Assembly: GCA_021646465.1 (NCBI GenBank) | Contig: SOET01000022.1 | Location: 30,737-74,855 of the forward strand | Origin: Candidatus Kuenenia hertensis | GTDB lineage: Bacteria > Planctomycetota > Brocadiia > Brocadiales > Brocadiaceae | Direction of reading: 5' to 3' | DNA: 44,119 bases | Shown: positions 1 through 44,119 of the stretch, in pieces | Layout: every line of letters starts with the position of its first letter | Numbering within the stretch: the first letter of the stretch is position 1 | Made by a program: the position numbers and the translations under genes | The notes under the pieces: model-generated | Databases searched by the model: none | Seen by the model: the letters and a program-made list of their open reading frames with translations, nothing else | Told to the model about the DNA's origin: nothing

Positions 1-1
1 A

Positions 2-976
2 CTGGATAGTTTTATTCCATTCAATAACGAAGATGTTTATTTTGATGTTCATTTGCTGTCTCATAACAGGCATAATTCAAAAGTACTTATTGTTGCTGTA
101 AAAAAAGAAGTATTGGATGATATATTATCGCGGCTAAAAGCGCTCGAAATAATACCTTCCCGTGTCATTATCACCCCCTTTGCGTTTATTCCTCTTATAG
201 TTGACAAACGTGGTTCAGTTGTCATAATCAATAAAAATAAAAATAATTACAACTACAACCTGTATGAAAATAGCCTGTTGAAGTTGTCGTCAATTGCGAG
301 GAATGAAGATGAACTTACCAAACAATTGAAAACGGGTGCTCCGGATGAGGTGTTTTTTACTAACAAGGACAATGGGATTTTACAGAAAGACAGTCCTGTT
401 CAAGTAAGCCAGATGGATGAAAATTCAGAGTCATATGGCGCGGCGCTTTATGGGATTTCCGGTTATCCCTGTAAATTAAGTTTAATTAAGTTGAGGAGAA
501 AACAACTAAATCCTCAAACATCAGCAATGTGTTTTTTGATAGGGTTTTTAGTACTATTTATTTTTTTGATACCATATATACAAAAAATCAATAACCTTGC
601 GACGCTAAAGACGGTGGATTCAAGAATTAAATCAATTAAAAAGGATGTAAAGATTGTTGAAAAGACGAAGGAAAAGATGGAACTGTTAGAGGCTACAGTT
701 ATTAATGTTGATAAAATCAGCGAAAAATATATTCCGAGAATTGATGTAATCTTAGAGTTGGCGAGAATTTTGCCGAATGATGCCTGGACTAAAACTATTA
801 AAATAGATAATAACCTTTTTGAAATAGAGGGTGATGCAGTGTCTTCCACCAATTTAATACCAATCCTGGAAGATTCACCTCTTTTTTCAACTGTTGGCCT
901 GGCATCACCGGTTACCAAAACACAGAGTGGCAGAGAAAAGTTTCGGATAAAGGGAAAAATAGAAAAACAGAAATAA
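2..976 (+). CDS. GspL/PilM-PilN-like type II secretion inner-membrane protein (5' end cut by window)
   Basis: The reading frame is open from base 2 with no stop, and the first possible start inside the window is a TTG at 53, so the gene almost certainly begins outside the window. The visible N-terminal part looks like the end of a cytoplasmic actin-like (PilM/GspL) domain. One hydrophobic membrane segment lies at about bases 521-590. A coiled stretch and a small periplasmic PilN-like ferredoxin-fold domain follow, with a typical line ILPNDAWTKTIKIDNN. GspL couples the GspE ATPase to the inner-membrane platform in type II secretion. The stop overlaps the next start by one base (TAATG), so it is translationally coupled to the GspM-like gene. 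GspL versus a PilM-PilN fusion cannot be decided without the missing N-terminus. Confidence 0.7.
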   Translation: MDSFIPFNNEDVYFDVHLLSHNRHNSKVLIVAVKKEVLDDILSRLKALEIIPSRVIITPFAFIPLIVDKRGSVVIINKNKNNYNYNLYENSLLKLSSIARNEDELTKQLKTGAPDEVFFTNKDNGILQKDSPVQVSQMDENSESYGAALYGISGYPCKLSLIKLRRKQLNPQTSAMCFLIGFLVLFIFLIPYIQKINNLATLKTVDSRIKSIKKDVKIVEKTKEKMELLEATVINVDKISEKYIPRIDVILELARILPNDAWTKTIKIDNNLFEIEGDAVSSTNLIPILEDSPLFSTVGLASPVTKTQSGREKFRIKGKIEKQK

Positions 977-1578
977 TGGAAAGACTTATTGAAGTATTTC
1001 GAAGATTTAAAGTAAGAGAAAGAGTTCTGCTGATTGCTGCATTAATAGTTCTTTTCTATATCGGTATTGATAGAATAATAATTACTCCTTTCTTTACTTC
1101 TATCAATGAAACGAAACAGAGGTTGGAAACAAAAGAAAAACTGCTGGAGAAGAGTTATTTATTTATTGCAAATAAAAACCAATATGAAGAACGATTGAAT
1201 GAGTTAGAACAATATTACGAAAAAATGAAGAAAAAGTTTTTGTATGAAGAAACGGAAGAGCTTGCGTCTGCAAAATTACAGGAGATGGTAAATAATGTTG
1301 CGAAAAAGAATGGTTTAGTTGTATCGAGAAGTACTGCTCTCAAGAAAAATGTAATCAACAAGAGTCCCTATCTCATAGCATTATCAATTAATATTGAAAT
1401 AAGTAATATTCCCAGTACGGAAAAATTGAGGGATTTTTTATATGATATCGAATATGATAATACCAAAACACTTTTCATTGACAATCTAAGAATTAAAGTA
1501 TTGGGTTTAAAAGCAGTGAAAGGTGCGGTTCTTAATTCGACCTTAACCGCGGTAGCCTTTATAGAAAAGAAGTCATAG
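976..1578 (+). CDS. GspM/PilO-like type II secretion protein
   Basis: This 200-residue protein has a short cytoplasmic N-terminus, one membrane helix at about residues 17-36 (VLLIAALIVLFYIGI), a long charged coiled coil at residues 40-90 and a C-terminal alpha/beta domain. That is the layout of GspM and PilO. In type II secretion and type IV pili these proteins heterodimerise with GspL/PilN in the periplasm and pass ATPase motion to the pseudopilus platform. It starts at an ATG overlapping the upstream stop and is followed after 5 bases by a GspC-like gene. The family call rests on topology, size and gene order, because GspM sequences are poorly conserved. Confidence 0.65.
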   Translation: MERLIEVFRRFKVRERVLLIAALIVLFYIGIDRIIITPFFTSINETKQRLETKEKLLEKSYLFIANKNQYEERLNELEQYYEKMKKKFLYEETEELASAKLQEMVNNVAKKNGLVVSRSTALKKNVINKSPYLIALSINIEISNIPSTEKLRDFLYDIEYDNTKTLFIDNLRIKVLGLKAVKGAVLNSTLTAVAFIEKKS

Positions 1579-1583
1579 TACTC

Positions 1584-2219
1584 ATGAAATCTTTTAAATT
1601 AAATACACAATACTTGCAAGCAGTTGCCAAAAACCTTGGAGAAAAGGTGAGGCACTGGAAAAACTATTTGCCGATAATAAACCTTGTATTACTTGCCAGT
1701 CTTTTAGGAATGGCAGGGGTATGTGTGCATTTGGTATACAAACCCCGGGAGGATACGATAAAACGGGAGGAATTAGTAGAAAAGGCTCTTGATAATAGAA
1801 AACAATTTACTTTTTTAGAGAAGGAGAAAAAAGCAATAGATCATTATGAAACGTTATTGTCTAACAATCCATTTTCCCAGGACCGTGATGATTGGAAGCC
1901 TGTAGAAAAAAAAAATAGAATCCCAAAGAAAGATTTATCACCTAAACAAGTAGAACCAGCAGCGCCGAAAGCAGAAGAACAAAAACCAAAAGGCCACCCA
2001 AAACCGATTAAGTTGTTTGGTATTTTAATACTTGGAGATGTAAAAAAAGCACTGATACTTAATCCCGACCGGCAGAACAATGAAAGTGCATATATTTTCA
2101 TAGAAGAAGGTGAGGAGATCGTTGACTACAAGGTAAAAAATATAGAAAAAGACAGGGTTAAGCTCGATTGGTATGGAGAAGAGCATATTGTTGTAATGAG
2201 GGCAAATATTAAAAAATAG
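1584..2219 (+). CDS. GspC-like (PilP-like) type II secretion linker protein
   Basis: This 211-residue protein has one membrane helix at about residues 33-52, a charged periplasmic linker and a Lys/Pro/Ala-rich stretch at about residues 108-142. It ends in a small beta domain beginning PIKLFGILILGDVKKALI and running to the C-terminus. This matches the homology-region domain of GspC and the beta domain of PilP, which connect the inner-membrane platform to the secretin in the outer membrane. It lies 5 bases after the GspM-like gene and 2 bases before gspF, in one operon. The GspC position here, after L and M, differs from the common gspC-D-E-F order. Function follows from architecture and neighbours. 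Confidence 0.55.
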   Translation: MKSFKLNTQYLQAVAKNLGEKVRHWKNYLPIINLVLLASLLGMAGVCVHLVYKPREDTIKREELVEKALDNRKQFTFLEKEKKAIDHYETLLSNNPFSQDRDDWKPVEKKNRIPKKDLSPKQVEPAAPKAEEQKPKGHPKPIKLFGILILGDVKKALILNPDRQNNESAYIFIEEGEEIVDYKVKNIEKDRVKLDWYGEEHIVVMRANIKK

Positions 2220-2221
2220 GT

Positions 2222-3424
2222 ATGAGTACGTTTAAGTATAAATTATTAACCAGTTCCAGCAGTATCGTAGAAGGTGAAAAAGAAGCGGAAAACAAAACAA
2301 GCTTAATAAGCGAACTTCGGAAATCTGGTCATATTATTTTGAATATCCATCAGATTGACGAAGGGAAAAAATTTGAATTATTTTTTAAACGCGTAAGTAA
2401 AAAAGCTGTTTTACCTTTTACTCAGGAATTAGCAACATTGCTTGAAGGGGGTATCCCGATTGACAAAAGCCTGTCTATTTTGTTGTCGGGACAAGAAAAA
2501 AATACAATGAAGAGTGTAATTGAGGATTTGTTGAATGGAATTAAGTCTGGCAAGTCATTCACGGAGACACTCAAAATTCATGAAAAATTGTTTTCCAGTA
2601 TATATATTAGTATGGTACGTGCGGGTGAAGAAGGTGGGGTTTTGCCGCAGGTTTTAAAACGATTGGGAAGTTTTCAGGAGAAGCTACAGAAGACGAAAAG
2701 TGAAATTATTTCGGCAATGATTTATCCTTTGTTGTTAAGCAGTACAGGTCTCTTGTCGATTGGGGCGCTCATTGTTTATGTTATTCCTAAATTTTCCCAA
2801 ATTTTTGAAGGGATGGGAATTTCCCTCCCATTCTCCACAATGGTGCTTATGGGTATGAGTCAATATGCTATAAAATATGGCTGGATTTTTATTGTGGTGG
2901 TTATGGCGGTATTTTTTATATACAAAAGGGCAATGAAAGATAAAAATACTGCCTCTAAGATAGACCAGAAAAAATTAAAATTGCCTCTTATTGGCAATTT
3001 ATTATGGAAGATGCAGATATCCCGGTTTGCGAGAACGATGGGGACGTTGTTAGAGAACGGAGTTCCTTTACTCAGGTCTTTGGACATTGTAAAAGATGTC
3101 CTGTCGAATAAACACCTTTCAGGGATTCTTGATGATGTTAAAACAAATGTAAAAGAAGGAGCCGGGATTACTATTTCACTTGCAGAGAGAGGTTTTTTGC
3201 CGGAAATTGCAGTCCATTTACTCAAAGTGGGTGAAGAAACAGGGAATATGGATCAGATGCTTCTTAAAGTTGCGGACAATTTTGATGCGGATGTTGAAAA
3301 CCGGATGAAACGACTCGTGACGATGGTGGAGCCTGTGCTGATATTGCTCATGGGGGCAGTCATTGGTGTTATTGTTATTTCTATGCTTACCGCAATTCTT
3401 AGTGTGAACGATATGAAGTTTTAA
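2222..3424 (+). CDS. gspF: GspF/PilC inner-membrane platform protein
   Basis: This 400-residue protein has the full GspF layout. A short N-terminal domain is followed by two T2SF repeats at about residues 65-190 and 270-390. The first repeat carries TQELATLLEGGIPIDKSL and the second carries ARTMGTLLENGVPLLRSL. Three hydrophobic segments are visible at about residues 165-190, 215-235 and 368-392. GspF is the polytopic platform protein that contacts GspE/GspL and is needed for pseudopilus assembly. It closes the run of four secretion genes, with only 2 bases separating it from the GspC-like gene. No ATPase, secretin or pseudopilin is visible, so those genes must lie upstream of the window or elsewhere. 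Confidence 0.92.
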   Translation: MSTFKYKLLTSSSSIVEGEKEAENKTSLISELRKSGHIILNIHQIDEGKKFELFFKRVSKKAVLPFTQELATLLEGGIPIDKSLSILLSGQEKNTMKSVIEDLLNGIKSGKSFTETLKIHEKLFSSIYISMVRAGEEGGVLPQVLKRLGSFQEKLQKTKSEIISAMIYPLLLSSTGLLSIGALIVYVIPKFSQIFEGMGISLPFSTMVLMGMSQYAIKYGWIFIVVVMAVFFIYKRAMKDKNTASKIDQKKLKLPLIGNLLWKMQISRFARTMGTLLENGVPLLRSLDIVKDVLSNKHLSGILDDVKTNVKEGAGITISLAERGFLPEIAVHLLKVGEETGNMDQMLLKVADNFDADVENRMKRLVTMVEPVLILLMGAVIGVIVISMLTAILSVNDMKF

Positions 3425-3437
3425 ATTTAAAATAAAA

Positions 3438-4166
3438 ATGAAAGAATGCTTTCTGTCGATAATAATTCCCGCGTATAATGAAGAGGAAAGGATTTTGCCT
3501 ACTCTGAATAGTGTCTGTGCCTACCTTTCAAAGCAGGATTACCTTTCTGAAGTTATTGTGGTGGATGATGGTTCTGTGGATAATACATTAAAAAAGATAA
3601 ACGAATTTTCAAATTCCAAAGATGGTGTAATCCTGTTAAAAAATAAAATAAATAAAGGTAAGGGTTATTCGGTAAAACGGGGCATGTTGGCTGCGAATGG
3701 CCGGTATATTTTTTTTACCGATGCCGACCTTTCCACTCCTATAGAAGAAATTGATAAATGTTTACCGTACCTGAATGCCAAAGGCTATGATGTGGTCATT
3801 GGGTCGAGAAGCATTCCTGGCGCCGACATAATGGTGCATCAACCATGGTACAGAGAAAAGATGGGAAAAATCTTTAATTTTATTATCCGGCTTGTATTGA
3901 TGGGAGGTTTGATAGATACACAATGCGGATTTAAAGGGTTTAAAAGAGATGTCGTGAAAAAGGTTTTTGATAAGTGTAGAATTACAGGTTTTGCGTTTGA
4001 CGTTGAGGCTCTCTATCTTTCCAGGAAATTTCATTTTAAGATTAAGGAAATACCGATTCGGTGGAGAAATTCTACCTTAAGTAAAGTGAGCCCTGTAAAG
4101 CATTCATTACAAATGTTTAAAGACCTTATAGTTATAAGAATGAATGATTTAAAAGGCTATTACTGA
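3438..4166 (+). CDS. GT2 glycosyltransferase, dolichyl-phosphate beta-glucosyltransferase-like
   Basis: This 242-residue GT-A fold protein begins with the GT2 signature LSIIIPAYNEEERILPTLNS. It has the nucleotide-binding VDDGSVDNT at about residues 40-48 and the DAD metal motif at residues 95-97 followed by LSTP. These features, and the later GFKGFKRD, are typical of the DPG-synthase group, which transfers a sugar from NDP-sugar to a polyprenyl phosphate on the cytoplasmic side. No C-terminal membrane helices are seen. Its last 7 bases overlap the tail of the convergent GT-C gene. Such polyprenyl-P-sugars are the donors for GT-C enzymes, so it may supply its neighbour. That pairing is inference. 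Confidence 0.85.
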   Translation: MKECFLSIIIPAYNEEERILPTLNSVCAYLSKQDYLSEVIVVDDGSVDNTLKKINEFSNSKDGVILLKNKINKGKGYSVKRGMLAANGRYIFFTDADLSTPIEEIDKCLPYLNAKGYDVVIGSRSIPGADIMVHQPWYREKMGKIFNFIIRLVLMGGLIDTQCGFKGFKRDVVKKVFDKCRITGFAFDVEALYLSRKFHFKIKEIPIRWRNSTLSKVSPVKHSLQMFKDLIVIRMNDLKGYY

Positions 4167-6157
4167 TGATTTGCCTTCCTGTGAAATAGCACCTCGTCGG
4201 GAATTAATGTTTCTTTCCCTTCAGGGGGCTTCCATAACAATTCCATAACGGCTCCGCCTCCGATATCAAAATATTCAATCCGGATAGCATGATACCCTGC
4301 TTCGAGAGACGTGACTCCTGAAATATATCGCACTGCATGTGGCTCACCATTGTCTACAACAAGGTTTTCATCAATATAAACAAAAGAACCGTCGTCTGAT
4401 TTTGTAGCAAATTGATACACCCCTTTTTCCTTAATATATATATAACCTTCCCATTCTATTCCAAAAGGAGATCGATAAGGCTTTTTTGTCTCGTCATTAT
4501 ATGTGAAAGAAATGGGTTCTTTTTCGATGGACGAGAAAAAAGGTTTTCCTATGCATTCAATGCTGTAATAATATTGTGCTTTTAATCCTGGTTCAAGTTC
4601 ATCCTTTGATACATTCAGAGTTAATGGAGTATAACTTTTCTCCCTGGTTTCATGGTCAAAAGCGCTATCATACAATCCTTCTTGTATGTATGCCGTAAGC
4701 CATACCCCCGGACGTAAAATAAACCGTTCGTTTTTGTAATTTCCTTTCAGCTTCTTTTTTAAATCTTTTTCTCCCTTTTTATCCACTAAAATAACGGGTG
4801 CGTTTGGGTTCTCTATCGCTTTTCCCCAGAAATTTGCGCGTTTGTACTCCCTGAAATACCAGGGAAGAGGCCAGTAATCCTTTGAAACTATGTTTATCAC
4901 CATATCTTTCCCGCATATGCCTGAAAGTGTTTCTAATCGGTTCAATAAATTGTAAACGTCTCTTTTTGTTTGAACATATACGAGTTCGTATCTCTCATCA
5001 TCATAATTTACAAAGTTTAACATGATAGACTGATAGCAGAAGAAACAAAAAATTCCAACGTATATCGGGGAAAAAATTGCATAATGCCATTTGCATGAAA
5101 CAATTTTAAATATTCCATTTATAAAGATACCGGCTAAAATTGCAATTGGAAGGGTAAGATTTATGATCAACCAGGGAGTTTTGTAAGGGATGGATGAATA
5201 AATGATGTATATAAGTACAGCCCATATTGTAGTAAAGAGGGTAAATTTATTTCTGTATTTGAATGAAAAGAAAATACCGGCAATTCCCATAACCAGCATG
5301 GGAAGTTCAAACTTATATAATAGTTTAAAGTAATAAAAAAATGGTTTTGTATGGCCGCCTGAATGAGTACCGGTTTTTGTCCATATCTTTAACGTAGTTA
5401 AAATTCCTTTTATTCCGCCATAATAAGTAAAAAATGATGAATAAAATAAAAAATTAATTAACAGAAACAGGCCAACGCCAATACTGATTACATGCCATTT
5501 TTTTCTGCAGGTATTTCCAAAGACAGTAAAAATTTGTTTGGTATACTTTGATTTTGTTCCGGAGGAAGAAGAGAGTATTTCATAACCGTATGCAAAGAGT
5601 AGCGAGATTACAAATACGGTAAATGTGATTATGTATGTTTCTTTTATGGTAATGATAAAGGCGATGCTTGATGCGGCAAAATATATGTATCTTGATTTTT
5701 TTGTTTCTGAATAGAGAAAAAAAGAAACTATTGTTGCAAGGGTGAAAAATATCAAATACGTTTCATGGATGGTGTCTCTCGAGAAGAAAGTATTGGAAGG
5801 AGAGATAGCAATAAGCAAGCCGGTGGTGAGTAAACCCATTTTGCCCATTCGTTTTCGCAATGGGTAAAGTAAGGCAACAATCATAATTCCAAATAAAACC
5901 GGCATAAGGCGAAACGAAAAATCCGTCTGGCCTAATATGTAAAAAGGGATCAAGCCAATGTAGTAGAGAAAAGGCCCATGATAGTTTGCCGGGTCGTAGT
6001 GGTAGTGATTCCGGTCGAACAGATTTCTCAGGAAAAAACTATTTACCCCTTCGTCAGAATGAAACGGTCTGAGGTCTATATCCCAAAAGCGCAAGAGTGA
6101 CGCGATAACGACAGGGACAAAAAAAACGATGATTAATTGTGTTGTTTGTTTTTTCAT
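4160..6157 (-). CDS. GT-C membrane glycosyltransferase/Agl23-like protein with C-terminal PA14 domain
   Basis: The 665-residue protein opens with a membrane helix and the PMT-type loop HSDEGVNSFFLRNL, with NYHGPFLYYIGLIPFY shortly after. That pattern is familiar from the TIGR03663 (Agl23-like, flippase-associated) family. About ten hydrophobic helices fill residues 5-385, followed by a soluble part. A PA14-type beta domain occupies about residues 535-660, with SDDGSFVYIDENLVVDNG, EYFDIGGGAVMELLW and PDEVL. Asp and Glu in the first external loop are the usual catalytic or metal residues of GT-C enzymes using polyprenyl-P-sugar. The PA14 domain would face the periplasm and may bind glycan. It is convergent with the DPG-synthase-like gene and followed upstream by a second PA14 membrane protein. 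Confidence 0.75.
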   Translation of the reverse strand: MKKQTTQLIIVFFVPVVIASLLRFWDIDLRPFHSDEGVNSFFLRNLFDRNHYHYDPANYHGPFLYYIGLIPFYILGQTDFSFRLMPVLFGIMIVALLYPLRKRMGKMGLLTTGLLIAISPSNTFFSRDTIHETYLIFFTLATIVSFFLYSETKKSRYIYFAASSIAFIITIKETYIITFTVFVISLLFAYGYEILSSSSGTKSKYTKQIFTVFGNTCRKKWHVISIGVGLFLLINFLFYSSFFTYYGGIKGILTTLKIWTKTGTHSGGHTKPFFYYFKLLYKFELPMLVMGIAGIFFSFKYRNKFTLFTTIWAVLIYIIYSSIPYKTPWLIINLTLPIAILAGIFINGIFKIVSCKWHYAIFSPIYVGIFCFFCYQSIMLNFVNYDDERYELVYVQTKRDVYNLLNRLETLSGICGKDMVINIVSKDYWPLPWYFREYKRANFWGKAIENPNAPVILVDKKGEKDLKKKLKGNYKNERFILRPGVWLTAYIQEGLYDSAFDHETREKSYTPLTLNVSKDELEPGLKAQYYYSIECIGKPFFSSIEKEPISFTYNDETKKPYRSPFGIEWEGYIYIKEKGVYQFATKSDDGSFVYIDENLVVDNGEPHAVRYISGVTSLEAGYHAIRIEYFDIGGGAVMELLWKPPEGKETLIPDEVLFHRKANHQ

Positions 6158-6215
6158 GGATATTTATATATTTCATACAAAAAAATTTACCGCAAGCCTA
6201 ATTTGCGGGTAAGTG

Positions 6216-9059
6216 TCACATTTCGTCCTCTTCGGATAATTCTTTTTCACTAATTGATAAATTTTCAATAGGTATTTTGGTAATGGTACCATCCGGAGTT
6301 TTCCACAATAATTTCAATACCGCACCGCCTTTTTTGTCAAAATATTTAATCTTGATTTTGTGTTTTCCTTTATTGAGAAAAACCGTCCCGGATTTTTCTT
6401 TTACCATATGGGAACCGCCATTGTCAATTATCAATGCATCATCAATGAAAAGCCATGAGCCGTCATCAGACGATAGCAGGAATGTATAATTATCTGCAGT
6501 ATTGATATCGATAAACCCATCCCACATAATACTAAACGGACTGTAAAAAAGTTTTGCTTTATCATTTGGCCAGTTAAATCCGATTTCAGTGTCAACGTCT
6601 TCATAAATAGGCTTGCCGTGCCATTCGGTATTGTCATAGTATTTAACATACAATCCATTTTGCCGGTTTTGCAGAGTGTGAATAGCCTTTTTAGGAAGTA
6701 AAACCTTTTCCGGAATAATTGTTTCTCTTCCGGATTCAAACTTCCAGGTGAGTTTTAAAACAGCCCCACCTCCTTTATCAAAGTATTTTATTAAGATTTT
6801 GTGAACACCCTTGTTAAGGGTAATAGTGTCAGATATTGTTTGCACCCGATGGGGGCCTCCATTGTCAATGAGGAGTGAATTGTTTATGTAAAGCCACGAC
6901 CCGTCATCTGATGCTAACGTAAAGGTATATTGTCCGGTTTTTTTTATGATAAGGTATCCCTCATATACCATGCTAAAGGGGCTCGGTACAAATTTATCAA
7001 CTTCATTCGGCCAATTGAAATTAACAGAGGGAGCAATTTCTTCGAAAATAGAGGTGCCTTTCCAATCTTCATTATCGTAATATTGTACCAGTAAACCGTT
7101 TTTATTTATTAACATATCAGAAGAAAGGTCAGGGGTAATTTTCCTGTTAAGATCAAATACTTTATAATTTCGTGTGTTGATAACGCAGGGATAATTTTTT
7201 TTGAAAAAATTCTTGTTTGCGTATTTCTTTTTTTCCTGAGGCCCGATAATAGCATAATCGGGTTTATATTTGTTAATAAGTGAAATAGCGTTGGGCCTCC
7301 CCTTTAGCATTGCAGTAATGTCCGCTTCTCTCCCTCTGCTTCCGCTGTATCCATGACTCCATACATGGCCAGGAAATCCCATAAGGGCTTTCCGTCCGGT
7401 TAAAAATACCGGATGGTTATGTACCGTCGCACTGAGAAAAATCGAATCGGGAGGGGTTTCATCGACAATGCGTTTGGCAAGTTCAATTTCTTCCGTACTG
7501 AATTCTTTCCAGCCGTTTATAGGTAATATGGCAAATTTAAAAACATCGATAAAACCCGCGGCAATAAGAGAAAACATGGAAAGGAAAAAAACGGTTTTTG
7601 AAAGGATTTTTAAGCGTTTGTTTTCATATAAATACGTCAATGCAAGCGCAACCAGCGGGGTAACGCCAAGATACCAGTAAATAAACATTTTAATATTATC
7701 CCATTCCCACGGGGCAAAAAGGATAAGATTTGGTATTAAGAAAAGTATCAGAAATGTGAGCGGGAAAAATTTTAAACGGCCTGAAACGATATAATCCTTT
7801 TTTAAAAAGGTGAGAACAAAACCCCCGATTACAAAAAACCAGAATAAACTCGTGTTTTTGATCCAGAACCACAGGAAATTTTCATTCTTTGCCATCCACC
7901 CGAACTGAAATTTAAAGAAACGTTCGCCGTCAACATGACTGGAAAAATACCATACCTGTGGGAGGGAAAGAATAAAAGCCGGGAAAAAGAATAAAAACCA
8001 TTTCCGCCAGTCCCAATAAATTATGCCTAATGGTATTGTTACCATCAACATTGCCAAAAAACTATGTGTATGGAAAAAAGGTAATGCCCCTGCAACGACG
8101 CCTGCAAACAAGAATTCTTTCCAATTTTTCTCTTTTATGCCGGTGTAAAGAAATAAAAAAATGAGCATCGTAAAAGGAAATCCGAAAAGGAAAGAACGTT
8201 GTGGCACATTGAGACAGGTTAATGGGGTAATCCAGTGATAATTGAATGAAGGAATTTTTGTGTAATTTTGTGGTAAATCAGCAATAAATTTCCAAAAACT
8301 ATCAGATGTGGTTGCAAGGTCCTGAAAGAAATAATAAAAGCCAAACCCGCCTGACAAGAAAAAAATAAAAGTGGAAAGGATTGCAGCAAGTCTTTTTTTC
8401 GTAATGCGATAAGTAAAATAGTAAAGAATGCCGTATAAGGAAACAGTTAATATGAAGCCGGGGATGAACACGATATCCTTAAAATTTAAGCCCGATTTAA
8501 GAAAAATGGCCGATAGGAAATCGGACAAAATAGGATAGGTAAGTTTCACCCCTGCAAAAGCAGGATCAAGAGGCGGTATGTTCTCTCCCCAGGTGAAAGA
8601 GGTAATGTAGGCTAGGTGTAAAGGCAGATCACCGTAATTGTTTGTTAAACCAACATAGATACCGCTTTCTTTCCATATGATGGTGCGATAAAACAGGCTG
8701 TAAATGATTGTGGTAAAAAAGGCAAAAACTGCAATATGTGCGAAATAGGCTGTTTTGTTAAGAAGAAAATCTTTTTTAAGTTCCGTTACTTCACGGAGTA
8801 TTTTTTGTTTTTGAACATTCCGGTTAATTATAAGAAATACTATACAAAAGATTGATGATAAAGCGATTGAAGAGTAGATACATTTAAATTGCAGTTTCCA
8901 GAAAAGGGAGAAGAGGTAAACGACCCATGTTTGCAACCCTAACCCTATCGCGATTCCATATACAATCCTTTCAAATAAGGAATATTTTGCAGATAAAAAA
9001 TAGGTAAGTAAAAACCCCGTTATAATCGAAACAATAATAAAGATAATAACATGTATCAT
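6216..9059 (-). CDS. Large GT-C-like polytopic membrane protein with two PA14 domains
   Basis: The protein has about 12 hydrophobic segments, with a GDLPLHLAYITSFTWGE loop reminiscent of the acidic loop of GT-C glycosyltransferases, and a soluble C-terminal third. Two PA14-type repeats sit at bases 7105-6690 and 6655-6250. Each has a YYDN opening, an SDDGSWL core, a DNGG-H turn and a KYFDK-GGAVLKL-W strand. The longest frame starts at a TTG at 9152 (978 residues). I prefer the ATG at 9059 (947 residues), because a promoter on this strand would start transcription near 9137 and because residue 1 then opens directly into a membrane helix. No clear Shine-Dalgarno supports either start. The function is probably sugar transfer or glycan processing at the outer face of the membrane. 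Confidence 0.7.
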   Translation of the reverse strand: MIHVIIFIIVSIITGFLLTYFLSAKYSLFERIVYGIAIGLGLQTWVVYLFSLFWKLQFKCIYSSIALSSIFCIVFLIINRNVQKQKILREVTELKKDFLLNKTAYFAHIAVFAFFTTIIYSLFYRTIIWKESGIYVGLTNNYGDLPLHLAYITSFTWGENIPPLDPAFAGVKLTYPILSDFLSAIFLKSGLNFKDIVFIPGFILTVSLYGILYYFTYRITKKRLAAILSTFIFFLSGGFGFYYFFQDLATTSDSFWKFIADLPQNYTKIPSFNYHWITPLTCLNVPQRSFLFGFPFTMLIFLFLYTGIKEKNWKEFLFAGVVAGALPFFHTHSFLAMLMVTIPLGIIYWDWRKWFLFFFPAFILSLPQVWYFSSHVDGERFFKFQFGWMAKNENFLWFWIKNTSLFWFFVIGGFVLTFLKKDYIVSGRLKFFPLTFLILFLIPNLILFAPWEWDNIKMFIYWYLGVTPLVALALTYLYENKRLKILSKTVFFLSMFSLIAAGFIDVFKFAILPINGWKEFSTEEIELAKRIVDETPPDSIFLSATVHNHPVFLTGRKALMGFPGHVWSHGYSGSRGREADITAMLKGRPNAISLINKYKPDYAIIGPQEKKKYANKNFFKKNYPCVINTRNYKVFDLNRKITPDLSSDMLINKNGLLVQYYDNEDWKGTSIFEEIAPSVNFNWPNEVDKFVPSPFSMVYEGYLIIKKTGQYTFTLASDDGSWLYINNSLLIDNGGPHRVQTISDTITLNKGVHKILIKYFDKGGGAVLKLTWKFESGRETIIPEKVLLPKKAIHTLQNRQNGLYVKYYDNTEWHGKPIYEDVDTEIGFNWPNDKAKLFYSPFSIMWDGFIDINTADNYTFLLSSDDGSWLFIDDALIIDNGGSHMVKEKSGTVFLNKGKHKIKIKYFDKKGGAVLKLLWKTPDGTITKIPIENLSISEKELSEEDEM

Positions 9060-9143
9060 AGATTGTTTTATAGATAAAAGGAGAATTACAAATATACCAG
9101 TGAAGCGAAAACAGAAACTATGTAAATTACAATAGAAAAAGAG

Positions 9144-9173
9144 ATTAAGCAATCATTTTTTTGTGTATGTCAA
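9144..9173 (-). promoter_or_regulatory. Candidate sigma70-type promoter for the PA14 membrane protein
   Basis: On the minus strand a perfect TTGACA lies at 9173-9168. It is followed after 18 bases by CTTAAT at 9149-9144, which matches four of six -10 bases. Transcription would begin near 9137, downstream of the TTG at 9152, which favours the ATG at 9059 as the translation start. This rests on pattern matching only. Confidence 0.35.
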
Positions 9174-9305
9174 GCTTAACAATATTTTTGCGAATATTTA
9201 TAAATAATATAGTTTTAAGGTTTTGATTACGTATAAAGTCGTAGGGAAATTTATTACTCGAAAATTAGGTCCAGCTTCCCGGGAAAATAGCATTGACTTT
9301 GTTTC

Positions 9306-9334
9306 TTGACACAGATAAACAGATTGCTTTTAAT
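9306..9334 (+). promoter_or_regulatory. Sigma70-type promoter for gdx
   Basis: A perfect TTGACA at 9306-9311 is followed after exactly 17 bases by TTTAAT at 9329-9334. Transcription would start around 9341, leaving a 5' leader of about 66 bases before the ATG at 9407. The leader contains AGAGG and AAGGTG purine runs just upstream of the start. This is one of the best-formed promoters in the window. Confidence 0.6.
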
Positions 9335-9406
9335 ATGTTAGTTATTTAATTATATTATTAATGAGTAATAAAGTAGGGAGAAAATTGGGTAGAGGTAAAA
9401 GGTGTA

Positions 9407-9724
9407 ATGGCCTGGATATATTTGATATTAGCAGGATTTTTTGAAATAGGTTGGCCTGTTGGTTTGAGAATAGCGCAACAAAGTAAAACTCGAATCGCAG
9501 GCATCGTGATAGCAGGTGTTTTCATGTTGGTTAGTGGGTTTTTGCTGTGGCTGGCACAAAAGCAAATTCCTATTGGTATTTCCTATGCAATTTGGACAGG
9601 AATTGGTGCAGCAGGTATATTTTTAGTTGGTGTGCTTTTTTACGGAGATTCCACGAGTTTAGGCAGGTACTTGGGCGTAGCACTTATTATTGCTGGTATC
9701 ATAACTCTGAAATTTGTTCATTAA
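9407..9724 (+). CDS. gdx: Small multidrug resistance family transporter, Gdx/SugE type
   Basis: This 105-residue protein has four membrane helices and the SMR hallmarks. The essential glutamate is at residue 13 (MAWIYLILAGFFEIGW), followed by GISYAIWTGIGAAG in helix 3 and SLGRYLGVALIIAGI in helix 4. The Trp-Thr-Gly-Ile-Gly-Ala version of the helix 3 signature is typical of the Gdx (formerly SugE) branch, which exchanges guanidinium for protons, rather than the EmrE/Qac branch. SMR proteins work as antiparallel dimers in the inner membrane. A strong promoter lies upstream and an AAGGTG ribosome site is 3-8 bases before the ATG. No guanidine riboswitch is apparent in the leader. The next gene begins 18 bases downstream and may be cotranscribed. 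Confidence 0.88.
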   Translation: MAWIYLILAGFFEIGWPVGLRIAQQSKTRIAGIVIAGVFMLVSGFLLWLAQKQIPIGISYAIWTGIGAAGIFLVGVLFYGDSTSLGRYLGVALIIAGIITLKFVH

Positions 9725-9742
9725 GTTTCGGTACTATTTACA

Positions 9743-11773
9743 ATGATGAAAAGGAATAACAAGAATAAAAAAAGTTTATTTGCCGGAACAACAGTATTTT
9801 CTTTTTTGATAATAACACTGTTGTTTTTTGGGATAAAATTCGGGGCTGCCGCGCAGAAAGTGGTCCCTGCGCCTGAATTTTCAGACGGCACTGCCTGGTT
9901 TAATGTGGCGGAACCTTTGAGTATGAAAGATTTGAAGGGTAAGGTGGTGTTGATTGATTTCTGGACGTATTGCTGTATTAATTGTATGCACGTAATTCCT
10001 GACCTCAAAAAGCTGGAGGCGAAGTATCCGCATGAATTGGCGGTGATCGGCGTACATTCGGGAAAGTTTAATAATGAACGGGAAGTGGAAAATATCCGCC
10101 AGGCGGTTCTTCGTTATGAAATTGAACATCCTGTTGTGGCAGATAGTAATTTTCTCATTTGGAATGCTTACGGAGTGCGGGCATGGCCGACCCTTGTGTT
10201 AATAGACCCGGAAGGCAATATTGTAGGGTCGGATACGGGGGAAGGTCATTACGAGATATTGGATAAACTTATCGGTAAGTTAATTTCCGAGTACCGATCA
10301 AAGAATCTTATAAATGATGCACCGCTGCCTATGTCATTGGAAAGAGAAAAGTATGGTCCGGGCATTCTCTCGTTTCCCGGGAAGATACTGGCAGATGAAG
10401 CAGCAGGGCGTTTGTATATTGCTGATACCAACCACAATCGTATCGTTATCAGTTCATTAGCGGGAGAAATCGTTGATATTGCCGGCAATGGGGTTTCGGG
10501 GAATGTTGATGGTTCTTTCGAAGAAGCGGGATTTAAGCACCCGCAGGGTATGGCGTTGCAGGGAAAGTTTTTATATGTGGCAGATACCGGAAACCATATT
10601 GTTCGCAAGCTGGATTTAGAGAAGAGAACTGTTTCGACAATCGCAGGAACGGGAAAACAGGCAGGGTATGCGGCGTCTGGCGGTATGGGAACGCTCTCTC
10701 CTATGAATTCTCCCTGGGATCTGGTTATTCTGGGAAATAAGTTGTATATTGCAATGGCAGGTGTTCATCAGATATGGGAAATGGATTTAGAGAGCGCGGT
10801 ATTTAAACCGTACGCCGGAAGCGGAAGAGAAGGCTGTATTGATGGAGTGCTGGACAGATGCGCTTTAGCGCAGCCAAGCGGTATCGCTGTTTCAGAAAGA
10901 AAGATTTTTTTTGCCGATAGTGAAGTAAGTGCAATACGTTATGTGGATTTGGAAAAGGGTATGGTAAGAACAGTGGTGGGAAAGGATCTCTTTGTTTTTG
11001 GAGATGTTGACGGCAAAGGTGATGAAGTCCGGTTGCAGCATCCTCTTGGCGTGACAGTTTATAAGGGGATTGTTTACGTTGCAGATACGTATAATCATAA
11101 GATTAAAGTGATAGATCCTGAAACGCGGGAATGTAAGACGTATGCAGGAATTGGCACGGCGGGATTCAAAGACGGTCCGGAACCGCAATTTTATGAACCG
11201 GGCGGCCTTGCTATCGCAAATGAAAAACTCTATGTTGCCGATACAAATAATCATGCCATTCGCGTTGTGGATATGAAAACGAGAGAAGTCCGTACATTGC
11301 GATTAAAAGAACACAGTGACGAATATTCAATGGAGGGCATTTTGCTGCCCGAATTCCCTGGTTTTACTAAAATGCTTGAAGTTCCCATAATAACGGTTAA
11401 TGCGGATACGGATGTTGAAATTGTTATAAATCTGAAATTTCCCGCCGGGTATCATTTAAATCCCTATGTTCCGTTAAAATATTCGGTTGAAAATAGTAAG
11501 GGTATCCGGGGAGAAGGTTCTATTAAAAGCACCGAGATGGAGGGTAGCAGCTTTTTGGTAAAAATCCCCGATGTAGAAAAAATGTTTGATACACTCGAAA
11601 CAGAAATAAAGGTATCGGTTGTTTTTTATTATTGCAGGGAAGATAATCAGGGGGGATGCTTTATGGATGCAATAATGTGGAAACAACCTGTCAAAATGAA
11701 TGAAGGTGTGGAAGGGACTGCTTTCATTTATGATTATGAAATACAATTGCCGACGGTACAGCAGGAATGGTAA
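9743..11773 (+). CDS. Exported thioredoxin-like/NHL-repeat protein (NHLRC2-like)
   Basis: This 676-residue protein starts with an N-terminal signal or anchor segment (about residues 12-36), so the rest is expected in the periplasm. A thioredoxin-fold domain follows at about residues 40-190, with the redox motif WTYCCINC (Cys78 and Cys81 form CxxC, with an extra Cys77) and the cis-proline region AWPTLV. Residues 200-510 contain about five NHL beta-propeller repeats, seen as repeated LYIADTNHNRI, LYVADTGNHIV, VYVADTYNHKI and LYVADTNNHAI. The C-terminal 150 residues form a beta domain with two cysteines (YYCREDNQGGCF) that resembles a DsbD-alpha-type fold. The thioredoxin-NHL pairing is known from NHLRC2 and bacterial homologues. 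The role is probably thiol-redox or protein quality control, but the substrate is unknown. Confidence 0.85.
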   Translation: MMKRNNKNKKSLFAGTTVFSFLIITLLFFGIKFGAAAQKVVPAPEFSDGTAWFNVAEPLSMKDLKGKVVLIDFWTYCCINCMHVIPDLKKLEAKYPHELAVIGVHSGKFNNEREVENIRQAVLRYEIEHPVVADSNFLIWNAYGVRAWPTLVLIDPEGNIVGSDTGEGHYEILDKLIGKLISEYRSKNLINDAPLPMSLEREKYGPGILSFPGKILADEAAGRLYIADTNHNRIVISSLAGEIVDIAGNGVSGNVDGSFEEAGFKHPQGMALQGKFLYVADTGNHIVRKLDLEKRTVSTIAGTGKQAGYAASGGMGTLSPMNSPWDLVILGNKLYIAMAGVHQIWEMDLESAVFKPYAGSGREGCIDGVLDRCALAQPSGIAVSERKIFFADSEVSAIRYVDLEKGMVRTVVGKDLFVFGDVDGKGDEVRLQHPLGVTVYKGIVYVADTYNHKIKVIDPETRECKTYAGIGTAGFKDGPEPQFYEPGGLAIANEKLYVADTNNHAIRVVDMKTREVRTLRLKEHSDEYSMEGILLPEFPGFTKMLEVPIITVNADTDVEIVINLKFPAGYHLNPYVPLKYSVENSKGIRGEGSIKSTEMEGSSFLVKIPDVEKMFDTLETEIKVSVVFYYCREDNQGGCFMDAIMWKQPVKMNEGVEGTAFIYDYEIQLPTVQQEW

Positions 11774-12250
11774 GGTAATCCGGTTATGGTGTTATCATTG
11801 TTTCGTCTATTTCTCTTTATTGGGAATAGTAAAGTAAAATGCCTATCCGTGGTAACAATTTAGTTTTTTTGAAAAAATCTGCCTATAAGTTGTATGATTT
11901 GTAGTGGCAAGGGCGTGTACTACAAGCCGTTTCGAAAATTCACCCCTTTAATATCAAGGGTTTCACGGCGATTTATGACAAAAAATAACCGTTTTTCGGC
12001 GCGAATTGCGAAAGTCGGGGTATTTTATGCTTTGTTGTAAAAACCATTTTATCGTGGAAGCCAGTCTATCAGCAATAAGTGTCATTTTTTTTTGTCGGGA
12101 AAAGTATTTTTCATATTATATTAAATTATATAGTGTTAATTTATTATCAGCATTGATCGTTTTGAGTGTTGAGAAAAGTTTACTTAATCGACTCATTTCA
12201 ATTTTATTCTGTCTTTGCTACAAAGATTTATTTACGTGTTTCTTCGAGTA
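11774..12250. other. Intergenic stretch, no supported gene
   Basis: About 480 bases lie between the convergent NHL gene and the minus-strand GT2. An 84-codon frame at 12006-12260 has no ribosome site, no recognisable domain and a composition like noncoding AT-rich DNA, so I do not call it. A hairpin with 7-bp arms (TTGTAGT/ACTACAA) lies at about 11900-11926. Its left arm, GTAGTGGCAA, resembles the arm of the perfect palindrome at 13382. I see no clear factor-independent terminator. Confidence 0.5.
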
Positions 12251-13294
12251 TTATTTATAAATATTATTAATTTCCATTGGAACAGAAACAGAAAGATACA
12301 CTTGTCTGAAATCTGAATAAAAGCGAAAAGAGGGATTTAACAAAACAGAATACAAAATATTCTTGTTTTGTTCTTCTAAGGGCATATTTGATGCTTTATA
12401 CTTAACATGGTATTGAGAATATAAATAAAATGCGAGATGAAACCAAAATTCTCGATCAAATATCTCATCAGCTTTTTCATTACTAATTCCATCTTGCTGA
12501 ACAAGAGCCTCAGTAATGCTTTTTTTAATGGTTTTGTATGATGAATGCCATTCTGGATTTGTTATTAATGAATAAAAATTAAGTTGCTGCCAATTGCCAG
12601 TATCATCATGCCGTTTTTGAAATACGGCAGTCAAGCAATCAAGTTGCATTATCTTTCCTGCAATAGCTGATAAACTGCATGGGACAAATTCTGGGCCAAA
12701 ATAGCGTATAGGAATAGAATCTATGTCGCGGTACATTCTACGCCAGGTATCAGTCCTATGGACGTAATATTGAGTGGAAAACGCTTCCTGAATATATGTC
12801 CTCCATCGCTCAACAGCTACGCAGCATTCCAGTTTATGGCCAGGAATGATATAACCTGAAATGATTTTGCTATAAGCGTCATCGTTTTCTAATGAAAAAT
12901 TGATTCGAAAACCATGTGCTGCATTGTAATCAGGATGGTTTTCCAAAAAATCAATGCATTTTTCTAATCCCGCAGGTATCAAAAAATCATCATCTCCCGA
13001 ATATACTGCATATGGAGTATCAGCTATTTCGGTTAAATCTTTAACACACATTCCTTCATGCATGTATGGTGGACTTGGGAAATAACGGTAAATAATCTTT
13101 AATTTGTCTTTCAAAATCTCAATTGTATGTTTGTTTTTTTCTGTGTGTTCGTCATTGCTTGAGTCGCCTATATAAATTCTCCCTTTGAAATTCACTTTTA
13201 CATAATAAAGCAGGGTTCTTGTCAGGAAATCAGATCTATTTTTAGTGGGTATTAATATACTAATCATTTCCTGTAACATCGTATTTGCTGTCAT
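12251..13294 (-). CDS. GT2-type glycosyltransferase
   Basis: This 347-residue protein has a GT-A N-terminus, ISILIPTKNRSDFLTRTLLY at about residues 11-30. A short nucleotide-binding stretch, IYIGDSSNDEHTEK, follows, with the metal motif SGDDDFLIPAG near residue 100. The C-terminal two thirds lack TPRs, unlike its neighbours, and look like the TIGR00180/TIGR04440 kind of putative glycosyltransferase, although that subfamily label is from memory. It is the last gene of the minus-strand glycan cluster, 207 bases after the TPR-CgeB-exostosin gene, with a perfect palindrome in the gap. A modest AGGAC ribosome site precedes the ATG. The sugar specificity cannot be read from the sequence. Confidence 0.75.
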   Translation of the reverse strand: MTANTMLQEMISILIPTKNRSDFLTRTLLYYVKVNFKGRIYIGDSSNDEHTEKNKHTIEILKDKLKIIYRYFPSPPYMHEGMCVKDLTEIADTPYAVYSGDDDFLIPAGLEKCIDFLENHPDYNAAHGFRINFSLENDDAYSKIISGYIIPGHKLECCVAVERWRTYIQEAFSTQYYVHRTDTWRRMYRDIDSIPIRYFGPEFVPCSLSAIAGKIMQLDCLTAVFQKRHDDTGNWQQLNFYSLITNPEWHSSYKTIKKSITEALVQQDGISNEKADEIFDREFWFHLAFYLYSQYHVKYKASNMPLEEQNKNILYSVLLNPSFRFYSDFRQVYLSVSVPMEINNIYK

Positions 13295-13381
13295 ACATGT
13301 TGTCCTGTTGAGTGGTTTAAAATCTGATAAATAGTAACACCGTAGCTTTTTTGAAAAATTCTGACAATGACGGCATTTGTA

Positions 13382-13417
13382 AACTGTAGCGGCAATTCAT
13401 GAATTGCCGCTACAGTT
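13382..13417. repeat. 36-bp perfect palindrome
   Basis: The left half, AACTGTAGCGGCAATTCA, is followed immediately by its exact reverse complement, giving an uninterrupted 36-base palindrome with no loop. It lies in the 207-base gap between two minus-strand genes and is not followed by a T run on the minus strand. It looks more like a REP-type or mobile palindromic repeat than a terminator. Confidence 0.85.
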
Positions 13418-13501
13418 GATCACTAAAAAATTTTAAGCTCATATCGTTTTTAAAAAACTAAAGTGTTACGATAAATGTAGTTTGCTCCGAAACAAGTTTT
13501 T

Positions 13502-16330
13502 TTATGTTGTGCGCTGCAGATTTCCTATCTTGTCCTTGAATCGCAATTGTTTTCTGTTAAGAAATTTTATAAAGTATTTAGTCGGATCTTTGTAATATAT
13601 ACGTAATACGTCCTCAAAATACTGTTTAGCTCTTTTTCCCCGTTCAATTGCCTCATCTATTGGCGTTTCAGCTATCTTCAAAAATTCTTCCGCCATTTCT
13701 TGTTCCGATAGCCTTGCAGAAATTCTAAAGATAAACGACATATCATAATAATCTTCTCCTGTGATCAAACTATCGCTGATAACGACAGGAACCCTTTCGA
13801 AGAAACATGCTTCATAAAATCGTACACTATCATTGCCAGTACCACGCGGGCATAAAGCAAATAAATGTTTTTGCATGAATTGTTCGTATTTCTTTACTTC
13901 CGGGTGGCCTGTTTTTGTCCTGCCGAACCATTGCTGGTTTATAATATACTCACATTTTACATTCGACAATTTCAATGCTTTTGCAACTTTTAACCTGAAA
14001 AGCCCTTTATCCAAACACCCTTTAAACCCAAAAGTTTTGTCCTTAGGCAAAGAAAACCGTTCATGCCTGCTTTTTAGCATGTCAACAAGGAGGTATGAGA
14101 ACGGAGGTCTGGCACACACATTCCAATCTTTAATCGACCTGCATGATGCATTGCCTGAAATATTAATTATTGAGTTTTTTAACCAAGGATGAATCTGGTC
14201 AACATAAAGATTATGCCAGTCCCCCTCAATGTCTATAATATGCCTTTCTTCGTTACCATTGAAATAGGAAAATTTGTTTATGTCAAATTCATTTATTGTA
14301 CTATCGGTTGTTTGTCCCATATAAAAAAATTCTGCATCTTCGGGAGAAGCCTTTTCTATCCATGTAGATATCCCTTGTCTGCTTAGCGGCGCTGTATTTG
14401 CAAAATACGGATTATCATCACAATTTACCGGTTTTGCATCAGGATAAATAAACACCTTTAATTTTTGTGTTTGTAGTTCTTTATGCCTGGAATTTTGTAC
14501 AGATGATTTTGTTTCAGTTTTTACGGCAATTGTTTTGTTATTTTCTTCAATAGTATTCTTTTTTTTCTGATCAGCTCTTTTTTGTAAATTGAGATGATAA
14601 AAAACCGTTCTCCAAAAAATCATGTTATTGTATAATGATGCAGCTTTTTGGTATCCATTTTTTGCAATTGCCATACGTTCATCGCCGTGTTCCAAATAAT
14701 ATTTTGCCTTATTTACTAAATCTTTTATATCAGTAAAAGGAACATAATCCATCATAGGTTGAAATAAACCGGCGGTTTCCGGGTTGTCTTCCTCCAATAA
14801 CATTGCGCCTGAAAGCGTGATTTCCATAACTCTTCCTACTAGTTGTTTATGATTAGAAAATGATCCTGAAAAATTCACAGCTATTTTCGAATGCCTAAAC
14901 GTGCTTGCATATTCTTCCAATGACAATCTTCTCTCATCTTTTCCTCCTCCAGGATAATAAAAACCGATGTTTGCTGCTTTTAATGAGTCAATTGCTTCCC
15001 GTCTGCCGATTTTAGCAGTTCGGCCTGCAAAACTTATAGGAATATCCCTGACATCGTCAGAAGTATAATATATTCTTGGATCCTGTGGTGTCCACAACAA
15101 TAAATATTTTTCCGGATTTGAAACTTTGTGAAAAAAGACGCTTGTATCGACTACAATATTCAAATCGACGCATTCTTGAATGTTTTCTGCGTTTTTAATG
15201 TGAACGTCCCATACGTGATCCCACCATACAGCGACTATCGGTATTTTCATTTTCTGGTTTATGAGACGAAGTGTTTCCAATTTTGGATTATATGGCAATC
15301 CATGTTGCCAATCCAAAAATAATAAGTTTGGCTTGCTTTCCGTGCATAACCTTAGTAAAGCATAGTCCCCGGTTTCTTTGTGGCAAATAAAATGATCGTC
15401 GAAATGAAATCTATCCTGAGTTGTTAATCCAGTAGCTTCTAACGAGCCCCATAAATTATGTGATTGATTGACAAGTCCTATTTCAGGTTTGCCATCAACC
15501 CATTTAGGGCCCACGAACAAAATATGTGGTTTGAGTCCTTTTTCTATAATTGTGTATGGGTCTTCAGGCTCTTTATGAAAATCGGAAGATAAATGTATTT
15601 TGCAGTACAGAAATCGTTCTTGTGCATCAGAATTTTCGGGATATATCCTCAGACAATTCTCATAATTAGTGATTGCCTTTTCCCAATTTTTTTGTTCCTG
15701 ATAGAACTTGCCCAATTGGTACCATCCTTCAGAATATTCCGGAGCCAAACATGTTGCCTCTGTAAAAAACTCCATGGCATCTTTATCTTTTTTTAGCGCT
15801 AAACAACCATTTCCGAGTATAACCAACTCCTCGGCGTTATTTATATGCCTTGATTTTTCTTTATTATCAATTGCTTCCTGAACAATCTTAATTAACGATT
15901 TATTTGCTTTTTCAAAATTAACATCGATTTTCAGGCATTTAATTAACATTAAAATGGCATCTTTCAGTTTTTCCTGCATCAAATAAAGTTTTGCAAGGCT
16001 GTAAGTCGGTTCTAAATAATCGGGGTCTAATGTTAACGCTTTTTTTAAGTTCTTTTCAGCATCTTCAAATTGTCCCTTGCCATGATATAAAACTCCAAGA
16101 TTATTATAAACAGAGGCATCTTCTGGTTTCAATTCTGCTGCCTTTTCAAAATCCGAAATTGCCTCATCCTGTTTATTTTGCAGTAAATAAAAAGATGCTC
16201 TGTTATAGTAAGCAATCACTTCCCGGGGATTTAATGCAATAGCTTTTTCATAATGCAGGTAAGCGTCTTCAAAATTTCCATTTTTTTCAGCCTGGCTTGC
16301 ATGATCAATTATCTTGTTATACTCTTCCAT
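13502..16330 (-). CDS. TPR - CgeB-like glycosyltransferase - exostosin (GT47-like) fusion
   Basis: This 942-residue protein has three parts. Residues 1-235 are TPRs, with typical AYYNRASFYLLQNKQDEAI and ASVYNNLGVLYHGKGQFEDA repeats. Residues about 270-585 form a CgeB/Glyco_trans_1_2 type GT-B glycosyltransferase, with HILFVGPKWVDGKPEIGL at the start and VNFSGSFSNHKQLVGRVMEI plus an acidic GAMLLEEDNPE stretch near its end. Residues about 620-925 form an exostosin-like domain starting KLKVFIYPDAKP, with LCPRGTGNDSVRFYEACFFE and VPVVISDS, the usual GT47 C-terminal signature. It therefore probably carries two glycosyl-transfer activities on one TPR scaffold. It lies 80 bases downstream of the TPR-FkbM gene in the same direction. 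No signal peptide is seen, so it is expected in the cytoplasm. Confidence 0.82.
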   Translation of the reverse strand: MEEYNKIIDHASQAEKNGNFEDAYLHYEKAIALNPREVIAYYNRASFYLLQNKQDEAISDFEKAAELKPEDASVYNNLGVLYHGKGQFEDAEKNLKKALTLDPDYLEPTYSLAKLYLMQEKLKDAILMLIKCLKIDVNFEKANKSLIKIVQEAIDNKEKSRHINNAEELVILGNGCLALKKDKDAMEFFTEATCLAPEYSEGWYQLGKFYQEQKNWEKAITNYENCLRIYPENSDAQERFLYCKIHLSSDFHKEPEDPYTIIEKGLKPHILFVGPKWVDGKPEIGLVNQSHNLWGSLEATGLTTQDRFHFDDHFICHKETGDYALLRLCTESKPNLLFLDWQHGLPYNPKLETLRLINQKMKIPIVAVWWDHVWDVHIKNAENIQECVDLNIVVDTSVFFHKVSNPEKYLLLWTPQDPRIYYTSDDVRDIPISFAGRTAKIGRREAIDSLKAANIGFYYPGGGKDERRLSLEEYASTFRHSKIAVNFSGSFSNHKQLVGRVMEITLSGAMLLEEDNPETAGLFQPMMDYVPFTDIKDLVNKAKYYLEHGDERMAIAKNGYQKAASLYNNMIFWRTVFYHLNLQKRADQKKKNTIEENNKTIAVKTETKSSVQNSRHKELQTQKLKVFIYPDAKPVNCDDNPYFANTAPLSRQGISTWIEKASPEDAEFFYMGQTTDSTINEFDINKFSYFNGNEERHIIDIEGDWHNLYVDQIHPWLKNSIINISGNASCRSIKDWNVCARPPFSYLLVDMLKSRHERFSLPKDKTFGFKGCLDKGLFRLKVAKALKLSNVKCEYIINQQWFGRTKTGHPEVKKYEQFMQKHLFALCPRGTGNDSVRFYEACFFERVPVVISDSLITGEDYYDMSFIFRISARLSEQEMAEEFLKIAETPIDEAIERGKRAKQYFEDVLRIYYKDPTKYFIKFLNRKQLRFKDKIGNLQRTT

Positions 16331-16410
16331 TGCATTATTCCATTATTCAATCAGGATTGTTAATTAAAATGTTTTCTACAATATTTGTTTTCGATGTTGC
16401 ATCACTGAAA

Positions 16411-17637
16411 TCATTTTATCCAATTAGCTATTGCGAGGTAATTTGAATTTGCAAATATTTCACAATGTTCTGAGTAGTTTTGAACAGGGCAGAGTCCATC
16501 CTGTAAGATTCTATAAATGTTATACTTGGGTGAAAGAAAATCGTAGTAGTCTTTAAAAAAAACTTTTAAGTAAATATTGGGATGGTTAAATTCAAAATGA
16601 ATGAAATCTATTGAATCTGAATTGATCATATTCCGGGCACTTTTTAAGATATTTAATTCACAGCCTTCCACATCCATTTTTAAATAATCGATATGATCTA
16701 TATGATGTTGTTTGCAAAAGTCATCAAGGCGCACAAAGTTTACACGTTCTGTATAGTCCATTGCTTTTTTTCTTACATTTTCAGAACACACTTCAAGCCC
16801 GCTGGATGAAGTGTGTCCATACATAGTTACTGTTTCGTTCTCTAAACCTAAGGCAATATTGAGCAATTTTGCGTTTGGAAATTCTTTCAATGCGTGCTGT
16901 AATTCTTTAAAAATAAGAATGCTTGGCTCAAAACAATAAACAGTTACATTTTGATAGAAATGTTCGAATACTTTTAATGAAAATTCACCCTTATTTGCGC
17001 CAACATCAAAAACAATGGAATTCTTCTCTGGTGCGATATGTTTCGCGACATGTTGGATTGCAAATAATTCACCGCTGATATGGATATTATCGACGATTCC
17101 TCCGTAGTTCATTCCTGTTATTGAATAGAGATATAACCATTCAAAAAAGGGTTGAAAAGCAATTTTTCCAAGAATATCTTTATTTGATTTTAACAGCTTT
17201 GCTATTCCATCTAATATGTTATTGACATCACAATGTTGTGAAGAAATATTAAAAGCGGTATAAATTCTGCTTTGGAGTAATTTTGCGTGTGCCTCCTGCA
17301 AGTTTGGATTAATTGCAATGGCCCTTTCAAATGCAGAAATAGCCTTTTCATGTTTACCGTTATTCTGCAAAATATTACCCAGATGTAGCCATGTATTATC
17401 TCTGTTTGGTGCCAGACGTACGGCTTCAGAAAAACTCTTTACTGCTTCTGTGTATAATCCAACCAAATTACAACACTCTCCCAATTTTATATAATCTTCG
17501 GCATTATACTTTTTTAAACTTTCCCTGTTTTTTATTTGACCCAGAACAATATCTCTTAATTGTTCTCTTGATTCCTCCTCTTTCCCTTCTTTCAACATTT
17601 GATAAGCTCGTTCAATAAGATCTTTATATTTATGCAT
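16411..17637 (-). CDS. TPR - FkbM family methyltransferase
   Basis: This 408-residue protein has TPRs at about residues 45-125 (AEDYIKLGECCNLVGLYTEA, DNTWLHLGNILQNNGKHEKA). A helical linker follows, then a FkbM-type SAM methyltransferase domain at about residues 205-385. SAM-binding motif I, IVFDVGANKGEF, is at residues 208-219. The acidic loop YCFEPS, the RLDDF segment and DYLKMDVEGCE follow, all typical of FkbM. FkbM enzymes O-methylate sugars or other hydroxyls, so this one probably methylates a glycan. The ATG is preceded by AAAGGA at good spacing. It starts 32 bases after the end of the frameshifted TPR-methyltransferase in the same direction. Confidence 0.88.
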   Translation of the reverse strand: MHKYKDLIERAYQMLKEGKEEESREQLRDIVLGQIKNRESLKKYNAEDYIKLGECCNLVGLYTEAVKSFSEAVRLAPNRDNTWLHLGNILQNNGKHEKAISAFERAIAINPNLQEAHAKLLQSRIYTAFNISSQHCDVNNILDGIAKLLKSNKDILGKIAFQPFFEWLYLYSITGMNYGGIVDNIHISGELFAIQHVAKHIAPEKNSIVFDVGANKGEFSLKVFEHFYQNVTVYCFEPSILIFKELQHALKEFPNAKLLNIALGLENETVTMYGHTSSSGLEVCSENVRKKAMDYTERVNFVRLDDFCKQHHIDHIDYLKMDVEGCELNILKSARNMINSDSIDFIHFEFNHPNIYLKVFFKDYYDFLSPKYNIYRILQDGLCPVQNYSEHCEIFANSNYLAIANWIK

Positions 17638-17669
17638 ATAATCCTTTTGGAAAATTTATATGTTAGAAA

Positions 17670-18694
17670 TTAAAAAGAATTTATATTGATTTTGCACAAT
17701 ACGGGAAAACACCTTTTACTGCGTGCTGCTTGTTTTTTTGTAGAGTATAAATTTACTTGAGGAATTTCCTCATGATCTATACCGATTATTTCCAGAGGTT
17801 CGAATCCGTAACTCTGTAACCACCAATGTAAACCATTCAGATTAAATTCATAAAAATGTAATTCTTCATAATATTTAATTAAACCAGTGCCATATTTATT
17901 GGGAACAGCTATTAATAGCAAGCCGTTTAAACGTAATATTTCTTTGCAGGTATCTAAAGTAAGTTGGGGGTCAAATACGTGTTCTAAAGAATGCCACAGG
18001 ACAACAGCATCATAATAATTTTTTGGCAGATTAATTTCTTCCAAAAAGCCATATCTTATATCTAAACCATATTTTTCCTTGCACCACAAAATCGCGTTTA
18101 TACTGATCTCATTGCCATCTACTATCCAATTATGATCATTTGCAATCTTCATGAAGAAACCGGCGGCAGATCCTACATCAAATAGTTTTCCGGTTTAATA
18201 TATTTTTCCACTATAGATAACTGATATTTTGCATCACGCAATCTGGATGCTTCTTGTACTTTATCGAAACAAGCGCTAAGCATAAATCCTTTGAGTTGCT
18301 CACGTACTACTTCCTTCAAAAGGTTTTCATTTAATGTAATATAACACTCATCAAGCCTTTTCTTGGCTTTATCCATCAATAAGTCAATATTTAAACATCT
18401 TAAAAAAGCAGTAATAGCCAAAAAAACCTTTCTCTGTTTAAGAAAAACGTTTCCGAGTCCGTAAAGCGCTTCAGTAGAATTATGATCATGCGATATAGCT
18501 TTTTTAAAATTTTTTTCAGCGCCTTTTAGATTTCCTAATAAATAGTTTAATACCCCTAAATTTTGGAAAACTGTGTATTCGCGAGGATTCAATGCAGCTA
18601 TATTTTCAAACTGCGTTATTGCTTCATTCAAATTGCCTTGTGTGTAATAGTAATTAGCCAAATTGAAGTGATCGTCAATTGATTTTTTATTCAT
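17670..18694 (-). pseudogene. TPR - SAM methyltransferase broken by a single frameshift
   Basis: Two adjacent frames, 18694-18173 (TPRs) and 18152-17670 (methyltransferase lacking its N-terminus), form one gene if one base is restored near 18185-18195. The first frame reads VEKYIKPENYLM and stops. The neighbouring frame across the same bases reads GKLFDVGSAAGFFMKIANDH, a perfect SAM motif I, continuing into LWHSLEHVFDP (motif II region) and a Methyltransf_23-type C-terminus. Adding one C to CCGGAAAAC would give KPGKLFDVGS. The restored product of about 340 residues would have the same TPR-plus-methyltransferase plan as the next gene. It is either a decayed gene, a sequencing error in an A/C run, or a programmed shift. 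It is the first gene downstream of the candidate minus-strand promoter. Confidence 0.75.
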
Positions 18695-18747
18695 TTTTGT
18701 TTTGTTGGCTTTTTGTAAAACACATGGCTATATTGACATATTTTGTA

Positions 18748-18776
18748 ATTATCTATTAGATTCATAAAAATTGCAA
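18748..18776 (-). promoter_or_regulatory. Candidate promoter for the minus-strand TPR/methyltransferase cluster
   Basis: On the minus strand TTGCAA (18776-18771), a 17-base spacer and GATAAT (18753-18748) match a sigma70 promoter at four and five of six positions. The start would be near 18741, giving a leader of about 46 bases to the ATG at 18694. Confidence 0.45.
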
Positions 18777-19455
18777 AATAAGTACCAGTTAGACATTTAA
18801 TGTATTAATTTTCATTAGAATACCAAGCATTAGTTATAATCCTCAATAAGGTTGCTAAATGCTAAATTTAAGCCGTATTACAATATTGAAATTTTTAATA
18901 CCTTTAGCAGTTCTTAAAAATTCTCTCATTTTCGACTTTAAATATGTTTAATAATTAGACAGAGAAGGGTGCATTATCCTACAAATTCCATTTCAGTTTA
19001 ATTTAGTGTATTAAAGATGACCATTGTTTTAGCAAAAAAGCATCATAAATTTTTAAAAGGTTGAATATAGAAATAAATAAAAATTTAAATATTTTTGTCA
19101 GAAATGAGTCACGGTTTAAACCGTTCATTTAAAAAAGAGATAATTAGGTTTGTTTTTGAAATCATACATAAATCAATAAAAATTTTATTGTACTAACAAG
19201 TTATTACAGAAAGATATATGAATTACTCTAATGTTTTTTGGTTAAATATCATATTTAATTCAAATATACAAGGAAACAAAAAGGTTTATTAATGAAAACA
19301 TATACATTGCCTTTTGTGTTAAATAGTCTAGAAAAAAGGAAATTAAGAGTTGTATATATTTAATCCCCAATCGGAAAGAAACACAGTATTCTACAAACGC
19401 CAAAATTCTTTTATGGTCATTTTAGGTATGGATGTTGCATTGCAACCATGAATAG

Positions 19456-19484
19456 TTGATTTTGTTTAAAGTGCACTTTTAAAT
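19456..19484 (+). promoter_or_regulatory. Weak candidate promoter for the giant glycosyltransferase gene
   Basis: TTGATT at 19456-19461, a 17-base spacer and TTAAAT at 19479-19484 match four of six bases in each box. The start would be near 19491, only 24 bases before the ATG at 19515. In such AT-rich DNA the match could be chance. Confidence 0.25.
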
Positions 19485-19514
19485 TGTTACGCTATTTATA
19501 GAGTTTTTTAGTTT

Positions 19515-22500
19515 ATGAATAAACAATTAGCACTGGATTATTTTAAAAAGGCTGAAGATTGCAAAGTAAAGGGTTGTATTGAAGATGCTGTATCATATTA
19601 TGAGAAGTCACTTGAATATGATGACAGTTTTATTAGTGCCTACTATAACCTGGCAATTTCATACTATAAATTGGGCTTGTTCTCTGATGCAATTAATACG
19701 TTTGAAAAATTAATAGAGTTAAACCATGCAGATGCCTCTGTTTATAATAATATTGGCACACTATGTTTTAAGAATAACAATTTGGTTGATGCAATAAAGT
19801 ATTTTGAATTAGCCTTGTCTATCGAACCGAATTATGAAGAGGCAAAAAAAAACCTGGGAAATATACAAAAAAGATTAGGGGAAACATCAACAATTTTCCC
19901 GGAGAAACGATCTGTCAGCATCCATGAGCAAAAACAAAATATTGGTTTTGTTTCTGTGTGGTATGAACGTGGCCAGGCGTATGTAACGAAAGCAATCCGT
20001 GATGCATTAAGTGAGCAATATAATACCTTTATATTTGCTCGAAATGGAGGAACTCTTAATAATCCCTTAATAGAAACTACGGGTGAATGGCATGTTCCAA
20101 ATCTTGTGACGTATTCTAAATACAAGATTCCCAAAGAAATTTTAGTTGATTGGGTAAAATCTCATTGTATAACGGCTGTGTTTTTTAATGAAGAGTATAA
20201 CTTTGAATTAATAGAAGAAATAAGAAAACTCGGCGTTAAAACTATCGGTTATTACATTTGGGAATGGTTTAATCCCGACTATGTAAAACGATGTAATCTG
20301 GTCTATGATAAAATTATATGCCCTACAAAGGCGTGTTACGAAAAATTTAAAAGTTTAGGATTAGATAATATTGAATATGTTAGTTGGGGAATTGATTTAA
20401 ATCAATTTAAACCGGGGGAAACAAACGGGAATACTAAGGTACGATTTTTCCATCCTGCCGGATGGGGTGGTTTACATGCACGGAGAGGAACACAATTTGT
20501 TATAGACGCATTTGCAAAACTGAATAATTCAAAATCGGAATTGCTCGTTCATACGCAGTTTCATCAAGATGCAGCTACAATAGATAATTATTATCAGCAT
20601 TTGCTAAATGAACGAAATATAAAGATACAGTATGGTACAGTTCCACGCGAAGAAATCATACGAATGTATCAGGAAGCTGATGTTGCGATACTTCCTTCAA
20701 AGTGGGAAGGGTTAGGCTTGACTTTCCTTGAATCGATTGCCTGCGGTTTGCCAATTATTACAGTGGATGCTCCGCCCATGAATGAGTTTGTTATTCATGG
20801 AGAAACGGGCTTTCTCTGCCGTGTTGCTGAACGGCAAAAGTACGATGGTATTTTTGTTGATGGAGTACATGTAGATTTGAATGATATGGCTGAAAAGATG
20901 CGAATTATATCCGAAGATAACGCCTTACGTAAGAAAATGAGAGGGCGTATTCTCTCAACGAGAGTTTCAAACTGGGATTTTAAGAGCTTTCAACAAAAAC
21001 TTTTGAAAGTGTTAATGGAATTAATACCTGAATCAAACCGTAAAGGAGTGAATGTTGCTGCCGGAACAGGAGCAATGAGATCAATATATACCCTACGAAT
21101 GATTGATTCAAGTAAGACATTTGGAGTTGGACAGGAAATAATATCGGATAGGAATGATATTTTGCAACAGTTTGCTAATTGCGCGCTGGATATCCATCGG
21201 GTGCAAAATATTATTGAATCTCGTTTAGACCATATTAAAGAATTTACCGGCATTTCAGATGCTCCATTGGAGAAGTTAGTCGAAAATGCAGGTAAGATTG
21301 TTGAGGAGGAATGGCATAGGCATATTCAGAGTAAACGTCCAATAGATGAATATTATCGTAATGCACCTAATGAGGTCATATTTAGCTATGCAAACATGGA
21401 TGGGTCAGGTTCATTTTGGAGATTGGAATATATCTTAAGGTTACTCTCCGTTTTTATTTCAAAGGATGCCGCATTTCTCGACTTCGGCGCCGGGATTGGA
21501 GAAACGGGAATATATTTTTCTGGCAGGTGCAAAGTGACAACGTATGACCTGGCGAGTCGTACACAGGATTTTGCAAAATATCATGCTGAGAAATTGGGTG
21601 CAAAGATTAATTTTATGAGCAATCTTGAGGATATCAGAGAGAATACATTTAATATTATATCTGCGCAGGATGTTTTAGAACATATAGAGAATCCTATGCG
21701 CATTGTTGAAAGGCTTTGCAGTGCCTTGAAACCAGGCGGATATTTTGTAACGTCAGGATTCTGGTTTAACCCAAATGTTACTGGGCACCTGGCATCAAAT
21801 ATACAATATCGCGATACATGGCTGGATGATTTTAAGAATATGGGACTCAAATATACTTGTACGTTCAGAGGGAGTAATTGGGCAATCGCTGTTTTTCAAA
21901 AACCCAATCCTGGTATTGGGAAAAGAGAGATATTCAGTATTAGTTCCGACTGGATGCCTAAAGGCAGGCTTAAGCTGATATCAAAGAAGTATTCAGGATG
22001 TCAGCTTATCCGGGAGGATGATGGCAGGCAGTTCGTTGTAAAGGACAATTACAAAGAACCACTTGTTGTTCACCTGGTTGGGGCACGTTGGTCTAATCAT
22101 CCATGGGGGATGGAGAACGAAATATATAGAGAGCTTGAGAAATTTGGCGCTACCATTATAGATACAGATTTTAGAGGGGATTTTCAGCACCTGCCTGAAT
22201 TGTTACGGCAAGAGGCGCATGTATTGTTTGTTATAAAGGGAAATGGTATTCCACCTGAACTAATTATGAATTCACCGTGTAAGACTATTCTCTGGTATCA
22301 GGATGATGTATTTGCAACTGATCATGCATCAAAACAAATTTCATATAATGGATGGGCATTCGATACAGTCTATTCTTTCGATAAAATGGCACTGGATAAA
22401 TATCGTGAACTTGGGGTGAAAACCCCCCGATGGTTACCTCTCGCCATGAACCCCGAGGTGCATAGAAAAATGTATCTTATGAAGAAAGTACACGAGGTTT

Positions 22501-25500
22501 CGTTTGTGGGTAACATGTATCCTAATAGAAAGGCATTACTCGAAAGATTGGCAAAGCGATTTAATCTTTTTGTGAAAAGTGCATTTATGGATGAAATGGT
22601 AGAAATATTTAACAAATCAAAAATTGTACTGAATTTAGGAATAGGCCCAACGGGCATACAGAGCCGGGTATTTGAAGCGATGGGGTGTGGAAGTTTTCTG
22701 ATTACAAATGAAATTCCACACGAGTCACGTTTATTTGAAGACCGAAAACATCTAGTCTATTTTAATGATAAGAACATTGAGGAATTAATTGCGTATTATC
22801 TTAAGAATGAAGAAGAACGAGAGACTATAGCACTCGCTGGTTATAGAGAAGTACAGGCAAAACACACTTATGAGCAACGCATAAAAAAAATATTTTGCGA
22901 CATATTTCAAACTGAAGATGATTGCCGGCGGAGCGATACGAAAAGAAAGCATATGTATTCTACACATGGTGTGGAAAATGTTACTACGCCTGCATTATCA
23001 ATAGTTATTGCTACATGTAATAGAAAACTATTTCTCCAAAAGTGTATTGATAGTTTACTAAAAAACAGTGAACAAAGAATAGAGATTGTAGTTGTTACTG
23101 ATGAATGTGTTGATGATACACGAAAATGGTTAGATGAAATAAGTACAAAATATACGAATATCGTTCATATACCTAATAAAACACACGAAGGGTTGCATAA
23201 AAGTATAAATAGAGGAATAACTTTTACACAAGGGCAATACATTGGGCTTCTTAATGACGATATAGAGGTTACAAAAGGATGGGATTCTGCCCTGATTTCT
23301 CTTTTAGAAAGTAACCCGGAATACGGAGCGGCGGTACCTTTGGTTTTAGACGAAAACGGGTTTATAAGTTCTATGGGTTTAATAGAGGGGATAGTAAGTG
23401 CAAAACATCCTTCTATAAAACCAGTTCATGGTATAAGAGGATGGGTAGGGAGAGGGAAAAAACGAGATCAGGCGCCGGAAAGCACTCAGGTTCGTGAGGT
23501 AGAGTATGGATGCTATTTAATTGTGAAAAAAGAAGTGTTAGAAAAAGTAAATGGAATCGCCGAAGACCTTGGCAAATATTGTGTTGATGCAGATTTCGGT
23601 TTAAAAATACGCCATGCGGGATACAAAAATATGTATTGCCCAACAAGTATAGTGATTGATCATGGTTTAGACTTTGAATCAAAAAAAACTACCGAAAATA
23701 ATTTACGTAAAAGCCAGGAGCTATTTTTTAGGAAATGGTTGGCTTTTTATGTAGATGAAAACTATGGAGTCAAAATTAATAAAAAATTTCGAATTTTTAT
23801 TGCTTCAACTGTTGATAAAACAACTTTATTTCAACAAGTAAAAAACCACGTAAATTCTTTGTTGAAACAACACCACATAATAAATTCTGTTGTTTGTAAT
23901 GAAATTGCGATGAAAATGGATATTGATGTAATGAACCATATGTTCTTGGAATCTGTTATTTCTTTCCAACCGGATATATTAATTTTATTTGGCGGAAATG
24001 ATATTTACGCTCATACATTGAGGGATCTCAAAAGGAAATTAAACATAAAAATCATATCATGGTGGCACCCTGAGATTAATCACGATCCTTTGATAATACC
24101 GGATTGGGCTATTCAATTAAATAAAGAAACCGATGTGTGCATTTTTCCTAATGCTACTGTTGATTATGTAAAGAATGCTGAAAGAAAAGGAGTGAAATGT
24201 GGGTGTTTTCTGGATAAAAACGAACTCCTTGCAGATAAGCTGCCGCTTATTTTAAATGGAGCAATAGGGGACAGATTGCTTATTTATCAAAACGAAGTAA
24301 AAGAATTTTATTTTAGCTCTACAGAAAGAAAACTGTTGGAAAATTCAAAATTTTTAATAGATAAAGGGATAGGCATTGTAGCAGAACATCCTTTGATTAG
24401 CGTGATACGATCAAACCTGCTGTATTTGGAGGCATACATTATTCTTTCTGATTATTACATAAATAACAAAATGTATTTGAAAGCAAAAAAAATATTGCAT
24501 GCTGCGCTGAATGCCGGGTTAAAATCTCCGGAAATAGATAAGCGATTAGGAATGGTTTTTTACCAACTTGGTGAACTTGAAAAAGCGAAACCAATGATTA
24601 GAAGCGTCATTAAAAACGGATGTAAAGATATAAAACCATACAATGTTTTAGGGCAAATTTATATACGGGAAGAAAATCTTAAAGAAACCGAAAAAATATT
24701 AAAGAAAAGTTTGGAAGTCCATAAAAATAATCCTGTTAGTTTGCTAAACCTTGGAAAAATCTATAGAGAACAAAATAAAATAGATGAGTCTATTTTTTGT
24801 TTTCTGGAAGCAAAAAATGTTGATTATGATCTTAAATATAAAGACGATATTCGCGAGAATCTTGAGCATTTATATTCCAGGAAGGTGCTGGATATAAAAG
24901 ATTCTGGTATCAAAGTGACGATTTTTGTGCTTTCATTCAACAGGGCGAAATATATGGAGAGGGCGTTGTATTTATTCAGCAAACAAACATTTCCGCGAAA
25001 AGCCTTTGAAATAATAATTGTTGATAGCAGTACCGATAATACGAAAGAGGTCATTGGCGATGCAGTTAAAAGATATGGCTTTAATATCAGATATTTCTTT
25101 GTTCCTCCCGAAGGACCCGATCCAAACACAAGCTTGACTAATTTTGGGTTTAAACAGGCAAAGGGAGATATTGTTTTGTGGTCGCATCCGGAAATATTAT
25201 TTACTGAACGTATGATTGAGGAATTTTATAAACCGCACGTATATGAGGATAAATTGTGGGTAAGTGGCAGAATGGGTGTTGTATTAACAAGGGAGGAACA
25301 GGGCAAAATAGATCAGGTATGGAATAACGACCTCGATTACATTTTTGCAAATTATAATATCCGCAGGGAAGTTTATCGGTTGGGATACAAGTATTGGCTG
25401 CCATTGCTGCTTTCGTTTAAAAAGGATACGTATCTTAAAATAGGCGGTGTTACCGAGGATCTGCCTGTGCCTCGCCATACAGATTTAGATTTATTTTTCC

Positions 25501-25745
25501 GTATGCTGGCTATTGGGTTTTCAATCCATAATCCGCCAGGATTTCAGGGCATTCATCAGTGGCATCCGCCAATGGAAGAACGGGGTAAAGAACTTTTGCC
25601 GGTAATGGAGAAGAACAGGCAAATTGTATATGGTTGGAGAAGGGCATTTCTCCAGGGCGAATTGGAAGCGGAACAATATGCGATGAGAAATGAGGGTCAT
25701 GAGATTGGTATAGTTCCTAACATTAAAGAGGAAACAATCAATTGA
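19515..25745 (+). CDS. Giant multi-domain TPR-glycosyltransferase-methyltransferase protein
   Basis: This 2076-residue protein reads as a string of glycan enzymes. TPRs occupy residues 1-125. A GT4-type GT-B domain spans about 140-510, with EGLGLTFLESIACGLPIIT starting at residue 398. A SAM methyltransferase spans about 640-780 (DFGAGIGETG, then SAQDVLEHIENP). A CgeB-like GT-B domain spans about 850-1130 (PLVVHLVGARWSNHPWGMEN, FVGNMYPNRKALLERL, SRVFEAMGCGSFLITNE). A GT2 domain spans about 1155-1410 (LSIVIATCNRKLFLQKCIDS, GLLNDDIEV). A Rossmann-like segment of unclear type at 1425-1600 and a second TPR block at about 1630-1790 follow. A C-terminal GT2 spans 1799-2060 (VTIFVLSFNRAKYMERAL). No signal or membrane segment is seen. 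The ATG lacks a strong ribosome site. It heads the plus-strand sugar cluster and could add and methylate several residues in sequence. Confidence 0.85.
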   Translation: MNKQLALDYFKKAEDCKVKGCIEDAVSYYEKSLEYDDSFISAYYNLAISYYKLGLFSDAINTFEKLIELNHADASVYNNIGTLCFKNNNLVDAIKYFELALSIEPNYEEAKKNLGNIQKRLGETSTIFPEKRSVSIHEQKQNIGFVSVWYERGQAYVTKAIRDALSEQYNTFIFARNGGTLNNPLIETTGEWHVPNLVTYSKYKIPKEILVDWVKSHCITAVFFNEEYNFELIEEIRKLGVKTIGYYIWEWFNPDYVKRCNLVYDKIICPTKACYEKFKSLGLDNIEYVSWGIDLNQFKPGETNGNTKVRFFHPAGWGGLHARRGTQFVIDAFAKLNNSKSELLVHTQFHQDAATIDNYYQHLLNERNIKIQYGTVPREEIIRMYQEADVAILPSKWEGLGLTFLESIACGLPIITVDAPPMNEFVIHGETGFLCRVAERQKYDGIFVDGVHVDLNDMAEKMRIISEDNALRKKMRGRILSTRVSNWDFKSFQQKLLKVLMELIPESNRKGVNVAAGTGAMRSIYTLRMIDSSKTFGVGQEIISDRNDILQQFANCALDIHRVQNIIESRLDHIKEFTGISDAPLEKLVENAGKIVEEEWHRHIQSKRPIDEYYRNAPNEVIFSYANMDGSGSFWRLEYILRLLSVFISKDAAFLDFGAGIGETGIYFSGRCKVTTYDLASRTQDFAKYHAEKLGAKINFMSNLEDIRENTFNIISAQDVLEHIENPMRIVERLCSALKPGGYFVTSGFWFNPNVTGHLASNIQYRDTWLDDFKNMGLKYTCTFRGSNWAIAVFQKPNPGIGKREIFSISSDWMPKGRLKLISKKYSGCQLIREDDGRQFVVKDNYKEPLVVHLVGARWSNHPWGMENEIYRELEKFGATIIDTDFRGDFQHLPELLRQEAHVLFVIKGNGIPPELIMNSPCKTILWYQDDVFATDHASKQISYNGWAFDTVYSFDKMALDKYRELGVKTPRWLPLAMNPEVHRKMYLMKKVHEVSFVGNMYPNRKALLERLAKRFNLFVKSAFMDEMVEIFNKSKIVLNLGIGPTGIQSRVFEAMGCGSFLITNEIPHESRLFEDRKHLVYFNDKNIEELIAYYLKNEEERETIALAGYREVQAKHTYEQRIKKIFCDIFQTEDDCRRSDTKRKHMYSTHGVENVTTPALSIVIATCNRKLFLQKCIDSLLKNSEQRIEIVVVTDECVDDTRKWLDEISTKYTNIVHIPNKTHEGLHKSINRGITFTQGQYIGLLNDDIEVTKGWDSALISLLESNPEYGAAVPLVLDENGFISSMGLIEGIVSAKHPSIKPVHGIRGWVGRGKKRDQAPESTQVREVEYGCYLIVKKEVLEKVNGIAEDLGKYCVDADFGLKIRHAGYKNMYCPTSIVIDHGLDFESKKTTENNLRKSQELFFRKWLAFYVDENYGVKINKKFRIFIASTVDKTTLFQQVKNHVNSLLKQHHIINSVVCNEIAMKMDIDVMNHMFLESVISFQPDILILFGGNDIYAHTLRDLKRKLNIKIISWWHPEINHDPLIIPDWAIQLNKETDVCIFPNATVDYVKNAERKGVKCGCFLDKNELLADKLPLILNGAIGDRLLIYQNEVKEFYFSSTERKLLENSKFLIDKGIGIVAEHPLISVIRSNLLYLEAYIILSDYYINNKMYLKAKKILHAALNAGLKSPEIDKRLGMVFYQLGELEKAKPMIRSVIKNGCKDIKPYNVLGQIYIREENLKETEKILKKSLEVHKNNPVSLLNLGKIYREQNKIDESIFCFLEAKNVDYDLKYKDDIRENLEHLYSRKVLDIKDSGIKVTIFVLSFNRAKYMERALYLFSKQTFPRKAFEIIIVDSSTDNTKEVIGDAVKRYGFNIRYFFVPPEGPDPNTSLTNFGFKQAKGDIVLWSHPEILFTERMIEEFYKPHVYEDKLWVSGRMGVVLTREEQGKIDQVWNNDLDYIFANYNIRREVYRLGYKYWLPLLLSFKKDTYLKIGGVTEDLPVPRHTDLDLFFRMLAIGFSIHNPPGFQGIHQWHPPMEERGKELLPVMEKNRQIVYGWRRAFLQGELEAEQYAMRNEGHEIGIVPNIKEETIN

Positions 25746-25802
25746 TTGAATTGAAAAATAGTTTGATCTTACGATTGAATTTTATTACGGAGATATTAAT
25801 TT

Positions 25803-26741
25803 ATGTCAAATAATATACTGGTTACCGGAGGGGCGGGCTATCTTGGTTCAGTGTTGGTTCCTGAATTGCTGAAATTAGGGCATATGGTTACAGTTTTGGA
25901 TAATTTTATGTTTGGCCAAAACTCCTTGCTTGAATGTTGTGCGGATAATAATTTTGAAGTTGTTAGGGGAGATACAAGAGATGAAGAACTGCTTAAACGT
26001 CTCCTAAAAAAAGTGGATTATATTATTCCTTTAGCTGCATTGGTGGGAGCTCCTCTTTGTAGCAGAGATAAAATAGGGACAATAACAACTATTAAAGATG
26101 CTGCGGCTTTGCTGGCAAAACTGGCATCAAAAGAGCAGAGGATAATTATTCCAACAACGAACAGTGGTTATGGCATAGGTCAAAAAGATGTATATTGCAC
26201 GGAAGAAACACCGTTAAAACCAATTACTTTATATGGCAGGGCGAAAGTAGAAGCAGAAGCAATTATCCTGGAAAGGGAGAATTCCATAAGTTTCAGACTT
26301 GCAACTGTATTTGGCATGTCACCGCGCATGAGGCTTGATTTACTAGTGAACGATTTTGTTTATAGGGCAGTTAAGGACCGGTTTGTAGTAATCTTTGAAG
26401 GTCATTTTAAAAGAAATTATATTCACATCCGTGATGTGGCAAGGGCATTTATTCATGCTATTGACAATTTCAATACTATGAAAAATGAGCCATACAATGT
26501 CGGGTTGTCCGACGCAAATCTTTCTAAGCTCGAATTATCTGCAGAAATAAAAAAACAATTACCTGATTTTGTATATTTAGAGTCGTCGATAGGTGAAGAT
26601 CCTGATAAAAGGGATTATATAGTATCTAATGAAAAAATAGAAAAAACCGGATTTAAGCCGATGTATACACTGGAAATGGGCATTCGGGAATTGATTAAGG
26701 GATACACGATTATCACCAATAGTAAATATTCAAATGTGTGA
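25803..26741 (+). CDS. NAD-dependent sugar epimerase/dehydratase (extended SDR)
   Basis: This 312-residue extended short-chain dehydrogenase has the Rossmann motif TGGAGYLG near residues 8-15, an acidic cofactor-binding residue in VLDNF, the catalytic region TTNSGYG and the pair Tyr144-x3-Lys148 in LYGRAKVEAE. The C-terminal half contains KRNYIHIRDVARAF and YNVGL, usual for NDP-sugar-acting members. A GGAGAT ribosome site precedes the ATG. It is the first of the small sugar enzymes after the giant transferase. Neighbouring hddA/hddC suggest a GDP-heptose-derived substrate, but the exact reaction (epimerisation, reduction or dehydration) cannot be read from the sequence. A remnant of the tail of a paralogue lies at 35477-35522. 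Confidence 0.82.
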   Translation: MSNNILVTGGAGYLGSVLVPELLKLGHMVTVLDNFMFGQNSLLECCADNNFEVVRGDTRDEELLKRLLKKVDYIIPLAALVGAPLCSRDKIGTITTIKDAAALLAKLASKEQRIIIPTTNSGYGIGQKDVYCTEETPLKPITLYGRAKVEAEAIILERENSISFRLATVFGMSPRMRLDLLVNDFVYRAVKDRFVVIFEGHFKRNYIHIRDVARAFIHAIDNFNTMKNEPYNVGLSDANLSKLELSAEIKKQLPDFVYLESSIGEDPDKRDYIVSNEKIEKTGFKPMYTLEMGIRELIKGYTIITNSKYSNV

Positions 26742-26791
26742 AAGTATGAAGCAAAAGATGAACAAACTTAATAATCCGGGAAAACGAATGA

Positions 26792-27748
26792 ATGGATAAA
26801 ACCAGTAAGATTTATGTTGCAGGGCATTGCGGACTTTTGGGTTCAGCATTGTTGAAGCGATTAAAATCGGAAGGTTATTTAAATATCGTTACGAGATCTC
26901 ATAGATATCTCGATTTAACAAGGCAAGAGGTGGTAGAGAAGTTTTTTAAAAATGAACAACCGGAATATGTGTTTCTCTGTGCCGGACTAACGGGCGGTAT
27001 AATGGCAAACAAAACCTATCCTGCAACTTTTCTGCACACGAATATTGCTATTCAGGATAATGTTTTTGAGGCTTCCTTAAAATATAATGTAAGATATATT
27101 GTTTTTTATGGATCATCGTGTGCCTATCCCAGGAATTGCCCTCAACCTATAAAAGAAGAGTATTTGCTGACGGGAGAAATAGAGCAGACAAGCGAGGCTT
27201 ATGCAATAGCGAAAATTGCCGGAATACTTGCATGCAGGGCATATAACAGTCAATATAATGCGAACAGATTTATAGCTCTTCTACCAAATACGATGTTTGG
27301 GCCAAACGATAATTTTGATGTAAATAGGTCGCATGTCATTCCCTCTTTAATAAGAAAATTCCACGAAGCTAAAGTGAAAAATGAAAGTATTGTTGTCTTA
27401 TGGGGAAGCGGCAATCCGAGGAGAGAGTTTATCTATAGTGAAGATGTTGCTGACGCTTCTGTTTTTGCTGTGAAAAACGCGAAAAGACTTCAAAATACAC
27501 ATTATAATATAGGGTCAGGAATTGATTATTCAATAAAGGAACTTGCTGAGATCATATCAGAAATTGTTGGGTTTAAAGGAGGTATTGAGTGGGATGTTTC
27601 CAAACCAAATGGGGCCCCAAAAAAACTACTGGACAGTACCCATTTCCTGAATATGGGTTGGAAACCATCCACACCACTGGAAGGGGGGTTGAAAATAACT
27701 TATGAGTGCTTTCTGAACCAATGTTGTGTAAGAGGGGGTATGATTTGA
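26792..27748 (+). CDS. GDP-L-fucose synthase-like epimerase/reductase
   Basis: This 318-residue SDR is close to the Fcl/WcaG/ColC group. It has the nucleotide motif GHCGLLGSAL, the active-site stretch GSSCAYPRNCPQPIKEEYLL starting at residue 107 (Ser108/Ser109, Cys110) and Tyr137-x3-Lys141 in EAYAIAKIAG. GDP-fucose synthase uses exactly these Ser, Cys, Tyr and Lys residues to epimerise and reduce GDP-4-keto-6-deoxymannose with NADPH. The same fold serves GDP-colitose synthase and GDP-6-deoxyheptose reductases. With hddA, hddC and a ColD-like gene in the cluster, the last two are more likely than fucose. The stop overlaps the TTG start of the radical SAM gene. A decayed copy of its first 29 codons lies at 36480. 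Confidence 0.85.
   Translation: MDKTSKIYVAGHCGLLGSALLKRLKSEGYLNIVTRSHRYLDLTRQEVVEKFFKNEQPEYVFLCAGLTGGIMANKTYPATFLHTNIAIQDNVFEASLKYNVRYIVFYGSSCAYPRNCPQPIKEEYLLTGEIEQTSEAYAIAKIAGILACRAYNSQYNANRFIALLPNTMFGPNDNFDVNRSHVIPSLIRKFHEAKVKNESIVVLWGSGNPRREFIYSEDVADASVFAVKNAKRLQNTHYNIGSGIDYSIKELAEIISEIVGFKGGIEWDVSKPNGAPKKLLDSTHFLNMGWKPSTPLEGGLKITYECFLNQCCVRGGMI
27731..27738 (+). promoter_or_regulatory. Ribosome binding site fixing a TTG start
   Basis: AGAGGGGG at 27731-27738 sits 6 bases before TTG at 27745-27747, which overlaps the stop (TGA 27746-27748) of the previous gene. The in-frame ATGs at 27706 and 27721 have no such site and would add residues not expected before the SVDVLYIHP start of a B12-type domain. 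Confidence 0.55.
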
Positions 27749-29238
27749 GCGTTGACGTTTTATATATACACCCTGGCAACCACAGGGGAAACTACCAGGA
27801 CCTGGCGAAGGAATTTACTGCCATTGCAACCCCTTCCTGGACGTTACTTCTGGCCAATTACACTAGAAACAAGGGATACAGCACGGCAATATACGATGTA
27901 AACGTAAAAGGCTGGAATGAAAATATTGCAAAAGAAGTAATTACTCACTATAGCCCTGGCCTTGTTGTGATTATGGTATATGGGCATAATCCGTCTGCAT
28001 CAACCCAGACAATGCCCTCCGCTGGTAAAATCGCAAAAGATATTAAAGATCACAACAAAGATGTTCAGGTTCTTATGGGAGGAATTCATCCTTCTGCGTT
28101 ACCGGAATTGACGCTCAAAACAGAATGTATTGATTATATAGCTCAAGGCGAGGGGGCTTATACAATAGAAGGACTTCTACGTTATTTTAAAGGTAAGGAA
28201 GATATTCATACCGTAAAAGGATTATGGTATAAAAATAAAAATTCTATTCAATATACCGTACCCGCGCCGATAATTAGCAATTTAGATGCGGAATTGGACG
28301 GATATGCCTGGGACTTACTTCCTGATCTGATTAACTATAGAGCACATAATATGCATTGTTTTCAGGATTTCGAAAAAAGCGTCAGGGATGATTTTTCAGA
28401 TATCAGAACTCCTTATGTGGCGATGAATACATCACTGGGATGTCCATATTCCTGCCATTACTGCTGTATTAATGCTTTATTTGGAAGGTCAGGGATTCGA
28501 TATTGGTCTTTGGAAAAAGTTGTTTCCTGGATCGATACTTTGGTAAAAGAATATAATGCTAAGAATATAAGATTTGACGATGAACTTTTTATATTATCTC
28601 CGCAAAGAGTAGAAAAATTTTGCGATTTGATTATTGAAAGAAATTACAATTTAAACATTTGGGTATATGGCAGAGTCGATACAATCAAACAATCTCTTCT
28701 CTTAAAACTAAAAAAAGCAGGAATTAATTGGATTTGTCTTGGGATAGAATCTGCAAACGAAAAGGTACGATCAAGTGTAAACAAAAACATAAATAAAGAT
28801 ATAAAAGACATTGTGAAAGAAATACAATCTCATGGTATTTATGTACTTGGAAATTATATGTTTGGTTTGCCGGAAGATACTATGGAAACTATGAAAGAAA
28901 CTTTGGATCAGGCGCTGGAGTTAAATTGTGAATTTGTGAATTTTTATACAGTAATGGCGTATCCTGGTTCTGAATTATATGAGTGGGCATCAAAAAAGGA
29001 CGGTTATTTACCGAAAACATGGGCGGGTTTTTCTCAGCTTGGTTACGATACGCAGCCTTTACCAACGAAATACTTGTCGGCTAGAAACGTGCTAAAGTTT
29101 CGGGATGAAGCTTTTTTTAAATATTATGCTAATCCTGATTATATGATGATGGTTGAGAAGAGATTTGGAGACAAGGTAAAGAAACATCTTGAGAAAATGC
29201 TAAATATAAATGTTAAAAGAAGAATTTTAGACGATTAA
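27745..29238 (+). CDS. B12-binding-domain radical SAM protein
   Basis: The protein has 497 residues from the TTG at 27745 (510 from the upstream ATG). The N-terminal part to about residue 180 has the Rossmann-like pattern of a cobalamin-binding domain: VLYIHPG, a VIMVYGHNPSA stretch, VLMGGIHPSALPE and DYIAQGEG. The radical SAM core follows, with the cluster motif CPYSCHYC at Cys233, Cys237 and Cys240, then IRFDDELF, GRVDTI, WICLGIESANE and NYMFGLPEDT. The canonical DxHxxG cobalamin ligand motif is not obvious, so the B12 domain may bind without that histidine. Such enzymes methylate or rearrange unactivated carbons. Here it sits between two sugar SDRs and a transketolase, so a sugar-modifying role is plausible but unproven. 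Confidence 0.85.
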   Translation: MSVDVLYIHPGNHRGNYQDLAKEFTAIATPSWTLLLANYTRNKGYSTAIYDVNVKGWNENIAKEVITHYSPGLVVIMVYGHNPSASTQTMPSAGKIAKDIKDHNKDVQVLMGGIHPSALPELTLKTECIDYIAQGEGAYTIEGLLRYFKGKEDIHTVKGLWYKNKNSIQYTVPAPIISNLDAELDGYAWDLLPDLINYRAHNMHCFQDFEKSVRDDFSDIRTPYVAMNTSLGCPYSCHYCCINALFGRSGIRYWSLEKVVSWIDTLVKEYNAKNIRFDDELFILSPQRVEKFCDLIIERNYNLNIWVYGRVDTIKQSLLLKLKKAGINWICLGIESANEKVRSSVNKNINKDIKDIVKEIQSHGIYVLGNYMFGLPEDTMETMKETLDQALELNCEFVNFYTVMAYPGSELYEWASKKDGYLPKTWAGFSQLGYDTQPLPTKYLSARNVLKFRDEAFFKYYANPDYMMMVEKRFGDKVKKHLEKMLNINVKRRILDD

Positions 29239-29261
29239 TCTTAAATAAGGAGCGCGGCTGT

Positions 29262-30098
29262 ATGAACAAGCTAATTCCAATGCTTAAAAAAAAGTCGTAT
29301 GAGATTAGAAAATCCATGCTGGAAATGTGCATAAAAGCTGAAACAGGACATGTAACATCATCGCTGTCATGTATTGATATTTTAGTTGCGTTGTATTATG
29401 GCAATATTTTAAATCATATGCCGCAAGACCCGTCTTGTGATAAAAGAGACAGATTTATTTTAAGCAAAGGACAGGCAAGCCCGGCCCTCTATGCCATCCT
29501 TGCCGATGCAGGTTATTACAAGAAAAGTGAGTTGGATAAATTTGCACAGAAAGGCGGAATGTTTGGAGTTCATTTGCAAAACGATGTACCCGGAGTGGAA
29601 ATTACATCAGGTTCACTGGGGCTTGGGCTTGGAATTGCTGCGGGCATTGCTCTGGGAGCAAAAATGGACAGAGCTCTTTATTTGGTATTTGCACTTCTTG
29701 GGGATGGGGAATGTTATGAAGGTTCTATTTGGGAAACGGCTATGTTTGCAAGCCATAATAGATTAAACAACCTTATCGCTATTATTGATAGAAATTATCT
29801 GTGTGTAACCGACTTTACTGAAAATCTCATTGCGTTAGAACCAATAGAGGATAAATGGAAATCGTTTGGATGGGATACACAAAGAATAGATGGTCACTCA
29901 TTTGAGGATATTCTGTCTGCATTGAGTAACTTACGTTCTCGACGATCTTTGAAACCTTTAGTAATTATTGCCGATACCACAAAAGGTGAAGGTGTGGAAC
30001 ATGTTTCTAATAATCCTTTATGGCATGGGCTTGCGCCAAAAGGAAAAGATGCGGAATTCGCAAGACAATGTTTGAATAGGAGATACGCTAATGAGTAA
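29262..30098 (+). CDS. Transketolase-like protein, N-terminal (ThDP-binding) subunit
   Basis: This 278-residue protein corresponds to the first domain of transketolase. It has SLSCIDILVALYYG, RFILSKGQASPALYA, GSLGLGLGIAAGIALG and the thiamine diphosphate motif GDGECYEGSIWETAMFASHN starting at residue 147. The pyrimidine-binding half is encoded separately by the next gene, which overlaps by 8 bases, so a heterotetramer is expected. Split transketolases are common in sugar and secondary-metabolite clusters. Next to heptose enzymes it could make sedoheptulose 7-phosphate, the entry point of NDP-heptose synthesis, or transfer a two-carbon unit onto a keto sugar to form a branched sugar. A GGAG ribosome site lies upstream of the ATG. 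Confidence 0.9.
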   Translation: MNKLIPMLKKKSYEIRKSMLEMCIKAETGHVTSSLSCIDILVALYYGNILNHMPQDPSCDKRDRFILSKGQASPALYAILADAGYYKKSELDKFAQKGGMFGVHLQNDVPGVEITSGSLGLGLGIAAGIALGAKMDRALYLVFALLGDGECYEGSIWETAMFASHNRLNNLIAIIDRNYLCVTDFTENLIALEPIEDKWKSFGWDTQRIDGHSFEDILSALSNLRSRRSLKPLVIIADTTKGEGVEHVSNNPLWHGLAPKGKDAEFARQCLNRRYANE

Positions 30099-31026
30099 TA
30101 TATCGCAAAGAGATGCTTTTTGGAAGAGAATCTACGAAATTGCAAAAGAACAACGTAACCTTGTTGTTATTTCCGCCGATATGGGTGCTCCTGCACTTGA
30201 TAATTTTAGAAGAGATTTACCTTCTCAATTTATTAATGTTGGAATTGCAGAACAAAATGCGTTGCTTATCGCCGCAGGTCTCTGTATGACCGGAAAGAAG
30301 GTATTTGTTTATGCAATTGCGCCTTTTTTAATTTTACGATGTCTTGAACAAACAAGAGTATTAAATGCCGTAATGAATAACCCTATTACACTTGTTGGAG
30401 TCGGGGCTGGATTTGGCTATGAAGACTCGGGTCCTACTCACCATATTACTGAAGATATTGCCATTATGAGAGCTTTGCCAAGGATTGAAATCTGCAGTAT
30501 AACTGACAGTGTTATGGCAAAGGCATTTGCGGATATTTCATATAATATGAAAACGACAAATTATGTTAGACTGGACAGGCTCTTATTTCCCGAAGTATAC
30601 CATTCTGATTCAAATTTTTCCGAAGGGGTATCGGTTTTAAAAGAAAGTAAAGATGCTTGCATTGTTGCAACTGGAAGTATGGTACACACAGCGCTGGAAA
30701 TAGCACATCGGCTAGAAAAGAAAAAGATCAATGTTGGTGTTATTGATGTATACAAAATCCCGATAAATACAGATACTTTCATTAAAAAAATCAGAAAGTT
30801 AAAAAAATTAATAAGCTTGGAGGAACATTTCTTGCCGGGAGGTCTTGGTAGTGCAATTTGCGAAATATTAAACGATCACAATATTTTTATTCCTGTAAAA
30901 CGATTAGGTCTGCCTGTTAAAAAACACTATTGTTATAAATATGGTGGAAGAGAAGTTATAAGAGGATATTACGGAATTGATAAACGAAGTATAGAAAAAG
31001 AAATCATCAATTTTATTTCAAATTAA
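30091..31026 (+). CDS. Transketolase-like protein, C-terminal subunit
   Basis: This 311-residue protein carries the pyrimidine and C-terminal transketolase domains. FINVGIAEQNALLIAAGLCM, with the cofactor-activating Glu54, and GPTHHITEDIAIMRALPRI are both visible in the first half. The C-terminal half has CIVATGSMVHTALEIA and a LEEHFLPGGLGSAI region. It overlaps the N-terminal subunit gene by 8 bases, indicating coupled translation. Together the two make one transketolase-like enzyme of about 590 residues, somewhat shorter than housekeeping transketolase (about 660) and closer to the DXS-related split forms. The substrates are not determinable from sequence. The pathway context suggests C7 sugar chemistry. 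Confidence 0.9.
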   Translation: MSNISQRDAFWKRIYEIAKEQRNLVVISADMGAPALDNFRRDLPSQFINVGIAEQNALLIAAGLCMTGKKVFVYAIAPFLILRCLEQTRVLNAVMNNPITLVGVGAGFGYEDSGPTHHITEDIAIMRALPRIEICSITDSVMAKAFADISYNMKTTNYVRLDRLLFPEVYHSDSNFSEGVSVLKESKDACIVATGSMVHTALEIAHRLEKKKINVGVIDVYKIPINTDTFIKKIRKLKKLISLEEHFLPGGLGSAICEILNDHNIFIPVKRLGLPVKKHYCYKYGGREVIRGYYGIDKRSIEKEIINFISN

Positions 31027-31136
31027 ACGGTGATAATAGTTTTAACAAAATTACAGAAACTGGGAGATAAAGTTTTTTTACTTGTTTAAATTGCTGCATG
31101 TAAGTCGCTACATAAAAAACAATCATTGCCAAATGG

Positions 31137-31165
31137 TTGGTATTGATTACCATAGATTTTATATG
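31137..31165 (+). promoter_or_regulatory. Candidate internal promoter upstream of hddA
   Basis: TTGGTA at 31137-31142, a 17-base spacer and TATATG at 31160-31165 lie in the 168-base gap between the transketolase and hddA genes, the longest gap within this plus-strand run. The ATG at 31195 is preceded by AAGGGAG. The promoter match is moderate and unverified. Confidence 0.3.
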
Positions 31166-31194
31166 AAAAGGCTTATACAAAGGGAGTCAGCGTT

Positions 31195-32301
31195 ATGATA
31201 ATCAGCAGAACACCTTTTAGAATATCATTTTTTGGTGGAGGCACGGACTATCCAGGTTGGTATAAGGAAAATGAAGGAGCCGTTCTCGCAACAACAATAG
31301 ATAAGTATTGTTATATTACATGCAGATATTTACCTCCTTTTTTTGACCATAAACACAGGATTGTATATTCTAAAATTGAATCGGTAAAAGATGTTTCAGA
31401 GATACAACACCCTTCAGTAAAAGCAACATTGCAATTTATGAATATAGAAGACGGATTGGAAATCCATCATGACGGCGATTTGCCAAAAATGACCGGACTT
31501 GGCTCAAGTTCTTCTTTTACAGTTGGATTGTTGCATGCATTATATGCCTTAAAGGGTAGGATGCCAACAAAGTCGCAATTGGCTCATGACGCCATAAAAG
31601 TTGAACAGGATATTATTAAGGAGCATGTTGGTTCTCAAGATCAGGTTTTGGCATCATTTGGAGGGTTTAATAAAATAATATTCAATAATACCTACACATT
31701 CCAAATCAATCCTATAATAATTAATTCGGACAAATTATTATTGTTACAAAAACATTTAATGTTCTTTTTTACAGGATTTTCGAGGTATGCTTCTGATATT
31801 GCCAAAAGCAAGATCGAGAATATTGATAAAAAGAGACATGAATTGTGGATTATTCGCCAAATGGTGGAAGAAGCGTTAACAATACTTAATAATGAATCTA
31901 GAGACATTACTGAATTTGGCAAGCTTTTGCATGAATCATGGAAACTGAAGAAAAGTTTGTCAGATAAAGTGTCTAATTCGGAAATTGATGGCATATATGA
32001 CGCGGCACAATCTGCAGGAGCGATTGGCGGTAAATTAATTGGTGCTGGCGGCGGCGGCTTTATGCTGCTTTTTGCACGCCCGGAGGACCAGCCAAGAATC
32101 AAAGAAAAATTAAAAAATTTGCTGTTAGTTCCCTTTAAATTTGAAAATAACGGTACTCAAATTATTGTATATCAACCGGAAGATCTGGGAATAGTGCAAA
32201 ATGGCAACGGCGACTATGAGATCAACAAAGAAAATACACTGCAAAAGATTAAGAAAAAAATAAAGAACAAAGAGGAATCTTATTCTGCTCAAACTCTATA
32301 G
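31195..32301 (+). CDS. hddA: D-glycero-alpha-D-manno-heptose 7-phosphate kinase
   Basis: This 368-residue GHMP-family kinase begins MIISRTPFRISFFGGGTDYP, the signature of HddA-type sugar kinases. The ATP-binding loop TGLGSSSSFTVGLLHAL is at about residues 99-115, and the C-terminal GHMP motif IGGKLIGAGGGGFMLLF is at about residue 277. HddA phosphorylates D-glycero-D-manno-heptose 7-phosphate at the anomeric oxygen to give the 1-alpha,7-bisphosphate on the way to GDP-heptose. The next gene is the matching guanylyltransferase HddC, which supports this assignment over a fucokinase. GmhA (isomerase) and GmhB (phosphatase), which act before and after this step, are not in the window. A strong AAGGGAG ribosome site precedes the ATG. 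Confidence 0.88.
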   Translation: MIISRTPFRISFFGGGTDYPGWYKENEGAVLATTIDKYCYITCRYLPPFFDHKHRIVYSKIESVKDVSEIQHPSVKATLQFMNIEDGLEIHHDGDLPKMTGLGSSSSFTVGLLHALYALKGRMPTKSQLAHDAIKVEQDIIKEHVGSQDQVLASFGGFNKIIFNNTYTFQINPIIINSDKLLLLQKHLMFFFTGFSRYASDIAKSKIENIDKKRHELWIIRQMVEEALTILNNESRDITEFGKLLHESWKLKKSLSDKVSNSEIDGIYDAAQSAGAIGGKLIGAGGGGFMLLFARPEDQPRIKEKLKNLLLVPFKFENNGTQIIVYQPEDLGIVQNGNGDYEINKENTLQKIKKKIKNKEESYSAQTL

Positions 32302-32313
32302 TGATATTGATAC

Positions 32314-33021
32314 ATGGTTAATTTACACGATATTGATGTGATAATACTTTGCGGCGGTTATGGAACAAGACTTAGAGAAGTTATTAATAATGTTCCCAAG
32401 CCAATGGCTGAAATAAATGGAAAGCCATTTATGGATATCCTTCTTAATTACATAAGCAGCTTTGGATTTACAAGGTACATCTTGTGTATTGGCTATAAAG
32501 GTGATGTGATTAGAGATTATTATGAAAATAAAAACAATATATTGAAATTTTTATTTTCTGAAGAAACCGAAGCTATGGGAACTGCTGGTGCAATAAAAAA
32601 AACAGAAACACTAATTCAGAGCGACTTTTTTTTAACAATAAATGGTGATTCACTATGCAAGATTAATATACAAGAATTTTTTAAATTTCACTTATTTAAA
32701 AATGCGTTTGCAAGTATTGCTCTTATTACAAAAGATAAATCTGTTGATTGTGGCATAATAAAATTAAATAACAGCGGAAGAATTACAGGATTTCATGAGA
32801 AAATAATAACGAATGAGACTAGTTTTGTTAATGCAGGAATGTATATTTTTAACAGAAAAATATTTTCTTTTATACCAGAAAATAAAAAATATTCTCTTGA
32901 AACTGATTTGTTTCCAAATCTGGTTAATCACAAAGATATTTATGGTTTCAAAACACAGGAACAACTTTTTGATATCGGAACACCGGAACGATATCAAATA
33001 GCAAAAAAATATTTGAGATAG
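32314..33021 (+). CDS. hddC: D-glycero-alpha-D-manno-heptose 1-phosphate guanylyltransferase
   Basis: This 235-residue nucleotidyltransferase has the glycosyl-1-phosphate signature LCGGYGTRLRE (residues 11-21), the lysine in VPKPMAEINGKPFMD, and INGDS with the metal-binding aspartate at about residue 112. It ends DIGTPERYQIAKKYL, as in HddC/RmlA-like short enzymes. Located 12 bases after hddA, it is best read as the enzyme that joins heptose 1-phosphate to GMP from GTP, giving GDP-D-glycero-alpha-D-manno-heptose. Mannose-1-phosphate guanylyltransferase would be the alternative from sequence alone. The start has no strong ribosome site, suggesting coupling to hddA. Confidence 0.85.
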   Translation: MVNLHDIDVIILCGGYGTRLREVINNVPKPMAEINGKPFMDILLNYISSFGFTRYILCIGYKGDVIRDYYENKNNILKFLFSEETEAMGTAGAIKKTETLIQSDFFLTINGDSLCKINIQEFFKFHLFKNAFASIALITKDKSVDCGIIKLNNSGRITGFHEKIITNETSFVNAGMYIFNRKIFSFIPENKKYSLETDLFPNLVNHKDIYGFKTQEQLFDIGTPERYQIAKKYLR

Positions 33022-33095
33022 TCGGTATATTTAAAAATCAGATAAAAACAATTTTACCAAGAGTAATTTATGTTTATTTGAGGAAAACAAATTTT

Positions 33096-34268
33096 ATGAA
33101 TTTGAACTGGCCTTTAATGGAAAACAATATTACCCGGCAGGATTTAGACGTATTGATTGATTTCTTGAAGGACGAACCAATCTTGACCCAGTCTTCAAAG
33201 GTGAAGGTTTTCGAACAGGAATGGTCATCTTGGTTGGGTATGGAAAGAAGTGTGTTTGTGAATTCCGGCGCTTCTGCTAACCTGATTACCATGGCGGCGC
33301 TAAAAGAGATGAAGGGGGTGGGAGAGGTTATCGTCTCACCGTTTGGATGGGTTTCAGATATTGCCGCAATATTGCAGAATGGATTTACCCCAGTATTTGT
33401 AGACATAGATGCTAAAACCATGAGTATGGATAATCAGCAGATTCTGGAGAAACTTAACAACCGTACTCGTGCGGTTCTTATGATTCACATTCAAGGGTTT
33501 GACGGTTTTACCGACGATAATCTATTTAAGGAACTCAATGACCGGGATATTTCGTTGATTGAGGACGTTTGTGAATCCCATGGTGCTACTCACAATGGCC
33601 AAAAACTCGGAACATTTGGATTGGCGTCAAATTTTTCATTTTATTATGCGCACCACATGAGTACTATCGAAGGCGGTATGGTATGCACCAACGATCAGGA
33701 GTTTTATCAAATTATTCGCATGTTTCGTTCACACGGAATGGTCCGAGAAGCCACTGACAATTCAACCAAAGAACGTTACATAAATGAAAATCCTGATTTA
33801 AATCCTGATTTTATTTTTGCTTTTCCCGCCTATAATGTACGTAATACAGAAATTGGAGCAGTACTCGGACGCAACCAATTAAAAAGACTTGACGACAACA
33901 TAATCAAGCGAACCAGAAATCTGAAACTTTTTTTGGAGAATCTTGATTCCAGCCGTTTTCGCACAGATTTAAGGATAGAAGGCAGCAGTAATTATGCCTT
34001 TAACCTGATATTGCGTGAAGCAGACGATAGGTTATGCGAAAAAGTGATGAACGTTTTACGTGAAAACAAAGTGGAATTCAGGCGCGGCAGTGCCGGCGGC
34101 GGTAACCAATTAAGACAGCCTTACCTTAAAGGCATTGTTTCTCCCGATGTCTATAAATTTTTTCCGGAGGTTGACCATATTCACTTTTACGGATTCTATA
34201 TCGGCAACTATCCAACTCTTAAAGAGGACAGGATATTACAATTATGTGCATTATTGAACAAAGTATGA
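33096..34268 (+). CDS. ColD/RfbH-like PLP-dependent sugar 3-dehydratase (histidine in place of the Schiff-base lysine)
   Basis: This 390-residue protein of the DegT/DnrJ/EryC1/StrS fold has FVNSGASANL for phosphate binding, the VDIDAKTMSMD stretch and the cofactor aspartate/histidine region EDVCESHGA. Where sugar aminotransferases have a KH pair before the glycine-rich turn, this protein reads FSFYYAHHMSTIEGG, with His186 at the lysine position. ColD (GDP-4-keto-6-deoxymannose 3-dehydratase) and RfbH share this His, which makes them remove the 3-hydroxyl instead of transaminating. I choose the ATG at 33096 rather than the TTG at 33078, because GAGG lies upstream and MNLNWPL matches family N-termini. 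In a GDP-heptose cluster it implies a 3,6-dideoxy GDP-sugar. Confidence 0.82.
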   Translation: MNLNWPLMENNITRQDLDVLIDFLKDEPILTQSSKVKVFEQEWSSWLGMERSVFVNSGASANLITMAALKEMKGVGEVIVSPFGWVSDIAAILQNGFTPVFVDIDAKTMSMDNQQILEKLNNRTRAVLMIHIQGFDGFTDDNLFKELNDRDISLIEDVCESHGATHNGQKLGTFGLASNFSFYYAHHMSTIEGGMVCTNDQEFYQIIRMFRSHGMVREATDNSTKERYINENPDLNPDFIFAFPAYNVRNTEIGAVLGRNQLKRLDDNIIKRTRNLKLFLENLDSSRFRTDLRIEGSSNYAFNLILREADDRLCEKVMNVLRENKVEFRRGSAGGGNQLRQPYLKGIVSPDVYKFFPEVDHIHFYGFYIGNYPTLKEDRILQLCALLNKV

Positions 34269-34338
34269 AATTTTTAGAAGTATCTGTAATCGTTGAGGTT
34301 GCATCTCCCCCCAAAAGCCTTTATTGAGGTATATAAAA

Positions 34339-35153
34339 ATGCTTACATTGAAAGAGACAAAAGCCAAAGGTAACTATTCAGCGTAAATTACCAAACTACT
34401 GGGGTGCAGAGCGTAACTCGTTCCCAAACTCCGGTTTGGGAACGCAACTGCAATGGAAACTCTGTTTCCTGTGAGAGTTTGATTTAACAAATTATTAAAA
34501 TTACAAATCATCTGAATCCAGTGATTTTATTCCCTATCGGCCAACAGACAGGCGAGAAACCGGAGTTTCTCGAACAACTGCGTTCCCAAACTGGAGTTTG
34601 GGAACGAGCCGTGTAATATTTACGCTGAATAGTTACAGCCAAAGATATCTTTTTTTATGATGATTTAGACAAGTTACCCGCCGGTCTTTATGAAATTATT
34701 GATGGGAGAATCATAGAAATGACACCATCGGGAATAATACACGGGTTCAGCGAGAATAAAGTAGGCAAAATTTTAGATGAAAATTTATCTCAAAAAGGCT
34801 ATGTATTAACAGGGGAAGTCGGCATCCTGATATCAAAGGAACCATTAAAAATAAGAGGGGCTGATATCGCTTTTGTGACAAAAGACAGATTGAAAACTAT
34901 CGATAAAGGGATATTAAAAATTTCTCCTGATCTTATCGTTGAAATACTTTCTCCATCCGATGTATATTTGGCGGTTGATGCAAAAATAAAGGATTATATA
35001 GATATTGGAGTGAATAGGATTGTAATTATAAACCCTGAAGAAAAAATAATATCTACTATAAGTGAGGATAGGAGTTTAAGGTTTTATACTTTCGATGATG
35101 AGGTTGAATTTTATAAAGATGTAAAAATAAAACTTGCTGAAGTTATGAAATAG
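34339..35153 (+). pseudogene. Uma2-family gene, copy 1, interrupted by a MITE
   Basis: The ATG at 34339 and codons 1-10 (MLTLKETKAK) match the intact copy at 36708. They are then split by a 267-base insertion. Coding sequence resumes at 34645 and continues to the stop at 35153. A shortened 144-residue frame from 34719 remains open but lacks the first 35 residues. Within the coding part I see a single difference from copy 2 (T for C near 34655). Uma2 (DUF820) proteins are PD-(D/E)XK-like putative endonucleases. The acidic residues and lysine of that fold (SPDLIVEILSPSD and KIKDYIDIGVNRI) survive in the open part, but the broken start argues against a working protein. Confidence 0.85.
34370..34636 (+). 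mobile_element. 267-bp non-autonomous element (MITE) with IS66-type ends
   Basis: The element starts GTAACTATTCAGCGTAAAT and ends with the inverted complement, giving terminal inverted repeats of about 19 bases with minor mismatch. It is flanked by a perfect 8-base duplication, AGCCAAAG, at 34362-34369 and 34637-34644. The uninterrupted copy of the gene has this 8-mer once, so insertion is proven by comparison inside the window. A GTAA terminus and 8-base target duplication are the hallmarks of the IS66 family. No transposase fits in 267 bases. Four internal hairpins are visible: 34419-34444, 34455-34469, 34553-34572 and 34581-34606. The first and last share CGTTCCCAAAC arms. Confidence 0.9.
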
Positions 35154-35169
35154 ATGTAACGGGTATCAA

Positions 35170-35271
35170 ATGGGAAAAATGAAGTGTGTGGATAAATCAA
35201 CAATTCCCCCCTGTCTGATTGTAAAAAACAGAGAAAAATTTTTGCTTAATTGCCTCAGGGTTGAAAAATGA
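35170..35271 (+). pseudogene. Remnant of the 5' end of a GT2-TPR gene
   Basis: A 33-codon frame begins MGKMKCVDKSTIPPCLIVKN and stops at a TGA. It matches the first 32 codons of the intact GT2-TPR gene at 37264 (MGKMKRVNKSTISACLIVKN), with scattered substitutions. The flanking spacer after the Uma2 stop is identical in both copies. It is the truncated 3' part of a duplicated block. The remaining roughly 390 codons are absent and are replaced directly by a nucleotidyltransferase remnant. Confidence 0.85.
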
Positions 35272-35393
35272 GACTAAGTCAATACGAAATACAGTCGATA
35301 AAGGAAGTTGTTTATTCATTGGATAGCAATGCAAATATATATTTGTTCGGTTCAAGGGTTTACGACGACAAAAGAGGAGGAGATATCAACTAA
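35268..35393 (+). pseudogene. Remnant of an MNT-type nucleotidyltransferase
   Basis: The 41-codon frame MRLSQYEIQSIKEVVYSLDS... contains IYLFGSRVYDDKRGGDIN followed at once by TAA. This is the GSx(10)DxD core of an MNT/MntA-like nucleotidyltransferase cut off inside the metal motif, with the second Asp changed to Asn. It overlaps the GT2 remnant by four bases (ATGA). It differs from the intact nucleotidyltransferase at 35570, so it represents another toxin-antitoxin antitoxin that has decayed. Confidence 0.75.
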
Positions 35394-35408
35394 CAAATAG
35401 AGATTTTT

Positions 35409-35474
35409 GTGCTGTCAGGAGTTTCCTCCTGACAGCACTCTACGCCGTATCAAGGCAGCAGGAGGTAACTCCTG
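35409..35474. repeat. Two adjacent hairpins sharing a CAGGAG/CTCCTG core
   Basis: The first hairpin at 35409-35438 has perfect 13-base arms (GTGCTGTCAGGAG with its complement) and a 4-base loop. The second at 35459-35474 has 6-base arms, CAGGAG/CTCCTG, around GTAA. The arrangement looks like a dispersed palindromic (REP-type) repeat sitting between gene remnants. No T run follows, so it is not a standard terminator. Confidence 0.7.
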
Positions 35475-35476
35475 AT

Positions 35477-35522
35477 GATTAAGGGTTATACAATTATTAC
35501 TAATAGCAAATATTCAATTGTA
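35477..35522 (+). pseudogene. Remnant of the 3' end of a sugar epimerase gene
   Basis: The bases translate as IKGYTIITNSKYSIV, matching the last residues of the epimerase at 25803 (IKGYTIITNSKYSNV). Nearly all base differences fall at third codon positions (GGT/GGA, TAT/TAC, ACA/ACG, ATT/ATC, ACT/ACC, AGC/AGT, GTA/GTG). The ancestor was therefore a functional diverged paralogue, not a recent copy. Nothing recognisable of the upstream 290 codons remains. Confidence 0.8.
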
Positions 35523-35569
35523 CAAAAGTTGGAAATGGGACTAAGCGATATGAAATACGGTATTTGTAA

Positions 35570-35968
35570 ATGAATCCTAAAGATATTAAAAATGCACTTT
35601 CCACTGTCTTTAAAAAACATGAAGATCGTGTTGTATTTGCCTATCTTTTCGGCTCAGCGGTTTCGGGCAACATGACTACATTAAGCGACATAGATATTGC
35701 TGTTTTTCTAAAAAAGCAAAAGCCTGATGATTCATTTTTTGATATGAAACTTTCTCTGTATGCTGATTTTTGCAGGGTTTTAAAAAGAAATGATGTTGAC
35801 GTGGTTGTTCTTAATACGACAATCAATATCATGCTTCTTGATGAGATAATAAGGTATGGTACAGTTTTAACAGATCGGAATTCAAATATCAGAAATGAGT
35901 TTGAGTGTAAAGTTTTGCATCAGTTTATTGATTTCAAAGAGCAAAGAATCGCGGTCTTAGGTATTTAA
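35570..35968 (+). CDS. mntA: MntA-like nucleotidyltransferase antitoxin
   Basis: This 132-residue protein has the minimal nucleotidyltransferase motif exactly spaced as GSx(10)DxD: Gly28-Ser29 and Asp40-x-Asp42 in FGSAVSGNMTTLSDIDIAVF. A third conserved Asp lies in the DVDVVVLN strand. MntA antitoxins transfer AMP units to a tyrosine in the HEPN toxin HepT and so inactivate it. The stop overlaps the start of the HEPN gene by one base (TAATG), the normal order and coupling for this module. It lies among decayed sugar genes, between an epimerase tail and a fucose-synthase head, which suggests insertion of a mobile module. No strong ribosome site precedes the ATG. Confidence 0.85.
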   Translation: MNPKDIKNALSTVFKKHEDRVVFAYLFGSAVSGNMTTLSDIDIAVFLKKQKPDDSFFDMKLSLYADFCRVLKRNDVDVVVLNTTINIMLLDEIIRYGTVLTDRNSNIRNEFECKVLHQFIDFKEQRIAVLGI

Positions 35969-36381
35969 TGGAAAGAATCCGTCAAAAAATTGGAAGAATT
36001 AAAGAGTATCTTTCTTTGATCAGGTCGATCAAGGATGATTGTCTGTTACGTTTTACAACAGACCCCCTCTACCGGGGTGCAATACTTCATTATTTATATT
36101 TATTGGCGGATAGTTGTATTATGCTTGCTGAATTAGTTATCAAATATAAGAACCTGAGAACACCGCAATCATATTCTGAAGCGTTTGATATACTTGGAGA
36201 AAACAAAATATTAGAACCTTCTTTTGCTTATAAATTTGCAAGAATTGCTGGTTTTAGAAATTTTCTGGCTCATGATTACGAACGAATTGTGGCGGAAATT
36301 ATTTGCAAAGAGGCGACGTCCAAACTCGAAGATGTTGATTCATTTATTGAACAAATAGAGAATGCTTTGTGGGAAAAATAA
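35968..36381 (+). CDS. hepT: HepT-like HEPN RNase toxin (DUF86)
   Basis: This 137-residue, mainly helical protein has the HEPN catalytic motif RNFLAHDY, that is Arg97-x4-His102-x-Tyr104, which fits the RX4HXY pattern of HepT toxins. Arg and His form the ribonuclease site across the dimer. The Tyr is the residue that MntA-type partners AMPylate to neutralise the toxin. The gene overlaps mntA by one base. Length and topology (LHYLYLLADSCIMLAELVIK in the first half, ISKLED-type tail) agree with DUF86. All key residues are present in both partners, so the pair looks functional. Confidence 0.88.
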   Translation: MERIRQKIGRIKEYLSLIRSIKDDCLLRFTTDPLYRGAILHYLYLLADSCIMLAELVIKYKNLRTPQSYSEAFDILGENKILEPSFAYKFARIAGFRNFLAHDYERIVAEIICKEATSKLEDVDSFIEQIENALWEK

Positions 36382-36479
36382 TAAAAGCAGGCATCATACT
36401 GCTTGAAAAGCATTCAACAATGGTCGAAAATATGATATCTGCGTATGTCTTCGAAATCTGGTACGCCTATTTAATAATT

Positions 36480-36566
36480 ATGCATAAAGATTCAAAAATC
36501 TATGTTGCCGGCCATACCTGACTTTTAGGTTAAGCGTTGCTGAAGTGCTTGAAGAAGGATTATTGC
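36480..36566 (+). pseudogene. Remnant of the 5' end of a GDP-fucose-synthase-like gene
   Basis: The frame from ATG 36480 reads MHKDSKIYVAGHT, stop, LLG, stop, ALLKCLKK. It aligns codon by codon with the start of the intact gene at 26792 (MDKTSKIYVAGHCGLLGSALLKRLK). In-frame TGA and TAA stops replace Gly14 and Ser18. Beyond about 36566 similarity ends. It lies within the 326-base gap 36382-36707, in which I see nothing else coding. Confidence 0.8.
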
Positions 36567-36630
36567 AAAAAGCAGATATTCAAATGCATAAAACTGAATA
36601 ATAAGCGTCCTATTGAAATGAGAGATGCAA

Positions 36631-37351
36631 AATGAAATTTTTAGAAGTTCTTGTAATCATCGTTGAGTTTGCATCTCCCCTCAAAGCCTTTAATGAGGAA
36701 TACAAAAATGCTTACATTGAAAGAGACAAAAGCCAAAGATATCTTTTCTTATGATGATTTAGACAAGTTACCCGCCGGTCTTTATGAAATTATTGATGGG
36801 AGAATCATAGAAATGACACCATCGGGAATAATACACGGGTTCAGCGAGAATAAAGTAGGCAAAATTTTAGATGAAAATTTATCTCAAAAAGGCTATGTAT
36901 TAACAGGGGAAGTCGGCATCCTGATATCAAAGGAACCATTAAAAATAAGAGGGGCTGATATCGCTTTTGTGACAAAAGACAGATTGAAAACTATCGATAA
37001 AGGGATATTAAAAATTTCTCCTGATCTTATCGTTGAAATACTTTCTCCATCCGATGTATATTTGGCGGTTGATGCAAAAATAAAGGATTATATAGATATT
37101 GGAGTGAATAGGATTGTAATTATAAACCCTGAAGAAAAAATAATATCTACTATAAGTGAGGATAGGAGTTTAAGGTTTTATACTTTCGATGATGAGGTTG
37201 AATTTTATAAAGATGTAAAAATAAAACTTGCTGAAGTTATGAAATAGATGTAACGGGTATCAAATGGGAAAAATGAAGCGTGTGAATAAATCAACAATCT
37301 CCGCCTGCCTGATTGTAAAAAATGAGGAGAAATTCCTGCCTAATTGCCTCA
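36631..37351 (+). repeat. Duplicated block (copy 2) carrying Uma2 and the start of a GT2 gene
   Basis: This block matches 34264-35257 once the 275 bases of MITE plus target duplication are removed. Both copies start at ATGAAATTTTTAGAAGT, contain the Uma2 gene and run into MGKMK... of a GT2 gene. The Uma2 part is almost identical. The leader of about 75 bases and the GT2 part differ at many positions. Copy 1 begins exactly at the stop of the ColD-like gene. Confidence 0.85.
36708..37247 (+). CDS. Uma2-family (DUF820) putative endonuclease, intact copy
   Basis: The protein has 179 residues from the ATG at 36708, which has GAGG upstream and matches the start of copy 1. A TTG at 36663 would add 15 unlikely residues. 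The family layout is complete: LPAGLYEIIDGRIIEMTPSG near the N-terminus, GADIAFVTKDR, SPDLIVEILSPSD and KIKDYIDIGVNRIVIINPEE. These contain the Asp, Glu and Lys expected of the PD-(D/E)XK fold. The role of Uma2 proteins is not established. They are often found in multiple copies in genomes rich in mobile elements. It is 16 bases upstream of the GT2-TPR gene, but a shared function is not evident. Confidence 0.82.
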   Translation: MLTLKETKAKDIFSYDDLDKLPAGLYEIIDGRIIEMTPSGIIHGFSENKVGKILDENLSQKGYVLTGEVGILISKEPLKIRGADIAFVTKDRLKTIDKGILKISPDLIVEILSPSDVYLAVDAKIKDYIDIGVNRIVIINPEEKIISTISEDRSLRFYTFDDEVEFYKDVKIKLAEVMK

Positions 37352-38523
37352 AAAGTCTTAAAACTGCGGTTGATGAGATTGTTGTTGTCGATACGGGTTC
37401 TACGGACAATACGGTAAATATCGCAAAAGAATTTGGCGCTAAGGTGCATTTTTATTCATGGAATAATAACTATAGTGATGCCAGAAATTATGCAATAAGC
37501 CATGCCACGAAAGATTGGATTCTTATGATCGATGCGGATGAAGAGTTGGTGCAGGATGATATTCCGGCCTTGAGACAATCGATAAGCAACGATGGTTATA
37601 GTGGGGTTATTATTGCAATATACAGTAAAGTGAAAAGTGGAATGCATAAGTTTTATTATACACGCGTTTTTCGCCGGGGAAAAGCGCATTATGAGGGTAT
37701 TATTCACGAACAGGTGGTTATTGATGGCGAAAAATTTCCAACAGAGATACGTCTTTACCATTATGGATATGATCTTGATGAAAATACGATGCGGAGGAAA
37801 TGGCAGAGAACAACTCAATTATTGAAAAAACAAATAGAGTTAAACGAAAATGATAGTTTCGCATGGTTGAATCTCATCCGTAATTGCTGCACTCAGCAAT
37901 TATTTCGAGAGGGTATTGATGTAGGAAAAGAAGCGCTGAAAAGAATTGCACCAGAAGCGAATTTGCATCATTTTATAATGATTCTGTATGAAATAGCAGA
38001 TTGCTACCTCAATATCGGAAATACCGCTGAGGCAAAAAAGATATGTCATTCAGCGTTATCAAAATTAAGTGAAACGAATCTTACTCCGGAAAATATCGAT
38101 GTTGTTTATACACTGGCTTGTGTGTACTTAAAAGAAGGAGATTGTAACAAGGCTATTGAATATTTTAAGCGCTTTTTAACATTGCGCCAGTGGTATCTGA
38201 AAAATATTAACGATTGTCTTATGACGGATACCTTGGGCTATGACTATTCTGCGTATAATGGCCTTGGTTTTTGTTACGGTAGTTTAGGGCAGTGGGAAAA
38301 AGCAGTGGATTTTTTTCAAAAAGCGATAATTGCAAACCCCAAATATAGTACAACATATAAAAATTTAGCGTCATGCTATTCGGCCATGGGTAATAATACA
38401 GGAGCTATTGAAACGTTATTACAGACAATTTCTGAGAATATTGCAGATCAGGAGATTTTTATACGTTTAGGGGAGTTATTTATTAAACAGCAGGATTACA
38501 AAAAAGCTAACAATAAAAAATGA
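37264..38523 (+). CDS. GT2 glycosyltransferase with C-terminal TPRs
   Basis: This 419-residue protein has an N-terminal GT2 domain (about residues 10-200). It starts STISACLIVKNEEKFLPNCL, has VVDTGSTDNT for nucleotide binding and the metal motif MIDADEEL at about residue 92, with FYYTRVFRRGKAHYEGIIHE further on. Helical TPR-like repeats fill the remainder, ending abruptly at YKKANNKK. It is the shorter paralogue of the next gene (579 residues), which continues for several more repeats, so this copy may be truncated at its 3' end. GT2-TPR proteins of this kind are soluble and may modify proteins or peptides. A decayed copy of its first codons lies at 35170. Confidence 0.85.
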   Translation: MGKMKRVNKSTISACLIVKNEEKFLPNCLKSLKTAVDEIVVVDTGSTDNTVNIAKEFGAKVHFYSWNNNYSDARNYAISHATKDWILMIDADEELVQDDIPALRQSISNDGYSGVIIAIYSKVKSGMHKFYYTRVFRRGKAHYEGIIHEQVVIDGEKFPTEIRLYHYGYDLDENTMRRKWQRTTQLLKKQIELNENDSFAWLNLIRNCCTQQLFREGIDVGKEALKRIAPEANLHHFIMILYEIADCYLNIGNTAEAKKICHSALSKLSETNLTPENIDVVYTLACVYLKEGDCNKAIEYFKRFLTLRQWYLKNINDCLMTDTLGYDYSAYNGLGFCYGSLGQWEKAVDFFQKAIIANPKYSTTYKNLASCYSAMGNNTGAIETLLQTISENIADQEIFIRLGELFIKQQDYKKANNKK

Positions 38524-38586
38524 GCAATAGTTTTTCGCTTTAGTATTTTTGGTCTTTCTGGAAATTATAAAGGCAGGAAATATTTA

Positions 38587-40326
38587 ATGAATAAAGACTT
38601 TAAAAATAGCAATAACAGGCCTACCATCTCGGCATGCATGATTGTTAAGAATGAAGAAAGGTTTTTGCCACAATGTCTTGAAAGCATAAAGGATGCAGTG
38701 GACGAAATAATTATTGTCGATACCGGTTCTACAGATAAAACAGTTGAGATTGCAAAAACTTTTGGCGCAAAAGTATATCATCATCCATGGCGCAACAGTT
38801 TTAGCGAAGCAAGAAATCATTCTTTACGTTACGCGACAAGCGATTGGATTTTGCAAATAGATGCAGATGAAGAATTAGAACGGAAAGATATTCCAGTATT
38901 ACATAAGATTGTTTGTAATGCTGCCTGCAATGCTTTTTATGTTGCTATTTACAGCGAACTTCCCAGTGGCCAGTCAAAACACTATTTTACAAGATTATTT
39001 CGTAGAGGGAAGGCGCATTACGAAGGTATTGTACACAATCAGCTTGTGCACAGCGGGAACGTTCTTCCTTCAGAAGTAAGGATGTATCACTATGGATATA
39101 ATCTGTCCATGGACGAAATGGAAAAGAAATATAAACGGACAGGCGATCTTTTGCGAAAACAACTGGAAGTGAATCCTGAAGATATTTTTGTAATAGCAAA
39201 TCTTGTAAGAAATTACAGAAATGAGTGCAATTACGATGAAGTGATAAATCTGGCGGAGAAAGGACTAAAAACATCTGAATCGACACTCGACCAATCAACG
39301 AGAAACCAAAGGCAAAGGATCAGTGTAGACCTTGCCTTCGCTCTGCTCCGTAAGGATAAGCTAGATAAGGCTGAAGACATATGTAAAAAAGCATTAAAGG
39401 AAGATCCTGATTTTTTAGACAATTTGTTTATGTTAGGCGATATATTAAGTAGAAAAAAGGCGTTTCATGAAGCTTTGGAGATATATAAAAAATTTCTTGT
39501 TGTTAAAGAAAAAGACCGCAAGTCTCCGGATTTTAATTTGCTGATAGTTGATACTTATGAGTATGAACACAAGGTTTATAATAATATTGGAGAGTGCTAT
39601 AGAAGTCTGGGTTTATTAAATGAAGCTGAAAAAGCATACAAAAAAGCAATAGAACTTGATGGCAAAGAGACACTGTGTTATTCAACTCTTACCCGCTTTT
39701 ATATATCACAAAACCGTTTAGATGAAGCGGCAAATATGCTTGATTCTGCAATACAGTCAGGGATTGCAGATCATTTAACATACTTATTGTTGGGTGATAT
39801 ACAAACAATGCAAAAAAAGACAACAGATGCCATAGATTCTTTTAAAAAAGCAATTCAAATGGATAACAGAAATATAACGGCGTATACATGTCTTATAAAT
39901 TTATTAATTCAATCAAATCAATTAGAAGAAGCGGAATTCTTATTAAAGAAAATATTCCCTTTTTATCCTGATCATATAATACTTAAATGTCTTTATGGAA
40001 AGATCAATTACAGGCGTGGCCACAAGGAAAGTGCTCTTAAGTTTGTTCGTTGTATAATGGCATCCAATCCTTCTGATAATAAAGTATGTTTAGAACTTGG
40101 TAATCTTTGTTTAGAGATACAAGAGTATGCACTGGCTATTGAGGCATATGAAAAATATTTAAGGGAGGCTTCCGCTTCTGATGCGAAAGTATTAACGAAT
40201 ATTGCTTTATGCTATGCCGGATTGGGTCAGACAGAACCTGCGATTGTTGGTCTGAAGGCAGTGCTCAGATTAGATCCATCCTATCAATATGCGGCGCAGA
40301 ATCTTGCTGTTTTGGAGAAACGATAA
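38587..40326 (+). CDS. GT2 glycosyltransferase with long TPR array
   Basis: In this 579-residue protein, residues 1-225 form a GT2 domain (TISACMIVKNEERFLPQCLE, IVDTGSTDKT, QIDADEELERKD, FTRLFRRGKAHYEGIVHNQL). Residues 230-575 form roughly ten TPRs, such as LDNLFMLGDILSRKKAFHEA, HKVYNNIGECYRSLGLLNEA and LTNIALCYAGLGQTEPA. It is clearly paralogous to the preceding gene over the GT2 domain, and they probably arose by duplication. No signal peptide or membrane helix is visible, so it should be cytoplasmic. The TPR superhelix probably holds the acceptor protein or partner. A short AGGCAGGA ribosome site lies 10-17 bases before the ATG. It converges with resB. Confidence 0.87.
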   Translation: MNKDFKNSNNRPTISACMIVKNEERFLPQCLESIKDAVDEIIIVDTGSTDKTVEIAKTFGAKVYHHPWRNSFSEARNHSLRYATSDWILQIDADEELERKDIPVLHKIVCNAACNAFYVAIYSELPSGQSKHYFTRLFRRGKAHYEGIVHNQLVHSGNVLPSEVRMYHYGYNLSMDEMEKKYKRTGDLLRKQLEVNPEDIFVIANLVRNYRNECNYDEVINLAEKGLKTSESTLDQSTRNQRQRISVDLAFALLRKDKLDKAEDICKKALKEDPDFLDNLFMLGDILSRKKAFHEALEIYKKFLVVKEKDRKSPDFNLLIVDTYEYEHKVYNNIGECYRSLGLLNEAEKAYKKAIELDGKETLCYSTLTRFYISQNRLDEAANMLDSAIQSGIADHLTYLLLGDIQTMQKKTTDAIDSFKKAIQMDNRNITAYTCLINLLIQSNQLEEAEFLLKKIFPFYPDHIILKCLYGKINYRRGHKESALKFVRCIMASNPSDNKVCLELGNLCLEIQEYALAIEAYEKYLREASASDAKVLTNIALCYAGLGQTEPAIVGLKAVLRLDPSYQYAAQNLAVLEKR

Positions 40327-40359
40327 GGTGTTACTGTTATACATAAAATCAATAACACG

Positions 40360-41328
40360 TTAATAATTAACCATTCTTCCTACCATCCTGACGACAACGA
40401 GTATCGTACCCAGAGAAAAGAGAAACACTGTTACGAGAGACAACGGAATGCTGGGATTGTTTTTTATGGTAACGAGAAGTCCTGGTACTGTTTTAATATC
40501 ATCAAATACAACTTTTGTCCCAAAATACTCCCTTGCATTCTTTTCTCCGATGGGTATGTATATGCTTTGTGTTTCCTTGTTTTCCAACGTAGATACGAGT
40601 TTTACCACAGGATATTGGTATTGAGGAGGCAAATATAAATCTGCCAATCTGGTTTTTTTGCCATTTATGGCAAAAACTTCATTTGCTTTAAGGTTGTGTA
40701 TTCTGTCCCCGACTTTAAGTACAACAGAAGAAACCATGTTACCATAATCACGTAACAGGACTGCTTGTACCCCATTATTCAAAACCACAGGGTTATTATA
40801 ACCAATCGTATCCTCGTATTCGATGCCATCTTTTCTTACCGCGACATAGCCGGTTATTTTTTTAGGCATGCCGTTTGGATAAGAGGTTGTTTTGAGGTCT
40901 GTTACCCTCATTTCAAAACCGCCCATGTCTGTCCATTCTTCCGATACGGAAATTGGAGGCGTTAAAGAAGAATACAATCCACCGATAAGATGTACAATTA
41001 GCGTAACTATAAAACCAACGTGAACAATTGACGCACCATATAAGGGCAGTTTTTTAATTCTTCCTTTTGTTTTTCGAATAACAGAATCTAATGTGCAAAA
41101 GAAAGTATTTATGCCGTAGATAATACAGGCAAAGAAAAGTATATAAAACCATGTATGGATAGGTTTTTTGTGATTAAAAAAGAAGGTAATATCTTCTCCT
41201 GAAAGGCCGGAGTAATGATAAGGATTGAAGTTCATTATAAGGCTTCCGATAATAAGGAGCCCTGTAACTGAAAATCCGATAATTATTCCAAGTTTTTGGG
41301 ATTTAATAAAATCATAAACCTTTTTCAT
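40360..41328 (-). CDS. resB: ResB/Ccs1-like cytochrome c biogenesis protein
   Basis: This 322-residue protein has membrane helices at about residues 14-33, 59-80, 97-118 and 294-314, with a large periplasmic domain of about 170 residues between the third and fourth. That is the ResB layout. Helix 3 contains two histidines (ASIVHVGFIVTLIVHLIGG) suitable as heme ligands. ResB works with CcsA to carry reduced heme across the membrane and attach it to apocytochrome c (system II). The protein is shorter than many ResB proteins (over 400 residues). It is separated from the upstream ccsA gene by 150 bases holding a long inverted repeat. Confidence 0.8.
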   Translation of the reverse strand: MKKVYDFIKSQKLGIIIGFSVTGLLIIGSLIMNFNPYHYSGLSGEDITFFFNHKKPIHTWFYILFFACIIYGINTFFCTLDSVIRKTKGRIKKLPLYGASIVHVGFIVTLIVHLIGGLYSSLTPPISVSEEWTDMGGFEMRVTDLKTTSYPNGMPKKITGYVAVRKDGIEYEDTIGYNNPVVLNNGVQAVLLRDYGNMVSSVVLKVGDRIHNLKANEVFAINGKKTRLADLYLPPQYQYPVVKLVSTLENKETQSIYIPIGEKNAREYFGTKVVFDDIKTVPGLLVTIKNNPSIPLSLVTVFLFSLGTILVVVRMVGRMVNY

Positions 41329-41346
41329 TTTAAGCGCTCGTGTATA

Positions 41347-41411
41347 AAGGTCGGGTTTCTTACCCGACTTTTTGGTTTCATAATTGTATTGCCGGGTAGA
41401 AACCCGACCTT
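41347..41411. repeat. 65-bp inverted repeat between ccsA and resB
   Basis: The arms at 41347-41360 (AAGGTCGGGTTTCT) and 41398-41411 are perfect complements over 14 bases. The match continues inward with one extra T for about 20 bases. Each arm is itself a small hairpin (GTCGGGT with ACCCGAC). It looks like a REP-type pair. It could also form a stem in the mRNA that separates ccsA from resB expression. Confidence 0.75.
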
Positions 41412-41478
41412 ATTTTCCATTTTTGTGTTCTTCGTTTGCTTGTGCGTTGTACTCAGATAGGTGATTATGAACGGTTTT

Positions 41479-42246
41479 TTACCTGAAACTGTGAGAACTT
41501 CCTATAACGAAGCTGGTGCCAACATAAGTCATCATGAGTATAAAAAAGCCAACGATGGCAAGTGGTGGTTTTAATTTTTTTGCTTCCGGCCAATAATCCA
41601 AATGCAAGCAGGTTGCATAAAAAAACCATATGATAACAGACCAAACAACCTTAGCATCCCATAAAAAATAAGATCCCCACGCGACATATCCCCACAACCC
41701 TCCGAAAATCATTGAAATAGAAAAAGCTGCCAACCCGTATCGGAATCCGGAGTCTATTATTACATCATATGGTTTTTTATTACCCTGTACAAAATAACGT
41801 GCTATTGCTGCTGCTGTAGCACTAACCCATAATGCGTAACAGAAAAATGAAAGAGGGACATGTAATGCGTACCATATGGTAAGCATTAATGGCGGGGCAA
41901 AACTTAAGGTCATTTTAAAAAGCGCGGCTGCTACGAAAAAACCATAACCGACGCCAAACAGGGTCGTCCGATATATGTGGCTTTCCGCTTTGGAAAAAAC
42001 AAGCAATATTATGAACGTTGCCGTAGCAAACGCATGAAATGATTCGAACTTGTTAGTAAGAGGGAAATAGCCAATCGATAAACCGCGTATGGTAATGAGT
42101 GCTATTTGTAAAATTACGATTCCCAATAGAACAGGAAAACGTATTTTCCATCTGGTAAATCCGATAAACCAATAAATCGAATAACAACCAAAACACACCC
42201 AATAGAGAATAATTGAAATCTGATTAAGTAAAAGGGCTTTATCCAT
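41479..42246 (-). CDS. ccsA: CcsA/ResC-like cytochrome c biogenesis heme handling protein
   Basis: This 255-residue polytopic protein has eight hydrophobic segments and the tryptophan-rich heme signature in GYVAWGSYFLWDAKVVWSVI. Histidines in YALHVPLS and the C-terminal GSSHSF are at the positions of the conserved heme ligands of CcsA/CcmC proteins. With ResB it forms the system II cytochrome c synthase. The ATG overlaps the stop of the PpiC gene by one base (TAATG), so it is translationally coupled. ResB follows 150 bases downstream. The call to CcsA rather than CcmC rests on the ResB neighbour. Confidence 0.88.
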   Translation of the reverse strand: MDKALLLNQISIILYWVCFGCYSIYWFIGFTRWKIRFPVLLGIVILQIALITIRGLSIGYFPLTNKFESFHAFATATFIILLVFSKAESHIYRTTLFGVGYGFFVAAALFKMTLSFAPPLMLTIWYALHVPLSFFCYALWVSATAAAIARYFVQGNKKPYDVIIDSGFRYGLAAFSISMIFGGLWGYVAWGSYFLWDAKVVWSVIIWFFYATCLHLDYWPEAKKLKPPLAIVGFFILMMTYVGTSFVIGSSHSFR

Positions 42247-43346
42247 TATTGTAAATTAATTTCAACCTGCGCGTTGTCCCTGAGATCTTTAATCAGGTTA
42301 TTCATTTCAATTGCAACTAATTTTTCACGAACTGCATCTTTGACTTCGTTAAAACTAACATCCTTTGCAGGAGTATGGTCGGCAACATGGATTAAATGAT
42401 ATCCAAATTCTGTTTTAACAGGATCGCTCACCTTACCAACTTCTGTAGTAAAAGCGGCATTGGAAAAAGTTTCCACCATTACCCCATGCCTTGGGAAAGA
42501 GCCAAGTTCTCCCCCCATTTTTCCTGTGGGGCAATCAGAATATTTCTTCGCCAGTTCAGCAAAGTCAGCACCGTCATCCAGCTCTTTTTTAATGGAATCA
42601 ATTTTTGCTCTTGCCCGATTTAAATCTTCCTGTTCTGTCATTCCCTTTGTATCAACAAGAATGTGGCTTGCAGTAACCTGTTCGCCATTAAATTCATTAA
42701 TATGTTTTATAAAATAGTTTTCCAATGTTTGGTCATCAACATTCCTGGAAACATAATCTTCGAGCGCAGCAGACATTCTAATTGCGGTTCTTAATTCATC
42801 GATATTGCTTCCCTGAATTTCAAGAAATTGTTCTAATGTTTTTCCTTCGGCGGCAGGATTCTTTGCAATGTTTTCTCGCATCTTATTAATTTCATTATCT
42901 ACGATTTCGTCGGTCGTTTCTAATCCCTTTTCCTGAACAAATTGCCTTAAAATTGCCTGAGTAACAAGTTGTTCCGTAATTTGTTTTTCCAGGGATGGTA
43001 TCGCACCCGGAGGTACATGCTTTCTGAACCGCTCAAGAATTTTATCTAAATCTTTGCGGAGTATTTTTTCTTCATTTACGGAAGCAATAGTTTTATTGGG
43101 ATCGGGTTTTTCTCTCTTACCGTGTACAAGACCCATACCATGGCCGCTTTCAGAGCCAGTGTCACCGTGGACTATTGTTTGATTTTCTTGTCCCAAATTA
43201 ACGTTCTTATGTATTTCAGCAAAATCTCTTTCTTTAGTTTGACTGTTTGATTGCTGGGTACTTGACTCATCCTTCTGGCAACCACAGATGGAAGCAAGTA
43301 ATAATGACCCAGAAAGAATTATAAAGGTAAAATGTTTCCACACCAT
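42246..43346 (-). CDS. PpiC-type peptidyl-prolyl cis-trans isomerase, predicted lipoprotein
   Basis: This 366-residue protein begins with a hydrophobic signal peptide ending LLLASICGC, giving a lipobox with Cys23, so a periplasm-facing lipoprotein is likely. A charged low-complexity linker, rich in His and Gly near residues 55-80, follows. Next is a SurA-like helical N-terminal domain (about 95-215). A parvulin domain spans about 220-330, with VTASHILVDTKG, FAELAKKYSDCPTGKMGGEL and KTEFGYHLIHV. The ATG has a strong AAGGAG site 9 bases upstream. As the first gene before ccsA and resB it may keep apocytochromes or other secreted proteins in a foldable state. Confidence 0.9.
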   Translation of the reverse strand: MVWKHFTFIILSGSLLLASICGCQKDESSTQQSNSQTKERDFAEIHKNVNLGQENQTIVHGDTGSESGHGMGLVHGKREKPDPNKTIASVNEEKILRKDLDKILERFRKHVPPGAIPSLEKQITEQLVTQAILRQFVQEKGLETTDEIVDNEINKMRENIAKNPAAEGKTLEQFLEIQGSNIDELRTAIRMSAALEDYVSRNVDDQTLENYFIKHINEFNGEQVTASHILVDTKGMTEQEDLNRARAKIDSIKKELDDGADFAELAKKYSDCPTGKMGGELGSFPRHGVMVETFSNAAFTTEVGKVSDPVKTEFGYHLIHVADHTPAKDVSFNEVKDAVREKLVAIEMNNLIKDLRDNAQVEINLQ

Positions 43347-43670
43347 AATAAAAAGCTCCTTTGAAATTTTTTGGATAAAAAAGCCAATTCTTGTTTCGAA
43401 AAAATAAGGGAAATAAAAATCCCCATTTTAAGAACTGGTATTAGATAAACAATTCTATCAAGAGAAAAGTTCCTCAATAAGCATAATTCCGAAAATCTAT
43501 TTTATGCAACTATACCATAAGCATAGTGTGTGGAACAGCCGCATCAAGTTCCTCTGGAAAACCCCTGTCGATAGCAGGCATGGGTTTCTAAAGAAGAGTA
43601 AAAACGTACAATAAAAGTTTATTATGCATTAATGCTTTAAAATTGCATGCTTGTGGTTGGATAATCTACA
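43347..43670. other. Intergenic stretch upstream of ppiC
   Basis: This stretch of about 324 bases between the tRNA-Leu gene and ppiC contains the ppiC ribosome site (complement of 43356-43361). I could not identify a convincing promoter, terminator or small gene in it. The first part is AT-rich. The 43530-43590 part is more GC-balanced but has no conserved frame. Confidence 0.4.
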
Positions 43671-43755
43671 TGGGCGAGGTGGGAGTCGAACCCACACAAC
43701 CGTTTAAGGTCAAAGGATTTTAAGTCCTTCGTGTCTGCCATTCCACCACTCGCCC
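43671..43755 (-). tRNA. tRNA-Leu (UAA anticodon)
   Basis: On the minus strand the 85-base sequence folds as a class II tRNA. The acceptor GGGCGAG pairs with CTCGCCC, with discriminator A. The anticodon stem-loop AAGGACTTAAAATCCTT has anticodon TAA. There is a long variable arm typical of leucine, and the T-loop GTGGGTTCGACTCCCAC is present. The CCA end is not encoded. It lies 122 bases downstream of tRNA-Cys on the same strand. Confidence 0.95.
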
Positions 43756-43877
43756 AGTAAATATTTACGTTTGATCCGTGCACTAAATATCCAAATGTTA
43801 TAACATAGCGTGTTAAATGAGTGTCTTGAAAAACGAAGAAATTGCCGTGGATGCTTCTTATTTCAAGATATAATATA

Positions 43878-43950
43878 AGGCGGCACTGGGATTCGAACCC
43901 AGGATAACGGTTTTGCAAACCGTGGCCTTAGTCCACTTGGCGATGCCGCC
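43878..43950 (-). tRNA. tRNA-Cys (GCA anticodon)
   Basis: On the minus strand the 73-base sequence has acceptor GGCGGCA paired with TGCCGCC and discriminator T, the expected U73 of cysteine tRNAs. The anticodon stem-loop ACGGTTTGCAAAACCGT has anticodon GCA, and the T-arm CTGGGTTCGAATCCCAG is present. CCA is not encoded. Confidence 0.95.
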
Positions 43951-43987
43951 TATAAGTTCTTTTAATTTTTAGTATTAGAAAACGCTA

Positions 43988-44016
43988 ATCCTATCATTAA
44001 GAAAAAGATTAGGCAA
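43988..44016 (-). promoter_or_regulatory. Candidate promoter for the tRNA-Cys/tRNA-Leu pair
   Basis: On the minus strand TTGCCT at 44016-44011, a 17-base spacer and TAGGAT at 43993-43988 lie about 40 bases before the tRNA-Cys 5' end. Each box matches four of six consensus bases and the distance is sensible. Confidence 0.4.
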
Positions 44017-44119
44017 GAAATTTTTCTTAATTTTCGTATTTTTTACAATAAATTATAGATTTATCCAGCGTTGTCCGGTTAAGTATTTGCGAAGCAAATA
44101 ATCAACAAAATTTTTTTGT

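Follow-up and report, generated by a model that had tools for sequence, protein, structure and literature searches.

Can a single soluble protein that combines several glycosyltransferases (GTs) with a methyltransferase build a glycan, on which acceptor would it do so, and does the order of its modules dictate the order of the sugars? These questions are raised by an open reading frame of Candidatus Kuenenia hertensis, an anammox planctomycete with a draft assembly of 89 contigs, which occupies positions 19515-25745 (+ strand) of the stretch of DNA that was analysed (the window; 44,119 nucleotides). It forms a single ATG-to-stop frame of 2076 amino acids without internal stop and is the sole full copy in the genome. 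With moderate confidence, we consider the product to be a cytosolic fused enzyme whose most likely role is to assemble a short methylated O-glycan directly on flagellin; that the sugars are added in the order of the modules is plausible, yet unproven.

The modules follow each other in the order TPR, GT4, class I methyltransferase, CgeB-type GT, GT2, a segment that we denote X, TPR and GT2, and all named domains scored above the curated Pfam cut-offs. The N-terminal TPR block (residues 1-121, 19515..19877, + strand like all modules; TPR_1/2, matched at 1-116) is followed by a GT4 module of the GT-B type (residues 126-505, 19890..21029; PF00534/PF13692, GT group 1 matched at 318-438), which has E-x7-E at 398-406 and is 79% identical to its counterpart in the same-genus genome G019. 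About 140 residues without a domain match lie upstream of the class I SAM methyltransferase core (residues 641-748, 21435..21758, the span of the Methyltransf_23 match; PF13489 6e-12, PF08241 1e-9), which carries the motifs DFGAGIGETG at 656 and QDVLEH at 718. Then come the CgeB-type GT-B module (residues 828-1140, 21996..22934; PF12996 and PF13524 3e-30, with DUF3880 and Glyco_trans_1_2 matched at 950-1126), for which no solved relative was found by sequence, and the first GT2 (residues 1157-1423, 22983..23783; PF00535, matched at 1162-1342), with NDD at 1247 and DAD at 1358. Beyond segment X (residues 1425-1570, 23787..24224) the chain ends with the second TPR block (residues 1604-1789, 24324..24881; Pfam, and modelled helices with pLDDT about 80-88) and the second GT2 (residues 1798-2076, 24906..25742; PF00535 8e-12, matched at about 1802-1915), in which HPE replaces DXD at 1891-1893 and TDLDL at 1989 is retained. 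No membrane segment was found in the protein (maximal 19-residue hydropathy 1.66, within a GT core). The soluble chain holds four GT modules and one methyltransferase, along with two TPR blocks and an orphan half-domain of GT-B type. In having at least two GT domains plus a methyltransferase on a single polypeptide, it agrees with fused GT-methyltransferase enzymes of the WsaE and A064R kind. The open frame and the Pfam matches bear out the architecture given in the preliminary description (TPR, GT4, methyltransferase, CgeB-GT, GT2, TPR and GT2 in one frame), and domains and motifs support its reading of several transferases plus a methyltransferase in one chain. The inspection of active sites that it had proposed showed that, of the five transferase modules, four (GT4, the methyltransferase, CgeB and the first GT2) have intact motifs and the last GT2 is without DXD.

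The segment at about residues 1425-1600, which has no Pfam match, had been described earlier as looking like a degenerate extra GT or binding domain. A degenerate GT is supported by a weak sequence match of segment X to the N-terminal half of CgeB-type GTs (E 1e-6 in a phylum search, the sole source of this likeness) and by its predicted fold, a single Rossmann domain (pLDDT 74, pTM 0.76) that is structurally close to GT-B N-domains. Receiver domains also score Z about 10, and the Rossmann fold alone is therefore not specific for GT-B; moreover, an hhalign comparison of segment X (two sequences) with the CgeB set of Brocadiaceae gave a probability of 0.2%, which leaves a common profile unsupported. 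Neither the model nor Pfam contained a C-terminal donor-binding Rossmann domain in the segment, and TPR helices start soon after it. From the two-sequence model of the C-terminal half, in which the GTs were too poor (pLDDT 42), we relied only on the TPR block and on the beta-alpha pattern of segment X. Among 62 genomes of the order and 392 of the phylum, the segment was recovered with confidence only in the window and in genome G008 of another genus, where it is conserved. Match and model together support segment X as a putative degenerate GT that would represent half of a GT-B domain. The second GT2, devoid of DXD, may be inactive, to judge from its motifs. Some GT-A enzymes bind metal via DXH or need no metal.

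With respect to the acceptor, the distribution of the enzyme points to flagellin. A homologue of its N-terminal half was found in 20 of 33 Brocadiaceae genomes, all 20 of which encode flagellin, and in none of the nine flagellin-less genomes of the family (Fisher 1.9e-5, uncorrected for descent); four genomes (G005, G021, G022 and G032) have flagellin and lack the enzyme. The same 20 genomes contain the GT2-TPR gene, which clusters with flagellin and FliD in G008. GT4/CgeB lie 5.5-16 kb from flagellin in all ten sister-genus genomes with both on one contig (chance expectation about 2.4% per genome, the ten genomes sharing descent). The window's own contig (C89) carries no flagellin, the flagellins of this genome being located on C34, C62 and C12, and in the same-genus genome G020 the nearest one is about 95 kb off. 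As the same parts are separate genes beside flagellin in relatives, the enzyme probably equips the flagellum with a short sugar chain that is methylated. The preliminary description had proposed to map the glycan of a surface protein; co-occurrence and sister-genus linkage make flagellin more likely than another surface protein. No publication on anammox flagellin glycosylation was found in the literature searched, and the locus provides a concrete candidate pathway for it.

The adjacent genes could supply the substrates. Starting 57 bp after the frame, on the same strand, are sugar genes encoding an epimerase, a GDP-fucose-synthase-like protein, a B12 radical SAM protein and a split transketolase (N and C; 25803..31026), four of the five of which also adjoin the enzyme of G008; these are followed by genes for an HddA-like kinase, an HddC-like guanylyltransferase and a DegT aminotransferase (31195..34268, +). 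The preliminary description mentioned neither this sugar-nucleotide operon, nor the lack of DXD in the terminal GT2, nor the flagellin link in relatives.

In the mechanism that we favour, the TPR blocks would hold the acceptor protein by analogy with FlmG, the flagellin glycosyltransferase of Caulobacter, in which TPR binds flagellin (PMC7591256). FlmG likewise joins an N-terminal TPR to a GT of GT-B fold in one soluble protein and modifies flagellin in the cytoplasm, but with one GT module it adds one sugar and measures 596 aa, whereas the present enzyme has four GT modules plus a methyltransferase and a half-domain. GT4 would act before CgeB, since it precedes CgeB both in fusions and where the two are separate genes; the methyltransferase would modify a sugar close to the GT4/CgeB step, chain extension would fall to the GT2 modules, segment X may serve as a non-catalytic acceptor- or chain-binding domain and some donors might be unusual GDP-sugars from the adjacent operon. 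Comparable inventories are known from the flagellin glycosylation islands of Geobacillus (PMC5109656) and Pseudomonas syringae (PMC3927599), where GT2/GT4, methyltransferase and sugar-nucleotide genes lie near flagellin and the flagellin glycans are methylated; their enzymes are mostly encoded by separate genes, whereas here they are joined in one protein, whose gene lies apart from flagellin in this genome. A strict assembly line, in which GT4, methyltransferase, CgeB and GT2 would act in gene order on TPR-bound flagellin, segment X would hold the growing chain and new glycans would arise by in-frame exchange of modules along with donor-sugar genes, like in modular synthases, is in our view rather unlikely. 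The earlier suggestion that module order could mirror sugar order is weakened by the missing DXD of the last GT2 and by the lack of the methyltransferase in G008. A precedent for modules working in order is A064R of chlorovirus PBCV-1 (PMC9614988), which also has GT, GT and methyltransferase in one chain but is a three-module protein of 638 aa without TPR that acts on a viral capsid N-glycan. By comparing the glycans on the flagellins of related anammox bacteria, one can test whether the sequence of the glycan is dictated by that of the modules.

It is possible, though we lean against it, that the methyltransferase terminates the chain by capping it, like its counterparts in WsaE and Klebsiella O7, so that the methyl group would sit at the chain end and module order would not be sugar order, whichever the acceptor. 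GT fusions with a terminating methyltransferase have been documented (PMC2943079, PMC11231755), and the methyltransferase is dispensable, being absent from G008. WsaE (PMC2943079), which serves the S-layer glycan of Geobacillus stearothermophilus, resembles our enzyme in that a soluble polypeptide carries two GT modules together with a methyltransferase, but its capping methyltransferase is N-terminal, its product is a lipid-linked polymer exported by an ABC system, and neither TPR, nor a GT4-CgeB order, nor a flagellin link has been described for it. Similarly, ORF6 of Klebsiella O7 (PMC11231755) is a single protein that combines a methyltransferase with two GT2 modules and a spacer, but uses a coiled-coil ruler and a methyl-phosphate terminator in ABC-transporter O-antigen export. 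Against capping, a methyltransferase occupies the slot between GT4 and CgeB not only in the window but also in four relatives, which have a TPR-GT4-methyltransferase-CgeB fusion and a methyltransferase of a different family; unrelated methyltransferases in one slot fit a step between those two GTs, and an internal methylated deoxyhexose occurs in the flagellin glycan of Pseudomonas syringae (PMC3927599). Methyltransferases appear to have been swapped in a fixed slot within the Brocadiaceae. The neighbouring TPR-methyltransferase gene was considered as the source of the inserted one and showed no similarity to it.

Somewhat more doubtful is that the fusion merely sets stoichiometry, with modules serving different chains and the second GT2 and segment X being dead remnants. 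The HPE in the second GT2, the half-domain nature of X and the divergence from G008, which is fastest in TPR (39-41% identity) and X (40%), would agree with this. The catalytic modules are most conserved (CgeB 73, second GT2 65, GT4 61 and first GT2 52% identity), in favour of the fused glycan-assembly enzyme, and the second GT2 exceeds the canonical first one in identity, which points to retained function.

That the enzyme takes part in S-layer or exopolysaccharide assembly, its lipid-linked or soluble oligosaccharide ending on S-layer protein or matrix instead of flagellin, we regard as unlikely. The Kuenenia S-layer protein does bear a methylated O-glycan (six sugars, among them methylated HexNAc and, putatively, a dimethylated deoxyhexose; PMC5088730), WsaE serves an S-layer glycan (PMC2943079) and the locus is not beside flagellin in this genome. 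Its absence from the flagellin-less family genomes (0/9) and flagellin linkage in 10/10 measurable sister-genus genomes argue otherwise, and so does the Pfam scan of the window ORFs of at least 100 aa, which yielded no flippase, no ABC exporter, no initiating phosphotransferase and no gene of the O-antigen-ligase type; the closest membrane GT, a PMT_2/PA14 protein, is 13 kb off.

Fusion of neighbouring genes best explains the origin of the frame. GT4 and CgeB are adjoining separate genes in G020, G006 and others, and G008, from another species and genus, encodes an 1814-aa homologue with the same module order minus the methyltransferase. The GT fusions in the compared literature join two or three transferases, and the Brocadiaceae present one glycosylation locus as separate genes, as two-GT fusions and as a seven-module enzyme in related species, a variety that offers natural recombination points for glycan synthase engineering. 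Blastn synteny and sliding identity delimit a stretch that differs from G019 (20902..25808, +) and runs from within GT4 to where the epimerase gene begins; in G019 another gene set fills this space, which suggests that whole modules have been exchanged. An assembly artefact fusing separate genes, which the preliminary description had named as a refutation, is highly improbable in spite of the draft state of the genome and the break in identity to G019 within the gene, because independent G008 shares the order and has CgeB to the last GT2 in one ORF, residues 463-505, just past the break, are nearer to G008 (14/43 identical) than to G019 (8/41), and the frame is open throughout.

Because G019 retains the downstream sugar operon without the C-terminal modules, the two are not strictly linked; strict co-occurrence with the transketolase operon was likewise rejected, close transketolase copies being present without the modules in G019 and G024. 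A promoter scan gave nothing above chance and a terminator scan slightly more than chance. Further genes in the window are two GT2-TPR genes (37264..40326, +), whose sister-genus relatives adjoin flagellin, and a divergent cluster (12251..18694, -) encoding a GT2-like protein, a TPR-CgeB-GT47-like protein, a TPR-FkbM methyltransferase and a broken TPR-methyltransferase.

The gene at 19515-25745 (+ strand) is one ORF of 2076 codons that runs uninterrupted from an ATG start, as had been proposed in the preliminary description, and it is the sole full copy in the 4.17-Mb genome (89 contigs searched; the window forms the right end of contig C89). Hydrazine synthase alpha is encoded in the same genome (PF18582, 91 bits) and in none of 14 control genomes, which identifies the organism as an anammox planctomycete. 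Pfam matches above cut-off were obtained for all the domains that had been named by eye: a TPR block (residues 1-116), a GT4 core (318-438), Methyltransf_23 (641-748), DUF3880 with Glyco_trans_1_2, i.e. the CgeB type (950-1126), a first GT2 (1162-1342), a second TPR block (about 1605-1790) and a second GT2 (about 1802-1915). Catalytic motifs were found in the GT4 (E398-x7-E406), methyltransferase (DFGAGIGETG, 656; QDVLEH, 718), CgeB (VFEAMGCG, 1052) and first GT2 modules (NDD, 1247; DADFGL, 1358), but in the second GT2 the sequence SHPE (1890) replaces the DXD-type motif of its relatives; TDLDL (1989) is retained. A search of the ORF for a membrane segment returned none.

The concern that separate genes were misassembled is contradicted by genome G008, of another genus, which encodes a single protein of 1814 aa with the order TPR-GT4-CgeB-GT2-X-TPR-GT2 (identities to the window of 41, 61, 73, 52, 40, 39 and 65%, respectively; X is the unnamed segment at residues about 1425-1570), and by residues 463-505, just past the end of the similarity to the congeneric genome G019, which are nearer to G008 (14/43) than to G019 (8/41). 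The G008 homologue lacks the methyltransferase, and no second independent example of the methyltransferase insertion of the window form was found. The G008 protein carries THPE at the position of SHPE; GT2 domains with (S/T)HPE for DXD (window 24906-25742; 8542-9396 of locus L043) are conserved between two genera at 65% identity.

Segment X had been taken for a degenerate glycosyltransferase or binding domain. A Pfam scan of residues 1424-1665 gave zero matches; the identity to G008 over this stretch is 40%, and beyond G008 X was weakly matched in 1 of 62 order genomes and 3 of 392 phylum genomes. Two of these matches (loci L065 and L067) are CgeB-type enzymes with DUF3880 and Glyco_trans_1_2, to which X aligns upstream of the donor domain (E 1e-6 and 3e-6). 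Modelled alone (4 sequences; pLDDT 73.8, pTM 0.76), X is predicted to be one Rossmann domain, with the streptococcal glycosyltransferase Gtf3 as top Foldseek match (E 3e-4); in VIA-align, GT-B enzymes scored Z 10.7-13 and receiver domains about Z 10, so the fold is GT-B-like, though not uniquely. Together with the TPR helices that soon follow, the alignment and the model suggest, as the simplest reading of X, the orphaned N-terminal half of a GT-B enzyme that lacks the donor-binding half and probably acts as a binding module; this agrees with the earlier impression.

Within one bacterial family the locus takes five arrangements: GT4 and CgeB as separate neighbouring genes (e.g. G020, from the window's genus, and G006); a TPR-GT4-methyltransferase-CgeB protein of about 940-983 aa (G019, G009, G011, G014); the 1814-aa form of G008; the 2076-aa form of the window; and a TPR-CgeB-CgeB protein (G024). 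GT4 precedes CgeB in every case with both mapped as neighbours. The slot between them holds a Methyltransf_11-type enzyme in G019, G009, G011 and G014 and Methyltransf_23 in the window, and these are not detectably similar to each other. The DNA identity of the window to G019 is about 82-83% through base 20901, inside GT4, and resumes at about 87% from base 25809, a short way into the epimerase gene; in between, the window holds only the remainder of the ORF and G019 another C-terminal half plus six genes, for an oxidoreductase (Gfo/Idh), a B12 radical SAM protein, an acyltransferase (hexapeptide), an aminotransferase (DegT) and two CgeB-TPR proteins (12982-20972 of L038, the same locus in a related genome). 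A cassette exchange with one edge within the gene would be the parsimonious reading of this sequence comparison, and either genome could have changed. Nearby, a TPR-methyltransferase gene (17670-18694, - strand) is broken: compared with an intact 406-aa copy in L038/G019 it has lost 82 residues in frame and carries a frameshift, the remainder showing 87-91% identity.

Of 33 family genomes, 20 have a match to the N-terminal half (E below 1e-60; G024 counted through its match to the CgeB module), and the same 20 have the GT2-TPR gene at 38587. All 20 encode flagellin, and neither gene occurs in the nine flagellin-less genomes (Fisher p 1.9e-5, with genomes treated as independent despite shared descent). 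In all ten genomes outside the window's genus in which they share a contig, GT4 or CgeB lies 5.5-16 kb from flagellin, with the GT2-TPR genes in between, a few hundred bases from flagellin; in G008 Pfam identifies the neighbours as flagellin and FliD. In the window's genus the flagellins are located elsewhere, and the order of GT4, CgeB and two GT2-TPR genes is preserved.

Downstream on the same strand lie genes for an epimerase, a GDP-fucose-synthase-like protein, a B12 radical SAM protein, a split transketolase, an HddA-like kinase, an HddC-like guanylyltransferase and a DegT aminotransferase. Their NCBIfam scores fall under the curated cut-offs and do not allow a substrate assignment; the donors may be sugars activated with GDP that are branched or derived from heptose. 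In G008, too, the enzyme is adjoined by genes for the epimerase, the radical SAM protein and both parts of the transketolase, with the kinase and guanylyltransferase nearby. The radical SAM gene followed by the split transketolase (27706-31026), inside this GDP-sugar run, could provide a branched or higher-carbon sugar.

We consider it rather probable that the product is a soluble enzyme which, before flagellin is exported, builds a short methylated glycan on it. The TPR blocks would hold the acceptor protein, as was shown for the TPR of FlmG (PMC7591256), and the steps would proceed from GT4 through methylation and CgeB to GT2, an order suggested by the conserved gene and module order and by A064R, in which the order of action matches that along the chain (PMC9614988). 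A serious rival is that the methyltransferase, by analogy with WsaE (PMC2943079), would cap the chain; internal methyl sugars are known from Pseudomonas syringae flagellin (PMC3927599). The Kuenenia S-layer bears a methylated O-glycan (PMC5088730), and these two cases make a methylated product reasonable with either target. Fused glycosyltransferases, glycosyltransferase-methyltransferase fusions and flagellin glycosylation islands are already known; new are the number of modules, the putative half-glycosyltransferase, a slot that different methyltransferases have repeatedly filled, and the apparent exchange boundary within a gene.

A second modular cluster of this genome (1619-14370 of L039, G000:C25:134500-152000) encodes a 2582-aa protein with sulfotransferase, TylF, two further methyltransferase, GT4, TPR and GT2 domains and a protein of 1237 aa that combines TPR with four GT2 domains; relatives of both adjoin the large enzyme of G008. 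In the window, the sugar genes are separated from the GT2-TPR genes by a stretch (34719-37247) with two Uma2-type nuclease genes and a toxin-antitoxin-like Polbeta nucleotidyltransferase/HepT pair. Further upstream are two large PA14-domain proteins (4160-9152, - strand), one with a PMT_2 membrane domain of the protein O-mannosyltransferase type, and a gene for NHL repeats fused to a thioredoxin-like domain (9743-11773), beside that for a small multidrug resistance protein (9407-9724).
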